NCBI GenBank assembly: GCA_001692895.1
Contig: KV748215.1
Span: 851,720-915,719, forward strand
Reading direction: 5' to 3'
DNA: 64,000 nucleotides
From: Cenococcum geophilum 1.58
Lineage: Eukaryota; Ascomycota; Dothideomycetes; Gloniales; Gloniaceae
A program made the translations under genes and the position numbers. Below are positions 1 to 64,000 of the stretch, in pieces. The notes beneath the pieces were generated by a model, which did not search any database, was not told the DNA's origin, and was given only the letters and a program-made list of their open reading frames with translations. Position 1 is the stretch's first letter, and the number at the start of each line of letters is the position of its first letter.

Positions 1-1
1 A

Positions 2-3000
2 CTTCCAGGAAGTCCCACCAACAGGAGCCATACTGGTAGTGAAGGTAGTACAGGCAGTGCAGGCTCCAATGAAGGCAGAGGCGCAGAAAAGGGTTCAAAC
101 GCTGGAGGCCAGATAAGACCTTCGACACGCAAACGCGGATTAGACGGTAGTGACAGTCCGGCCGGTGGTGGCAATGATGATGATGGCGAACCCGGTAAGC
201 GAAGGAAAATAAGGGAACCTTCAGACCATTCTCTTAGCAAAAACCATAAATTTGCATGCCCTTTTTTTAAACGGCAACCGGAAAAATACAAGAGCTATAG
301 GTCCTGCCCCGGTCCTGGATGGGATACGGTGCATCGCTTGAAGTAAGTGGTGGACCGGGCTCTAGCGGTATGACAGTGATATGCTAAGAAGCAGATAGGC
401 AGCATATTTACAGTCGGCACATGCGGCCTGTCCAGTGTGTTAGATGTTGGAATAGCTTCAAGACTACAGAGGAGCATGAGGAACATCAGAGAGCTACGCA
501 GGCGTGTCAGATAAATTCAAGAGCTATTGCGGACGGTTGTGACAGAGACCAAGAAAAGTTATTAAGGAGTAAGAAGAGATCTGCAGCAGTAAAGAGCGAG
601 TCAGACAAATGGAAACAGGTTTGGAAAATTCTCTTCCCAAAAGACACAGATGACCAAATTCCTACGCCATGTAAGCTGAGTAGCGTTTGTTTCCAGGCTT
701 GGTACTCAATCAATTCAATTTAATTGAGGCCTTGAATTGATTGAATTGAAAGCTTTGTAAGCAGAAGGCTTAGTTAATTGAATTGATTGATTTAATATTG
801 AAACGATTGCAACTAATTGCAACTATGTAGTAGTTAGTGATTATCACAAGTCTTGGTATGGTGTTGATGCAGGAGGACCTACCCAGCGACGCCCGGATCG
901 CTTTCTACCGTCATTTCTGTCACTCCTGCCGTTAATATGGGCCTATCGTGGGTCTTGGCGTGGTGTTGAGTTACTATCCTACTGTGTACCTTCTGTTCCT
1001 TTCTTCTGCGGCCGCCTTAACTGCCTATCTACTATTTTAATTACGCCTTCCCTATCCCACGATCCTACTGCCATTGAAGCTCTAATTATATTAGATTGTA
1101 GTCGTGCGCGATTGGGAGTAAGGAGCAAGCCTGTAAGGCTAAATATTCGTTTAGGGTCTGATGATATTAGTAGAATAGTCATTAAATTGAGAGCCATGCG
1201 AGCGAGTTGTGGATATTGAGTCCCGTTTACTCTAGCTCGCTAATAGGCAATTGGATCCGTATATTGAACGTCTTTAGGGTAACCTGCTCGTGCTAGCTAA
1301 TTGTTATACTTGTCGCGATCTTATATAGACATAGGCTGAGCGAAGCCGCCGGTAAAATAGTTGTTGATTTTAGATAAGAAGACGCGCCGCTATTTAAGAA
1401 CCTCACCGTTAGTAACTGATTTAATTAGAAGGAATTTATATTTAAGCTATAGATCGCGAATAGCTTGCTTAGCTGCTTCCTTTTAACTAGCCCGTCCTTT
1501 ACCCGTCCAGTATTTATTAGCGAATGTCTATTTAATTAATGGATTAAGGACCGTGGCAGCGATATAGGCAGGCGAATAATTAGTAAGTTAGTAGTATTTG
1601 GTTAGCTTTAGCTAAGCTGCATTAATATTATGGCGGAAGTGAGGCTCCGGGTGGTGTTCGTACTCTATTTTAAAGCGCTTAAATTAATTAAGTAGATACT
1701 TAAAAATAGGAAGGACCTCCTATAAGGATCTAAATTTACCTATATTAATTAGTTTATAATAGAAATTAATGACGTTAATTTATATATGCCTTCCTTTAAG
1801 CGTTCTTTTAGTCGCTTTATAGCAATCTAAAGAGGCTTTAGAATAGCTTGATATTCAGTTAATATAGCCTAATCGTCCTCTATTAGGTAGTTCTTGACAA
1901 TATTAGGCTCTTTGCGGACTCTTATAGGCGGATCCTTTGTACTGTTCTTAGTAACCTTAGCCTAGTACATTATCTATTTAATAACTTCGTTATTAATAAG
2001 GCGATTAATGGGGTTTTGAAGCTTAATAGCTTATTTAATTGCTGATTCTATGGAGTTCTAGCGCGTCTCTACTGGCTTAATTGGAAGAAGCTTAGTAGCG
2101 GTTCGCGATGCGTTGTCTTTAAGCTCTAGATCTTAAAGCTTAAGCAGCTTTTTAATGTGTTGCTTAGAGTTAAATATCTAAAAAATAATATTACGAAGCT
2201 TGCTAATAGGCCCGATCTTTCTTTAAGCTAATATCTGCCGGAGGACCTTATCCTTATTCTCTTCTTCCTTATCTAGAGCCCTTAAATCTGCGCTAAAAAG
2301 CAGCATATAAGCAACTAGATTGATAATATGGCCTATATAACGAAGGCGACAATATAGTGGATTAAATCTAAACTTAATGGAGAGTTCGTCAATGCAGGTG
2401 TTATTATTATTTGCGTTATTCGCTATAAAGTAGCCTACCTGCTGCTTACTAATTCCGAACTTAGTAAGGATTTTCTTAACACTGGCTGTAATATTAACGC
2501 CTAGATATTGCTCTTCTTAAGGAGGGAGGGCTAGAAGGAAGGAATGGTGCTGGTTTTTTTTATTCATAAAATGAACGACAATTCCTATATAGTAGTTAGT
2601 AATTAATATAATAAAGGCCTAAAAGCTAAGCTTATTAAGTAGTAATAGATAATTATAAGACGTCTAAAGATTAAATAATAGATAAATCTTGCCCAGAGCT
2701 CTATGTAGTAGAGCAGTAACTACTTCCTTATGTTGATTGAACTTAGTAATTATTAGCTTTCTTATTATCTGATAAGTAGGTAGAAGGCCTGCGGTTAATA
2801 TAGCTTAATTAGTATACTCTATAAGATTATGAAATATACTGCTTTTAAGCTTATAAAATGGAATATTATCGCGTATAACCTATTACATTAAAAGCTGAGT
2901 AAAATAATCCGGACTAAGGCTCTGGATAATAGTATTTATTTAGGCTTAATCCTCTGGCTTATTAGCTTAAAGATGTAGCTATTTAAAGACTAATTGTCCT

Positions 3001-6000
3001 AGCTTTACTTCCTTTTTAGGACCGTTGCTAATATTGTGTTCTTCTAGCATGTGCTTGAAATGATTAGTAGTGCCTGAATCTAGATATATATATTGTATAT
3101 AGGCCTTCTTCCTATAGTAGATTTTGTAGAGCTAATACCGCCTACTAGTTTTACTATGCTTAATATTATATCTATACTGCTATATAGGCCCATAACGTCT
3201 GCCTGCCGTCTATTATTTACACGCTTATGGAGAAGAGGATTAATTAATCTAATTAGTGGGTACGGGCTTAAAGGCATTAATTAAGAATGGGTATATTCGC
3301 AAGGCCATTTATAGGGGATTGCCCTGCCTTGACTAAACGTAATGCCTATAGACCTGTGCGTAAGCATATCGCTGTAATATTTATTTATAAAGCCCAAAAT
3401 ATATAACTAAAGAAAAAGGTATGGGTGGGAGGGAAAGCAAGCAAGTAAGGCTTAATTTTATGAATGTTGATGATGTTAGTATTGCTGAGATATAGGGGTG
3501 CTGCTGTAGTGCTTGCTTAGCCACATAGATATATCTATTTATTATTTACACACTTATAAAGAAGAGGATTAATTAATCTAATTGGTGGGTACGGGCTTAA
3601 AGGCATTAATTAAAAATGGGTATATTCGTAAGGCCATTTATAGGGGATTGCCCTGCCTTAACTAAATGTAATACCTATAGACCTAGAAGCGCAGCGCCTG
3701 TACCATATAAGGTAGAATAGGGGAAAGAAAAAATAAAAAATAAAAAAGGAGGGGAAAGGAGAGATTTAAGTTAATATATTAGAGTGCTAAAATAGGCACT
3801 TTTGCACGCTGTTATACCTAAATACCTTCGCCTATTATATTTAGGGCGAGTAATAATAAGAACGGTATTAGCGTTCTATATTGGAAGTTTATACTTAGCT
3901 AGAATAGGTTTTTTAGGGATAATAAACAGTAAAGCTGGAACGCTTGTAAGGACTACCAGCTTAGTTGCTATATTTAGCCGTCTATAAAACTATTGTCTTA
4001 AGCGTATTAAGCAGCACCTTTTTAAAATAAGTGTTTGTTATAGAGCTTAGAGTAAAGGCCGAGAGCAGCGACTTTATACTTTAGCTTATTTTTAACCACG
4101 TAGCTTATAAAGGCCGATCTTTTAAAGTAAAAGAGAGGGGCGTTTTTGGGTTAGGGGTTATTTTTAAATAGGTGTTTTATAGCTTAAACTGCGTATTTAG
4201 GTTGCCCTAAAGCGGTAATTATAATTAAGACTTCTTAGTAATTAATGTCCGTTTTACTACGCTTTAGATATAATATTATATAGTCCTCTACTAGCGTTAT
4301 GTTATTTCTAATACATTTTATAGTAGAGAAGGCGTGGCTATTTTTCTAAGCCTTAGTATAGGTGATCTCGCCTAAATAAAGGAATCCCGTAAAGGCCGTG
4401 GTGACGGTAGCGTTAAAGTTAAGATCCTTAACGGATTAGGCATTTAGGGTAACTAATTAGGTAAGAATATCTTTGGTAATTGGCAATCTTTTAGCCGTAG
4501 TAAAGGGATTTATAGATGTTATACCGTTTAAAATCCTCTTAATAATAGGATTATTAAAGACGGAGGTGTTATAATTAGCGTTAATATAGTAGGATTGAAT
4601 TGCGGAGACGTAGGCTCTAACTATAGTAGGCTTAATACGGCTTATTTCTGGACTAGTATTGCTGAAGATCTGTTAGGTAATCTATTCTCCTAGGTAGTAG
4701 AGAAGCGCTAGGTACTTCACCGCTCTATAAAGGTCGTAGTAGCCCTCCTAACTCTTAATTGCGGGATAGTATAAATCTCTCGTTCTATTAGAGAGGCCGT
4801 ACTATAATAGTTAGCCAAAATATTCTAAGGGGGCTTTTACCTTAATCTAGAAATTAGGTAGGGGGTCTTTAAGAGGGATTAGGTCTCCTATTTTAGCGTT
4901 AGATTAAATATAATAAAAAAGTATATAGTAACGGTAAATTAGAAGTATCCTAATACGGGTATAGTAATAATACTCTATCGCAATTAAAATAAGATAGAGT
5001 ATTAGCTAGCCTGTTTTCTATAGAGGAAACCTACTCTGTATAGAGCGTAATATTATAGGCTATAGCTAGTTAGAGGATCTTACGGAGCGGGTAATTACTT
5101 AGTCCTTTTACTACCGTATTCTAAAATTTTAAGAGTACTACTATATTATCCGTATGGATATAGACTAAGCTATACTCCTACTATATTGCCTAGAGCTAAA
5201 ATAAGGTTATAATTGCTTGGACCTCCCGCTTATTAATTAGGGTAAGGCGGTGTTCTATATTAGGGTAGTAGCTTAAAGAATTGTCTTAGGGTAGAGATAC
5301 CGAATAGGGCGGCTATATTATCCCTTAAGAATCCTTAAGGAAGAAGAAGGCCCTATAACTAAGAATCCCGGATATGTCTAAAAAGAGATAGAATTATTTT
5401 TAATCCGTATTGTTAAAGAAGAGAATACTATTTAAAAGGGTAAGAGCATCCCTCTACTATAATAAGTCTTAGTAAAGTTTAGCTATTAGCCGTTAGTAAG
5501 AATAACTACCTACCTTTATAAAAGTGGAGATAAACTCCTAAATAGAGCGGTTATATAAACGCCTAAGCCTAATTACCCAGGCGCTCTAAGCGAGTCTACT
5601 AGCTAGTTTTTAACTCTAAACTAGCGTTAGGGATCTACTACTTAACGCTTTATTAATCTCCTTAATTATAGTGGCCTGTTTTAAAGGAGAAAGACGTAGT
5701 TTAGACTTTAGAGTATCTATAATATAACCTAGGACTTTAGCTATAGTGCCTTTAATATTCTTTAATTCGTTTTATAGGATGCCTAATTTATCGCTTAATT
5801 AGTTATATATACTAAGTAATTAAGGGAGGATAGAAGCGTTAGAGAGTATAAAGATAAAGTTATTTAGATAGTGCTCTAAGGCGGCGTTTAGGATATATTG
5901 GATAAGTATCTAGTAGAATCCCTCTATAAAAAGATTAAATAAAAAGGGTGCAGTTTAAAGGCTAAATAAGAGGTAATGTTTAAAATACACTATACCCTTT

Positions 6001-9000
6001 TAGGAGAACCCTATAAGGCGTTAAGCTTTAATAAAAAGTAGGATATTCTAAAAGGCGTCCTTAATATCCCTCTTAATAATTATATAACTATAGCCTATAT
6101 ATATAACGTATTAAAGAACCTAATTAACTGTTAAATATTATAGTGTGGCGAATGCTATAGGGATTAAGTCGTTAACAGATTAGCTAGATAGTAAGAATAA
6201 GTTATAAATACGGCGCCATCCCCTATCCGCTTTAGGTATTAAACCTAGCAGTAAGAATATAACGGAAGACGTTGCTATTATAATCCTACCTATATTTAGA
6301 TCGGCGCTAATCTTCTCTAAGATTAGGACTGTATTTACGGCTATTAAGGCTTAGTTCTTTTAGGAAAGGAGCTTAATTTCTAGGTCTACCCTAATCTAGT
6401 ATTTAAACTTTAAGATACTAATAATATTATATTAGAGGTTGCCGGGGTATAGGGATAGATAACGCCCCCACGCTTAAATAATTAAGGGGGAGGGAGAGCC
6501 CTATAGAGGAAAGGAGGGTAGAAAGACTGGAAATAATAGTATAGTATTTAGCCTACCTATACTATAAGGGTAGAGCACAGTTTTAGTGGAGTGTAGGTAT
6601 AGCTTAATAAAATTCTCTTCCTCCTCTTCCTTTTCCTTATTAATACTTTCCTCTAGTAATTACTACTTATAATTCCTCGCAGCATATAGGCTACCGTACT
6701 TACTGTAGGTATATAGGAACTTATAATTCTTACCTAGGTTATACTTCCCTCTATTAAAGCTATAATAGGTCCTTAAGATATTAGTGCTTACTTATATATA
6801 TTTTAAGATAGATGCGGATTTATAAGTACTGGGATTATAATAGATATTTAGGAAGTTACTAGAGATCTTCTAGTTAGCTAGCTCTAACTAGTTCTTTTAA
6901 ATAACTATAAAGTAGTGCTTTAAGGCTATAGTTATTAAGGGAGTAATTTGGTAGGTAGTAGATAGCTAGATAACTTAATTATAAAAGGTAAGTATTTAGG
7001 GAATAAGATCTACTAAAAGATTCTTATATATAACGATTAAAATTATTATATAGTTAAGGAAGCCCTTTACCCACACTTTAATAGACGGGTAGTCCTTTAT
7101 CGTCCCTTTTTTCGGTCTTATAGAAAGGACGCTGTTAATAATAAGGATATTATTCTGAGGCTTAGACTAGAGCTGGTATATCTAGAGGTAAGAGAGGTTA
7201 TTAGGCAAGAAAGTACCCTAAAATACCTTAAGTATCTCTTTATTTAGGATGCTAGGGAGAAAAGTATTTAGGATATTGGCTATAGATGGGAGTAACTTAC
7301 CTAGTTTATTAATTAGGGTTAAGGATAATACTGCTATAGCTAATCTTGCTATTATTATAGCGAGGCTTAATATATAGAGTTTAGTCGCCTAATTTTTCTA
7401 TTTTTTTTAGACGCATAGCATTTTAGTACAGTCCTTCTATTCCTAAAGGAGTCTTATTTTCTAGTTAGTTGCCTAGTCCTTAACCTTCTTTACCTAAGCT
7501 CTTCTAATTCTTAGGTCTTCCTCGTGTAGTTACTAGAGCCGTTTTTTAGCTTTTTTAGCGGCTAAAGTCTCACGTTAAGCCGCGGAGAGAGGCGCCATTA
7601 TAGAGGATAGAGACTGTGACGCCGGCGTATCGCCTAAAGGTGTAAGGGAAGGTAAGGGAGACTAGTAGGTAACCTTTAAGGAGTTTAGCTCGTCGAGTGT
7701 GTCATCGTTAGTTAAGTTTTTAAGGTTTTTACGGATAATTCGCGAAGGTTTAGACGAGTGTATAGGTTGTTAAGTTATTAATAGCAATAATTAATTATTA
7801 GAAATTAAGTAAATAAGGCATTAGCTCTTAAATAAGACTAATATGGAAAGCAAGCAAGCAAGGCTCAATTTTGTGAATGTTGATGATGTTGGTGTTGCTG
7901 AGATGCAGGGGTGCTGCTGCAGTGCTCGCTTAGCCATATAGACATGTCCATTAAATGAGGAATATGGTAGCCAAGAATGCGCTTCCAATCAACTTCTGTA
8001 TAGTCTTCTGGCTGAGGATTGGTGGTAGACGCGTTGGTATTGCCATTTAAGCTATGAGCGTGCTGGAGGTTAGTAGGGACGGTAGGATTAGAACGAGCTG
8101 TAGAGAGTGTTGAGGTATTCGTTTAGCCATCATCTGACGTATTAGAAGCCATGGTGGTAATAAAATTGATATTGTTGGTGGGCAAGTCTAGTAGTAAAAC
8201 TCTTCTTACCTGCTAAGACTCTGGCGATAATGTGACACTGTAAACAACGGGTGATGCTCAGGTAAACCTTTTTTGGTAAGGAGGACTAAGAAAAATAAAA
8301 TCTAGAGCATTATTGTATGTTATATTCAGCATATTTCTATATAATATTAAAAGTTTTAATATTTATTAATCAATTCAATTCAACTAGGACTTTTATATTG
8401 ATTGAATTGCTAAGCCAGCGAGCTCTCAGTTGATTGAATTGATTGAGTCTTGGCATTCAATTCAATTCAATATTGAAACCTGGGTGATTGAGTACCAAGC
8501 CTGTTTGTTTCTGAAGCTGATAACCAGCTAATTAAAAATAGTTTATAATATACCTTCTCGTAACGACCAAACCACCATGAAATCTCCTGGGTCAGACGAC
8601 TTTGCCGGGTTTGAGGAGTATAGACGCCGAGAACTTCCTCGTATTATTAGACAGCGTGTTGAAGAGGCTGTGCAACGAGAGCACGAACCATTGGAAGAAA
8701 GAGTTAAAAACGAAATTATGCAAATAATTCGTGATTGTACCACCGAACTTCTTCACGATTATAGAAGGGAACGACAATCCGTGGCTTCTACGCCAGCACA
8801 TGGAGTGGCTGGGGAGCATTTCTTTGTGCCCCCATCTCCTATTCCAGCCAACCAATCTGGTCCTGGCTTGTTGGAAGCTAGCCAAAATACCAACAATGCT
8901 TATTTGGCAAAATCGGCTCAACTCTCTGACTCTGGTTACCGTTCGCTTGGCTCAAGCTTCACTGCAGCAAATGCAGCTTCTTCGTACTCTGCTACAAGCC

Positions 9001-9596
9001 AGTATCAAGAACTCAGTAGGCGGTCGGATCAATCCTTTCCTTCGGTTCGCCTTTATCGTACAGGCTCAGAGATACCAGACGAGCGACACCCTGTGGCGGA
9101 AACAGCAGCTTCAGCCGAAGCAACACAAATCATGCGTCGCACCCTTCCTAGTAATATTGAAGTTTATGAGACAAGTTATGGGAGCAACCCTGGATCTCGT
9201 TTTAATGCCCGCACCAACGAGTTTCAGGCTTTAGGTTCTTATCCAATAGATAACTCTACCATTGAAGAGACTGGATCGGATTTTACTGGGTATACTGACT
9301 TCAATCCGTTAATTCATCTACCGGACTCTGGGAATCTCTTCAATCCTGGCTCCATTCCAGACTGGACCTTCCAGAGAGCACAGATACGTTCGTTTGATTT
9401 CGGAGAAAACAGGTTCCTAGCCACCGAAGGGCGGAATTTAGAGGCTGCAAGCGTTTCAATGGATCTTCAAGCAGACTCAGTAACAGCGGACAGTTTGGTT
9501 TTCTTTGATGACATGCCATCGATGCAGGGTCTCGATTTTGAGCAGAGGCTTAACATGGATGCCACAGACAGCGCTGACCTTGGGCCTAGCAGATAG
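2..9596 (+). CDS. C2H2-finger-like regulatory protein, 5'-partial, with a transposon in intron 2
   Basis: Exons read as <2-342, 399-670 and 8542-9596, with stop TAG at 9594-9596. Exon 1 encodes a Gly/Ser-rich and basic region, then a fungal finger module (ACPFFKRQPEKYKSY and CPGPGWDTVHRLK). It runs across a 56-nt intron (gtaagt donor, CTAAG branch-like site) into HIYSRHMRPVQCVRCW. Exon 2 ends after KILFPKDTDDQIPTP. Exon 3 resumes in the right phase from acceptor AATAG at 8541 and gives YNIPSRNDQTT, then EEYRRRELPRIIRQRVEEAV, a helical block usual downstream of this finger in ascomycete proteins. The rest is a low-complexity Ser/Asn-rich acidic tail, which could be an activation region. Intron 2 now measures 7871 nt because of a hAT insertion; without it and one target duplication it is 53 nt. 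All exons stay open, so the gene may still be functional if the giant intron is removed. The DNA target and pathway are unknown. Confidence 0.8.
3212..3684. repeat. Split direct repeat cluster (B, spacer, A, B) of the YR retrotransposon
   Basis: A 144-nt block starting ATTATTTACAC occurs at 3212-3355 and again at 3541-3684. Between them lies a 105-nt block (3432-3536, starting GGAAAGCAAGCAAG) that recurs at 7845-7949 on the far side of the coding region. The copies differ mainly by transitions of the RIP kind. Confidence 0.8.
3900..7598 (-). pseudogene. Gag/reverse transcriptase/tyrosine recombinase polyprotein relic
   Basis: A likely start is MAPLSAA at about 7598, followed by a basic Lys/Arg/Gln-rich region whose Gln codons are mostly TAG/TAA. 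The reverse transcriptase reads APFLFNLFIEGFY, then EHYLNNFIFIL at about 5850-5880. The family has YLDD here, so both aspartates have become asparagine. Further on comes VLGYIIDTLKSKLRLSPLKQ and KALSSRSLTLV, the DIRS-type RT connection region. The recombinase domain (about 4700-3920) shows RIKPTIVRAYVSAIQSYYIN, then RLPITKDILT, AFTGFLYLGEITY, KRSKTDINY and ALGQPKYAV. It ends in IDGXIXQLSW, then SLQAFQLY, where the Tyr nucleophile is still encoded near 3930. Many stops make it non-functional. Confidence 0.75.
7845..7949. repeat. Outer A repeat of the YR retrotransposon
   Basis: It shares the run GAATGTTGATGATGTT and the following GGGGTGCTGCTG motif with 3432-3536. This copy is less RIP-mutated (TGAGATGCAGGGG against TGAGATATAGGGG). 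It marks the upstream end of the minus-strand element, next to where hAT sequence resumes. Confidence 0.78.
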
Positions 9597-11097
9597 GTCA
9601 CCGTATGACCTATCCAATTCTTCTATTTGTCACACGAGCATTTTCACTATTATCTTATGACCTTTCGCGTACTGGCAGCGCACTAATGGTATCTCATAAT
9701 GAGAGCACACCCCCGTTCCTTCTATGGTGGTAGAAGGGCTGTTCATATTTGGGTTATTCATTTATTTATTTCACTTCCTAACGACTGATCCATGATATCA
9801 AGGGGTTAGGTTGTTTTCTTGCTAATTTACTCTAACGAATGAGGCGTGCGAAGCACTTGTGTCTGATATTTAAGGATCTCTAGCGCAGATTTGTAAGAAA
9901 GATACTGGAATATAGTATATATGGTCGCATTTCTTAGCTCTCAGCAGCCATGGCTCAGGTACAAATGCAGCCAAAAGCAGCATCCAAGCCATCCACAAGG
10001 AAAGGCAAATGTCCTTTTACTTACTCTCGCAATGTTTTAGGTGAGCTGTTCCTATCCTGTTGTGATAAAGGCAGCCAGAGCATGTTCCGAAGGCGCTGGA
10101 GTACATATATATGTGGTAAAGAAAGGGGTTTCGGTGTATCATTCCTGGAAAGGGTTCATACAGCCCCAGCACCATCTTCCAGTAGTAATTGCGAGATAAC
10201 GAGTATTGGATATGAGGCCGCCATGTTCAGTCAGACAAGACAATCAAGGATCTGACACTTCCATTTCACTGAAATACCGGCAGACGGCCGGAATAAATGA
10301 ACCTCTGCCACTATAATGATCAGAACTTTACTGTGAATGATTACCGATGTAATCACTGGATTTCATTGCCCGATTCGCTGCTTACTAGAGGTACTTTCGC
10401 TTAGGATCTCCTGTATGACCCAAGAGGTTCGTGGCAAGATCGTCCGTGTAAATATCATTAAAAAAAAACTGGTGAGATTGTGTGCCAGAGTCAGAGCAGC
10501 CATGTCACTGGCTATATTGAGACTTGTTTAAAGAGCACAACTGACACCATTGCCGTGCTCTAGCCCAAGTTAAAAAGCCAATTCAATTCCCACTTGAGCA
10601 AGAACTGCCACATTGTTTTCCATCTGAACCCCTCATATCGTAAAATGGATATCGGCTATGAATAGTAACCATAAGATTTGCTGAAGCCATTAGTAAAAGT
10701 TTGAAAATTGCGACCTTGCTATCTCTATATGACCATGACAATGATTCCACACTTCCCGGGATATATTTCGTCTTATATAAACTGAAAAATTCGAGAAAAT
10801 CGCGAGAATTAAGCGTCAACACACTAGGCGAAAACTTAAAAACGAGTAATGATGAATACTTCAGTTTTCCTCGGCGCCTAGTGAGAGGCTAACAAAAACA
10901 GTGAGTTGATACAGATTACTATGGCCCTTCTCCCGCATTAACTTGATACCACCCACCTGATTTCATCTATTCTCCTAATAGCAGTAAGTCCATTACAAAG
11001 CCTCGGCCCATGAGCCAAAACAGGCCCTGCTTTGAGTCAACAACCTGCTCATGTTGGAAGGGAAATAAAACCCTCCCCCCGGCGACCTCGGTGCCCC
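9597..11097. other. Intergenic, no supported gene
   Basis: About 1.5 kb between the C2H2-like gene and the converging DUF255 gene. It holds only short overlapping open frames on both strands without a recognisable domain, signal peptide or consistent splice pattern. It presumably contains both 3' untranslated regions. I see no RNA gene and no repeat. Confidence 0.5.
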
Positions 11098-13814
11098 TCA
11101 CGTTACATCCCTCAACGCTCTCTCCACATCACCCATATCAAGCTCCTCTCTACACGCTCCCGCCTCACAAACCATAACCCCCTGCTTCTCCTTATCCATA
11201 CTCGCCACCAACCCATTTCTCTTCCTCAACCACTCACTCTTACTCCCACCCCCGATCCTCGCCACCACGCCCATGCCTCCAACCCTACCTCTCGCCTTCC
11301 TCAGCCACTCCTCCACCCGCTCGCCTGCCCCGCATACCACGACGCTCTTGGTGCCCAGCCGTCCGGCCACCACACTGTCCATCGTGCTAGCGAACAGGAA
11401 CGGGTGCTGCATGATTTCAGCCTCGAATGCGTCGCACGTCTGGCGTGCCTGCGTGCGGTACGTCTCGTCTTCCAGCAGCGCAGCTAGGCGGTCGAGGTTA
11501 CGGGCTGAGATGCCGTTGGTGGAGGGCTCGGCATTATCCATGCCGTCTTTCAGGCGGAGGATCAGGTCTGCTTGGCCGGCGGCAGTGGAGAAGAAGCCAA
11601 GGTGGGCAGGGTCCCAGAAGAGGGAGATTTGTGATTCTGCATTTGTGGTTAGTGGGAGGTTGCCGCACGAATTTTGGCAGGTTTGCTGTTTCTAGGAGGG
11701 AAAGGGGAAGGGGATAGTGAGAGGTGGCAGCTTACTTTGTAACCGATCTGCCCATTCTAGGTATGCGTCATTGAAAGTTGCTTCGTAGAGATCGATAAGA
11801 CCCGAAATCATGAAGGCGTAATCATCCGCGAAGGCCGGCGCATCACCGGGCCCTTCGCGGTAAACCCGTTTCATAGTCCCAGAGCTCTCATCCCAGAGTT
11901 CTTTCTTGATAAATTGAGTAGCCTTTTCAGCTGCTCCAAGATAAACCTTAGCATTTGCCGCATCAAAGCCCTCGAGAACTGTACTGGTTCGTGCCAAAGC
12001 ACCTATTGCAAGCCCGTTCCAAGAGACTACAATTTTGTCGTCGAGGCTTGGCCGTGGCCGTTCCTTATTTCTATGTTCTAGAAGCTTTATCCTGCCGTCT
12101 TTTAGGATCTTGATCACGTTCTCCTTTGATAGACCGAACTCCTTGGACAGGGACTCGGGTGTGCTCTTAATTGCAAGCACGTTCTGGTTGATGAGCTCGT
12201 CGTGAGCGTCATGCTCAGGACTCACGTTGCCATTTTCTTGAACGTTGTAGTACTTCGCCAGTACTCCAGCGTCCCTCTCGCCGAGAATGGACTGGAATTC
12301 CTTCAGGGTCCAGACATAAAAGGCACCTTCGCGCTTTTCCTTGTCGGTGGGTCGATAAAATGAATCCGCGTCTTCAGCGGAGAAGAAACCTCCAGTGGAG
12401 GAGTGCATTGGCGGAGTAGTAAGATAAGTGGCGATATCGTAGACGGCATCTAGCATTTCCGTATCCTTGCTTATTAAATAAGCATCGAGGTAGACTGAAA
12501 GGAGTTGAGCTTGGTCGTAAAGCCTATGGATATAGTTAGTGACCGCTTCCCTTGGAGATGAACTTGTGCTCTTACATCTTTTCGAAATGCGGGAGGCTCC
12601 AGTCTCTTGTGACAGAGTATCTCGCAAACCCATTCCCAATCTGATCATGGATTCCACCCCTTGTCATAGCCTTGAGCGTGCTTAAAACTATTTCTTTCGC
12701 ATTATTACACTCACTCGCGCCCACTACATCCTCTACCGCGCTTGGATATTGACACAATTTGAGCAAAAATGCCAAATTTACGGGTGTTGGGAACTTGGGT
12801 GCACCTCCGAAACCCGCATGCACAGGATCCAATTTCGCAGCGAAATGCTCATACGCCTCCTCGAGTAGTTCCAGCTCTAAGCCATCAGTTTCTTCCTCCC
12901 CATGCCGACTTATTGTCCCTTCTTGAGCAAACTCCCTCAACTGCGCTGTGATCTCCTTCGCGGAATCCAAACACCGCTGCTGCTGATTCTTCCACACGTC
13001 TCTAATCTTCTCTAGAATTCCAACAAAGCCAATATGATCCCTAATCGCAGTCGTCGAGCCTGGGCCGGGCCAGTATGTCCCTCCAAATATCGGCTCCAAG
13101 TCTGGCGTGATGAAGACGTTCAGCGGCCAGCCACCGGAGCTAGTCGTAGCTTGGACATAGTTCATGTATATACGGTCGACGTCCGGGCGCTCCTCGCGGT
13201 CGATCTTGATAGGGATGAAGGAGGCGTTGAGGATCTTGGCGACTTCGCGGTTCTCGAACGACTCGCGTTCCATGACATGACACCCTGCATAAAACCGTAA
13301 ATCTCAGCCCCCATCGCTGTGCCTCTAGCACTTCTGTGCGGAAACATGAACCTACAGTGACAAGCCGCATATCCAATACTAACGAATAGTAGCCTATTCG
13401 ATTTCTTCGCAAGTGCTATAGCTTCCGGACCCCACATCTGCCATGCAACTGGGTTGTTCATGTGGCCGCGGACCTGCCAGGACAACCGCATTAGCTTATC
13501 ATCCTGCATTGCAGCCGTATGGATGCAGCCTGGGCACTTACGTACGGGCTTCTACTCTCACTAAGCCTGTTAACCAGCTTTAGCTCTCCGGACGTACTTG
13601 AGCTGGCTAAGAGGTCTTGGACGTCCATCTTCGCGGTCGAGGTATATAGCCTTAGTAATGGAGACTTCAAGTACAACCGGGGACGCAAGGACGACTGATT
13701 AGTATATCGCGGGGAGTGGTGGGAACGAGTGTATCTTCGGATTGCTCGGAGAAGAAGCGGTGTTGTAGTAGGAAGGCGGGGCATAAACTGGACTGGTGCT
13801 CTCTTGAGGCTCAC
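11098..13814 (-). CDS. DUF255/thioredoxin-like, spermatogenesis-associated protein 20 (YyaL) family
   Basis: Five exons on the minus strand: 13814-13542, 13473-13356, 13284-12576, 12523-11736 and 11636-11098, giving about 808 residues with every junction in phase. The N-terminal 60 residues are rich in Arg/Ser/Tyr with almost no acidic residue, so mitochondrial targeting is likely. Next comes LVNRLSESRSPYVRGHMNNP and a thioredoxin-fold domain. Its CxxC motif (CHWC, in GYAACHWCHVMERESFEN) is created across the exon 2-3 junction. Further blocks are KIDREERPDVDRIYMNYVQA, GGWPLNVFITPDLEP and GGTYWP. The large C-terminal (alpha/alpha)6-like domain contains GGFFSAEDADS, VVSWNGLAIGALA and FADDYAFMISGLIDLYEAT. 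The biochemical role of the family is not settled; a redox or sugar-epimerase-like activity has been proposed from its folds. The gene looks intact. Confidence 0.92.
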
Positions 13815-14044
13815 GGGATCAGCAGGTGAAGAGGCAGGGTATGGAGTGTTGAAGCCTGCAGGACCCCTCCAAAACTACGTAAATGTGCTGATAAGGCTGA
13901 AAATATGAAGCTTCTCATTCGTTGTTTAGCGGGGCTGTGAACGACCCGCAACTTCCCTTTTGCCGAAAAGCTAAATTATAGTACACCTGATTCATCCATG
14001 GTCTGTTTTATCTACGCAAAGAGTATTTAGAAGCTCTAAATGGC

Positions 14045-14741
14045 TCAGGACTGCCCATTCGAATCGCTATCTTGCAGCCAATATCCAATCTCCGTTAATG
14101 AGTTCCCCGCAACACATCCTCTCCGTTTCCCTCCCCGATACCCATCCCGCTCATTAAACAGCGCAGCCAGCACACCCACCGCCTTTGCTGGTACTACATC
14201 CTCCTTCCTAATTCCGCACCTCTCCAAAACCTCCCCAAACAGCCCCGCATCTTTCGCTAGCCCAACCTCATTCGACGTAACCAGCACATCCACATAGGGC
14301 GCCAGCCCTAATTGCTCCACCGTCTACTTCTGCGCGTCTCTCGGGCCTTCCGTAACAATCACCGTATTCTTCCCCCGCGCTTTCAGCTGCTTGAACAGCT
14401 CTAACGCGCCTGGATTTGGCGTTAACGCTGCGGCGAGAGCGGTTAGCTCGTCGAGATAAATCTGAAGAAGGCAAATTGTAGGCTTTCAGTAGTGCTGCGA
14501 AGCACTCTTTCCGGTACTCGGTTAATGTCCTGTTATCTGTGAAGGCGCTCCTGGTCTTTTCCTTTGGGATTGCTGGGTAGACATTTGCGAGTACCGTAAC
14601 TGCGGTATTGTACCTCTCATAGATGTCACTAAAGACTGCTAGAGAGGCTGTGCTAGATGCGCTGCGGAAACAGTGGAGCATGTCGTCGAGATCGAAGCCG
14701 AACCATGTCTTTGTCTTGAGTATATGGAGTGTGGTAGCCAT
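14045..14741 (-). pseudogene. HAD-like hydrolase, broken by a frameshift and an in-frame stop
   Basis: The first part (from Met at 14741) begins MATTLHILKTKTWFGFDLDD, carrying the HAD motif I DxD, and runs through RTLTEYRKECFAALLKAYNL. At about 14450-14460 the coding signal jumps by one base into another frame: DELTALAAALTPNPGALELF, then KARGKNTVIVTEGPRDAQK (motif II Thr). A TAG at 14324-14326 then interrupts it, most simply from a Trp codon. The frame continues with TVEQLGLAPYVDVLVTSNEV and a C-terminal part ending at 14045. Two independent lesions argue for a pseudogene rather than an intron; I found no donor/acceptor pair that fixes both. Intact members would be about 230 residues. Confidence 0.72.
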
Positions 14742-14945
14742 TTGGGCGTTTAAGATACGCAGGCTGAAGGTAAGCTTCGTAAGTATATTTGACCAATGCT
14801 AACAGCCAATGCTTGTAGGGGAAGAAGCTATAAGATCACGTGGCAATAAATAAAATGTATTTAGAAAGATAGTACGCAGTAGGTAAGTCCAAATATTATA
14901 ACGTAACCTCTTAATATTTTTGTAAGATTATAATAATTTACTTTA

Positions 14946-15439
14946 TTCCTTGCAACGTCGAAATGGGCCCTCAGGTTATCGATAAGAACTAACCAATTAG
15001 ATTGGCTGAATTTTATGCCCGTGCTTAGAAATATGGTGGTCCCAATTGTTAATATAGAGAGGTTCGAATTTGGGTAACGGTAGGGCTTAGGAGGAGCTGT
15101 TTTCGCAGTCTCATTTAGGGGGATGTTGTATTGGGTCTTCTAAATAAGGTCTATATCAATTCTAGCATGACTAGAAGGCATAATGGTGGTGAGATTGTTG
15201 GTTGAGTTCTATCCCTTAACATGATGGTTTACGTCCACAGTTTATCGATAAGAGCTGGCCAATAGGAGGCTCTCGTTGACCTGATATCTTGGCACTGATG
15301 TACATCTAATACTGGTGTTCTTAGACTTGGCGCCAAGCTGTGGACACCATCGTGTCAAGGGATATAGATACACGCGTTGATTTGAAAACGGTGTTCCCGT
15401 ACGGACCACTTACTCTGAGGACCCTGATGTTGCAAGGGA
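14946..15439. mobile_element. TA-flanked miniature element with TCCCTTGCA-type ends
   Basis: The left end (TA at 14944-14945, then TTCCTTGCAACGTC, then GGGCCCTCAG) pairs with the right end, read on the minus strand (TCCCTTGCAACATC, then GGGTCCTCAG; TA at 15440-15441). The element is about 494 bp, has no open frame and contains a second, smaller element (15212-15362). Its terminal sequence resembles that of the piggyBac-like element at 28368-51711, so it is probably a non-autonomous derivative. Confidence 0.6.
15212..15362. mobile_element. 151-bp nested miniature element of the same terminal family
   Basis: TA (15210-15211) precedes TCCCTTAACATGATGG, then TCCACAG. The right end read on the minus strand is TCCCTTGACACGATGG, then TGTCCACAG, followed outside by TA (15363-15364). 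It sits inside the 494-bp element. The internal TTATCGATAAG sequence recurs at about 14978 and, as CTTATCGATAA, at about 51108. Confidence 0.62.
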
Positions 15440-15494
15440 TAAGATTGTAATAATTTTCTTTGTAATTATAAATTATAGTTTGTCCAAGTTTTCA

Positions 15495-17532
15495 TCACAA
15501 ATAAAACCTCTCCTTCTTTTCCCCTCTGAGCTTTCTAACCTCCTGTTCATTATCACACGACGCAATAGCAATATGCCCGACCCGATGCCCGGCCGCCACG
15601 TCCCCAAACCTCACTCTCACATTCTGCATCAACCTCGACCTCTCAATTGAGTCTAGAGTCGAGCCACCAGGCGGAAGGTGGATATGAGGATTATCTCTCG
15701 TCAGCGACGAAATATTCATCGCAAGATCCGGGGCACGGCGTGTAAGCTCCAGCACCAGCCCGAACACTCCAGCTATGAACATGGAGCCCGTCGCTACGAA
15801 CAGCATAGCGAGCCAAAAACGGTTGCAAATTAGTATTTCCCTCGACGTCGACACCGTCGCCACCATCGTCAACGTATTCGTACCGTTGTGAAGATTCGCG
15901 TTACCAGCGAGACCGCCCGGTACAGCTGAGAGCCCGATCCCAGCAATCCAGAACGTATTCATGAGCTGCGCGAAACTGATAGCGAAGGAGATGCTGCCGA
16001 CGGTGTAGAGGAGCATGCCATCGGGGGTGTTGTTGAAGGGACTGCCTGGATTAACGAAGTAGCGCTGGACCGGGGTGGGGGTGTACATGTTGCCTGCAAC
16101 GGCTCCGAAGAAGTCCCGTACATATTCCGCAAGTATGAAATCGTGGAGAAGTGTGTAAGCAGGAACTGGATGTGGCTTTGTGGACGAACGGATCTTGGTG
16201 ACAGCGCACACTTTTCCGGTGCAGGCAGATTGGACTTCGACATAGGTCGTGTTCATGGTACATTCAGCGTATGTCATTTTCTGGTCGTCGTCGTAGCTGG
16301 TGTAGTAGAGCTTACGGGAGGTAATATTGGTGTCGCTTGCGTTGTGGTAGACCCTTGGAGTAGAAAATGTCCAGCACTGTGACAAGCCCGAGACCCACCC
16401 GGGAATTGATCGCGGCGATGAACCATTTATTCCCGGTACCACTGCGGCGCCACTTGCTGGCCGTTGGAGCACAGGACAATCCAGTACCCAGTACGATGTC
16501 TCCATGTTAAAGGTTGAATTAATTTCCGCTATCAAATTCGACGTAGGAATTCCGATAAGCGACGAAAACACAGTGGTGTTGCCGCCGCCAACTTCATACC
16601 AACCTTCGCTGTCCTGGGTTAGGTTCGAAAGGTGCTCTATCATAGGAATCTTCACATTTCCCCAAGTATCCATGGCCGAAACTTTGGTGGACAAAGGGCT
16701 CAATAAAGCTGCTCCGTAGAGCGCCTGGCTCGTAAATATTGCGCTTTCCGCATCCAGTTCGCCAATGGCTCCCATGTCTAGATACTGCATTGTTTGTGGT
16801 TGCGTCGTGGTTGCGGTACTGAAATCGAGTACACGTAATGAGGCCTGGCCGCCGATTGGTGAAAGTGTCCAGAGTATTATCAGCCCAGCACCGACAAACC
16901 CAATATTACGGAACTTGAGTTGCGTAACCACTGTAGCAAAAATAGATGTGCTCCCGAGAAGTTGATCAAGGACTTTCATCCGTTCGCCAAGTTCAAGTCT
17001 CCAGAGAGCGATTGCGTGCATTGCTTGTCCCACAATAGCCGCAAATAGAATGGGAAAAACCGTAGGGCCCTAGCCATTATTAGGGAAACCACCTAAGAAT
17101 ACTGACGCTAGACCATCGATACGAGTGGAAGACAGCGTGTAGCGCGGAGAAAGACAGGAGCTTGGTGTGGAACAGCCAAAATGCACCTACATAACGAGCA
17201 GCATTCTGAAGAAGCGATAGATGCGGTACAGATGACGTTGCTACTCCATCATAGCTTATAACAAAAGCGCCATAGACGAAAAACACACAGGAAATAATAA
17301 TTGTAAAAGCATCTCCGGTGCAGCTGAGGGCGGCAAAAATACCACCTCGATGCAGATTCTGGGGCCTCTGGGGCCATTTCTTAATGAAGCGAGACTTTTC
17401 ACTGGTAGCTTCTCTCGAGCCGCCTTCAAGTATAGGTAGTGGAGAGACTTCTGATGTTGATGGGAGAGGGGGGAGGCTTTTCTGCGATAACCGTCGTGTG
17501 TTCTCTGGGGGGGGATTGACGATGATATTCAT
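15495..17532 (-). CDS. Multi-pass membrane protein with a large N-glycosylated lumenal/extracellular loop
   Basis: Two exons (17532-17191 and 17069-15495) joined across a 121-nt intron give NAARY followed by GPTVFPILFAAIVGQAMHAI, about 638 residues. An upstream in-frame Met at 17559 would add nine hydrophobic residues; I prefer the Met before NIIVNPPPE because a Pro-rich hydrophilic tail (residues 1-65) is usual here. Hydrophobic segments are FTIIISCVFFVYGAFVI, the GPTVFPILFAAIVG block, NIGFVGAGLIILW, then after a loop of about 270 residues LLYTVGSISFAISFAQLMN and FWLAMLFVATGSMFIAGVFG. The loop carries many N-x-S/T sites (NLT, NTT, NST, NGS, NAS, NIT) and several cysteines. The C-terminal tail is cytosolic and charged. 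The protein resembles uncharacterised ascomycete membrane proteins; its function is unknown. Confidence 0.82.
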
Positions 17533-18574
17533 GATTAAGAGAGAAAATGCGCAAAACAAGGGCTAAAACGACTCTCCGAGTAGCTACAAGCATGATCGAC
17601 CGCAAGAGTGCTTTTAACATTTTGTTTCGTGTTATTGTGGCGTAGCAACCTGAAATTGTTTTTCAAATCATGTTTATTTAAAGGCAGTTACTGAAACGTT
17701 ACTCCAGCAGCAGTACAACCAGAGAGCCGAATGACAAATGGGATACATCCCGACAAAGCAATTTCTAGAAAATTTCTTTGGGAAGTAATAGGTGCTACAG
17801 TGACTAACTCTGTTCATCTATAGATCGTTCCTAACTTGCAGAAAATTTCACGAGATGAATTTAAAAAAATGAGAAAACAAGTGAACCACTTGAGAAATAT
17901 CAAGTGCGTATATAAGCACTGGATATTGTTCAGTTGATGGGGTTTGGTCTCGTAGCGCGCAGGTAGGTGCGGCGAAGTTGCGAACGCATTCGACTCTGAC
18001 AAAAAGACGTAAAACAGCCAATGTTTGGCCCTAAATTTCGAAACCAGTGAACCGTACAATGGCTAAGCAGCGACAGACTCTCACCTTGCCATTTAAACAT
18101 TCGCTCCATCGTCTCTTAGGAATGAGAAACCAGCTCCTTCAAACATTTAATCATGAGTTACCACACCAGCTGTTAATGAAAATGGAAATTTCAAGTTTAG
18201 ACTACGAGTCTCAGAGGGTAGCAAGGCTCTTCTGGCCAAGGATATTGATGTATGATGGCTTCATTGCATGTGCACAAAGGGGAAGAAGTGAATATCAAGT
18301 CCGGCCTTCTAAAGGCTTTTGTAGTAAGTATCGACACAGAAGTGAAGCCCGAAATCTGCTGACCGTGTTCAGATATGCTAGAGGAAAGCAGCCGGGATAT
18401 CAAAAAGAAACAGAAATTTTTCCGATAAAGGAATCCCCATCATGCATAAATGCCTCGTGGACCGCAGGTCGACATTTCCGACGCAAAGATGCTCAACACT
18501 AATGTAAAATGCTGGGAGAAAGAAACGGGTGACAGGTCAATTTCTTGACACAACTCATGGAGACATGAGGCCAT
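17533..18574. other. Intergenic, no supported gene
   Basis: About 1 kb between the starts of the membrane-protein gene and the end of the CAP gene. A 151-residue open frame on the plus strand (18047-18502) has no recognisable domain and no supporting splice or compositional signal. I see no repeat or RNA gene. Confidence 0.45.
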
Positions 18575-19560
18575 CTAGGAGGTCCAAGTGGCGACAGGCG
18601 CGCCCTGACCCTTAGAGAGATTTGAGTCCCATTTGGGAGAGACGTTACCTAGGAAGGTTAATTAACATTCAATCCAATTCAATTCAATGATAAAGTGAAA
18701 GGCTTACCGGCGGGGAAGTAGTTACACACAGTAAACCACATGCCGAGTGCTGCTCCACGGCAATCATAGGTTGCGCAGCCTACCGTCTTGCTGTCCTTCC
18801 AGATCATCTGGGTGGCATGGCCGTACAGTTCAAGATCACCTGTAGGTGTATCCATGCCATAATACGGGTTATAATTCTCGATCTCGTTGTTGTACCAGCC
18901 ATCCGTAAGTCCACCAGACACATTGGCGTTGGGAGCACTGCCGGCGAGATTTTGACCGACGCTAGAGCTTTGTCAGAATGCCTGGGAGCACACAAATGAA
19001 GGACATACTTACGAGTCATGCCTGAACTCACAGAACTTGGCGAGAGCATAAGCCGAGTCTGCCAAAGTTTGATTCCAGGTCAAAGCATCAGCGGAGTGGT
19101 TGGCACGGTGAATGTTGTGATGAAAAAGCACCATATTCTCGTAGTCTGGGCCAGAGGTGAGGTCGCCCTCAGCGGTACCAGTAACGTGCGAATTGCCGCC
19201 GGATGAGGTTTGAGAAGTTGTGGGAGCTGCGCTGCTGACAGGTGCGGCAGACGATGATGCAGGAGTATATGTGGGAGCGGCTGAAGACGCAGGAACGACT
19301 GGGGCAGCTGAAGAAGGCACAGCAGCTGGAGTGGATGTTACTGGCTTAGGAGCGTAGGAGTGTTTGTGACCAGCCCACGGCTTAGTGGTGACCTCAGCTG
19401 CAGCAGCGGACAACGATGGGTAGCCATACTCGGTCACACATTTGGTAACTGTCACATCAACCCAGTCGACAACAGTGTAGACATAGCCATCGCGCTTGCG
19501 AATTGGGCCTGCAAGAGTGCCAACTGCAAGAGCGGCAGTGAGAAAGATTGAAGACAGCAT
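18575..19560 (-). CDS. Secreted CAP/SCP/PR-1 family protein
   Basis: Three exons on the minus strand (19560-19013, 18967-18708, 18648-18575) give about 293 residues, all junctions in phase. A signal peptide (MLSSIFLTAALAVGTLAG) is followed by a likely Kex2 site (KR). Then come a Val-rich segment and a Ser/Ala/Pro/Thr-rich linker (about residues 65-125) that is probably O-glycosylated. The CAP domain follows: NIHRANHSADALTWNQTLA, SVGQNLAGS, YGHATQMIWKDSKTVGCATY and WFTVCNYFPAGN. The last exon adds only about 24 residues (NVSPKWDSNLSKGQGAPVAT and the end). Family members bind sterols or act at the cell surface in host or stress contexts; the role here is inferred. Introns are 45 and 59 nt, and the second contains a run of CAATTCAATT-like sequence. 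Confidence 0.9.
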
Positions 19561-20370
19561 CTTGGATTGTTGAAGGAGCTTAGTGTGAATGTTTGCTTGT
19601 TGACTTGGGATCTCAGACCGCCGGTGAAGTGGGTTTGGAAAACGACTAAAGGATGTTAGAGCTAATACCTTTCATAGAACATAAAGCTAAACCAGGAGGC
19701 CGTCTTTGATGTTTATATCAGGCAACGGAATAGCTGCTGGCCTAAAGCCAAGTGGTTATTACTCACGTGGAAGCTTCACTGATCCTCACTGAGGGTACGA
19801 GCTGTTCGGTACGACTGAAGCGTACGTGGTGTAACAAAAGAGTGTAAAAGAAGGAGCAGAAGAGAATGTGGTCTCGTGAAGACAAAGCTTGCACAAGGAA
19901 AGACCGTTGATCAAAGGAATGTGGTGATGGAGGGTAATGGAGAGAAGAGATCGTAGAATGACGGCCGGTTTTATGGAGCGGATGACGCTAATTAAGCGAA
20001 TTGGGCCGTCGGTGCTGTGAGATTTGGACATGAAACCTAATCTCAGAGGGTGACGCACAGGCCTGAAGAGGACATTGCAACGGGGATCCGGTAAGCATGC
20101 GTTGCAGTAGATGGGACACCGGCGTTGGCAGTGGGCACTTTATACACAGTCGATTACTGGCATGGCATCTCTCACGGTGAAGCTTTGACGAGCTCGAGAC
20201 GGCATCATCGTGGGGAAGAGCAGCAAGGTGGGCATCCCTTGGGCGAGAGCACTCAACTCGCAGCAGTCCTTGCCCCGCCTCTGAAGGATCTCGTAAAAAC
20301 TTCCGTTCGGAAGTTTGATACTTTGATTAAGGTGTGTTATTTTGCAGGGGCTGCTTCAGGCTGATTTTCG

Positions 20371-20398
20371 GGCTGGATGGGCTGGATGGGCTGGATGC
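20371..20398. repeat. 10-bp tandem repeat (GGCTGGATGG), about 2.8 copies
   Basis: Three consecutive GGCTGGATG units are visible between GATTTTCG and CGATTCGC. It is a short minisatellite without coding meaning that I can see. Confidence 0.85.
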
Positions 20399-21416
20399 GA
20401 TTCGCTGCAAACGCAGAAAATGGTAGGGGTTTCGGCGATCTCCCCAGGATGTTTTCGTTGGCTGCGTGGCGCTCAGGGGAAACAAACTAGCGGAATCCTT
20501 CTCCGCTCGGCCCCTTGCTTTGGCCTGTCCCTTCATCTCGGGAACCTGTCGTGTGTCAGGGGCCGTGCTGCAGGTCCACAGCCACTCGACTCGCCAAGAG
20601 GTGTGCCTCTGCAACTGGCCACGACCTCTTCTCGCGCGGTTCAAGTTGTGACAAGGCGTGCAGTCTCACTGCAGGATACTGGCTAAATTGTATATAGTCA
20701 AACTGTCAGACCCGTGAGAGCCTCAGTGTTACCACGACTGCTCTATTTGTTTCCTTGCAAGGGTACAGCACTTAGCCAAATCAACCGTGTCCCCTTAGTC
20801 TGTCTCACGTGTGCATAGCAGTAGTGTCAGCCTCTTGAGACTCGAGAAGAGTTTTTTTTTTAGGTCATCCACATTACCTCGGTGACGAAGTCGTGCAAAT
20901 TGTGGTTCAGGATGTGGCAGGACTTCCTTGGCACTCGGTCTCGCCAAACTGAATTTGAGAACGTGCGATTGCGACAAAAAAAAGCCATGCTTTATCTTGT
21001 CCGACTGAATAATGATCCAATGGCGCTCACATCGTCGAATGAAGTACCACTTTCTCCTCAGAAGCGGTCGACGTCAAAAATCTCATATCTTGGAGGCCAA
21101 TCCTCTGACGCGTGTCCATCCCATTCTGGCTGAGATGGCTCATGCTTTTGTCTTAGAAGCCGACGTCCTGCATGCCTGGCTACCTGTGTATGAATGGGAA
21201 AAGGGTGATTGAAGCCGTGTCTCTCCTAGTGAGCTCGTCTTGTCTGGTGTTTGTTTCCTCGCCGTCAGCTTGGAGGGTGGATTCAGGATGGTGTACGCAG
21301 GCCCAACATCCGCCTCAATCATGGACAAGTCACTAGAATGCAGGTACCACTACTGTATAACCCTAGTCCGCGCTATTCGCTGCTGTTGAGCGCTGGGATG
21401 CAGGGGATAAGTTTAC

Positions 21417-21479
21417 GTCAATAGCCTAGAAGTTTGTGTCAATAGCCTAGAAGTTTGTGTTAATAGCCTAGAAGTTTGG
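21417..21479. repeat. 21-bp tandem repeat, three copies
   Basis: The unit GTCAATAGCCTAGAAGTTTG plus T is repeated three times. The third copy has GTTAATAG and ends in G instead of T. It lies in an apparently non-coding region. Confidence 0.88.
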
Positions 21480-21945
21480 CATTAGGCTAAGCGCTGAAGA
21501 AGTTACAACTGATCATTTCATAATGACTATATCTGTTCACAGGATAACATCACAGGCTTGAGGTAAATGTGGAGATTTATCGATAACCTCTATCGATAGA
21601 ATCTTCAAGGGTGATTAAAGTGGTGGTCTTCTTGGGAATGCCGGAATCGCATCCCAGGCTTCATATGTAATCGAGGCTGAGTAGAGAGGAAGAGATCCAC
21701 AAGAATAACAAAATGTATCGCAAAATTTTCTCTTCTCTAAGCATATATCCGTCATAGCTTCACATGCAATTTCTTGCCTTGGTAGGATCTGCCGGTTGCG
21801 TATCCGTCATTGCCGCTTTCAATCCCACTTTGCCATGACTTTCCATTAGTCTTTCCGAACCGAATTCGTGTAACTGTAAGACGTAGATGCATTCATCCGT
21901 TTCGTGAAAGCATCGTGAGGTGAAACCTTCGCCATGCAAAGAACA

Positions 21946-22371
21946 TCAACCACCATCAACCGTCTCTGGCAGATCCAGCGCCGGGGAGTCAAGAACTTCA
22001 TCTGTGAGACCATGCGCGTTGCTGTCTTTCCCGGATTTGTATTTCCTTGCACCCTTCTTGTAGAGATCTGGGTCTAACGTTAAATCTGTGAGACAAAGCC
22101 TTTGTGTCTCTGCGTGTGTTACTGTTGGCCGGAATTTGAGGCTATATATTGTCCTAGTTAGCGCTGCCAGAAGGACCGGTCCTTTTGGTGCCAATTGGCG
22201 TTCATTAGTTACTCTCACCTCAAGCAGCTGATTCGGCCCGCTTCCGGGAGCCTTGGATTCCCGAATGATGTAATTACGCGATTTTAAAGGATTTGTTTCA
22301 AATTGTCTCCTTAATGAGCGTCTTGGATGGGCCATGCTTTCCGGTATCACTAGGTCGGGAATCTTAAACAA
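21946..22371 (-). CDS. Hypothetical protein, 141 residues
   Basis: An open frame with a good length for its surroundings, starting MFKIPDLVIPESMAHPRRSL and ending LDLPETVDGG. No motif, signal peptide or membrane segment is visible. It is mixed in charge, with a Lys-rich centre. There is no splice evidence or neighbour that supports it, so it could be a chance frame or an exon of a longer gene. Confidence 0.25.
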   Translation of the reverse strand: MFKIPDLVIPESMAHPRRSLRRQFETNPLKSRNYIIRESKAPGSGPNQLLEVRVTNERQLAPKGPVLLAALTRTIYSLKFRPTVTHAETQRLCLTDLTLDPDLYKKGARKYKSGKDSNAHGLTDEVLDSPALDLPETVDGG

Positions 22372-23437
22372 CTATTACTAACTCGCGTTCACTACGATTT
22401 GTAGGCACCACATGCACTTCTATTCTATTTATCATAATACCTTCTCACGTTAATTCATCAGCCTGACCCATGCATATAAGACCTGTTTATGGATCCATCC
22501 TTGGCTTTTCACCTTCATCCCCGGTCTCCGGTGCACACAATCGACCCGGAGCAGAGCTAGCTTCTTTACTGTCGACCGTTGAGGTCACTCTCAGGTATCA
22601 CCTTATGACTCACCACCCTGTTCTCGTATGTCTTACTACTGTCTCGGTCAGCGACTCGGTCAACGACTCGGTCTCCGACACGGTAACCAAATTAGTCTAC
22701 TACCCTTTTTCTTATGTATTTATAGAGGATCTAGAGCCACATTCAATAGACAGAGTTCTTCTCAGTGACTTGTTCGTCCGACATTTACTCTACCACCCTC
22801 TGCTAAAATTCCGTCCAAGAGCTTGAGCCAACGTCTGCATGCAACTGCAGCAACACACCCAACTATACACGTCCCGGGGATGAGTCGAAGAAGTAACCTT
22901 AGGAGTCATTCACCATTTGTAGCAACTTCCACTATTTGTAGAAAGTGGTTACAGCTCATGACCACGCCAACAACTCCTACCGTAACAAAGGCAGCAACTC
23001 CATTGGCTTCGATTAAAAACACCTTCGGCGGGAACCGCCCGGCATACAAGCTCTCACGCGGACCGCTGTCAAATGGCTGGTATTTGCAGCCTCACTAGAA
23101 TAATGCAGAACGACAACAATTAGCCCTCAAATTGCAATTTCGGCGCAAGTCGTCTGGCATACCCACTTTGGCACCGTTGGTTCTCGCTATGGCCGCCATC
23201 TAACTGTCTCTCTAGTTAGATTTATCTTCTATTTCAATCACGGAATTACCAGGAGACCACCACTCATTAGTCTGGATGCCCTGCGGGCATTTAGAACAAG
23301 ACTAGTACAATAGTCTAGAAAATCGCAATGGAATTAACTAGCTTTCACTTTCGAAGTCGATAATCTAAGCCAGCAGGCGGGCTTATACGACATCTGCTAG
23401 CCCAACATTGGTAATAATCTATCCGTTTTCAACGACG
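22372..23437. other. Intergenic, no supported gene
   Basis: Contains a short 12-bp imperfect tandem repeat (about 22640-22684, CGACTCGGTCAA-like). Two plus-strand open frames of about 90-118 residues overlap here but show no domain. I cannot support a gene. Confidence 0.4.
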
Positions 23438-24466
23438 CTAAGCCCACGAAATCTCCCGATTACGATTTGTACAAGCCGAACAGTCCGACGGTTTATACCA
23501 CTGACTCCACTCAAACGCATCCTGCAGATCATCCATCGCCAGCCCGCAAACATGCACTCGAACCGGCGGTAGCCCTAATTCCGACCGCTCTTTCATCTTG
23601 TCGTACAATCTCCCAACAACTAGTCTCTCCAGTTTTTCACGCCAGGCAGAGTACTCGAACGAGAGTGTGAAGGAACAGTAGTTAATAGTGAGCTCGCGCA
23701 GCACGGGCAATGCAGCGAGAAAGTCCGTCCCAGCATCGCACGCGCGCATCTGATCCATCGCATAGCTCGCGGACACCAGCTTCTCAGTAGGATATAAAGA
23801 CCCCAGTTCAAACTCCTCCTTCTCCACCTCCACCACCGCCATAATTTGCGCCTCTCTAGCCTCATCCATCAGCACCGGCGCCACACGCACCGACCCCGTG
23901 CGGTCTTGCATGATGTCACCCCAGTGCCCCGCGTACAGCTTCCGTAGCTTGCTGAGCGCGGCCGCCGGCAGCGGCCGCCGGGCTATGACACTGCTCGACC
24001 AGAACCAGCTTGCGCGCAGGGTGAAGGCGTTGTGTTTGTAGAAGATGGCTTCGGCTTCGGCTCTCAGGGTGCGGTTGGTGCAGAAGAGCGCGATGTTGAT
24101 GCGTGGGGATAGCTCTGGGTACGTATCGGGGAAGGCCATGCCTAGGTTCGCCATTTCGCGATTGAGCCGATTCCATTCGAGGCGGCCGAGTAGCGCGAGG
24201 CGGATGGGAGCTTGCTCTTTTCGTTTTGGCCGGGAGGAGGCGGAGTCGAGAGGGACGAGGGCGTGGTAGTATATCAGATCTCGCAGCTCGCGCGGGAGGT
24301 CCATGAAGTTCTTTCCGGGGCGTTCAGATAGTACAGAAGGGTCCTCAGATTTAGCTGCTGGAATAGTAATGGAATGAACGGCGTTGCTCTCTTTTGACTC
24401 TGGTAATGTTGTCGTCGCTGTAGTGCTTGAGACTTCAGGCCGAATCTCATGACTAGCAGACTCCAC
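23438..24466 (-). CDS. 2EXR/F-box-like domain protein
   Basis: A single-exon frame of 342 residues. After a Ser/Thr/Glu-rich N-terminus it has FMDLPRELRDLIYYHALVPL, the F-box-like opening of the large ascomycete 2EXR family. Further on comes INIALFCTNRTLRAEAEAIF followed by YKHNAFTL, the typical second block, where old F-box-like proteins describe the fate of individual chitinous or structural partners poorly. The C-terminal half has LRELTINYCSFTL and a final CGLAMDD segment. Such proteins are thought to act in protein-protein contacts, possibly as ubiquitin-ligase adaptors; no partner can be inferred here. The gene looks intact and has normal composition. Confidence 0.8.
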   Translation of the reverse strand: MESASHEIRPEVSSTTATTTLPESKESNAVHSITIPAAKSEDPSVLSERPGKNFMDLPRELRDLIYYHALVPLDSASSRPKRKEQAPIRLALLGRLEWNRLNREMANLGMAFPDTYPELSPRINIALFCTNRTLRAEAEAIFYKHNAFTLRASWFWSSSVIARRPLPAAALSKLRKLYAGHWGDIMQDRTGSVRVAPVLMDEAREAQIMAVVEVEKEEFELGSLYPTEKLVSASYAMDQMRACDAGTDFLAALPVLRELTINYCSFTLSFEYSAWREKLERLVVGRLYDKMKERSELGLPPVRVHVCGLAMDDLQDAFEWSQWYKPSDCSACTNRNREISWA

Positions 24467-24891
24467 GGATTCGACCTTAGGTCCGGTTAACGAAGGGTTT
24501 ACAAAAAGATTCGTCTAAGATCTATCAGTTCATGCTATATGTGCTGGGATGTTATTTTATATATACTGTATTAACCCGCTTATTGCTGCCCCGCTGCCGA
24601 GAAGGTGGGGTTGCTGCGGTACGTTTCTTTGCTTTAGCCATGGTGAAGCTAAAGTAGAAATTAATGCTAGAACTGTTTTATGAAGCTTATATTAGAGATA
24701 TTGATTTTTATGATAGTATGGGACATCCCTAAGTCTGTGTCAAAATGGAGATCCTGAATGAGAAGTCTCTCTATTAACAGTGGCTCTAGGGCCTCTAGGC
24801 AGCAAGGCAGGCAACAGGATTGAAGCCTACGAAGTATTCAAATCTAGTCTTGATATGCTCCACCAACGAAAATTTTTATCTCGGACCCAGG

Positions 24892-25133
24892 GGCTCTTCG
24901 GCGCCGAAAAAACAGGCCGGAATGCGGCACTGCGCAAGCCTCATCAGCCGATGTAAATAACAACAACAACATACACCAAGCGGCTGCATAATTGTAGAAG
25001 AGCTAATGGGCAGATAACCCAGAATTAAATGTATATTGTTTTGTTTTGTGGCGTTAAAGCATAAGATTTGGTGGTGTTGAGGCATGAGTGCACGGTGCCG
25101 CATTCCAGCCTGTTTTTTCGGCGCCGAAGAGCC
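24892..25133. mobile_element. Palindromic miniature element, 242 bp
   Basis: The ends are near-perfect inverted repeats of about 40 bp. Left: GGCTCTTCGGCGCCGAAAAA, then ACAGGCCGGAATGCGGCAC. Right, read on the minus strand: the same with one C-to-T change (ACAGGCTGG). There is no open frame. The target duplication is not clear, so the superfamily is unassigned. It lies only 12 bp from the pogo-like element. Confidence 0.7.
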
Positions 25134-25145
25134 AGGCGATCATTA

Positions 25146-27248
25146 CCGTACTGAATCGCGTAAAGCACGGGCCCGCGTGGCGCACGCTTTTCGGTTATCA
25201 AAACCCACAACTTTTGAAGCTATACAATTATATATATACAGTAAAATCATACAATTTTTTGTTGTAGCACTCAGGGAGGCTTAGAGACTTAATTGGTAAA
25301 GATAAATTAATTACAATAGCGCTTTGGGAGCTTAATTTGCCTTATACAGCGCGACCTGGCCAGTATTGGCTCGACATCTACAATCGATGAGAAATCTATA
25401 TCTACATCCTCCTCATCCTTAGGAGGTATAGGAGGAGGTGTAGGAGCCTTCTGCTTGCCCTTCTTAGCTTGCTTAAGGTCGTTTTTTAGTTATTAATCTG
25501 CTTGCCGGGCGATTTTTACCTCCTCCTACGCAGCAGCCTTCGCGCGCTGCTCCTGTAGGCGGATATCCTTTGCCACTGCCCTTATACGCTTCCTCTCCTC
25601 CAGCTTGTGAGCCTTCTCAGCCTTCTACTCCTCCTTACGCTTGGTCTCCTCGTCTTTTTAAAGCTATAGAGCCTTCTCTGCCTCCTCTTTTTATATTTAA
25701 CGGTCTTGGGCGTCCTAAACTTTGGATAGTGACCAGAAGGTGGCTCCCCTATTGTACTGCGTAGGAGCTTTAAGTAGCAGAGGCTTGCTACGCTATTGGC
25801 GCTTCTTCTTATTTATAAGGGCCTCCCGGAGACGCTTATTTTCATACTAGAGAAGATTATTGCGTACTAAAATTAAGTGGATAGTCTAACCAAGCTGCCG
25901 TGCTGGCCTATTATATACGTCGGCTACTACCTTGCGCAGAAGTTGCTCAATTTTATGCCAATCTAACGCGCTGAGTACTAAAGTAGAGCTCTTACTTAAT
26001 AAGGGCCTCTCCTTTTCCTTAATATTAAAGCGGTTAAGCACTTGCTAAGGATTAAAAGGCGATAGTCCTATTACCTTAAAAGCCTTAAGAATTGTCTTTT
26101 CTTTAAAGGAGCTCCCCCAGGCGTTATAGAATATGCGGAAGAAGTCTCTCTTTATAATAGAGGTGAGGCCCTAGCCTTTATCTATAAAATTTACAAGCTC
26201 CGACAAATAGGCAGAGCTAAGAGGCTTAAATAAGCAGATATTAAGAGGCTATAGCGTATAAGTTGAATAAGGAGGATCTTATTTTCGTTATAATACTATA
26301 TAAACTCCATTGTAACGTGTAATCCATGGCTATTAAGAATAAGTAATCGATATAATCGCCTTGCCTTTACTTTTATTTCGCGATTAAATACCTATTTAAG
26401 CCATACAAGGCCTAGCTTATTGTTTATCCATCCACTAGGTAATAAGGTAAAAAAGGATTTATATACCATAGGGTTAAAATCTTATAACTAGGTATCCTAT
26501 ATATTGCCCAACAGAGCTTAATAAATAAGCGTAGGCGTAAGAGTAGTACCGTCGGCGCAAATACAAGCAATTATCGTAATCCACTCGCGGTTACCATCCT
26601 ATATAATCTGCTTAATCCCCCCCTCTTTATACCGATATCGGGAGAATACCTGCTTTATTTTTAACAGCACCCTAATAAGGAAGCCCTTCTCATCCATATT
26701 GTATATATGGCGAGGCTATACGTCGTACTGCTTAATCTTTTTACGCAGGAGCTCGAAATATAGGGCGTATTTAAAGGCTAAATTAGCTCGTTTTCGTGCA
26801 GTATCCATGCCGGAGGTCCATCGCGATACTAGGTCGATTTTGTGTCGGTTAATAAAGCGCTGCGCCCACGTCCTACCTGCCTCTCTACCAACTATTTCCG
26901 ACGCGAAATTTCGTATTATTGTCTTGAAGGAGGTAGCCCTCTTACGCAAAGCTTATTAATATATAGTACTAGCTCTTTTTCTTGTACGTCGTTAAGTAGG
27001 CGCTGATTTTCGCATTTTTCTGCATAGGTGCCTCGCACACCCCGGTAACGGCGCGACAGCATACTGCGCTTAATACCATATTTTCTAGCAACCTAAGCGT
27101 AATTAGGCTTTTCTCAAAGCTTTGGCGATTTTAATGACTCCAGGGCGAGCTCCATCGGGTCCATATTGAGGTAATTATGCGTTGTTGAAGTGTTAATCGA
27201 TTTTGGAAAAGTCGTGCGCCACGCGGGCCCTTACGCGATCCAGTACGG
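25146..27248 (-). mobile_element. Pogo/Fot1-like Tc1-mariner DNA transposon, RIP-mutated
   Basis: TA dinucleotides (25144-25145 and 27249-27250) flank inverted ends. Left: CCGTACTGAATCGCGTAAAG, then GGGCCCGCGTGGCGCACG. Right, read on the minus strand: CCGTACTGGATCGCGTAA, then GGGCCCGCGTGGCGCACG. The transposase is on the minus strand. The size of 2.1 kb and the TA target are normal for Fot1/pogo elements. Confidence 0.85.
25300..27160 (-). pseudogene. Pogo/Fot1-type transposase relic (HTH_psq, CENP-B HTH, DDE)
   Basis: From the 5' side on the minus strand I read RKYGIKRSMLSRRYRGVRGT and EKELVLYINKLCVRGLPP (helix-turn-helix). The open stretch at 26949-26716 contains TWAQRFINRHKIDLVSRW and ARKRANLAFKYALYFELL (CENP-B-type HTH). 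The DDE part has ADGTTLTPTLIY and LLILNSHGLHVTMEF. The family has D before the G/S-H-G at the latter point; Asn replaces the second catalytic Asp at about 26330. Interspersed TAG/TAA stops at Gln and Trp codons make it inactive. Confidence 0.82.
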
Positions 27249-27250
27249 TA

Positions 27251-27993
27251 AGCTCGGACCCCTAGAACTCGGTTACAGTGATCCGCAAAAGATCGTTTAA
27301 TCGCGCCAAGCCCACGAACAGCCCGCATCGCACCCCACTAAAATTTGTATAAGGTTCAATGCTAGCTATTAAAGACCTAGCAAACGTTAGCAAACAGCCG
27401 TAAGTAGCTTAAAATGAAGCTTAAGTCTAGCCTAATTAGTATAATTATATAGGACCTTCTGTAGTATTTTCCATGACTTCTAACAGACGTAATAAGCCAG
27501 CTAAGCCGCCGATCCACGCATTAACGCATCCTTCTAAAACATTAAAAAGCGCTCCCATTTAATACTAACGCCCTCTATACCAGCAGCTAAGAAAGTAAGA
27601 CCTAGGGCAGCGCCTTAGCCTCCTATACCTGTTTCCCCGCCTCTACGCCCTAGGTATTACCGTTTACGTCATTACCTCCAGCGTCTGCCTAGCCCTTAAT
27701 AGATATATATGCAGAGAATAATAACAAGGGAGAGGAGAAGGTAGAGGACGATAATATAGAGGAGCCGCTGCTGGTAGTACGTTTTGTAAGTATATAGAAG
27801 GCATTTAATGGAAAGGAGGTTCTACCTAGGACTTAATTAGCAATATTAGACCGGAATATACTCTACCTAACTATAATTAAGGCTTAGAGGGAAAAGCTCT
27901 TAAGAGATCTCTTACTATAAAAGTTTAGAGTTTAGCGGCTTAAGGCGATTGCCTTATATAAGAACGCGCGAGCTTTTATTAATAGTAGGCGGT
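27251..27993. other. AT-shifted relic between elements
   Basis: About 740 bp of RIP-like sequence. A plus-strand frame begins MTSNRRNKPAKPPIHALTHP near 27474 and continues with frequent TAG/TAA at probable Gln and Trp codons. It looks like the 5' part of a decayed transposon or retroelement gene, but I cannot name the family. Confidence 0.4.
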
Positions 27994-27995
27994 TA

Positions 27996-28365
27996 AGGGG
28001 TTGTTCGGCTGCAATATGGAGGCCTCAGATTCCATTTCATAATGTGTTAATTCGGAGTGATTTTGTCTGCACAGCCTCAAATTTTTGATACTCCTCTCAC
28101 CGCTCGCAAAACGCTAGAATAGCACGCTAAAATATTGGCAATTTTACCGTATACAGCTTCTGAAATGGAGCTCTTGGCGTCATTTCAATATGGAGCTCTT
28201 AGCTCCTGTTACAGATTCCAGTTCAATATTGAGGCTTCATATTTGCACACGTCCGTGCAACCCGAAGAGCCATAGACGCGTGTTAAATCGGGAAGGAACG
28301 CGTTCTTTCTGCCGGACTTTCAGTTCATATTCAATCTGACGGTTTTGTAACCGAACAATCCCCCT
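27996..28365. mobile_element. TA-flanked miniature element abutting the piggyBac-like left end
   Basis: TA (27994-27995) then AGGGGTTGTTCGG. The right end, read on the minus strand, is AGGGGGATTGTTCGG, with TA at 28366-28367. It is 370 bp without a coding frame. Internal near-repeats read TTTCAATATGGAGCTCTTAG and related sequences. Its right TA is also the TA that borders the piggyBac-like element, so it jumped into that very dinucleotide. Confidence 0.58.
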
Positions 28366-28489
28366 TATCCCTTGCACCGATGACTGCGTCCACAAAGTGG
28401 TGGCCCGAGCTCAGCCAATTAGAAGCTCTTGTTTACGGGCGGTCGGAATTCTATCAGGAACTTCAATATTATCATCATGAGGTTCTTAT

Positions 28490-28707
28490 TGTTGGGAATA
28501 AAGGCAAACGGTCACCATATAAGGCATATTGCCGTCACGTGTAGCAAGTTGCCGTTACGTACGGCAAGTTGCCATCACATGCCGCCGCGGCACTAGCGTG
28601 GTAAGGAACCTTAAGTTTCTTACCCCTTTCTTTAAGAAGAAAAGAAGAATAATTATCATACTATTTACGAACCGTAGCTACGTAATATCCCCCTTATGTA
28701 ACTAATA
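28490..28707 (+). repeat. 5' LTR of the Copia element
   Basis: 218 bp, starting TG after CTTAT. It contains three approximate 20-bp units of the form TTGCCGTCACGTG-GGCAAG, each with CACGTG or a one-base variant (about 28528-28587). Confidence 0.9.
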
Positions 28708-31700
28708 CTAATTAGTGGTTAACTTTATAGTTATACTATAGAACAGCTAGGTTTTCACTAAGAAGAGACGAGCCACTATACCAGTACTACTTGTGCTAGA
28801 GGAAGCTATCTTTTAAGGTTAGAACTGGTCCTAAACCTTAAATAGAACTCTTCTATAAATCTAAGGATCTAAAGGCCAGAACTGGTCTTAAGCCTTTTTA
28901 AGATTATGGATTCTTACGTCTATTATATAGAACAATACGCTTTATAAGTCTTCGCGATTTAAGGCCAGAACTGGTCTTAAGCCCTATAATCGCAAATATA
29001 TGTCACGAACGCGTACCAAACGACAATCCCTATACTATTAATATTCCCTTCCTCCGAAGATATAACTATGGCCACTCTAAATAACTAGAGAGACTCCTTA
29101 CTACTAGGGGTAGCTATATACGCGAAACTTATCAATAAAGATTAGGACGCATTTACCTTTAATATAATAACCTATACCGTAAAATAAGTTAACAGCTTTC
29201 TTCTATACCATATTCTATTCTACTAAGATAGCCACTACGCCAATTTATAGTTATGGGAATACTTTAGGGAGGATTTTATAGGATGGACCGCCGACACCTA
29301 GGCACTTAGCAATATTAATATTATTTAGGATTTTTAAGACTCCCTCTAAAGGAATGGGGTGTATATTGCTAAGGACGGTAACCTAATTGCTAGTAATATT
29401 TATGCCGTTCTTACTAGTATAGAAGAACTAGTATAGACAGAAGCTAAGATTATACATTAACTATGGAAACCTAAAACCAACCTATATTTTTCGGAAGGCA
29501 ACTTTAATTCGGAATAAAACCCCTAGAATGCTACTCTCCTACCTAGAAGTACTCTACCACCTAGAGGTGCTTTTCCTCTACCTTTATTACCTCTAATTCC
29601 TCTATCCTAGCTAACTAATAAGCCTCTATTTTAAGAAGTTACGAATCTAATAAAGGTATATTTGGACGAAGAGAAAAAGTTTGGAGGAGAATTGTACGAT
29701 ATGCTTAGAGCAAAACTATAGGTCTTTTATAACTGCTGTAATAAGGTTAGAATTTAACGCCACTAGTTCCATTATGCTTTCTCTATTATATTAAAGGGAT
29801 GGGCGGTAACGTTCTATTACGACTATATTATAGGTAAAAACTATAGCTTTAATATAATGCTTTAGCTTACTAGAGCCCACTTTAAAACCGATAAAAACCG
29901 CCAACTCTATATATCTAAATAGCGGGAGACTATATTCTAGAGAGTTATTACTTCTAACCTAACAATGACTCGCCTAGAGTGTCTTTAACTACTCTTTAAT
30001 AAACTCTAGAAAATCTAACGCGGACTTACTAAAACTTACTAAAATAAGAACAGCCTAAGGGACTAGGTTATCTCAGCATGCCGTGGCGTTCCTAAGTGTA
30101 ACTTGGCGCTATATAAACCTACGGACACGTTTAAAGGAGTATATGCTGAGCTACGCTCCGCCGTAGGTACTGCGATGCGAATATAAGAATCTTAACAGCT
30201 CTATACCGAAAGCCTTACCTAACTAAGCGTTCCCGACTAATATAATTATAACTAGACTAATCGAATATATAGCGGCTGTGGTAGGGAATACGGCAAAGGG
30301 TACGATTAATGTCAACTATAAGGTAATTATAGAGGTCCTTATAGAGGTTTATTTTAAAGTAATTGCTAGAAGAAGTGCTACGTTTATAAAAAGCCAAATT
30401 GCTAGTTAACTAGACACTCCCTTAATGAGCGAAAAGAGGTATATAATAAGTTCCGTTAGAGTATAAGAAACGTTAGAAATTATAAGATTACTACGGCCTA
30501 CTTCTAAAGCTTTCTGGTTTAATACGAAGGCGTAAAAGACCTTAAGGGTGAGGTTAATAAGACCGAACAGCTCCTTATAGATATGGAAATTGAGGACTAC
30601 TTACCTAACTAATACTTTACTGAGTATGGTGAGGTAAATGGCATATAAACCGTCGCTGTTCTTAATAACCAATCTACGCTCCATTTTATTACGAAGTTAG
30701 ATATCTTTAACGAGCTAAAGGAGAGCTCTGCGTTTTCCTTTGACGATAGATACTCGGCGAACGTCTTCTATAGTATTATGCCGGATACTAGAGCCGTAGG
30801 AGTATCTATAGTAGGAGAACCTTAAGTTCGAGCCCTTTAGTAGCTTAATAGCTCTATTTAGATTAACTATTTAATGGTAGGCTAATACACGATTCATTTT
30901 AGTAAAGGTACTATAATCTCTCTCGGCATAATTAGGGTTTAAACCCCCTTAGGGTATATTACTTTTTATATTATTCCCACAAATACCCTGTTTCTATTTT
31001 GTATTAGAGATATAGATAAACTGGGCGTTAAGCTTAATAACCTTAAGAATATGCTCGTGTAGGGAGATAATCGGGTGCCTATTGTACGTAAGTGGGGTCA
31101 CCCTTAGCTGCTCCTTTAATAACCAGAAAAGAGTGTTGCTTGGAGCTATTTAACTAAGTTAGAGTTACGCTAACTACACCGTCGTTTTGGTTACCTATTA
31201 GTTTACCAATTGCTTAGGGTTCTTTAGCAAGCAGGCTATAAAGTTAAGGTTAAGGTAATTGAGCATCTTATAAAATACTGCTACTATTGCTAAATAAACT
31301 AGAGGTCCCCTGGCTGATTTAAGTTTACCCTTAAAGATGACTACGACTTTAACTTCTATATTATTGTTGACGTTATGTACCTTAGCGGCAAGCTAGTACT
31401 CTAAGTTATTGACTTCTTAACCTCCTTCTAAGCCGCATAATTTTTAAAGGATATGTTAGCTAGGAACGTATGGGATACCCTTTAGTTATACTAGATTAAT
31501 ATCTACCTAGGACCCCCTAATTAAATCGTCTATAACGTAGGAAAGAACTTCTTATCTGTAGAGTTCCGATAATAAATAAAGGCAATGGTAATTAAGGTTA
31601 AGGAAGTCCCTGTTAAGGCATATAATAGTATTAGAAAAGTGGAGTGATATTATGCGCCATTACGCCGCGTATATAAGATTATCTCTTTGGAACTAAAGGA

Positions 31701-34318
31701 CGCTAGTGAAGAACTTACCTTATAAATGGCTGTTAAAGCTATTAACGATTCCGCTGGCCCGGATGGACTCGTACCTACGTTACTAGTCTTTAGCGCCTAC
31801 CCTTAAATAACTAACAATTCTCTACTATCTCCCTCTATTATATAACGAGCTGAGGCTATTTATAAAGCAATGAAGGAGGTACAACGTCTATACGCTACGC
31901 GCTAGGTCAATAACGTACTAGGAATAAGAAATGGCCTAAATACCTTGACTATGCTTAATCTGCCACTCCAATCTAAAGTACGGGTATGGCGTAAAAAGGG
32001 AGGATGGTTAGGCCTATATAAACTCATTATAATTAATGGTTAAACTTATACTCTTTAGATACCCTATAGACCTACTTAATTCCGTTTAACCGTTATTAGG
32101 CCCTATTATAAAGATAACAGTTCCGAGCCTTTGTAGGATGCCCTAGAAGATACCCTAGAAGATGCCCTAAAGGAGAACCACGATTAACGTGCCCTAGAAG
32201 GCGACTGTGATCCTAATATAATTGTAGTAGACGTGCCGCAACTACGACGCGGTAGAGGTCGCCCGAAGGGATCACGAAATCGCTAATATCTTATTGATTT
32301 TGAAGAGCAATTCGTTGCTGCTATAGAGAGTAGAGTCGAGTTATTAATGGCCTTTATGATAGCCAAAGAGAAGGCTGACTTTGAGCTCGTAAAATAGCTC
32401 TGAAAGGAAGGTCGTATTATAACCCTAGGAGCTCCTTTTTAAGCATCCGATAAGCAGGAGATTGACGGTCTTATCGTAAGAGGAGTCTTTAAATTTGAGA
32501 AATATAACCCTACCAAGTTTGATGGAGTTCGCATCTTTAAGTTAAGAATAGTTAACGAGATTAAGGGCAAAGCTACTGACGCCCTATTTGAGAAATTAAG
32601 GCTTATTATTTAAGGTTATAACGATGATGGCAAAGAGATGATTTTTATACAATCTCCCATAATTTAACGAGCTAGTTAGCGAGTTATTGTTATATTAGCT
32701 CCCTCCTTAATAAAGAATGGAATAGTAGTTTATTTACGAGATATTACTTAAGCCTACACCTAATTAGAGACGCACCTTTAGCGCTTAATATTAGTATACC
32801 TTCCGGAGTAAATTCGCTACCAGTATCCTGAAGACACGATCATAGTTATGCTTAAGCCATTGTATAGAATCGCAGAGGCAGGAACTTACTAGTAGGCTAC
32901 CTATAGCAAGCACTATAAAGAGAAGCTTTTGATAACTACTTTTATATTTAATCCCTGCTTCCTTATTATAACTATAGGAACCCCATTCGGAATTGTCGGT
33001 ATGTAAATTAATGATATAATTATCTTAGGAGACGACCAATTCTTAGCTCTTAAAGAGGATAAGCTAGTAAAGGCAAATCTTATAGCAAAGCTAAAGGAAA
33101 AGCTTGACTTAATAACACTATTACTCTTTAATAGATATATTCTCTCCCTAAATGAGGATTCCATTGCTTTGCGCTAGAAGGGTTAAGGTAAGAAGATTAA
33201 TGTTATTAACGTTAATTCCCCAAAGTAAGGATACGTGGAGTAACGCGCTTGCGGAGCTTATGTTGCTTCTATCTGTTAACCTAAGGCTTTATTTAATCTC
33301 TCTGTTGCCGCCTAATACTAGGAACTAACTAAGGATGACGTTCTTGCCCTAAATAAACGTTTTTTCTGGCAAATAAACTATCTCGATTAGGGACTACTCT
33401 ATATGCCTATTAATCTTCCTACTGCCAAGCTCTTTGTATTTGTTGATAGATCGTTTGCAAATAATAAAGATTTTAGCTCCTAGTTAGGATATAAGATTAT
33501 TATTACGAATGAATTTACTAGAGAGAATGACTTTATAATCTATAGCAATCTTATTTATTGGAGCTTAACTAAGAGCAAGCGCGTTACCCAAAGTGTTTTA
33601 GCGTTAGAGATATATAAAATAGTTGGCGGAGTTAATATAGCAATTACAATTGGAACTACCCTAAAGATAATTATAGATTGACTCGAACTTCCTATTATCC
33701 CTATAATCATATGCACTGATTTATTTTCCCTCTATAAGTATTTAGTTAAGCTTGGTACTACGAAGGAGAAGCGCCTTATAATTAATATTATGGTACTTTG
33801 GCAATCCTACGAGCGTTAAGAACTCTTTAAGATTTAATGGATTAATGGCTAAGATAACCTGGTAGATGCGATGATGAAGGCGAACCTAAATAAGGCACTA
33901 GAGACGTTTATTGATATAAATACTCTACGTGTATAAGTTAAAGGTTGGGTTAAAAGGGAGTCCCTAGAAATTTCTTAGTTACGTGAGGTCTTGAGATGTC
34001 CAGGAACTTTAACCGGCGGTCAAAGTTATCTAATTAGTTAGATTCTGCAAACCCTAACTTAAACCAGCCAATTAGGATTTTCTATCCCCGGGATAGAAAA
34101 TCGCTATTAGCTCGCTTACTGCTAGCGCCTTGGCGGCCCTACTGACAAGATACCTACCTATAACTTATAAGCAAGAAAGCACTATATGTTAAGAGGCAAA
34201 TTTTAGGACAGCGAGACTTATATTATAATGGCAATAGTAAGTAAGGAGGATTAATTTTTATTCCGCTAGTTAAGCGGTATATGTATATAGATGGCAACTA
34301 TAAAAGAAGAGTTGCTAG
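28708..34318 (+). pseudogene. Copia Gag-Pol relic
   Basis: Gag comes first, with a zinc-knuckle remnant near 30270-30300. The GAG-pre-integrase/integrase block follows (about 31150-31690): LHRRFGYLLVYQLLRVL, FKFTLKDDYDFNFYIIVDVM, NIYLGPPN and NVGKNFLSVEF. A basic RGRGRPKGSRNR segment lies near 32255. The reverse transcriptase (about 32500-33100) reads RASXRVIVILAPSLIKNGIV, YLRDIT and KPLYGIAEAGTYXXATYSKH. Its catalytic M-Q-T-D-D site appears as a stop-containing variant (GMXINDIIILGDDQF, near 33000). The RNase H part shows FVFVDRSFANN and IIICTDLFSLYKYL (near 33420 and 33700). Multiple stops; inactive. Confidence 0.85.
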
Positions 34319-34536
34319 TGTTAGGAATAAAGGTAAACGGTCACCATATAAGGTATATTGCCGTCACGTGTGGCAAGTTGCCGTTACGTGCGGCAAGTTG
34401 CTATCACGTGCCGCCGCGGCACTAGCGTGGTAAGGAACCTTAAGTTCCTCACCCCTTTCTTTAAGAAGAAAAGAAGAATAATTATTATACTATCTACGAA
34501 CCGTAGCTATGTGATATCCCCCTTGTGTAACTAACA
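34319..34536 (+). repeat. 3' LTR of the Copia element
   Basis: 218 bp, ending AACTAACA before CTTAT. It is preceded by AAAAGAAGAG, a purine-rich stretch near the expected polypurine tract. It is less RIP-mutated than the 5' LTR: it keeps ACGTGTGGCAAG where the 5' copy has ACGTGTAGCAAG. Confidence 0.9.
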
Positions 34537-35629
34537 CTTATAGATAGAGCAAACTTTATAACTTAAATATTACTACTTATAGTACGAAATAAGGCTTCTA
34601 ACAATAAGGACTTTGTCCCACTAACTTAGTATCCTAAGCTGCCGAAAGGAATAAAGAAAAAAGCGCCTCCGGAACCTAAACCCGTTCCTAAATTCTACCC
34701 TCTCCCGATTAGCAATAACAACCTCTATAGACGCCTAAATATACTAGAAGAAGTCAATATAAGCGATCCTTATGCTATATTTAAGTTATTCTTTATAGAT
34801 AAGCTTTTAGAGAGGCTGGCGGAATACATAAATCGTAATATAAAGCTTTATCTAACTCCACTAAAGCGTTAGCCGAAGGAGTCCGTAAGGCTATAGAAAC
34901 CGACATCTATACAAGAGCTTCTTATATACTTGGCGGTGTTAATTTATATAGGGCTGCACGGCGAATCAACTATAGAGGACTATTAGCATAAGGACTTAAG
35001 CAGTAAAACAATTTATCTTATTTGGGACTATATAAGCTTTAACCACTAGCACTAAATAGATTACTACCTCTACTATATAAAACTAAGGGAGGATAATAAA
35101 GAGCCCTTTTAGAATACGTTTAAGCGGATAGAGGAACTTAGTAAGTACCTTCGGCTTCCCTACCGGCGGTTCTATAAGCCTAAAACTTACCTTACTATTA
35201 ATAAGACAATTAAACGATTTACTGGTCACGTAAGCGAGATTATAAATATTCTAACTAAATTAATACCTAAGGGCTTTAAGATATGGATACTAGGCAATTA
35301 GGGCTACGTTCTTAACTAATTATTTTATTTAAAAGGTTTAGGAAAAGGCCTATACAATTTAGATATATCCTTTATCAAAATAGAAAAGTTTTTAAAGACT
35401 AAAGCAGTCGTCCTTAACCTACTACTATAGGAAGACGCCGACACTAAAATACGCCTCTACCCACCTTATAAGCACGTCGTTTAGCTTAATAACCTTTTTA
35501 CTAGTATTAGATTACTATAACGGCTTTAAGCGGAGGGAGTTGGGGTAGTAGGGACTATTTAAACAGCGAAAATAAGAAGGGAGGAGTAGGAAGGTAAAGA
35601 TAATAATATTAAGCGTAAGGAGCATATAA

Positions 35630-35816
35630 TGTTATAATGCTGCAATAAAGTAGACTAAATAACTACGTTATGGTATAAAGAGGGGAAGAAGGTAGAAAGG
35701 GGGTATTGTATATAAATAGTAGGGCCAGCTACTAAGTCACTAGTAGTAGGCTAGCTAATAGTAGGAAATAGTACGAGATAGTATAAAATAGTATGCGTTA
35801 GGTTAGTGCCGTAACA
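35630..35816 (-). repeat. 3' LTR of the Gypsy element (minus orientation)
   Basis: 187 bp; on the plus strand it starts TGTTATAATGCTGCAATAAAG and ends GTGCCGTAACA. It matches 50381-50567 with mostly transition differences. Confidence 0.9.
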
Positions 35817-36654
35817 GTACTCCTCTCCCCTAGATAGTTTAGTCTTTAAACTAAATAAATAACTTAAAAATAGGCAGTATATAGGGTTGCCTATTTTTTA
35901 CCGCAAAGATATTAGTTCCGCTTACCGCCCTTAACTAAGCTAATAGCAATTTTCTATACCAGGCATAGAAAATCCTAATTAGTTAGTTTAGTAAGTAAGG
36001 TTAGTAGAACTCTATACCGCTACCTAAATTAATCCGTGTGGCGTTTCTTGGCGAGAATTTAGCTAATTAAATAACTTTAACCGCTAGTTAAAGTTCTATA
36101 ACATCTTAACCACTATAAATTTTAATACGATGGTCGGCCGCGACCTTAACGTAACTTTTTCTTATCTTGTGCCTAGTCTGGGGGTTTTAGCTTCTTAGGG
36201 TGTTGCTTATAGAAGCGCTATACAGCTTATTTATAACCCTTTAGGTCTTCCTCTAGCTGCTAGGTTATATTCTTATAATATTTCCATTTAATCTTATAAG
36301 TTAGGCCCTAGGGGTCTTTATTATATATATTAAGGATTTTCTTAAATTCCTATTTATCTTCTATATTGCCGTTATTATCTCTCTCTGCTACTTATCCTTA
36401 TACATTATAGCGCTCTATAGTATTAATATTTACTTAGCTAGGGATCTCTTTAGTAGCTTAGAGGCGGACCTTAGATATATAAAAGGATTTATTTACTTAG
36501 ATATAGTCTAAAAGGTCTACTATAACTACCCCTTAGTATACTGCGAGTATAGGGTACAGGCTATCCCATTTATCGTCTTATTTCTTTTTAGGTCTGTTTA
36601 TCTTTATATTTTTTAAGCTAACTATAACTATATCGCCTTCGTAGAATAACGCGC

Positions 36655-39600
36655 AAATAGGTCTGAAATTGGAGCTCTTGCTGCACCCGGCCCAAAAAGA
36701 CCAAAAACAACTACAAGAACCCTGAAAAATACCTAGAGAATCCCCCTGAGATACATGCATCGCAGGGGAGGCATACGTCGAACGACGGTGGTTTACACTC
36801 GCGCGCGCCCACTAGAACCACGCCTAGTAATAGCCCTCTATAATAATAACGGGCGAATACTATATTATAAAGCGGAAAGACCTCTATTAAGAAGGCATCT
36901 AACAAAATATAAAGCCTATTGGACGCGTTTAGTATCCGTAGTTATAGGGGAGTGACTGTTAGCTATAATAAACTAATATAGCTAGCAAAATGGCTCCGCT
37001 AATTTAGTGTACCTTAGGCGCCCCTTTAGCAAACCCTTAACTAAATCCTCTAATAGCTAAGTAAAATTAAAAATAAATAAAACCCCTCCTTACTAGCGAA
37101 CCGCACCTAGGCCGCTATAGCTGCGCCTCTATAGTATAGGGAGCCTACCCCTAAAGACAATATCTGGATATATAATTATAATATAACTAAATATAGAGAA
37201 AGTAGAGGGGCTTAGGGGATAATTAGAAATAGAAGTCCTTATAAAAATTCGCAAGGAGGTCTATAACGCCGTCGCAGTCTAATACCTTAAAAGTGGAGAT
37301 ATTAGAGTTACCCTAAGGGACTAATAGGTAAAGGAACGAGCTATAAGGGTAGGGGACAGGCTAGGAGAATATATTAGCATAAAAGTACTCCGTAAAGATT
37401 ACCTAGTTAAAGTCCTAGCGGTTCCCCTAAGCCTTAGGGTAGAAAAGGGACGCTAGGCGGATAATACGGCAACTATATATAAGATAGTAAAATAAACGGA
37501 ACGCCTTATATTAGGACTTAAGATTACCCAAATCTAATAGCTTTAATAGGAAAATGTAAACTAAGTATATAATAAGAATAATAAAAGAATATAAGGGTCG
37601 CCAGAGATTTGCTAGGGAGACACTAGTCAAATATATAGCTCCCTCATTATTAGCATATATATACTAGGAATGCAAAAACTCCTTATTTAAAAAGGTATTA
37701 TTATAAATAGCCTTATATACAATGTAAGGCTCTATAATTATAAACTCTACCTAGAATAATGCTACCGCTGCATATAATAGGGACACACCTAATCCATATA
37801 TGCAGTATAGGTGTGCTGCGGCCACTATACAGGCCCCCACAATATAAGAAACTACTTAAATTAAGACTAAATAAAATATGTAAACTGCCACTGAAGCATA
37901 TATAAGGCGTAGGAGAGAGAAGACTGCATTAAATATAGGAGACGGAAGGTAAGGGCTTAATAACTACGGGAAGAACTGCACGCTAGGTTATATAAGGGAG
38001 AGGACGCCCTATAGGAAGACTATTATGGACAGCTATAGTAAGCTTAAGGCCAGGACAATTAAGAATTAGACTTAACGCGGTAAATATAACATTTATAGCC
38101 GACTCTTAAAGGGTATATAGCTAACTAGTAAGAATAGGGGAGGAACCGGAGATAATAATAGATTTAGATATAGAAGCGCTACTAGGAATATAAGATATGG
38201 GAATAAAAAGCTCTATATAAAATAAGTAGTAACTAGGATATAGATATAAGAGATAGAAGCTCTAAATATTATAGAGAAAGTAGAAATAGAGGAAGTGAGA
38301 AATAAAGAAGAGGCAAAGGACCCCCGCTAGGGGTCCGCTACCTATCTATTATATAGTACAACTGCGGTAATACAAACTACCGTCTTGTAAGGCCCTTACT
38401 AGACAGCTTAGACCTAGAGAAACACCACATCCTTACTATACAAGAGCTGTATTATAATGCCTATATATAATTAATATACTGCCCCTAAGGATTCCAGCTT
38501 CTATATAAACTAAAAGCAGCCACACGCGTGTGCTTTATAATTAGTAAGGCTATTAGCCTATCCTTATGGTTATAGTAGGCAGTTAACCCAGATATTATAG
38601 TTATAATAATCCAGATATATAGGGGACCGGTTTAGATTATTAATATATATAACCCTAGGGTTAAAGGGGTCCTATAAATAGAGAATATTATATCGGTAAT
38701 AAGCTTACTAAAAACCGAAGATATAGAGTCTATCTTATTAGGAGATATAAACCTCCACTACCTACGGTAGGGGGGTATCTATATTACTGCCAAATAATAG
38801 GTAGAGTGCCTACTAAAAGCTATAGACACCTAGGGCCTTAAGCTAGCCACCCCCCTAGGAGCAATTATATGGCAATAAGGCACCGCTAAAAGTATAATTG
38901 ACCTTATATTTATAGACGAAGGCCTATACTAGAGACTTAAAAGGTATAACCCTAAAGAAGAATAGGCACTTGCTTTAGACCATATCCCTATCTAGATATA
39001 GCTAGATCTAGATATTAAGGCATAATTAAATAGCAAAAGATACGCAATAAGAAAGCTTAAGACAGATAGCTTCCTTAATATAGTTAAATAACAACTTTAA
39101 GACCTAGAAGAAATCCACCTAATACCAAATAAGCGAGGCTTAGTAGCTACCCCTAAGGAAATTAACTAAAGACTAGAAAGGATCTAGGTAGCAATTAAAA
39201 ATGGGTTAGAAGAGCACTGCCTAGTCTTAAAAGCAGGCCCCTATACGCGATACGCATGGTCTATATAATGCGTAGTTTTTATCGCCAGCTAACGACAAGC
39301 AAGAAGAAAATATATACGTAGCTATAATCCTAAAGACGAGAGATATTACAAAGACATAAGAAACCAGCTAAAGAATACCCTAAAAAAAGAAGTAAGGAAT
39401 AGCTGGAGACGGTTTATAAATAAGCATACTACTAACCTAAGCCTCCCCCATAATAAAGGTCTTTAGAGGATAGCGAAATAGGTAAAGAGAAAGGTAGGAC
39501 ATCTAGTAAAAGACCCACACCTCCCGCCCCTATAAAGACTAGGTAAATCACTGGCTATAAGCAATAATAAGGAGAAGGCAAAAATCCTTATAGAAAGATT

Positions 39601-42058
39601 TTTCCCCTAACTAGCTTTAGTAGACCTTAGTAATATTATAGGCGAAGCACCAGTGACTTACCTAAGGGTTGACAGTAATATAATAACCGAAGAAATGGCT
39701 AGAACTATTAGCCGCCTTTTAAATAATATAGTACTAGGACTAGATAGGATCCTAAATAAAGCCCTAAAGACCTGCGGACCACTAATAGCACCTTAGCTTG
39801 CGGATATAGCTAGAGTATACTTTACAATAGGCTACTACCCGAGACTTAAAAGAGCTCTAATAACGTTTATCCTATATAAAGAAGGTAAAGCAGACTACTT
39901 ATTTCTAGGGAGCTACCGCCCTATTGCCTTAGAGAATACCCTTAGTAAGATCTTAGAAAGGGTAATAGCGGACCGTATAGTAGATATAGCAGAGGAATAT
40001 ACCCTACTACTATAAAGCTAAATAGGGGCAAGAAAGAACCGCTTAATACTATCAGCACTTACGCTATTTACTACCACTATTAAATTAGCATAGGCGATGC
40101 GAAGGGACTTTGTAGTATTAATACTCAGCCTAGATATTAGTGGCGCCTATAACAACGTACCCTATAAGCGTCTCCTATATATCCTTAAAGCAAAAGGCTT
40201 CCTAGAATAGATTATACAATTTATTTAAGGGTTTATAGGCCAAAAAGAAATATTGCTAGTCTTTAGCGGATACTAAAGCCCCCCTATTATAGTTACAATA
40301 GGAATACCATAAGGATCACCCCTCTCGCCTATACTTTTCCTTTTCTTTATAAGTAACCTACTTAACTCCTTTAAGGAAGGGGCGACCTAGGGGATAGGCT
40401 TTATTAATAACACAAACCTAATTATATACGGGCTAACAGCCGCAGAGAATTGCAGAACGCTAGAGAAAGCTTACAATACCTATATAAAATAGGTAAGACA
40501 ATATAGAGTCTAATTCTCACTAGAGAAATACCAGCTAATCCACTTTATAAGAAAACGCAACCAATCTGTAGATCTTTAGCACATAATTTATATCTAAGGC
40601 TTTAGGGGTTAGCTAGTTTAGGGCCTAAGAGTATTAGGAGTATGGGTAGACAGTAAGCTCTAGTAGAGCGCACATACGGCCTAAGCGGCCCGTAAGGGCT
40701 AAGTACAGTACATCGCATTATCTAGGATTGTTAATTCTATATAGGGCCTATACTTTTAGAGGTTACGCCTACTATATATAGCAGTTGTCCGGCCAACCAT
40801 AACGTATAGGTCCAGTATTTAGGCTATTAGAGAATCTAAAAAAGGCCCCCCTAAATCGCTCCTTAAACTACTCTAAAAGGTCTAAATAGCCTACCTCTAG
40901 AGTATAATAGGCGGATATAAGCGAACGGCCACAGCACTGCTTAAGAAGGAAGCTAATATTCCCCCCCTATAACTATATATTAAAGCCACTGCAATATAAA
41001 GGGCGCAAAAGGAACGTAACTCTAATATTATAAAGTATATTAAGATACGCCTAAATAAACTATAGAGGGACCTTAGGGCGCCTTATAGGAGAACAAACTA
41101 ATAACCCTAAAGTAGGGAAGATATATTAGAGAAACAGGTAAAGAAAGCAGAAGAAGAATAGTGCTGCTTTAGGGCCCAGGCCTATATAGAGGAAAAAGGG
41201 AGACACGTAAAAGGCCAGTAAGGATAATAGTAAGAGAGAGAAAAGAGCTAAAGTAAAGTATAAAAGAACGCTGGGAAACCAACTACCGCAATATAATACT
41301 AGCTAGACTAACGCTGGAGAGGCGTATGGGAGTTAAAGGTACAGAGGTTAACTAAGGTAAGAAGAACCTAAGCTGTAGCATAGTTAACGCTATAGGGGGT
41401 AAATACTCTAGGGCTCCGAGAAGGCCTAATAAAGGTAGAAAATATAATAGTAATACTTTTAAGAATAGGAGTAATAGGACTAAAAGACTAGCTCTACTAG
41501 GTAGGTATCCTAGTAGGTAGCCCAAGATATAAATATAGCTAGCTAAGACAGATACTAAAGCATATAATACTACTATGCCCCTTATATACTAACTAAGAAG
41601 TAATGCTTTTAGTAGCTAGCATAGAGAACTATAAGATACTGCTCTTAATATAAAAAGGCCTTAAGGCGGTTACCTAGTAGCTTATTAGCTAAAATGTACT
41701 AAACCAGTTCTGGGTTGCAAAGGAAATAATAATAGAAGGTAGGGGGGTGAGCAACGGGTGCCCCCTAATGTCTTTATAGTAGTAGAGTAAAGTTTATAAT
41801 ACTAGCGCGTCCGTAGGCTTATTACGGCAGCAGTAGTTCCTAAGGAGGTCAAAAAGTAAGGTAGCAGGAGCACCACAGGTGACTCGTAGGCGTCCCGTAG
41901 GCGCCCTATAGGCGAGTCCTAAAAGGCAGGGAGATGGATTATAGGGTTTTCTTAAATAGAGTTTTCTCCCTATATATATATAAGGAGTAGTCCGCGTGGG
42001 CCCAATAGGGATCCGAATCGGACGTTAAGCAATGAATTATTATTATTATTATTATTAT
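36655..42058 (+). mobile_element. LINE (non-LTR retrotransposon, Tad1/I-like) with (ATT)n tail
   Basis: A 13-bp target duplication TAGAATAACGCGC stands at 36642-36654 and 42059-42071. The 3' end is a run of ATT triplets (about 42035-42058). The inserted length is 5.4 kb. It disrupts the integrase/chromodomain junction of the Gypsy element. Composition is AT-shifted with many stops. Confidence 0.9.
37000..41930 (+). pseudogene. LINE ORF1 (zinc knuckles) and ORF2 (endonuclease and reverse transcriptase) relics
   Basis: ORF1 ends in CCHC-type knuckles near 37755-37900 (VCCGHYTGPHNIRN, KYVNCH). ORF2 starts with an apurinic-type endonuclease (ILTIQELYYNAYI near 38430, GFQLLYKLKAATRVCFIIS). Its reverse transcriptase has LKRALITFILYKEGKADYLF, SYRPIALENTLSKILERVIA, LILSLDISGAYNNVPYKRL, then GIPXGSPLSPILFLFFISNL and GFINNTNLIIYG (family F-x-D-D). 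A late segment near 41290-41700 may be RNase H or a cysteine motif; I cannot read it reliably. Stops throughout. Confidence 0.82.
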
Positions 42059-44129
42059 TAGAATAACGCGCTCTCGTCCCTATAGGTATTAGTATTGTTT
42101 TTATAGCGTTACTATAAAATCTAGGCTAGGGCCTTAAGCTATATTAATATCCGCTTAAAGCGGTTAGCTATAGAGTCTGCGCGGAAGAACTTCTTTTTTA
42201 CTTATACTAATAGTATTAGTAGGTAGGGGCTAGTAGGCTTAATTCCGAGGCAAGGGTTAAAGCTATAGTTTGTAAAAAATGGGGAGATGCCTGTACTTTT
42301 ATTAACTTAGTTATTTATAGCAAACTTAGTAAGCAATAGGTAGTTAACCTAGTTGTCCTATATAAAGCTAACAAAAGCATAAAGGTATTTATTTATGGCA
42401 GCGTTAATAATTTTAGTTTAGCCGTCCGTTTCTAGGTGCTAGGCTAAGCTTAGTTATAAGGTTATCTTAAGGCATTTACTTAGTTATCGCTAGAAGTCGC
42501 TAATAAATTATATACCGCAATTGGAGATAATTATACTTAGTATACCGTAGAGCTTATATATATTATTAATAAAGCTATTAACTAGCTCCTCTATTAAGAG
42601 TCCTATTACTAGAATAAGGTATTATATTTTAGTTAGGCGGTTTATAATAATAAGGATATATTTATATACCTTACCGTAGCGTTAGTATACTGGCAGCGTT
42701 ATAATATAGTTAATTAAGATATCGGTTTACGGGTAAGTAGGTAATTTTAATAGCTTTAGGAAACCGGGCGGGGCAGAATAGGGGGTCTTAATGCGAAAGT
42801 ATAGGGTATAGTTTTTAATAAAGGTAGCTGTGAACTAGGAGATTCCTAGCTACTAGTATATTTAGTTTAAGAGGTTAAGAGTTTTAACCCAGTCGGGGTA
42901 ACTAGCGGGGCTACTACTATAAAAGCGATGGGTAACTTCTAAGTGGAGGTTTAGGGTGTTAGGGATAAAAAGATATTAGCGGAAGTAAATCTATCCGTTA
43001 ACGATACTATATTCTAACTTATTATAACAAAGTAATTTCCTAATTTTCTTTAGCTAATAGCGAGCTTTCCAATTACGTAGGGCTGCCATTATATCTCTTA
43101 CGAGTTTATTCTCCTAGTATTTTAGCTAGATTAACTTGTCTAGTAACTTTTTAGCTATTTTAGGGTCTAGAGCAGCTATAAACTTTATATTATTAGAGTT
43201 ACGGGACTTATATAGTAATTCTTCTAAGATTATAGGGTTAACTTTTTAGGGCGGTATAACGACTTAGGCTTAGTAGCGGAGGCGTTTATTATTAGCGTCC
43301 TTAGGCCTTATTCCTAGTAGCTAGCTTAGGGCGTTAGGGAGCGTAGCTTTGCTACTAGGTCTATATATAATTATAAAGTTAAACTATAAAAGGAACTCTA
43401 CCTACCGGACTTAGCGCTAATTTAGCTACTTAGTAGTTATAAATGTCTATAAGTTCTTATAGTTGGTAATGATTTTAAACGGCTTCTTAGTCCCTTATAG
43501 CTTAGGACGCTATTCCTTTAAAGCCTTAATAATAGCTAAGAGTTCTTTATTATAGATTTTATAGTTATACTTTAGTATAGAGTACTTTATAGAGAAGAAT
43601 ATAACTAGTTTTAATTTTCTATTATTATTATACTAGGAAAAGACTCCGCCAGAAGCCTAATTTAATACGTCTATCTCTACTACTGTTTTCTTTATATAGT
43701 TATAGTATACTAGTACTGGTGCTAAAGTAAAGGCTCCCTTAAGGGCCTTAAACAATTTAGCTTATTTTAGTCCCTATAGCTATCTAATATCCTTCTTTAA
43801 GAGTTTTATTATAGGTATAGCAATGGCAGAGTAGCCTTAAATAAATTGTTAGTAGAAGTTCGCGAAGCTAAGAAATTGTTATAGTTTTTTAATTAATATT
43901 AGGTCCTTTTATTTCTATAAGGCCTATACCTTCTTAGGGTCTATAGTTATGCCATTAGTTAAGATAATTAAGCCGAGGTATTTTATTTTAGTAGAGTAGA
44001 ACTTAGACTTATTAATATTAATTTAAAGTCTAGTATTACTAAGTCTTTAGATGATTTTATTTATATACTTAATATATTCGGCGCGTATTTTAAAAAAGAT
44101 AAGGACGTTATTAAGGTAGGTAGTATAGT

Positions 44130-44295
44130 TGTTAGTCACACAGGGTGACTCACCAATAACGACTACTTAAGTAGGTTACAGTGATGTTGGTTAATAAAGC
44201 TTTTTAATTAGAATAAGGAAGGGCGAGGAGCTTAAGGCTCCTCGCTACGCTAGTGCCGCGGCGACACGTGACAACCGCTTGCCTTATTCCCAACA
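44130..44295 (-). repeat. LTR of the short element, left copy
   Basis: TGTTAGTCACACAGGGTGAC at the start and TTATTCCCAACA at the end on the plus strand. It holds a near-palindrome around GAGGAGCTTAAGGCTCCTC and a single CACGTG. Confidence 0.88.
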
Positions 44296-45019
44296 CTAGT
44301 AACTCTTCTTTTGTAGTTACCATCTATATACAACTACTGCTTAACTAGCGTAATAAATATCGATCTTCCTTACTTACTATTACCATTGTAATATAAGTCT
44401 CACTATTCTAAAATTTGCCTCTTAGCACGTGGTGCTTTCTTACTAAGGAGTCGTTAGTGGATATCGTGTTAGGGTTGCTAAGGCGCTAGTTATAAGCAAG
44501 CCAATAGCGATTTTTTATGCCGGGTATGGAAAATCCTAATTAGCTAGTTAAAATTAGGGTCCGCAGAATATCGCAGGTGGAAGTAGTAGGAGTCGGTTAG
44601 CTGCAGGTAGGGCAGCAAGGGTCTATTATAATAGCAGTACGGTACTAGCACAGGGTCGGTTCCGTAGGTAGATTAACACGGAGTCTTATTATAGGGTTAG
44701 TTCGTAATAGCAGGCGTATTAGCGCTATCGTTATCTAGTTTATAGTTCGTGTCGCGGGCATATTAGCATAAGGCTTATCGGGTTTATAGCTACCGCAAAT
44801 ACTAGCAGTTCTTTCTTTATACTTTACCTATGTAACTATGCCATTCCAACCGCTCCCCCCCCCTACATTACTCTCTCTTCATGGTACCCTCTATAAGAAC
44901 TTCCTATCTAGATCACGCTGGTAGCCACCTCTATAGCTACCTTAGGAACTACAGGAGTCTTAAAATTCCCCTCCACGCTAGATCTTCTAAAGCTTATTAA
45001 ATGTTTATAGAGAAGTAAA

Positions 45020-45640
45020 GGCTTATTACGGAGATTACTACGGAGATTACTGCGGAGATTACTACGGAGATTACTAGTAGGATAGAGCTTAAGCGGACGG
45101 AGCTTATATAGACGGAGCTTGTATAGACGGAGCTTATATAAACGGAGCTTGTATAAACGGAGCTTATGGGGACAGAGCTTAAGGCACGGGTTAAGATACG
45201 ACAGCTTGAGGAACTTAAGGTATTTAATAGCCTAAGGTTGTCTATGGTGGTTTCTGCGGAGGCTACTACGGAGGTTGCTAGTAAGGTTACTGCGGAGGTT
45301 CTTACAAATATTGCTGCGGATATTACTGCGGAGGTTTTTACGGAGATTCTTATCAAGCTTACTAGTGGTAGGTTAGGATATCGTTTATAGATCTAGCTTA
45401 TTATGCCGGTTGTCTAAGCGCGGTAGGGGTTAGGGGAGACGTCTTGGCACTTGAGTTGAACGGAGCTTGCGCGGACGAAGCTTATATAGACGGAGCTTAT
45501 GTAGACGGAGCTTAAGGCACGGGTTAAAATACGACAGCTTAAGGAACTTAAGGTATTTAATAGCCTAAGGTTATCTGTGGAGGTTCTTACGGAGGTTCTT
45601 CCGGAAGTTCTTACGGATATTACTACGGACATTACTGCGG
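45020..45640. repeat. Imperfect 15-bp tandem repeats in the short LTR element
   Basis: Two arrays are visible: GGAGATTACTACGGA-type units (about 45036-45078) and ACGGAGCTTATATAG-type units (about 45098-45180). A partial second copy of the region, including the following GGCACGGGTTAA block, occurs at about 45460-45640. The period is a multiple of three, so both strands show repetitive open frames. I see no evidence that they are translated. Confidence 0.75.
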
Positions 45641-46565
45641 ACGTTCTTAAGGAACTTAAGGTGTTGCTTATAGCTGTCCGTTATTAGGATTCCCTTAAGA
45701 GTTAAGCTTCTTTATAGCGCGTAGTTACTGCTTAATCTCTTATAGAGTCCATTTATGCTCTTCTTTTACGTCAAGAACCTACTTCTAAATATTATCTCTA
45801 ATATTACCCCTATTTATGGGTACAAATACTCCATTCTCCCGTAGAAAGTTATAGAAGTCCTATATAATATCCTTGTTCGCGGAAGCCTATATTTCCTTTG
45901 TCTATCTAATAAAGTCCTCCCTTATACATTCCTATAGCGCGGTATCGTCGTATTCACTATCTTTATAGTATGCCATGCGGTATAATAAGAATCCATTTAG
46001 ATTTTATAGCTTAGCGTTTACAAAGTTACTTATATCTTTATTCTATGTCTTTAAATTAATATCTTTCTCGTACTTCTTTAGGTAGGTTAACGCCATAGTG
46101 GCGGACGTCCGTAGGTGTATTTAGTGGCGAGTAGGGGGTAGATCAAGATTTATAGAAGGCAGCTGTTGAACTGTAGAAGTAAAATCAATGGGGTGTCATA
46201 TGTTAAAGGTAGGTAGGATTTTCGGTTTTATAGAATCTCATAGGTTTGCTGTTAAGAGGTAGGTAATTTAAGATATAGTTAACGCGTTTCAGACGTTAAC
46301 TTAGGACCTTAGGTTTAGTAACACTTCTAACCTAAAGTACTTAACTAAATCTTTGTAAACGTAGTTGTTCTGCGTAATAGACGTAACTTGGTATCTCCTA
46401 GTACTTAATAACACTTCTATTACTAGTTTTCCGCAAGTCTAAGGTAGTATAGTGTCGCCAGAATTCATTCCATATAAGCGCATATAGCACCCCTATATAA
46501 AACTATCTCTTCTATTTAAAGACCTAGCTGCTCTGTAGTTAACTATATATTCAACTACTAATTAG

Positions 46566-46731
46566 TGTTGGTTATATAGGGTGACTTACCAATAACAACT
46601 ACTTAAGTAGGTTATAGTGATGTTGGTTAATAAAGCTTTTTAATTAGAATAAGGAAGGGCGAGGAGCTTAAGGCTCCTCGCCACGCTAGTGCCGCGGCGA
46701 CACGTGACGACCGCTTGCCTCATTCCCGACA
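46566..46731 (-). repeat. LTR of the short element, right copy
   Basis: TGTTGGTTATATAGGGTGAC to CATTCCCGACA on the plus strand. It is the same length as the left copy and differs from it mostly by transitions. Confidence 0.88.
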
Positions 46732-49700
46732 GTAGTAGTTATTAAGGGCGTTATATAAAATATAGTTAATATAGTTTTAAAATATAGTGGGTACATTATA
46801 GAGGCTAAATAGTATAACTAGTATCTTATAGAGTCCGAACTAGGTAATAAATGCTATAAGCTACTTATAGCCCTTTATAATCCGGATTTAGTTAAATACA
46901 GTAATTATATTAAGTTTAGTAAAGTACTTAGCACTATAAAGTGCATTAAGTGTTTCGCGGATTAGTAGCAGTAGGTATTAATTCTTAATAATAATTGTGT
47001 TTAGGCCTTAGTAATTATAGTAGATTTATATACTGCCGCCAGGCTTAGTAGCGAGGAGGAGTAGTATAGTAGCTAGTGAGGTTGATTTGCGGATAAAACC
47101 CTTATCTAATATCTTATTAATCCACTTCTTTATACACCTAAGTTTAGCAGGTAAGAGTGGTCTATTTTTATAGTATAGGGCCTAGTTTCTAGGGGTGATC
47201 TTAATTTTATAGTCCTATAGTTAGTAAAGGGGCAGCTTATCTACGTTTTTAGGAAAGAAGTGCTTAATATATTTACTAAACTCCTTTAGTAGGCGTTGTA
47301 GAATGTCTTTACAGGTTAATCCTAGTTTGCTTTTTAGGAATTTTTTAATATTAGTGTTAACTATCTTTTAATATAAAAGCTCGGGTTTGGTTTTTAGATT
47401 TATCTTAAGGAAGTTATAAAAATAGGGGGAAAGCACTTTACGGGCTTCCTTTATTATATAGTCGCCTTCTACTAGCTAGCGGAAAGACCTTTTTTAATAG
47501 GTTTAGTACTTCTATTAGGCCTATAGGCAGCTCTTTAAGCAGCTATTAGTACTTATTTTATTTAACTAGTTCTACTAGCTCCGCTATATAAATCCTTATT
47601 ACCTTTACGTCTTTTTATTTATAGAACTGGGTAAAATTAATAGCATAAGTATATTTAATATCATCTAGGTTAGGGTGTGTTTAATTCTCCAGTGCTATAG
47701 CTAGGCTAATACGGCTTAGTTGGCCCAGGGGGGCGGAAATAAGGCGGTGGCCCTATACGGTACGCGTAGGAGATAGGTATAAGGTTAGGCGTTATAGTAG
47801 CGCGGTTTCTATTATCCGGGTCTTAGTAGTTTTATAGCTAGTCCTTACTATAACGTAAGCTATAGTGTACGTATATAGCATATAGCTTAGTTCTAGGTAT
47901 TAGGCTAGGCGGCTAGGGTTTAAATAGTGCCTAGGTTAGGGTTAGATTCTTAGTAATAGCGGCGCGAAGTAGACCTTCTTCCTTAGTCTTGGTAGGGCTA
48001 GCTAGCCTATTATTTTAGTCTTAAGTACTAGGGTAGTCCAGTCTTCTACTATCTTGTTTCTTTATAGCTATATAGGCTCCCCTTTATTAGGGGCGTCTTC
48101 TACTATTAGGGCTTTATATATAGTCCTAGGCACTAGGCTTAGTAGTGCTAAGTATCTATATAGGGTGTCCCTACTAGCGTCGGTTATCCCCTATAGGAGG
48201 TAGTGCCTAGAGTAATAATTTAAGTTAAAGTAGATCTTAAGTTTCCTAAAGCTGGGATAGGGCTTATACTTTTAAAGCTAGGGTATACCTAGGATAATTA
48301 GGGTAGTAGGCGAGAGTTTAGTAATAAAAAGAGTATAGCTTTAGTATGGAGGCCGATTAATATTTAGGCGGTAAAATAGTCCGTAATAAGCGAAGTTAGG
48401 ATACTATCTGCAAGACGTAGTGGCCTAGGTGCTAGCAGCTTCTTAGTTATAATATTATACTTTCTTATAATAAACTCTGCGTTGGTAAATGCTATTATAG
48501 TACTACTAGAGTCTATTAGGCTTACTATATTAATATAAACTTAAGGGTATAGGTTACGTAGTAAGGAGAGTTAAGTTTAAATAATGATTAATTTCTTATT
48601 ACTATTTACTAATCTAAGATTAAGTAGTAGTTTACTAATAAAAAGGACTAATTGATCTAGTAATAGGGACCTAATCTTTTCGTCTTCCTCCTTATATAGT
48701 TTAAACCCTTAAACGTAACTTAGTCTAAGGGTCTGCCTTTTAATAACTAGGGTATAGAGCTGTCTTAATAGGGCGGTCCAGTGTCCGTTTAGCTAGCAGT
48801 ATTAGTCTTAGTTTTAGTTAGGGTATAGGAAGACAATACCTCGCTAATAACGTAGCCGTATTCGTATTCGCTAGCGCGAAGTCGCTAATACTAGGCGTTG
48901 TTAACGGGTTAGGCTCCTATATAGGGTATAGTTTAGAGTAACTAAGCTATAGGGTTAAAGGGGGGGGTTATCCGCCGCGGCCATAATAGGCTCCGCGGTC
49001 GCCGCGTCTATAATAGACTCTACAGTCACCACGTCTATAGTTATTAGTTCGCGTTATTTAACGGGGTGGTATTAGGACTAGGTTTACTATCTTAATAGGG
49101 TTATAGGTATCCTTTTAGTGGCTAGGTAGGCTATAGGTAAGGTATAATCTATTATTAATATAGCGCTTACGCTCTATATCTAAGATTCTATTAAGATCTA
49201 TAGGTTCTCTAGTTACTGCTAGGGTTAGGGTTAATATAGGGGCAGAGGCTTAGGTAGGTAGGTAGTGGTTAGCGTTCTTCTTAAGGTTGGCTTAGTGTGC
49301 ATAGTTTATAAGGTTTTTAGCAAATACATCTATCTACTTACTCTAACCTATATAGTCGCTATTATTAATTTCGTGGGTAAGTCTAAGTACTAGCTCTTCT
49401 ATCTTTAGAGAGATAAACTTTTAGAGTAGGTCTACCTTCTATTTATCTATCTTCTTGGCGCGGACTATTAGCTTATTAAGCTCTCCCTTTTAGAACTAGT
49501 AATTACGCTTACCCTAGGGGAAATAGTTAAGCTTATTCTTTGCGACTTGGGTTATATTAAGGACCTTATAATAGGCAGTAAGGTCTTTAAGTATATCTTC
49601 CTTAGTAGGCCATTTCCACGTAGATGTATTGTTTAGGTTCTTATATATAAGCTTTAGGCCCTACTTAATAAACTTATAGGCCTTATTCTTTAGTATATCT

Positions 49701-50380
49701 AAGATATAAAGGATCTAGGACTAAACTATATTAAAGTAGTCCTAGTCCTAGTTAAAGACTGCCTTAATCTTAATATACTAGGTTTTAAAATTAGCTTATC
49801 ATTCTAGTAGGGTGCCTTTTCCGCTAAATATTGGCGGGTCTTTAGATCTCCGTTTTTTTTACTAGGTTACTACCATTATTATAGGGGTTAATTATTTTAA
49901 AATGGTAATAGTCTCTACTTAGGAGTTAATAGTTCCTATTTAGGAAGCGATAAGGGCACTAAGGTTTTTATTAGCTTTTTTATTAGCGGTGTTTGTGTTA
50001 TATATATACTATAGTCCTACTTTAATATTATTAAGGAACTCGTTAGTATAGTTAATAAGGGTAAGGTAAGCTTTACTAGGCTTAAAGGTCTTAGGGTATA
50101 GTAGGGAGCGGTGGATTATCCATATATTATTGGGGTATATCTCTATAAAGAGGTCTACAAAAACGTCGCGGGGGTTTTAGGTTTCGGCTATTTCGGCGTC
50201 ATTAGTGTCGCCTATCTAGGCGCTAGGTAAAAACTAAGGATCATTTTAGGACTGTACTAAAGACGTATTAGTTTTAGTAGGGGCGCGCGCAGGTCGCGAT
50301 TGCTCTAGGGCGGAGGTTAATTGGCTAGGGTATAGGGAATTAGTAATCGCGATAGGGCGTAAATTAAAGATACTATAAAC

Positions 50381-50567
50381 TGTTATAGTGCTGTAATAAA
50401 GTAGACTAAATAACTACATTATAGTATAAAGAGGGGAAGAAGGTGGAAAGGGGGTATTATATATAAATAGTAGGGCCGGCCGCTAAGTCGCTAGTGGTAG
50501 GCTAGCTAATAGTAGGAAATAGTACAAGATAGTATAAAACAGTATGCGTTAGGTCAGTGCCGTAATA
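50381..50567 (-). repeat. 5' LTR of the Gypsy element (minus orientation)
   Basis: 187 bp, TGTTATAGTGCTG to GTGCCGTAATA on the plus strand. It is followed by the TATAA target duplication and then the continuation of the piggyBac-like transposase. Confidence 0.9.
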
Positions 50568-51018
50568 TATAAGCTCCCACCTTATTAACCTAAAACTATA
50601 CTATAATAACCAGATTCTATAGGGTAAACTATATATAGAGGTCTTAAAGGACGGCCAGGTAATGGAGTTTGCTTAGAAAGACGCTTAGGTTATATTATTT
50701 ATAAGTACTATTAGCGATTGTAAGTCTATTTAAATGGCTAAAGCTTAATACTATAGCACTAATATTATATATTACTAGTTTCTAAAGAGATAATAAGGCT
50801 TTAACAACGGCCAGCTAGAACTTTTAGTGGCTCCTTATAGACCCGCAAGCTCTTCGGCGATAATACTAGAGTTTGGCTGGCGATTCTAACGCTTATAGAT
50901 TACTATAATTACTTTATAAAAGGTGTTAATACTGCGGATTAAATGAGGTCGTATTATCTAACTCATAGACGCTTCCGCAAGACTTAGTGGCCGCTATTTA
51001 ACTTCCTTCTTACTACTA

Positions 51019-51147
51019 TCCCTTAACCCGTTGGGGTCCTTAGAGAATTCGCTACTGGATTTGACTGGGCACCTGCATTAAACCGGGTTCTCCGATTGGC
51101 TGGTCCCTTATCGATAACCATAGGACCCAAATCAACGGGTTAAGGGA
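51019..51147. mobile_element. 129-bp TA-flanked miniature element in the piggyBac-like C-terminal region
   Basis: TA (51017-51018), then TCCCTTAACCCGTTG. The right end, read on the minus strand, is TCCCTTAACCCGTTG, with TA at 51148-51149. GGGGTCC and GGGTCC follow the ends inside. There is no coding frame. It belongs by its ends to the TCCCTT family. Confidence 0.7.
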
Positions 51148-51713
51148 TAGCGATAAATTGCTTTAAGTTATCCTCCTTTATATCCCCTAGCTGGCCGCAT
51201 AAAGCTAGCTATAAAGCGTTCCTCCAGAAGCTTATTTACCGTCTCTTTAAATCCTCTATTTAAGCGCCGAAGCGCTACCGGAAATAAGTCCCTATAAGGC
51301 AAATAATACTACGGCCAGCGGTGGAACACGGATATAAGCTAGAGAGGATTAATAATAAGGTCGTCGTTTGCTTAGCTTGCTTGCAAGCAGGCAGGAAGTT
51401 AACTAAGGTAGTAGAACCTCTTAGAAAGCCTCTTTATAAGCTCTTAAAGAATACAGTAAGAAAGGTACCAGGTAGTGGCGAATTAAAGAGACCTTAGAGG
51501 GCGCCAAGGACTCGTTTTAGCTGTAAGGTTTATCGAATTCCGCTTTACAAGGAAGGGCCCTGCTGGAAGGAATATATAGATTAACTAAACACCAAGAAAT
51601 AAGCTTATATACGCTTTGTTCTATATATTTATAGCCTCATTCGGTGACGACTATGATTTTGGTAGGTGCGCGCACGGGCCACCAACTTGTGCACACCATC
51701 GGTGCAAGGGATA

Positions 51714-52026
51714 GCCATACTAATATAGCTCTATATTTTATAAATAGAGGCCTATTTTATAGCCCTATTCTAGCGCTATAAAACAAGCCCTTATTTATAT
51801 AAATTGGGTCGGTATTAGTAGAATTATATAGGGTACTTCAAAGCAGCGACAGAACTTAAATTAAGGCTCTGCGCTAATCCAACCACCCTCTCCCAAAAAA
51901 AAGTATACCCTATAACTCTACTAAAATAGCCCTAAACTATATAAATAAGGGCTTATTTTATGGTCCTAAAGTAGACCTATTTAAATAGGACTCTATTTGT
52001 AAAATATAGAGCTATGTTAGTGTGGC
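51714..52026. mobile_element. Long-inverted-repeat (foldback-like) miniature element, 313 bp
   Basis: The two ends pair over about 90 bp: left GCCATACTAATATAGCTCTA, and right, on the minus strand, GCCACACTAACATAGCTCTA, continuing to AAGCCCTTATTTATATA on both arms. TA stands at 51712-51713 and 52027-52028. The left TA is the one next to the piggyBac-like right end. No coding frame. Confidence 0.8.
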
Positions 52027-52028
52027 TA

Positions 52029-52562
52029 TAGGGGGTGCATCGTTTTGATAGTGGTGGAGGATGCGCGGGCTTACTCCGGCCCGAGTCCACGATATTTCGC
52101 AACTGACTGTAATTGTTAATTTCATCATCACCAAATTGTAGATCCAGGGATTCCCGATCTTACAAATCCCCCAACTACCACCCTTTCAGACTAGTGAATT
52201 TTATAACTTATCATGTACCCAGGAATACTTCAGGTCTTATTTCAAGACCGATCATTATAACGGAGGGTTAAGCTCTCCTAAAATCATGTTTTAAGTTGCG
52301 CTAAAGCGTCTACACTCTCATCGAAACGTAATTCATTCGATTTTAAGAGTATACTCCTACCCATGCCTTTACTTGGTTCCCCCTAGCCAAGAACACCTGC
52401 AGAATTTCTGCCATAATTTCCATGATTCCCATAATTCCTTTCCCTAAGCAAATTTACTTGACGCCGGAATGAACGAACGAGTAATGCAGAGCTTGAACAC
52501 TAATACAACATGACAACGAGGCTAAGGGTGGGAAAGGTCCAGCACAGTCACTACCCAGCAGT
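52029..52562. other. Intergenic, no supported gene
   Basis: About 530 bp where composition returns to normal after the transposon nest. It lies downstream of the I9-like gene. I see nothing beyond untranslated sequence. Confidence 0.5.
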
Positions 52563-53020
52563 TTAGTTGTTGCCGCCGTAGGCATTAACCGTCGAATCTT
52601 CCTCAATCACGGCATTGTACTGCGAACCCCAAGCTTGAACGGTTTCGAGGATAGCTGCAGGAGCGTTGCATGCGAAGGCTCTGTGGATTGTGTTAAAGTT
52701 ATTCCATCATCGGTAGAAAATAAACGGCCTACTTGATGATTTCTGCGAAACTGTTAGCCTGGAAAAAGCTTTATGAAGATGAGGCATCTACTTACTGTAT
52801 TCATGCGTAATCACACCTCCCTATAAGGTTTGTGTTAGCGATCGAATCACGACGCGATGGCGGGTATATGCACAGCCTTGACAATAGCCTCTTTCGCCTT
52901 AGAAAGGACGGAATCTGGAGTATTGTCTGGATAGCTAACAATGACAGACTTCTGGGGCGCCACCGCCATCACATAGGCAGCTAGAAGCGCCACAAGGAGA
53001 GAGAAAATAGCTAGTCTCAT
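52563..53020 (-). CDS. Secreted I9-type protease inhibitor-like protein with a 10-nt micro-exon
   Basis: Four exons on the minus strand: 53020-52874, 52820-52796, 52742-52733 and 52680-52563; 300 nt, 99 residues. The hydrophobic start (MRLAIFSLLVALLAAYVMA) is a signal peptide. It is followed by APQKSVIVSYPDNTPDSVLS, AKEAIVKA, GGVITHEYK, IIKAFACNAPAAILETVQAW and a short tail. This is the peptidase-inhibitor I9 fold of subtilase propeptides, known as stand-alone inhibitors such as yeast Pbi2. Exon 3 (52742-52733) is only 10 nt and is needed to give EYKIIKAF in frame. Introns are 53, 53 and 52 nt. The donor of intron 1 is GTGCAT, a weak but acceptable GT site. The protein may inhibit a subtilisin-like protease in the secretory path or outside the cell. 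Confidence 0.82.
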
Positions 53021-53223
53021 GATGATAATAGCGGCTTCTTGGGCGGCTGGGTTTGTTGAGTTTTAGTGTTTGCCTTGGGTTTGCAGGTAAGGATGAGGCA
53101 TAGAAGGAACGGACAATGAGCGCATGGCGGGACAATGGAACGGCTTCCTTGGCGCTGCTGACTCATCAAAACTGATTCGGAGTGTCCAGCCCTTCATCTT
53201 ATACACTTTCAAGCAACTCATCG

Positions 53224-53523
53224 TCACTCATTCACCTCTTTCGTCGGCATATAATTAGATCCCTCCTTCCTCATATTTAGCGCCTCTGCTCTCTGCTTCG
53301 ACATCATCTGCTTTCTCCAGAGTACTTCCGACCGCCGACTTGCGCTGATTCGCTTTATCAGTTGCTCTCGTGCCTTCATTGTCTGGATCCGGCGCTGCAC
53401 CGTCGTTGTCCCAAGCACGCACGTATATTCTGCTCTTGGTGGGCTGGAGGTTGAGGGTGACGTTTTGGGCTGTTGTGGTGGCGGCAGAGCGGAGGAGATA
53501 TTCATCACTGTCTTAGTGAACAC
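53224..53523 (-). CDS. Small basic hypothetical protein
   Basis: A 99-residue frame, starting MFTKTVMNISSALPPPQQP; the second Met (MNISS) is an alternative start. After a Pro/Ser-rich N-terminus comes a basic helical region (MKAREQLIKRISASRRSEVL, then WRKQMMSKQRAEALNMRKEG). It lies divergent from the Pcf11 gene, 254 bp apart, so they may share a promoter. I do not recognise a family. Confidence 0.4.
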   Translation of the reverse strand: MFTKTVMNISSALPPPQQPKTSPSTSSPPRAEYTCVLGTTTVQRRIQTMKAREQLIKRISASRRSEVLWRKQMMSKQRAEALNMRKEGSNYMPTKEVNE

Positions 53524-53777
53524 TTGCAGGATCCGCTGTTCTTGCCTTGCGTGGGATTATAGCTAGCAACGATTCATACAGCCTTTCATACCTGTGTTAG
53601 AGAGGAAGAAGTTGAATTTCATTCGCCTGACACTAGGAGTCAGTCTGCACTGGAGCGGTTGCGACGCGGCGGACAAGACCAGCTTGTAGCTGCAGCCCAA
53701 TCTGTCTTACAAGCCCCGCGATCTCTAACTCATAGCATTTTGCCTTGAAGTTGTTCTAAGAAACGCAGTTGCCCATC

Positions 53778-56105
53778 ATGTCTTTTGCTCTACCTTCAGC
53801 TGAAGTTGCTGCTGACTTCAAAGACGCTCTACAAGACTTAAAAATCAACAGTAGACCAGAAATAAGCAATCTAACAATCATCGCCAAAGAAAACACAGAG
53901 CATGCGCAGGCAATATCTAGAGAGCTGGAAAATCACATTCGATCGGTAAGGAAGAATGCGGCGGAATAGCCCTAATACACCTCCCGACTAATGAGCCATT
54001 CAGAAAATATTGTCTCGGATAGCTAACTTTCTTGCAGACTCGACCGGAATGGAAGCTTCCCGCGCTCTATGTACTTGACTCGATCGTCAAAAACGTGGGC
54101 ACGCCATACACCGTGTACCTAGGTCGGAATCTGTACAGGACATTCATGGACGCTTACACCCTCATGGATATGCCCACTAGAAAAGCAATGGAGGGTCTAT
54201 TAAAAACATGGAAACAGCCTGTTCCAGAATCTATGGATACCCGGCCTGTTTTCCCCAGCGAAGTTACTCGAGATATCGAGAATGCATTAATCAAATACAG
54301 GACGGTAGCAATACAACAGCAAGCACTGTCACAAAAGCAAGCCTTACATGCAGTGCCTGCCCGACCGGTTCCAGCTGTCCCATGGAGAAACACACCGACT
54401 CCTCCACAGAGTACTTCTCGGTATACCCCTTCTAATGATCCACGAGTTCGACAGGTACGTTTTCCGACCACCTTTCCGGCTTAACTAATATCAAATTGAC
54501 AGGCTATACCGCAACAGTATGGGGCGCAGATTCCTCCACCAACTCCCCCTGCACAGTTCCCACCTGTAACAACTTTCACAGACAGGGAGGCATCAATTGA
54601 TCTCGATAAACTTAATTCCGACATCGAGAAGTTGATCGGTTCTGTGAGAGGCGAGTGGGCCTTAAATCCCTCGGACACGGGGATACAGCAAAAGTTGAAG
54701 GCGCTTTTTGATTTGCAAACAATTCTAAAGCTTCAGCACCAACAGCTACCGCTAGAGCAGATCAGACAGATACAGGAGCAAGTAATTCAGCTATCCCCAG
54801 CTCCAGCTCCTCCAGCTTCTACTACAGTTTCAAATTCTACACCAAGCTTTCCACCGGTTTTACCACAGTCGGCAACTCCCGTGCAACAGCCCAGTACCCC
54901 TTTCTCTCTTTCACAGTTCCTTGCACAAAATCTACCACAACCACAACCCTCATCAACGCCTGTGTCTCTCCCCCAAATCCTACGTCAGTCTGCAACCCCT
55001 ACTCAAGGGTCGTCGACTCCCATGTCTGCGCCACCAGTATATAGACCTTCAGTACCGTCAGCATCGATACCTTCTAACTCCCCTTCTCTGGCACAGCTTT
55101 TGCAACAGTTCGGGCCTGCAGCTACGCCTACAGCCCCGACTCCTACACCAGCCCCGCCTCCGCCAGTGTCGTTGGCGCAACTGTTTTCGCAACCAACTGC
55201 AACAGCAAATCCAGTTGGAGGTGCAGATTGGTTGCTGAATGCTCTGCGCTCTCAAAACTTGCTTGGCTCTAACACTGGCACTCCAATACCACCGGCTCCA
55301 GCACAAGTTTCAGTGTCATCTCTCTTCCCATCTACAGAGCCAGTAGACCAGTCATGGTCCTCATCCGTAAGAGTAGAGAATGATGTTGAGCTGACAACTG
55401 CATCAATAACTAAGAAGTATGTATGTAGTTTTATTAATTGATGAACGAAATGAGTTAACGCATTGCCTAGATCCCGTCCCAATCTGATTGCAAAGCTATA
55501 TGAAGCACTGCCGAATCAATGTGCAACGTGCGGTCGCCGATTCGAGACTTCAGCCAAAGGCAAGGAAATGAAGACACGGCATATGGATTGGCATTTCAAG
55601 GTAAAAGATCCGGACGCCGCAAAGCGTGGTGTTCACCGGAGTTGGTATATTAACGAACGGGTATGTCTGAACAGTGAAACGGGAGATTCTGAAATAATCA
55701 CTAACAGGGTCTAAGGAATGGATAGAATTTCGCGAGCAGGACGATGCAGCCCCGGCACAGATATCAAACGGTGCTACCGACGCTTCTGGAATGACAGGTG
55801 CGGCAAAGAAGGAAACAAAAGATCAATATATCCACGTGCCCACAGATGCAGCCCTGGTCCATGCGCCTTGCCCGATTTGCCAAGAGAAATTTGAGCCGCA
55901 GTGGCTTGTAGATGCTAACGATTTCGTCTGGATGGACGCGATCAAGGTCAACGACAAAATATATCATGCCACCTGTTGGGAAGAATATAGCAGAGGGGGC
56001 GGCGTAGGCGGCGGAGGAGGAAGGAATACCCCAGACTCAGTGCTGGGGAAAAGGAAGGCTGAGGTGAGCACCAATGGTCTGTTCAAGAAAGTCCGAACAG
56101 ACTGA
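53778..56105 (+). CDS. PCF11: Pcf11, mRNA cleavage and polyadenylation factor (CF IA) subunit
   Basis: Five exons: 53778-53945, 54038-54454, 54503-55416, 55471-55660 and 55716-56105, giving 692 residues. The ATG at 53778 (MSFALPSAEV) is preferred over an upstream non-ATG extension. Residues 1-135 form a CTD-interacting domain (FKDALQDLKINSRPEISNLT, then LPALYVLDSIVKNVGTPYTV). It binds phosphorylated Ser2 of the RNA polymerase II CTD. A Pro/Gln/Ala-rich middle follows, with a conserved helix (DLQTILKLQHQQLPLEQIRQ). The C-terminal zinc modules are NQCATCGRRF...H..WH and CPICQEKF...YHATCWEEY, around the Clp1-binding region. A Gly-rich stretch and a basic C-terminus (KRKAEVSTNGLFKKVRTD) follow. 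Pcf11 acts in the nucleus in 3' end processing and termination. The gene is complete and in normal composition. Confidence 0.93.
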
Positions 56106-57087
56106 TGATTAAGAAGGGTCCTGAGCCTGATATACCAAGAGTGAGGATGTGGTAGTAGGGTTGGTTTAACATTGCCGCGGTTATGCATAGCAAGGGATTA
56201 GCGGGATTATGTTCATGGTTGGTTTATCACGCTCTGATCTATTTGGTGGACAAGGCCCGAGTAAGACCTTCTACCGAAGTTTTACCATCGCGCTAAACCA
56301 CATCAAGAAAACCTTCGTCAGAAGGTCTGGAGCCTGTGCGAGATTTTTGGTCATACTCACGGGGTATATACACCTACTTTGAGCTTTATTATATCAACAC
56401 CCACAACTTTCTAGGTTATTTCCAATGGCCAGAATAACCAAATCAAACCTGATTGAGAAGACTGCGTCGTCCAATTTTCCCGATTTAAATCTATTGTTGC
56501 ATTGTCGCGTGCGACGCTCTTAATAGGAGGCTCGGGGGTAAATAATGGGACGGTAGCGGTAATATAGGAGCAATTGGACGACTAGGAACGCGTAAAGTAG
56601 ATCTATAGGTAATGTATTAAATTGAAGCTCTTCTATTGCAAATATTAAGGCACGGTGAAAATTGGCGATGATTAATTGCTTTGGCTTCACGATCGCTGCT
56701 TTAACGATAAGATTCAGGCTAAAAACTGACAATCACTGGGCGAATTTAAATAAATAAAAGCGTTAGGTGCACTGGAGCTTCAAGACGTCTATTTTGTAAT
56801 CCTTGAGGCTAGCAATATCACCATACCACGCCTATATTACCTTTTTCTTGTGCAGCATTCTTAAAACCGCTTGATATACCGTGCATATTCAATTTGGTAG
56901 TGTTTTGCTATAAAACAGATGTTGTGATGGGGTGCGCACGCGGCGAGCCGACCGGACGGACCCTTTAAATGCAGAAAATCATGGAGGCATGTCGCCTTTA
57001 TTTTTAGAGCGGCTATCAGATCCTGTTAGATCGGATCTCGTGGCTACTCTAGATTCACTGGCGGAAGGGCCAGTGGAGTGGAATTTT

Positions 57088-57113
57088 TAAAAAATAAAAA
57101 TAAAAATAAAAAT
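57088..57113. repeat. AAAAAT-type simple repeat
   Basis: Four successive AAAAAT-like units followed by C. It is a simple sequence repeat in non-coding DNA. Confidence 0.85.
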
Positions 57114-57393
57114 CTAAGAGGAGCTTTATCTCAGCAAACACAAGAATACGGCCACGGTTACTTTTAAATATTATGCTTATTGTGATGACATGTCTGATCA
57201 TTTAGAATAAGACTAATTACACAATTACGAAGCCGGCGAAGACTTTTGACCGATTTCTGGAGATACTACTCAGTGCCCTCGTTGAAGGATGCACGTGTTG
57301 AGATATCCCGGCGGGATGGGTTATTTTTCCGGGAACAAGGACGCGGACTTGCAAGCCATCTCTGCCGAAGTAGCTTCCAACCTCACCTTGACA

Positions 57394-57487
57394 GCTCCTG
57401 TCTCTTTTCTTCTTCATCCTCTCCAATTGTGCTTTAACCCCCTCTCCACTCCGTCGCGCCCCTCTTCCCCTCCTCGTACCCCCTAAT
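57394..57487 (+). promoter_or_regulatory. Pyrimidine-rich leader upstream of adenylate kinase
   Basis: A strongly C/T-biased tract (TCTCTTTTCTTCTTCATCC to CCCCTAATTCCTC) ends about 20 nt before the ATG. Such tracts are common near transcription starts of highly expressed filamentous fungal genes. I see no clear TATA box. Confidence 0.5.
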
Positions 57488-57505
57488 TCCTCTAGTTTCG
57501 GCACA

Positions 57506-58520
<1,015 letters not shown>

Positions 58521-59835
58521 ATCTGGTGTTATTAAGCATTGACGGGGAGAGAGGGCTAGAAGCAGACGCAGAAGCTTTACACGATGGTGGTGGATTAGTT
58601 TCTACTGCTTAGTTCAGCGCCGAATATTCTGGATAGGTCTATGCAACAAGTACTTTCTCGCCCACCTTAGGTGAGTATGTACACATAGGTAATGGTACGG
58701 TTCTTGTACTTGTAACATGAAATGGGTTGGCATCGGGGTTCCGTACTGTACTTTCCCAAGTATCACTTTATTTAGAGACGCGATAAGGATAGCATGAACA
58801 ATGCATGAGATTGCCAATATTGGCAAGGACAACTTTAGTCGTTGGCTTCGTAGCTTCTCAGCGAAGTCGCTCATTTCTCTTTCCTGAAGTTCAAATCATC
58901 AACTTTGAAAATCATCTTGAACATCACCGTTCCGGCCGAGTTTTGTCCATCAAATTCGCCAAACTCTGCGAAGGTCTACGTGTTGCAAATTCACCTCCCT
59001 GAGTTCAGGCTATGCCCATCAACATCACTTCTCACCACAGCAAACACAAGCGAACAGACCGGAGTCTATGACAATCGATCTAAGAGACCTTCGGGGTCTT
59101 TTCGAAGAGGTATATATCCAAAGAGTGAGGCTCGCCCCATTTAGTCGCGGCCTCGCACATACCAAAACCCACCAACTTAAGATAGGTTTACAACTTTACT
59201 TAGGCTATAATAAACATATTTTAAAAGGGTTGTCTTCTGAATGTGACATGGTTTTACGACGCCACGACTAAACGAACGTCAAAGTTGCTCAGTTCTACAG
59301 CTATGTTAGGCCATAACCATGCTCTTTTTAAAATATCCAACTAGCCTAAAAATTTAAGTCAGTCCAAGATATTATACTAATACAATTATATTATTAAATA
59401 TCTTTAACGTTGTTGTGTAGTGAATCTGCAAACAAGACGACCCTTTTTGCAGTGCCACTTTTTTTTTGTCAACTGCGTGACGAGTGGGCCCCGGAGCCTC
59501 GCCATGAGAATTTCCCTCACATCCTTGACCTCTTCTGGAAACTGATCGTTAGTGAGGAATTTAAGTATACCCAAAGTCGGCGCAGCCCAAGAGACGCGCA
59601 AGGTTATATCAGCCCGTCCCAAAGGTGAGGTGGCATTCCCCTCATCAACCTCTACCAAACTAACATGCTAGGAGTGGTCTCATCAAAAGCCAAATAAATA
59701 CTCTCTTCGCGCCGACAGAAGTCTCTCACGATCAACGCAAAGCACTAGCTCATTCAATATTCTCATCGACATTACGGTCACCGTCCCAACCCCTGATAAC
59801 TCCTTTCCGCAAGGACTGCTCTCGGTCGACCTGAG
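58521..59835. other. Intergenic, no supported gene
   Basis: About 1.3 kb. Short frames overlap on both strands without recognisable content. An AT-rich stretch lies at about 59160-59430. No RNA gene or transposon end was recognised. Confidence 0.45.
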
Positions 59836-60309
59836 GTGAATCACAAGACTTCATTCTCGTCAATTCGCCCGGTCTCAAATTTAGCTCCTGCTGCCACTAG
59901 CTACACGTACTCGGCTCCTAAGATGCTGCCTGTCGGCTCGCTGCCACAATTTTGGACCATTGAATGCGATCGCTTCGTCTGCCGCCTCGACGCCGAGGAT
60001 GTACCGCTCAGCAGGATTGTTGCACTGGTCAAAAAGGAATTTCAGCCACTCAAGCTGGTCACACTGACTCCTGGAATGGTGGACAAGAGACTCCGAATGT
60101 TGGATCAGGATGTCAGCATTGACTATTGGAAGGATGGTCTAAGTGAAGAAGGCAATGAGATGATGCCAAGCAACGAGGGCAAGGCAAAAGTCCAGGAGCT
60201 GGACAGTGAGGATGTTCAAAAGATGATGGCAAGTGCTGGTTTGAGGATCAGAGAGGACAACGAAAGAACTCTTCCCAGTAGAAAAATGGGGCAAGTTAGT
60301 CTCCAATAG
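59836..60309 (+). CDS. Hypothetical protein, 157 residues, its stop codon supplied by a hAT end
   Basis: The frame starts MNHKTSFSSIRP, with an alternative Met at MLPVGSLPQFWTIECDRFVC about 29 residues later. The middle (RIVALVKKEFQPLKLVTLTP, then GMVDKRLRMLDQDVSIDYWK) looks like an ordered helical domain of fungal proteins I cannot name. An acidic helix (KVQELDSEDVQKMMASAGLR) follows. The last three bases (TAG) are the first bases of the hAT copy at 60307, so the natural C-terminus was different. Beyond the element the same frame stays open for 48 codons to TAA at 61751. Confidence 0.5.
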   Translation: MNHKTSFSSIRPVSNLAPAATSYTYSAPKMLPVGSLPQFWTIECDRFVCRLDAEDVPLSRIVALVKKEFQPLKLVTLTPGMVDKRLRMLDQDVSIDYWKDGLSEEGNEMMPSNEGKAKVQELDSEDVQKMMASAGLRIREDNERTLPSRKMGQVSLQ

Positions 60310-61598
60310 GGTTGCAAATCAATTAACTCAACTCAACTGAGGCCTTGAACTAGTTGAATTGAAAGCTTTATAAGCAGAGACCTCAGTTGATTGTATTAGT
60401 TGACTTAATATTGAGATCTTGAATTCAACTGGAGTCAGCAACTATCGCGAGTCTTGGCATGGTGTTGATGCAGGAGGACCTACCTGGCGACGCTCACATC
60501 GCTTCCTACCGTCCTTCCTGTCGCCCGGCTCTCAATATAAGCCTATCAGCATACTACGAGTCTAGACATGGTATTGACTTACCTTCCTGCCGCACCTATG
60601 CCTTTCCTTCCTTCTGCGGCCGCTTTAACTGCCCATCTACCATATCAATTACGCCTTCCTTATCCCATGATTCTACCGTCATTGAAGCTCCAATTATATC
60701 AGATGGTAGTCGTGCGCGATTGGCAGTGAGGAGCAAGCCCGTGAGGCTAAATATGCGTTCGGGGTCTGACGACATTGGTGAAATAGTCATTAAATCGAGA
60801 ACCATGCGAGCAAGTCGTGGATAGAGTCCCTTTTACTCTAGCCCGCCAATATGTAATCGGATCGGTACATTGAACGTCCTCAGGGTGACCTGCTCGTGCA
60901 AGTCAATCGTCGTACTCATCGCGATCGTTTGTAAGCGCAGGCTGAGCAAAGCCGCCGACGAAGTAGTTATCAGTTTCAGATGAGAAGACGCGCCGCTGCA
61001 TAGGAAGCTCGCCGTCCATATAGGCCCGCGACGTCTGCCCGACATCAAATGAGGAAGATAGTAACCAAGGAAGCGCTTCCAGTTAATTCCTGCATACTCT
61101 TCTAGTTAGAATTCAGTAGTAGACGCGTCGGCATTACCGTCTAAGCTATGATTTGAGGCGCTGGAGGTCGGTAGGTGCAGTAGGATCAGAACGAGCTGTA
61201 GAAAGGTTTAAGGTGTCCATTTGGCCATTATCTAACGCATTAGAAGCTATGGTGGTAATAGAATTAATATTATTAATAGGCGAATCTAGTAGCAAAGTTC
61301 TCCTTACCTTCTAAGAGTCTAGCGGCGATATAACGGTGTAAATAATGGGTAACACTTAGGTAAACTTTTTTTAGTAAGGGAGACTAAGAAAAATAAGATT
61401 TAGAGCATCACGACTTATTAACTCTAGTAATATATCTGTATAATATTAAAAGCTTCAATATTTATTAGCCAATTTAATTTAATTAGGGCCTCCAGATTGA
61501 TTGAGTTGCCAAGCCAGCGAACTTAGTTGGGAATTGAGTGAGTCTTGGCAATCAATTCAATTCAATATTGAAACCTCGTTGATTAATTTGCAACCCTA
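60307..61598 (-). mobile_element. hAT transposon copy, internally deleted, 1292 bp
   Basis: Ends TAGGGTTGCAAATCAATT and, read on the minus strand, TAGGGTTGCAAATTAATC pair at 16 of 18 positions. Target duplication GTCTCCAA (60299-60306) and GCCTCCAA (61599-61606), one C/T difference. Its two halves match the outer parts of the 7.8-kb copy (694 to about 1400 and about 7940-8503), so it is an internal deletion derivative of the same family. Subterminal CAATTCAATT-type motifs are present at both ends. Confidence 0.88.
60596..61252 (-). pseudogene. hAT transposase fragment: N-terminus joined to dimerisation region
   Basis: The start codon reads ATA (61252) where the large copy has ATG. The N-terminal Ser/Thr-rich segment and KRFLGYYLPHLM equivalent follow, then a jump to YFVGGFAQPAL in another frame. 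The C-terminal block LDLMTISPMSSDPERIFSLT and RARLPSDIIGASMTVESWDK ends at 60596. The catalytic core is missing, so the copy could only move with a transposase from elsewhere. Confidence 0.75.
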
Positions 61599-63379
61599 GC
61601 CTCCAAAGCCCCCTAAATATCGGTATTAGCCCCAGGGTTGTCGCTAATCTTGATGGGGACGCCGAATATTGTGCCTACTATGGTATCAGGCAAAAGTATT
61701 GTACATTGTCAATGCGTTGCAGGAGTTCCTTGCAGAGCATTTTACACCAATAAGAAAGCCGGATTGTATAGAAACATAACTCTTTTTAATTTTCCTCCTT
61801 TTTTATTTGCCGCAAAAGTGTATTAAAAACAAGCCACAAGCCATCCAACCCCTGCAACATGTAAAGGTATGTTGCATTGCGGATGCATATAGGAAATTTT
61901 GCTAGACGAGAACTTCAAAATTCTAAGTCGTTTTGCGAGGCGTCTTGGTCACGTCTGCGTACACAAAGTACCGCCACAGTAGGACTTGGCGCGGTTTTCT
62001 TTGAGAACTTAGACTGACTTGCTTTAGAGGCCTTCTCTGTGCTTGGAGTCTTATCGAAGATTAATTCCTTAAGGGAAACTTTCTTAAATCTTAACTCTCT
62101 TTAATGAATGATGAAGCTACTGAAATGTGGTCTATTTCATGAGTAGAGAGCTGATATCCCCAGGGAAGTGAACTATGCTCGTTGGAGGGATTAGGAGAGA
62201 GAAGAGCCGTTTTCTTGTAATTTTATTTCTTCCTTTTTTACTTCTGACGTTTTGGTCCAGGGGTTTGGAAGTTCTGGTATACCACAGTTGGAGTAGATCA
62301 ATTGAAGACTTCTCAGTTATTATCGGATATTTCTTATGTTGTGATATCTGGATGTACGCTGAGCAGAAAATCTCTCTCAGCTCGATCACAGATTTTAGAG
62401 AAATATGTACAGTACTTCATTCAGTTCACCTGGAACAATGCTCCAAGTTACACTCTCCCATCATCACCCTCTTTGTTAGGCAACGCAATGCCATCTGCTC
62501 TAACCTTCGTCTCTCGTTCTAACTTGAAGCCTAACTCCATAGATTATTATAGCGCCAAAATGCCTCTGAGCCACTAGGTCAATTTCTGCCTCTTCCTGTA
62601 TCCTACTAAAGCTTCACTTTATCCCATATCTCTCCATCATCTTTCCTCTGCTGCAGCATCGCTTCCTCCACATACTCTCGCCATCTTCTAACTTTAGTAC
62701 GGGCAAGTCGTACACTGTCGCCGCACGATGTATTGCATTTTGACAAAGCATGCTAGGCTGAAGGGCAAGGGGTCGTGGGAGCTGTTTGAACAATGGTTCC
62801 ACTCTAGATTTTCATACTTGCAGGTACAGAGGGGCGGATGACTATGCACATAATGCGTGAAAAATTGTGTCTCGATGGAAGACGATTAAGTGGGATGTTG
62901 AGGATATGGATCGCTGTGAGGGTGGAGATATCGAGAGTGCTAGTGGATTTCGGATTTGATAGTTGAGAGGCGTGTGCTAGATGGTGAAGGGCTTACGGAT
63001 ATCTTTGCTGATACTTAAACATGCAGTCTTAGGTTGGGCTGCTACCGTGCCGGTGGGTTAACGGTGTCGGTGAAGTGGTCCTGTGATCAACGACAGACGG
63101 CGTGAAGGTCGAGCAAAGGTTGAATGTCGAAACAAGCTTAATCGTGCAAGGAGCAGAACAGGCGCGCGTGGCCGCCACCCAGAAAATCACTCCGCTCTTA
63201 GTTAACGGTTCGTTAAGTAATAGCTCAATAGTCTCGAACGACCCTTGGACGCCTGCTCAAGATGCCAAACTGGATTCGCGGAAGGCTATTGGAGAAACCT
63301 CGATGTTTGGCCAGATGCTTTCTGTCAGCGCAACAATTATGCGCTCCGCTCTTGCTGTCGATGATAGCTCAGGAGTACA
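61599..63379. other. Intergenic, no supported gene
   Basis: About 1.8 kb between the hAT copy and the RNase H2A gene. The first 155 bp continues the frame of the interrupted gene. Overlapping open frames at 62132-62577 on both strands and at 63102-63704 (plus) lack recognisable content; the latter lies antisense to RNase H2A. Confidence 0.45.
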
Positions 63380-64000
63380 TCAGAACACCTCTTCCGTTAC
63401 CTTCCTTCCATACCAGTTCACCAGCTCATCGCCTTCTTCACCCTGTTCCGCTGTGGTGAGAAAATCAGTCATCTTCAATCCATCATCCTCACCCTCAACC
63501 GGCCAGTCAGCCTTAAGCGGAGCATTCTTAGATTCGAGCAGCTCCTTTGCAGTGCCCCAGCTAAATCGGCATTCGGTACCCCACCCAAACACGGGGTCCA
63601 TATTCCGCTTCAGCCAATTCGAACACCTCGCATCTGACGGATACCCTGAACCCCACCCATCGGCTGCATCATCACCATTTGTATTCTCGGTATATGCTTC
63701 ATAGCTGACGTCCAACGCGGCATCCCTCGTGACTTTCGCGCACACGCTCGCCGCCGAGACACATGGGTACAACGAATCCGCCTTCTTAGCCACTGTAATC
63801 TGCACTGTTGGGAATATTCTCTCAAGCTTCTTCTGATACGTGATCGGACTGCCAATTGTGTCGATGTAAATCTCCTTGACATTAACGCCCTGTACAAACA
63901 CCGCTTTAATGAGCTCAATCGTCGCGTCCATGGCTTGAGCATTGAGATTATACATCCCAGCTGGTCGTAGCATGCCGGAAGATATGTCGCGTGCCGACAT
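63380..64000 (-). CDS. RNH201: Ribonuclease H2 subunit A (catalytic), C-terminal part
   Basis: The minus-strand frame runs off the right end of the window, so the N-terminus with the DEAGRG motif is missing. Visible are LSARDISSGMLR-type sequence (SARDISSGML), NLNAQAMDATIELI, KEIYIDTIGSPITYQ (catalytic Asp in DTIG), AKKADSLYPCVSAASVCAKV and TRDAALD (the last catalytic Asp). Then comes WGSGYPSDARCSNWLKRNMD, which is conserved, and a C-terminal acidic tail with a GEEGDELVNWYGRKVTEEVF end. The enzyme removes ribonucleotides and RNA primers from DNA in the nucleus. About 206 residues are visible. Confidence 0.92.
   Translation of the reverse strand: MSARDISSGMLRPAGMYNLNAQAMDATIELIKAVFVQGVNVKEIYIDTIGSPITYQKKLERIFPTVQITVAKKADSLYPCVSAASVCAKVTRDAALDVSYEAYTENTNGDDAADGWGSGYPSDARCSNWLKRNMDPVFGWGTECRFSWGTAKELLESKNAPLKADWPVEGEDDGLKMTDFLTTAEQGEEGDELVNWYGRKVTEEVF

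What the first reader, a model, noticed from the sequence alone, without database searches (positions are those of the whole stretch)
3212..7949. Tyrosine-recombinase retrotransposon with split direct repeats (A-ORF-B-A-B) in an ascomycete
The minus strand carries RT then tyrosine recombinase. Matching direct repeats are arranged exactly as in Ngaro/PAT elements: A, coding region, B, A, B, with equal-length copies (105 and 144 nt). DIRS-order elements are, to my knowledge, poorly documented in ascomycetes compared with basidiomycetes and animals. The recombinase block includes GFLYLGE, KRSKTD and the terminal AFQLY.
Basis: partly seen in the sequence, partly recalled or inferred. Interest (0 to 1): 0.85.

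Follow-up and report, generated by a model that had tools for sequence, protein, structure and literature searches.

The report
Mutated Ngaro retrotransposon in an ascomycete
This is a copy of a Ngaro-type jumping element that spread recently through a large filamentous-fungus genome and was then crippled copy by copy by what looks like the fungus's mutation defence (RIP); the kind of element is known, but it has been thought of as rare in ascomycetes.

Summary
All 27 full-length copies I aligned have this layout, and 40 of 40 loci scored with the B1-A2 block, 12 of them among the 27, have a B beyond it. Within copies the repeat pairs show 738 transitions but 2 transversions; between copies transversions are 0.03% per site, transitions 8.7%: a recent burst followed by RIP. 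Seven unoccupied target copies show insertion without duplication or loss, and the ends equal the internal B1-A2 junction. Homologues support RT-RNase H and a Cre-like recombinase, although PF00589 never rang on this genome's own copies. No room for a methyltransferase and no inverted termini: Ngaro, not PAT or DIRS. All 118 recombinase loci scored carry stops. The host looks like a filamentous ascomycete. Ngaro is already reported in ascomycetes (PMC3783388, PMC4502367), with relatives in Penicillium, Talaromyces, Aspergillus and Fusarium.

The parts
3209..7950 (-). whole Ngaro-type element, 4742 bp
   Evidence: ends set by 27 copies and 7 empty sites; length
7845..7950 (-). A1, left (5') direct repeat, 106 nt; begins TGGACATGTCT
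6360..7799 (-). gag-like region (limits approximate) with a degraded zinc-knuckle-like cysteine cluster, many TAA/TAG stops
   Evidence: frame, cysteine columns; last 72 aa match P0002 at 74%, weaker matches to Penicillium, Fusarium and Talaromyces gag-RT proteins; no Pfam hit
4990..6359 (-). reverse transcriptase and RNase H, minus frame 1, interrupted by stops (3' limit approximate)
3856..4858 (-). tyrosine recombinase, minus frame 2, interrupted by stops (limits approximate)
3538..3684 (-). B1, internal copy of the right repeat, 147 nt
3432..3537 (-). A2, internal copy of the left repeat, 106 nt, abutting B1
3356..3431 (-). 76-nt spacer between A2 and B2
   Evidence: same length in the 8 rows printed
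3209..3355 (-). B2, right (3') direct repeat, 147 nt; ends AATAATAGA
7951..8260 (+). right host flank: part of a dispersed repeat that the element split (it continues at 3208 and below)
   Evidence: 40 matching loci, the window included; 7 of the 20 fetched (L039-L045) are uninterrupted, 84-95% identical

Best explanation
A degenerate full-length copy of a Ngaro-type retrotransposon family. Inferred life cycle: the RNA is reverse transcribed by the element's RT-RNase H; the internal B1-A2 block serves as the template that joins the two ends into a circle; the tyrosine recombinase recombines the circle at its B|A junction (...AATAATAGA|TGGACATG...) with a loosely defined chromosomal site (A|Y), leaving A1 at one end and B2 at the other, without target duplication. 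The family spread recently in this ascomycete and RIP then mutated each copy separately. Shown: the anatomy, the domains (through homologues), one clean insertion against seven empty sites, the match between terminal and internal junctions, a RIP-like pattern, low transversion divergence. Inferred: the RNA and circular steps, the recombinase acting at the junction, and RIP as the agent.
For: Split repeats in the window and in 27 of 27 copies, with 738 transitions but only 2 transversions between the repeat pairs in 6722 compared sites, as expected if A1/A2 and B1/B2 are made identical at each insertion. In the B1-A2 search 41 of 41 blocks at 40 loci have a B 60-100 nt beyond (shortened at C82 and C10). 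Empty target copies L039-L045 read TTTAACGG (6 of 7) or TTTAATGG (L044) across the insertion point, with nothing lost or duplicated beyond one ambiguous A. The internal junction reads AATAATAGAT-GGACATG or a version of it changed by transitions in the 27 rows, equal to end plus start. The base before the insertion is A in 26 of 27 (local background 0.31, p about 1e-12), the base after is C or T in 24 of 27 (p about 3e-5); both positions were chosen after looking. RT-RH: P0002 69% over 453 aa; PDB best Ty3 RT/RNase H, 3e-13. YR: P0012 62-66% in the three copies compared; a 24-row profile hits Cre (6e-5); the AlphaFold model of P0012 (pLDDT 89, pTM 0.68) matches Cre/lox structures first, best E 6e-10, TM 0.66, rmsd 6.6. 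RIP: C/T columns are most often before A (334 of 823) while C kept in over 90% of copies before A is rare (9 columns); TA/AT 1.62-1.72 in 8 copies against 0.86 in window 9001-26000.
Against: PF00589 does not ring on any of the four copies tried nor in the genome; among homologues it is above cut-off in 1 of 9 (P0084), below in 6, absent in 2, and below in P0119. No Repbase Ngaro, PAT, DIRS or VIPER sequence was on hand, so the clade is not placed against reference elements. One of 27 insertion sites (L004) has C, not A, before the insertion; two of 27 end AAA instead of AGA. The 27 copies are the ones scored of 200 candidates, so the low divergence may not hold for all loci. Empty sites were found for the window insertion only. 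No RNA or circle was seen.
Confidence: 0.95

Rival explanations
1. A PAT-like element of the DIRS group, which shares split direct repeats but carries a methyltransferase.
For: Same repeat arrangement (PMC4157794 passages).
Against: Only about 132 nt between RNase H and YR and 172 nt between YR and B1 by my marking of the ends, too little for a methyltransferase domain; no Pfam methyltransferase hit in the three pieces scanned, which leave out 4859-4999. The same paper describes a Pat1 lineage that lost its methyltransferase, so absence alone is not proof.
Confidence: 0.04
2. A composite of an LTR-type or other RT relic and an unrelated Crypton-like recombinase brought together by nesting or duplication.
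For: RT and YR lie in different frames.
Against: 27 copies share the whole unit with the same ends; a Fusarium solani protein (P0119) matches the gag, RT and YR pieces in one chain; PMC3783388 says YR can be frameshifted in all Ngaro groups.
Confidence: 0.01
3. A segmental duplication of one dead element, not transposition.
For: All scored copies carry stops.
Against: The printed flanks of the 27 copies differ, insertion points are the same to the base, and empty sites are known for the window copy.
Confidence: 0.01

Closest known systems
Ngaro superfamily (order DIRS), fungal members (PMC3783388)
   Same: gag, RT, RNase H, YR, A-pol-B-A-B repeats, no methyltransferase
   Different: Described there from Pucciniomycotina and Agaricomycotina, with one truncated ascomycete copy; here about 115 recombinase loci of the window's type in one genome. 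A 76-nt spacer separates A2 and B2; whether other Ngaro have one was not checked.
Ngaro family of Zymoseptoria tritici (PMC4502367)
   Same: complete Ngaro family in an ascomycete
   Different: One family; the table row seen gives 23 (by its percentages evidently kb) and 0.06% of the genome. Its sequence was not compared.
Ngaro-like proteins of Penicillium, Talaromyces, Aspergillus fischeri, Fusarium solani (P0086, P0090, P0092, P0119, P0186)
   Same: same RT-RNase H family; P0119 also carries YR and gag matches
   Different: 29-33% identical to the window RT; they sit in an eight-row clade (SH-aLRT 100) inside a 20-row group (95) that also holds the window
Cafeteria burkhardae Ngaro (PMC8547959, passages)
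   Same: A1-[ORFs]-B1A2B2, YR
   Different: a protist, four types, some preferring virophage DNA
PAT and DIRS1-like elements (PMC4157794, passages)
   Same: RT plus YR; PAT has split direct repeats
   Different: methyltransferase; DIRS1 has inverted repeats

Membership tests
Ngaro | split direct repeats A-pol-B-A-B, internal repeats downstream of YR | tested here: met
   27 of 27 copies; 40 of 40 loci, 12 of them shared
Ngaro | RT followed by RNase H | tested here: met
   window piece vs P0002 69% over 453 aa; PDB profile hit to RT/RNase H over positions 59-512
Ngaro | tyrosine recombinase with R-K-HxxR-W-Y set | tested here: met
   met in homologues (R157, K198, H272, R275, W298, Y306 of P0012 invariant in 24 rows; Cre fold). 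In the 27 degenerate copies the first R is lost in 27 and the second in 26. That these are the catalytic positions is recalled from Cre.
Ngaro | no methyltransferase | tested here: met
   no room, no Pfam hit in the three pieces scanned
Ngaro | insertion without target-site duplication (recalled as typical) | tested here: met
   empty sites L039-L045 of the window insertion; one base A is ambiguous; other insertions not tested
Ngaro | groups with reference Ngaro RTs in a tree | tested here: inconclusive
   no reference sequences held; groups with an A. fischeri protein (P0092), the species (as Neosartorya fischeri) in which PMC3783388 found a Ngaro remnant; that P0092 is that element is inference
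Ngaro | circular cDNA intermediate | not testable with these tools
   none; the B|A junction match is indirect
PAT | methyltransferase domain | tested here: not met
DIRS1-like | inverted terminal repeats | tested here: not met
   no inverted repeat joins the two ends; the 15 pairs found in 2500-9000 are 20-29 nt at 71-83%
VIPER | kinetoplastid host and own RT/RH clade | tested here: not met
   host is fungal; no VIPER sequence was compared
Crypton | YR without RT | tested here: not met
   RT present

The most novel reading that the evidence does not exclude
One filamentous ascomycete genome was colonised by several Ngaro lineages (at least three RT types; about 115 recombinase loci of the window's type alone), one of which burst so recently that 27 aligned copies differ by 0.03% transversions, and every RT and YR locus scored now carries stops in a RIP-like pattern. 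If so, Ngaro is not a basidiomycete speciality with stray ascomycete relics but a successful and recurrently extinguished invader of Pezizomycotina, and this family records the recombinase's joining rule (circle A|T with target A|Y) at base resolution.
Probability: 0.7. Interest if true: 0.5.

Novelty: new member of a known kind. Interest (0 to 1): 0.4.

Why it matters
Ngaro elements were described as nearly absent from Ascomycota; this genome holds a high-copy family and other Ngaro-like families, all full of RIP-like stops. Because RIP makes only transitions, transversions still date the burst, and because the target is itself a repeat with unoccupied copies, the insertion reaction can be read to the base. 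Annotation by standard models may miss such elements: PF00589 found none in this genome and RVT_1 was weak on the window copy.

Tried and rejected
PF00589 against the genome: 0 matches. PF00078: 150 matches listed of 8909 first-look candidates, not sorted by class and not used. Pfam on the window pieces: only RVT_1 at E 0.012; weak unrelated hits (MWFE) on two recombinase copies. PDB with the single window RT: none. IMG/VR scan with P0002: no relative. Pfam on three flank reading frames: no hit, so calling the split repeat hAT-like is my own reading only. The host's name could not be looked up; the size (177 Mb) reminds me of Cenococcum geophilum, which is recall and untested. Searches for Cenococcum with DIRS and with RIP listed nothing that I recognised as describing such an element; I opened only one of those papers for Cenococcum-type TE content (PMC5445492, passages) and one on Pseudocercospora (PMC13041039, no occurrence of Ngaro or DIRS). 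Flank composition of the 27 copies was looked at but not tested against a background. The first frame chosen for the RT was wrong and was replaced.
Full report
The window copy. Window 3212-7949 was reported as A, coding region, B, A, B. Repeat finding gives two long direct-repeat families, 145 nt at 94% and 108 nt at 88%, in that order on the minus strand. Over window 3201-8160 the minus frames have 161, 126 and 148 stops, nearly all TAA and TAG with 1 to 3 TGA. Reading past the stops, minus frame 1 runs through a gag-like region, RT (KRDIKDAF, TAPFLFNLF) and RNase H, and minus frame 2 through the recombinase (GFLYLGE, KRSKTD, KGAA, AFQLY).

Copies. The genome (177 Mb, 162 contigs) gave 27 near full-length matches (4734-4738 bases of the 4738 asked); only 27 of 200 first-look candidates were scored. 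I aligned all 27. Every row has A1, B1, A2 and B2. Over the 27, A1 against A2 shows 360 transitions and 1 transversion in 2834 sites, B1 against B2 378 and 1 in 3888. Between copies (351 pairs) the mean is 0.031% transversions and 8.7% transitions per site. C/T columns are followed by A in 334 of 823 cases, while columns with C in over 90% of copies are followed by A in only 9; TA/AT is 1.62-1.72 in the 8 copies measured against 0.86 in window 9001-26000. This is the mark of RIP, acting on each copy separately after a recent spread; the organism's RIP machinery was not looked for. The three coding blocks have the same length in all 27 copies. A query with the B1-A2 block scored 40 of 238 candidates: 41 blocks at 40 loci, all 41 with a B 60-100 nt beyond, 12 of the loci among the 27, 55 distinct loci in all. 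One locus (C82) has an extra A-spacer-B unit. With the recombinase of an unnamed relative (P0012), 118 of 312 candidates were scored: 115 at 55-79% identity and 3 at 43%; all 118 contain stops.

Termini and insertion. In the 27 copies the element starts T, then GGACATG or a version changed by transitions, and ends AATAAT followed by AGA (25 of 27) or AAA (2 of 27). The internal B1-A2 junction reads AATAATAGAT-GGACATG or a version changed by transitions: end plus start, as the circle model for split repeats requires. The window copy sits in a dispersed repeat. The right flank matches 40 loci; of the 20 fetched, L038 is the window itself, L039-L045 hold both flanks side by side at 84-95% identity, and L052 at 75-78%. 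Six of these seven read ...TTTAA|CGG..., L044 ...TTTAA|TGG.... The element therefore spans 3209-7950, 4742 bp, and entered without duplication or loss; one A is present on both sides of the crossover, so a one-base overlap cannot be told from none. The base before the insertion is A in 26 of 27 copies and the next host base C or T in 24 of 27; empty sites of the other 26 were not sought.

Proteins. A two-copy RT-RNase H profile found 8 proteins; the best (P0002, source jgi, on a 4.8-kb contig) is 69% identical over the whole piece, and one is from Penicillium taxi. A wider profile of those 8 found 571 among 7995 scored candidates, the best 120 listed; named ones include Penicillium odoratum, P. 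subrubescens, P. waksmanii, Talaromyces stipitatus, Aspergillus fischeri and Fusarium solani. A quick tree of 41 rows, a hand-picked part of these hits plus two copies from G000, puts the window with L006 and P0002-P0004 (100), within a 12-row group of otherwise unnamed proteins (99), and that beside an eight-row group that holds the seven named ascomycete proteins used (95 for the 20 rows). The letter make-up of the RIP-affected rows is skewed, the outgroup is long, and no named basidiomycete or animal Ngaro is in it. The RT profile matches Ty3 RT/RNase H in the PDB (3e-13). The recombinase profile (three copies) found 75 proteins, including one of Aulographum hederae. Pfam PF00589 is above its cut-off in 1 of 9 scanned, below in 6, absent in 2. 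A profile of 24 of the 75 matches Cre (6e-5). The AlphaFold model of P0012 (pLDDT 89.3, pTM 0.68) matches Cre-lox structures first, E 6e-10, TM 0.66, rmsd 6.6. In the degenerate copies themselves the first arginine is changed in 27 of 27 and the arginine of HxxR in 26 of 27, while the tyrosine is kept in 27, so none of the 27 is likely to encode a working recombinase. The gag end matches P0002 and more weakly the gag-RT proteins of other ascomycetes.

Host. The largest uL3 exon of G000 scores 449, 449 and 447 bits against PDB chains 8oo0, 7olc and 7r81, then drops to 397. From recall these are Chaetomium thermophilum and Neurospora crassa, so a filamentous ascomycete; organism names are not in the output.

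What is known. PMC3783388 (abstract, introduction, first part of the results, the Ngaro section and find passages) defines Ngaro by A-pol-B-A-B repeats without methyltransferase, reports it in Pucciniomycotina and Agaricomycotina, and one truncated copy in Neosartorya fischeri. PMC4502367 (passages) reports one complete Ngaro family in Zymoseptoria tritici, 0.06% of the genome. Repeat tables count Ngaro-labelled pieces in three of four Sporothrix genomes (126, 104, 98), Hortaea (12 and 12) and Ophiocordyceps sinensis (147, 187 kb), without structural proof in the passages I saw; so numerous Ngaro-labelled pieces in ascomycetes are in print, and this tells against novelty. PMC4157794 (passages) separates PAT by its methyltransferase from Ngaro with the same kind of repeats. 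PMC6681497 (passages) states that the repeats must be nearly identical at insertion, which fits. Searches for Ngaro with Ascomycota, with ascomycete, with tyrosine recombinase and fungi, with repeat-induced point mutation, for split direct repeats with fung, and for DIRS with Dothideomycetes showed me no structural description of a high-copy ascomycete Ngaro family; I saw listings and the passages named here, not the whole of those papers, and most subscription papers are not in that library.

Other Ngaro lineages. A relative (P0005) finds 77 scored loci of 331 candidates in the same genome: 34 at 60-74% identity, 1 at 53% and 42 at 43-48%; all 77 contain stops. Several of the lower group lie next to recombinase hits (for example C7, C63, C6, C77), two (C94, C1) next to the 43% recombinase type. 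So the genome holds at least three Ngaro-like RT types; the repeats of the others were not examined.

Verdict. It is a new, abundant, RIP-silenced member of the Ngaro superfamily.

Noticed in passing
window 2223-3208 and 7951-8260: The element splits a dispersed repeat; its right flank matches 40 loci. I read it as a hAT-like transposase start, but Pfam gave no hit.
   Followed up: partly
window 61044-61350 (L057): A second, 76% identical piece of the same split repeat lies near the other end of the window.
   Followed up: no
L061 237-1011 (G000 C82:245036-245810): One copy has an extra A-spacer-B unit (B-A-S-B-A-S-B), as recombination between B-A junctions would give.
   Followed up: partly
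L002, right end of the element: The host side continues with the reverse complement of the element's own first 11 bases, AGACATGTCCA; the A1 start holds the palindrome GACATGTC. Perhaps an inverted joining event.
   Followed up: partly
G000, 77 loci: At least two further Ngaro-like RT types, many loci, all scored ones with stops.
   Followed up: partly
P0133, P0152: Ngaro-like RTs deposited under bacterial metagenome bins (Chloroflexi, Terrimicrobiaceae): probably contamination of the bins.
   Followed up: no
window 29001-51000: A long stretch of 31-41% GC suggests more RIP-affected repeats.
   Followed up: no
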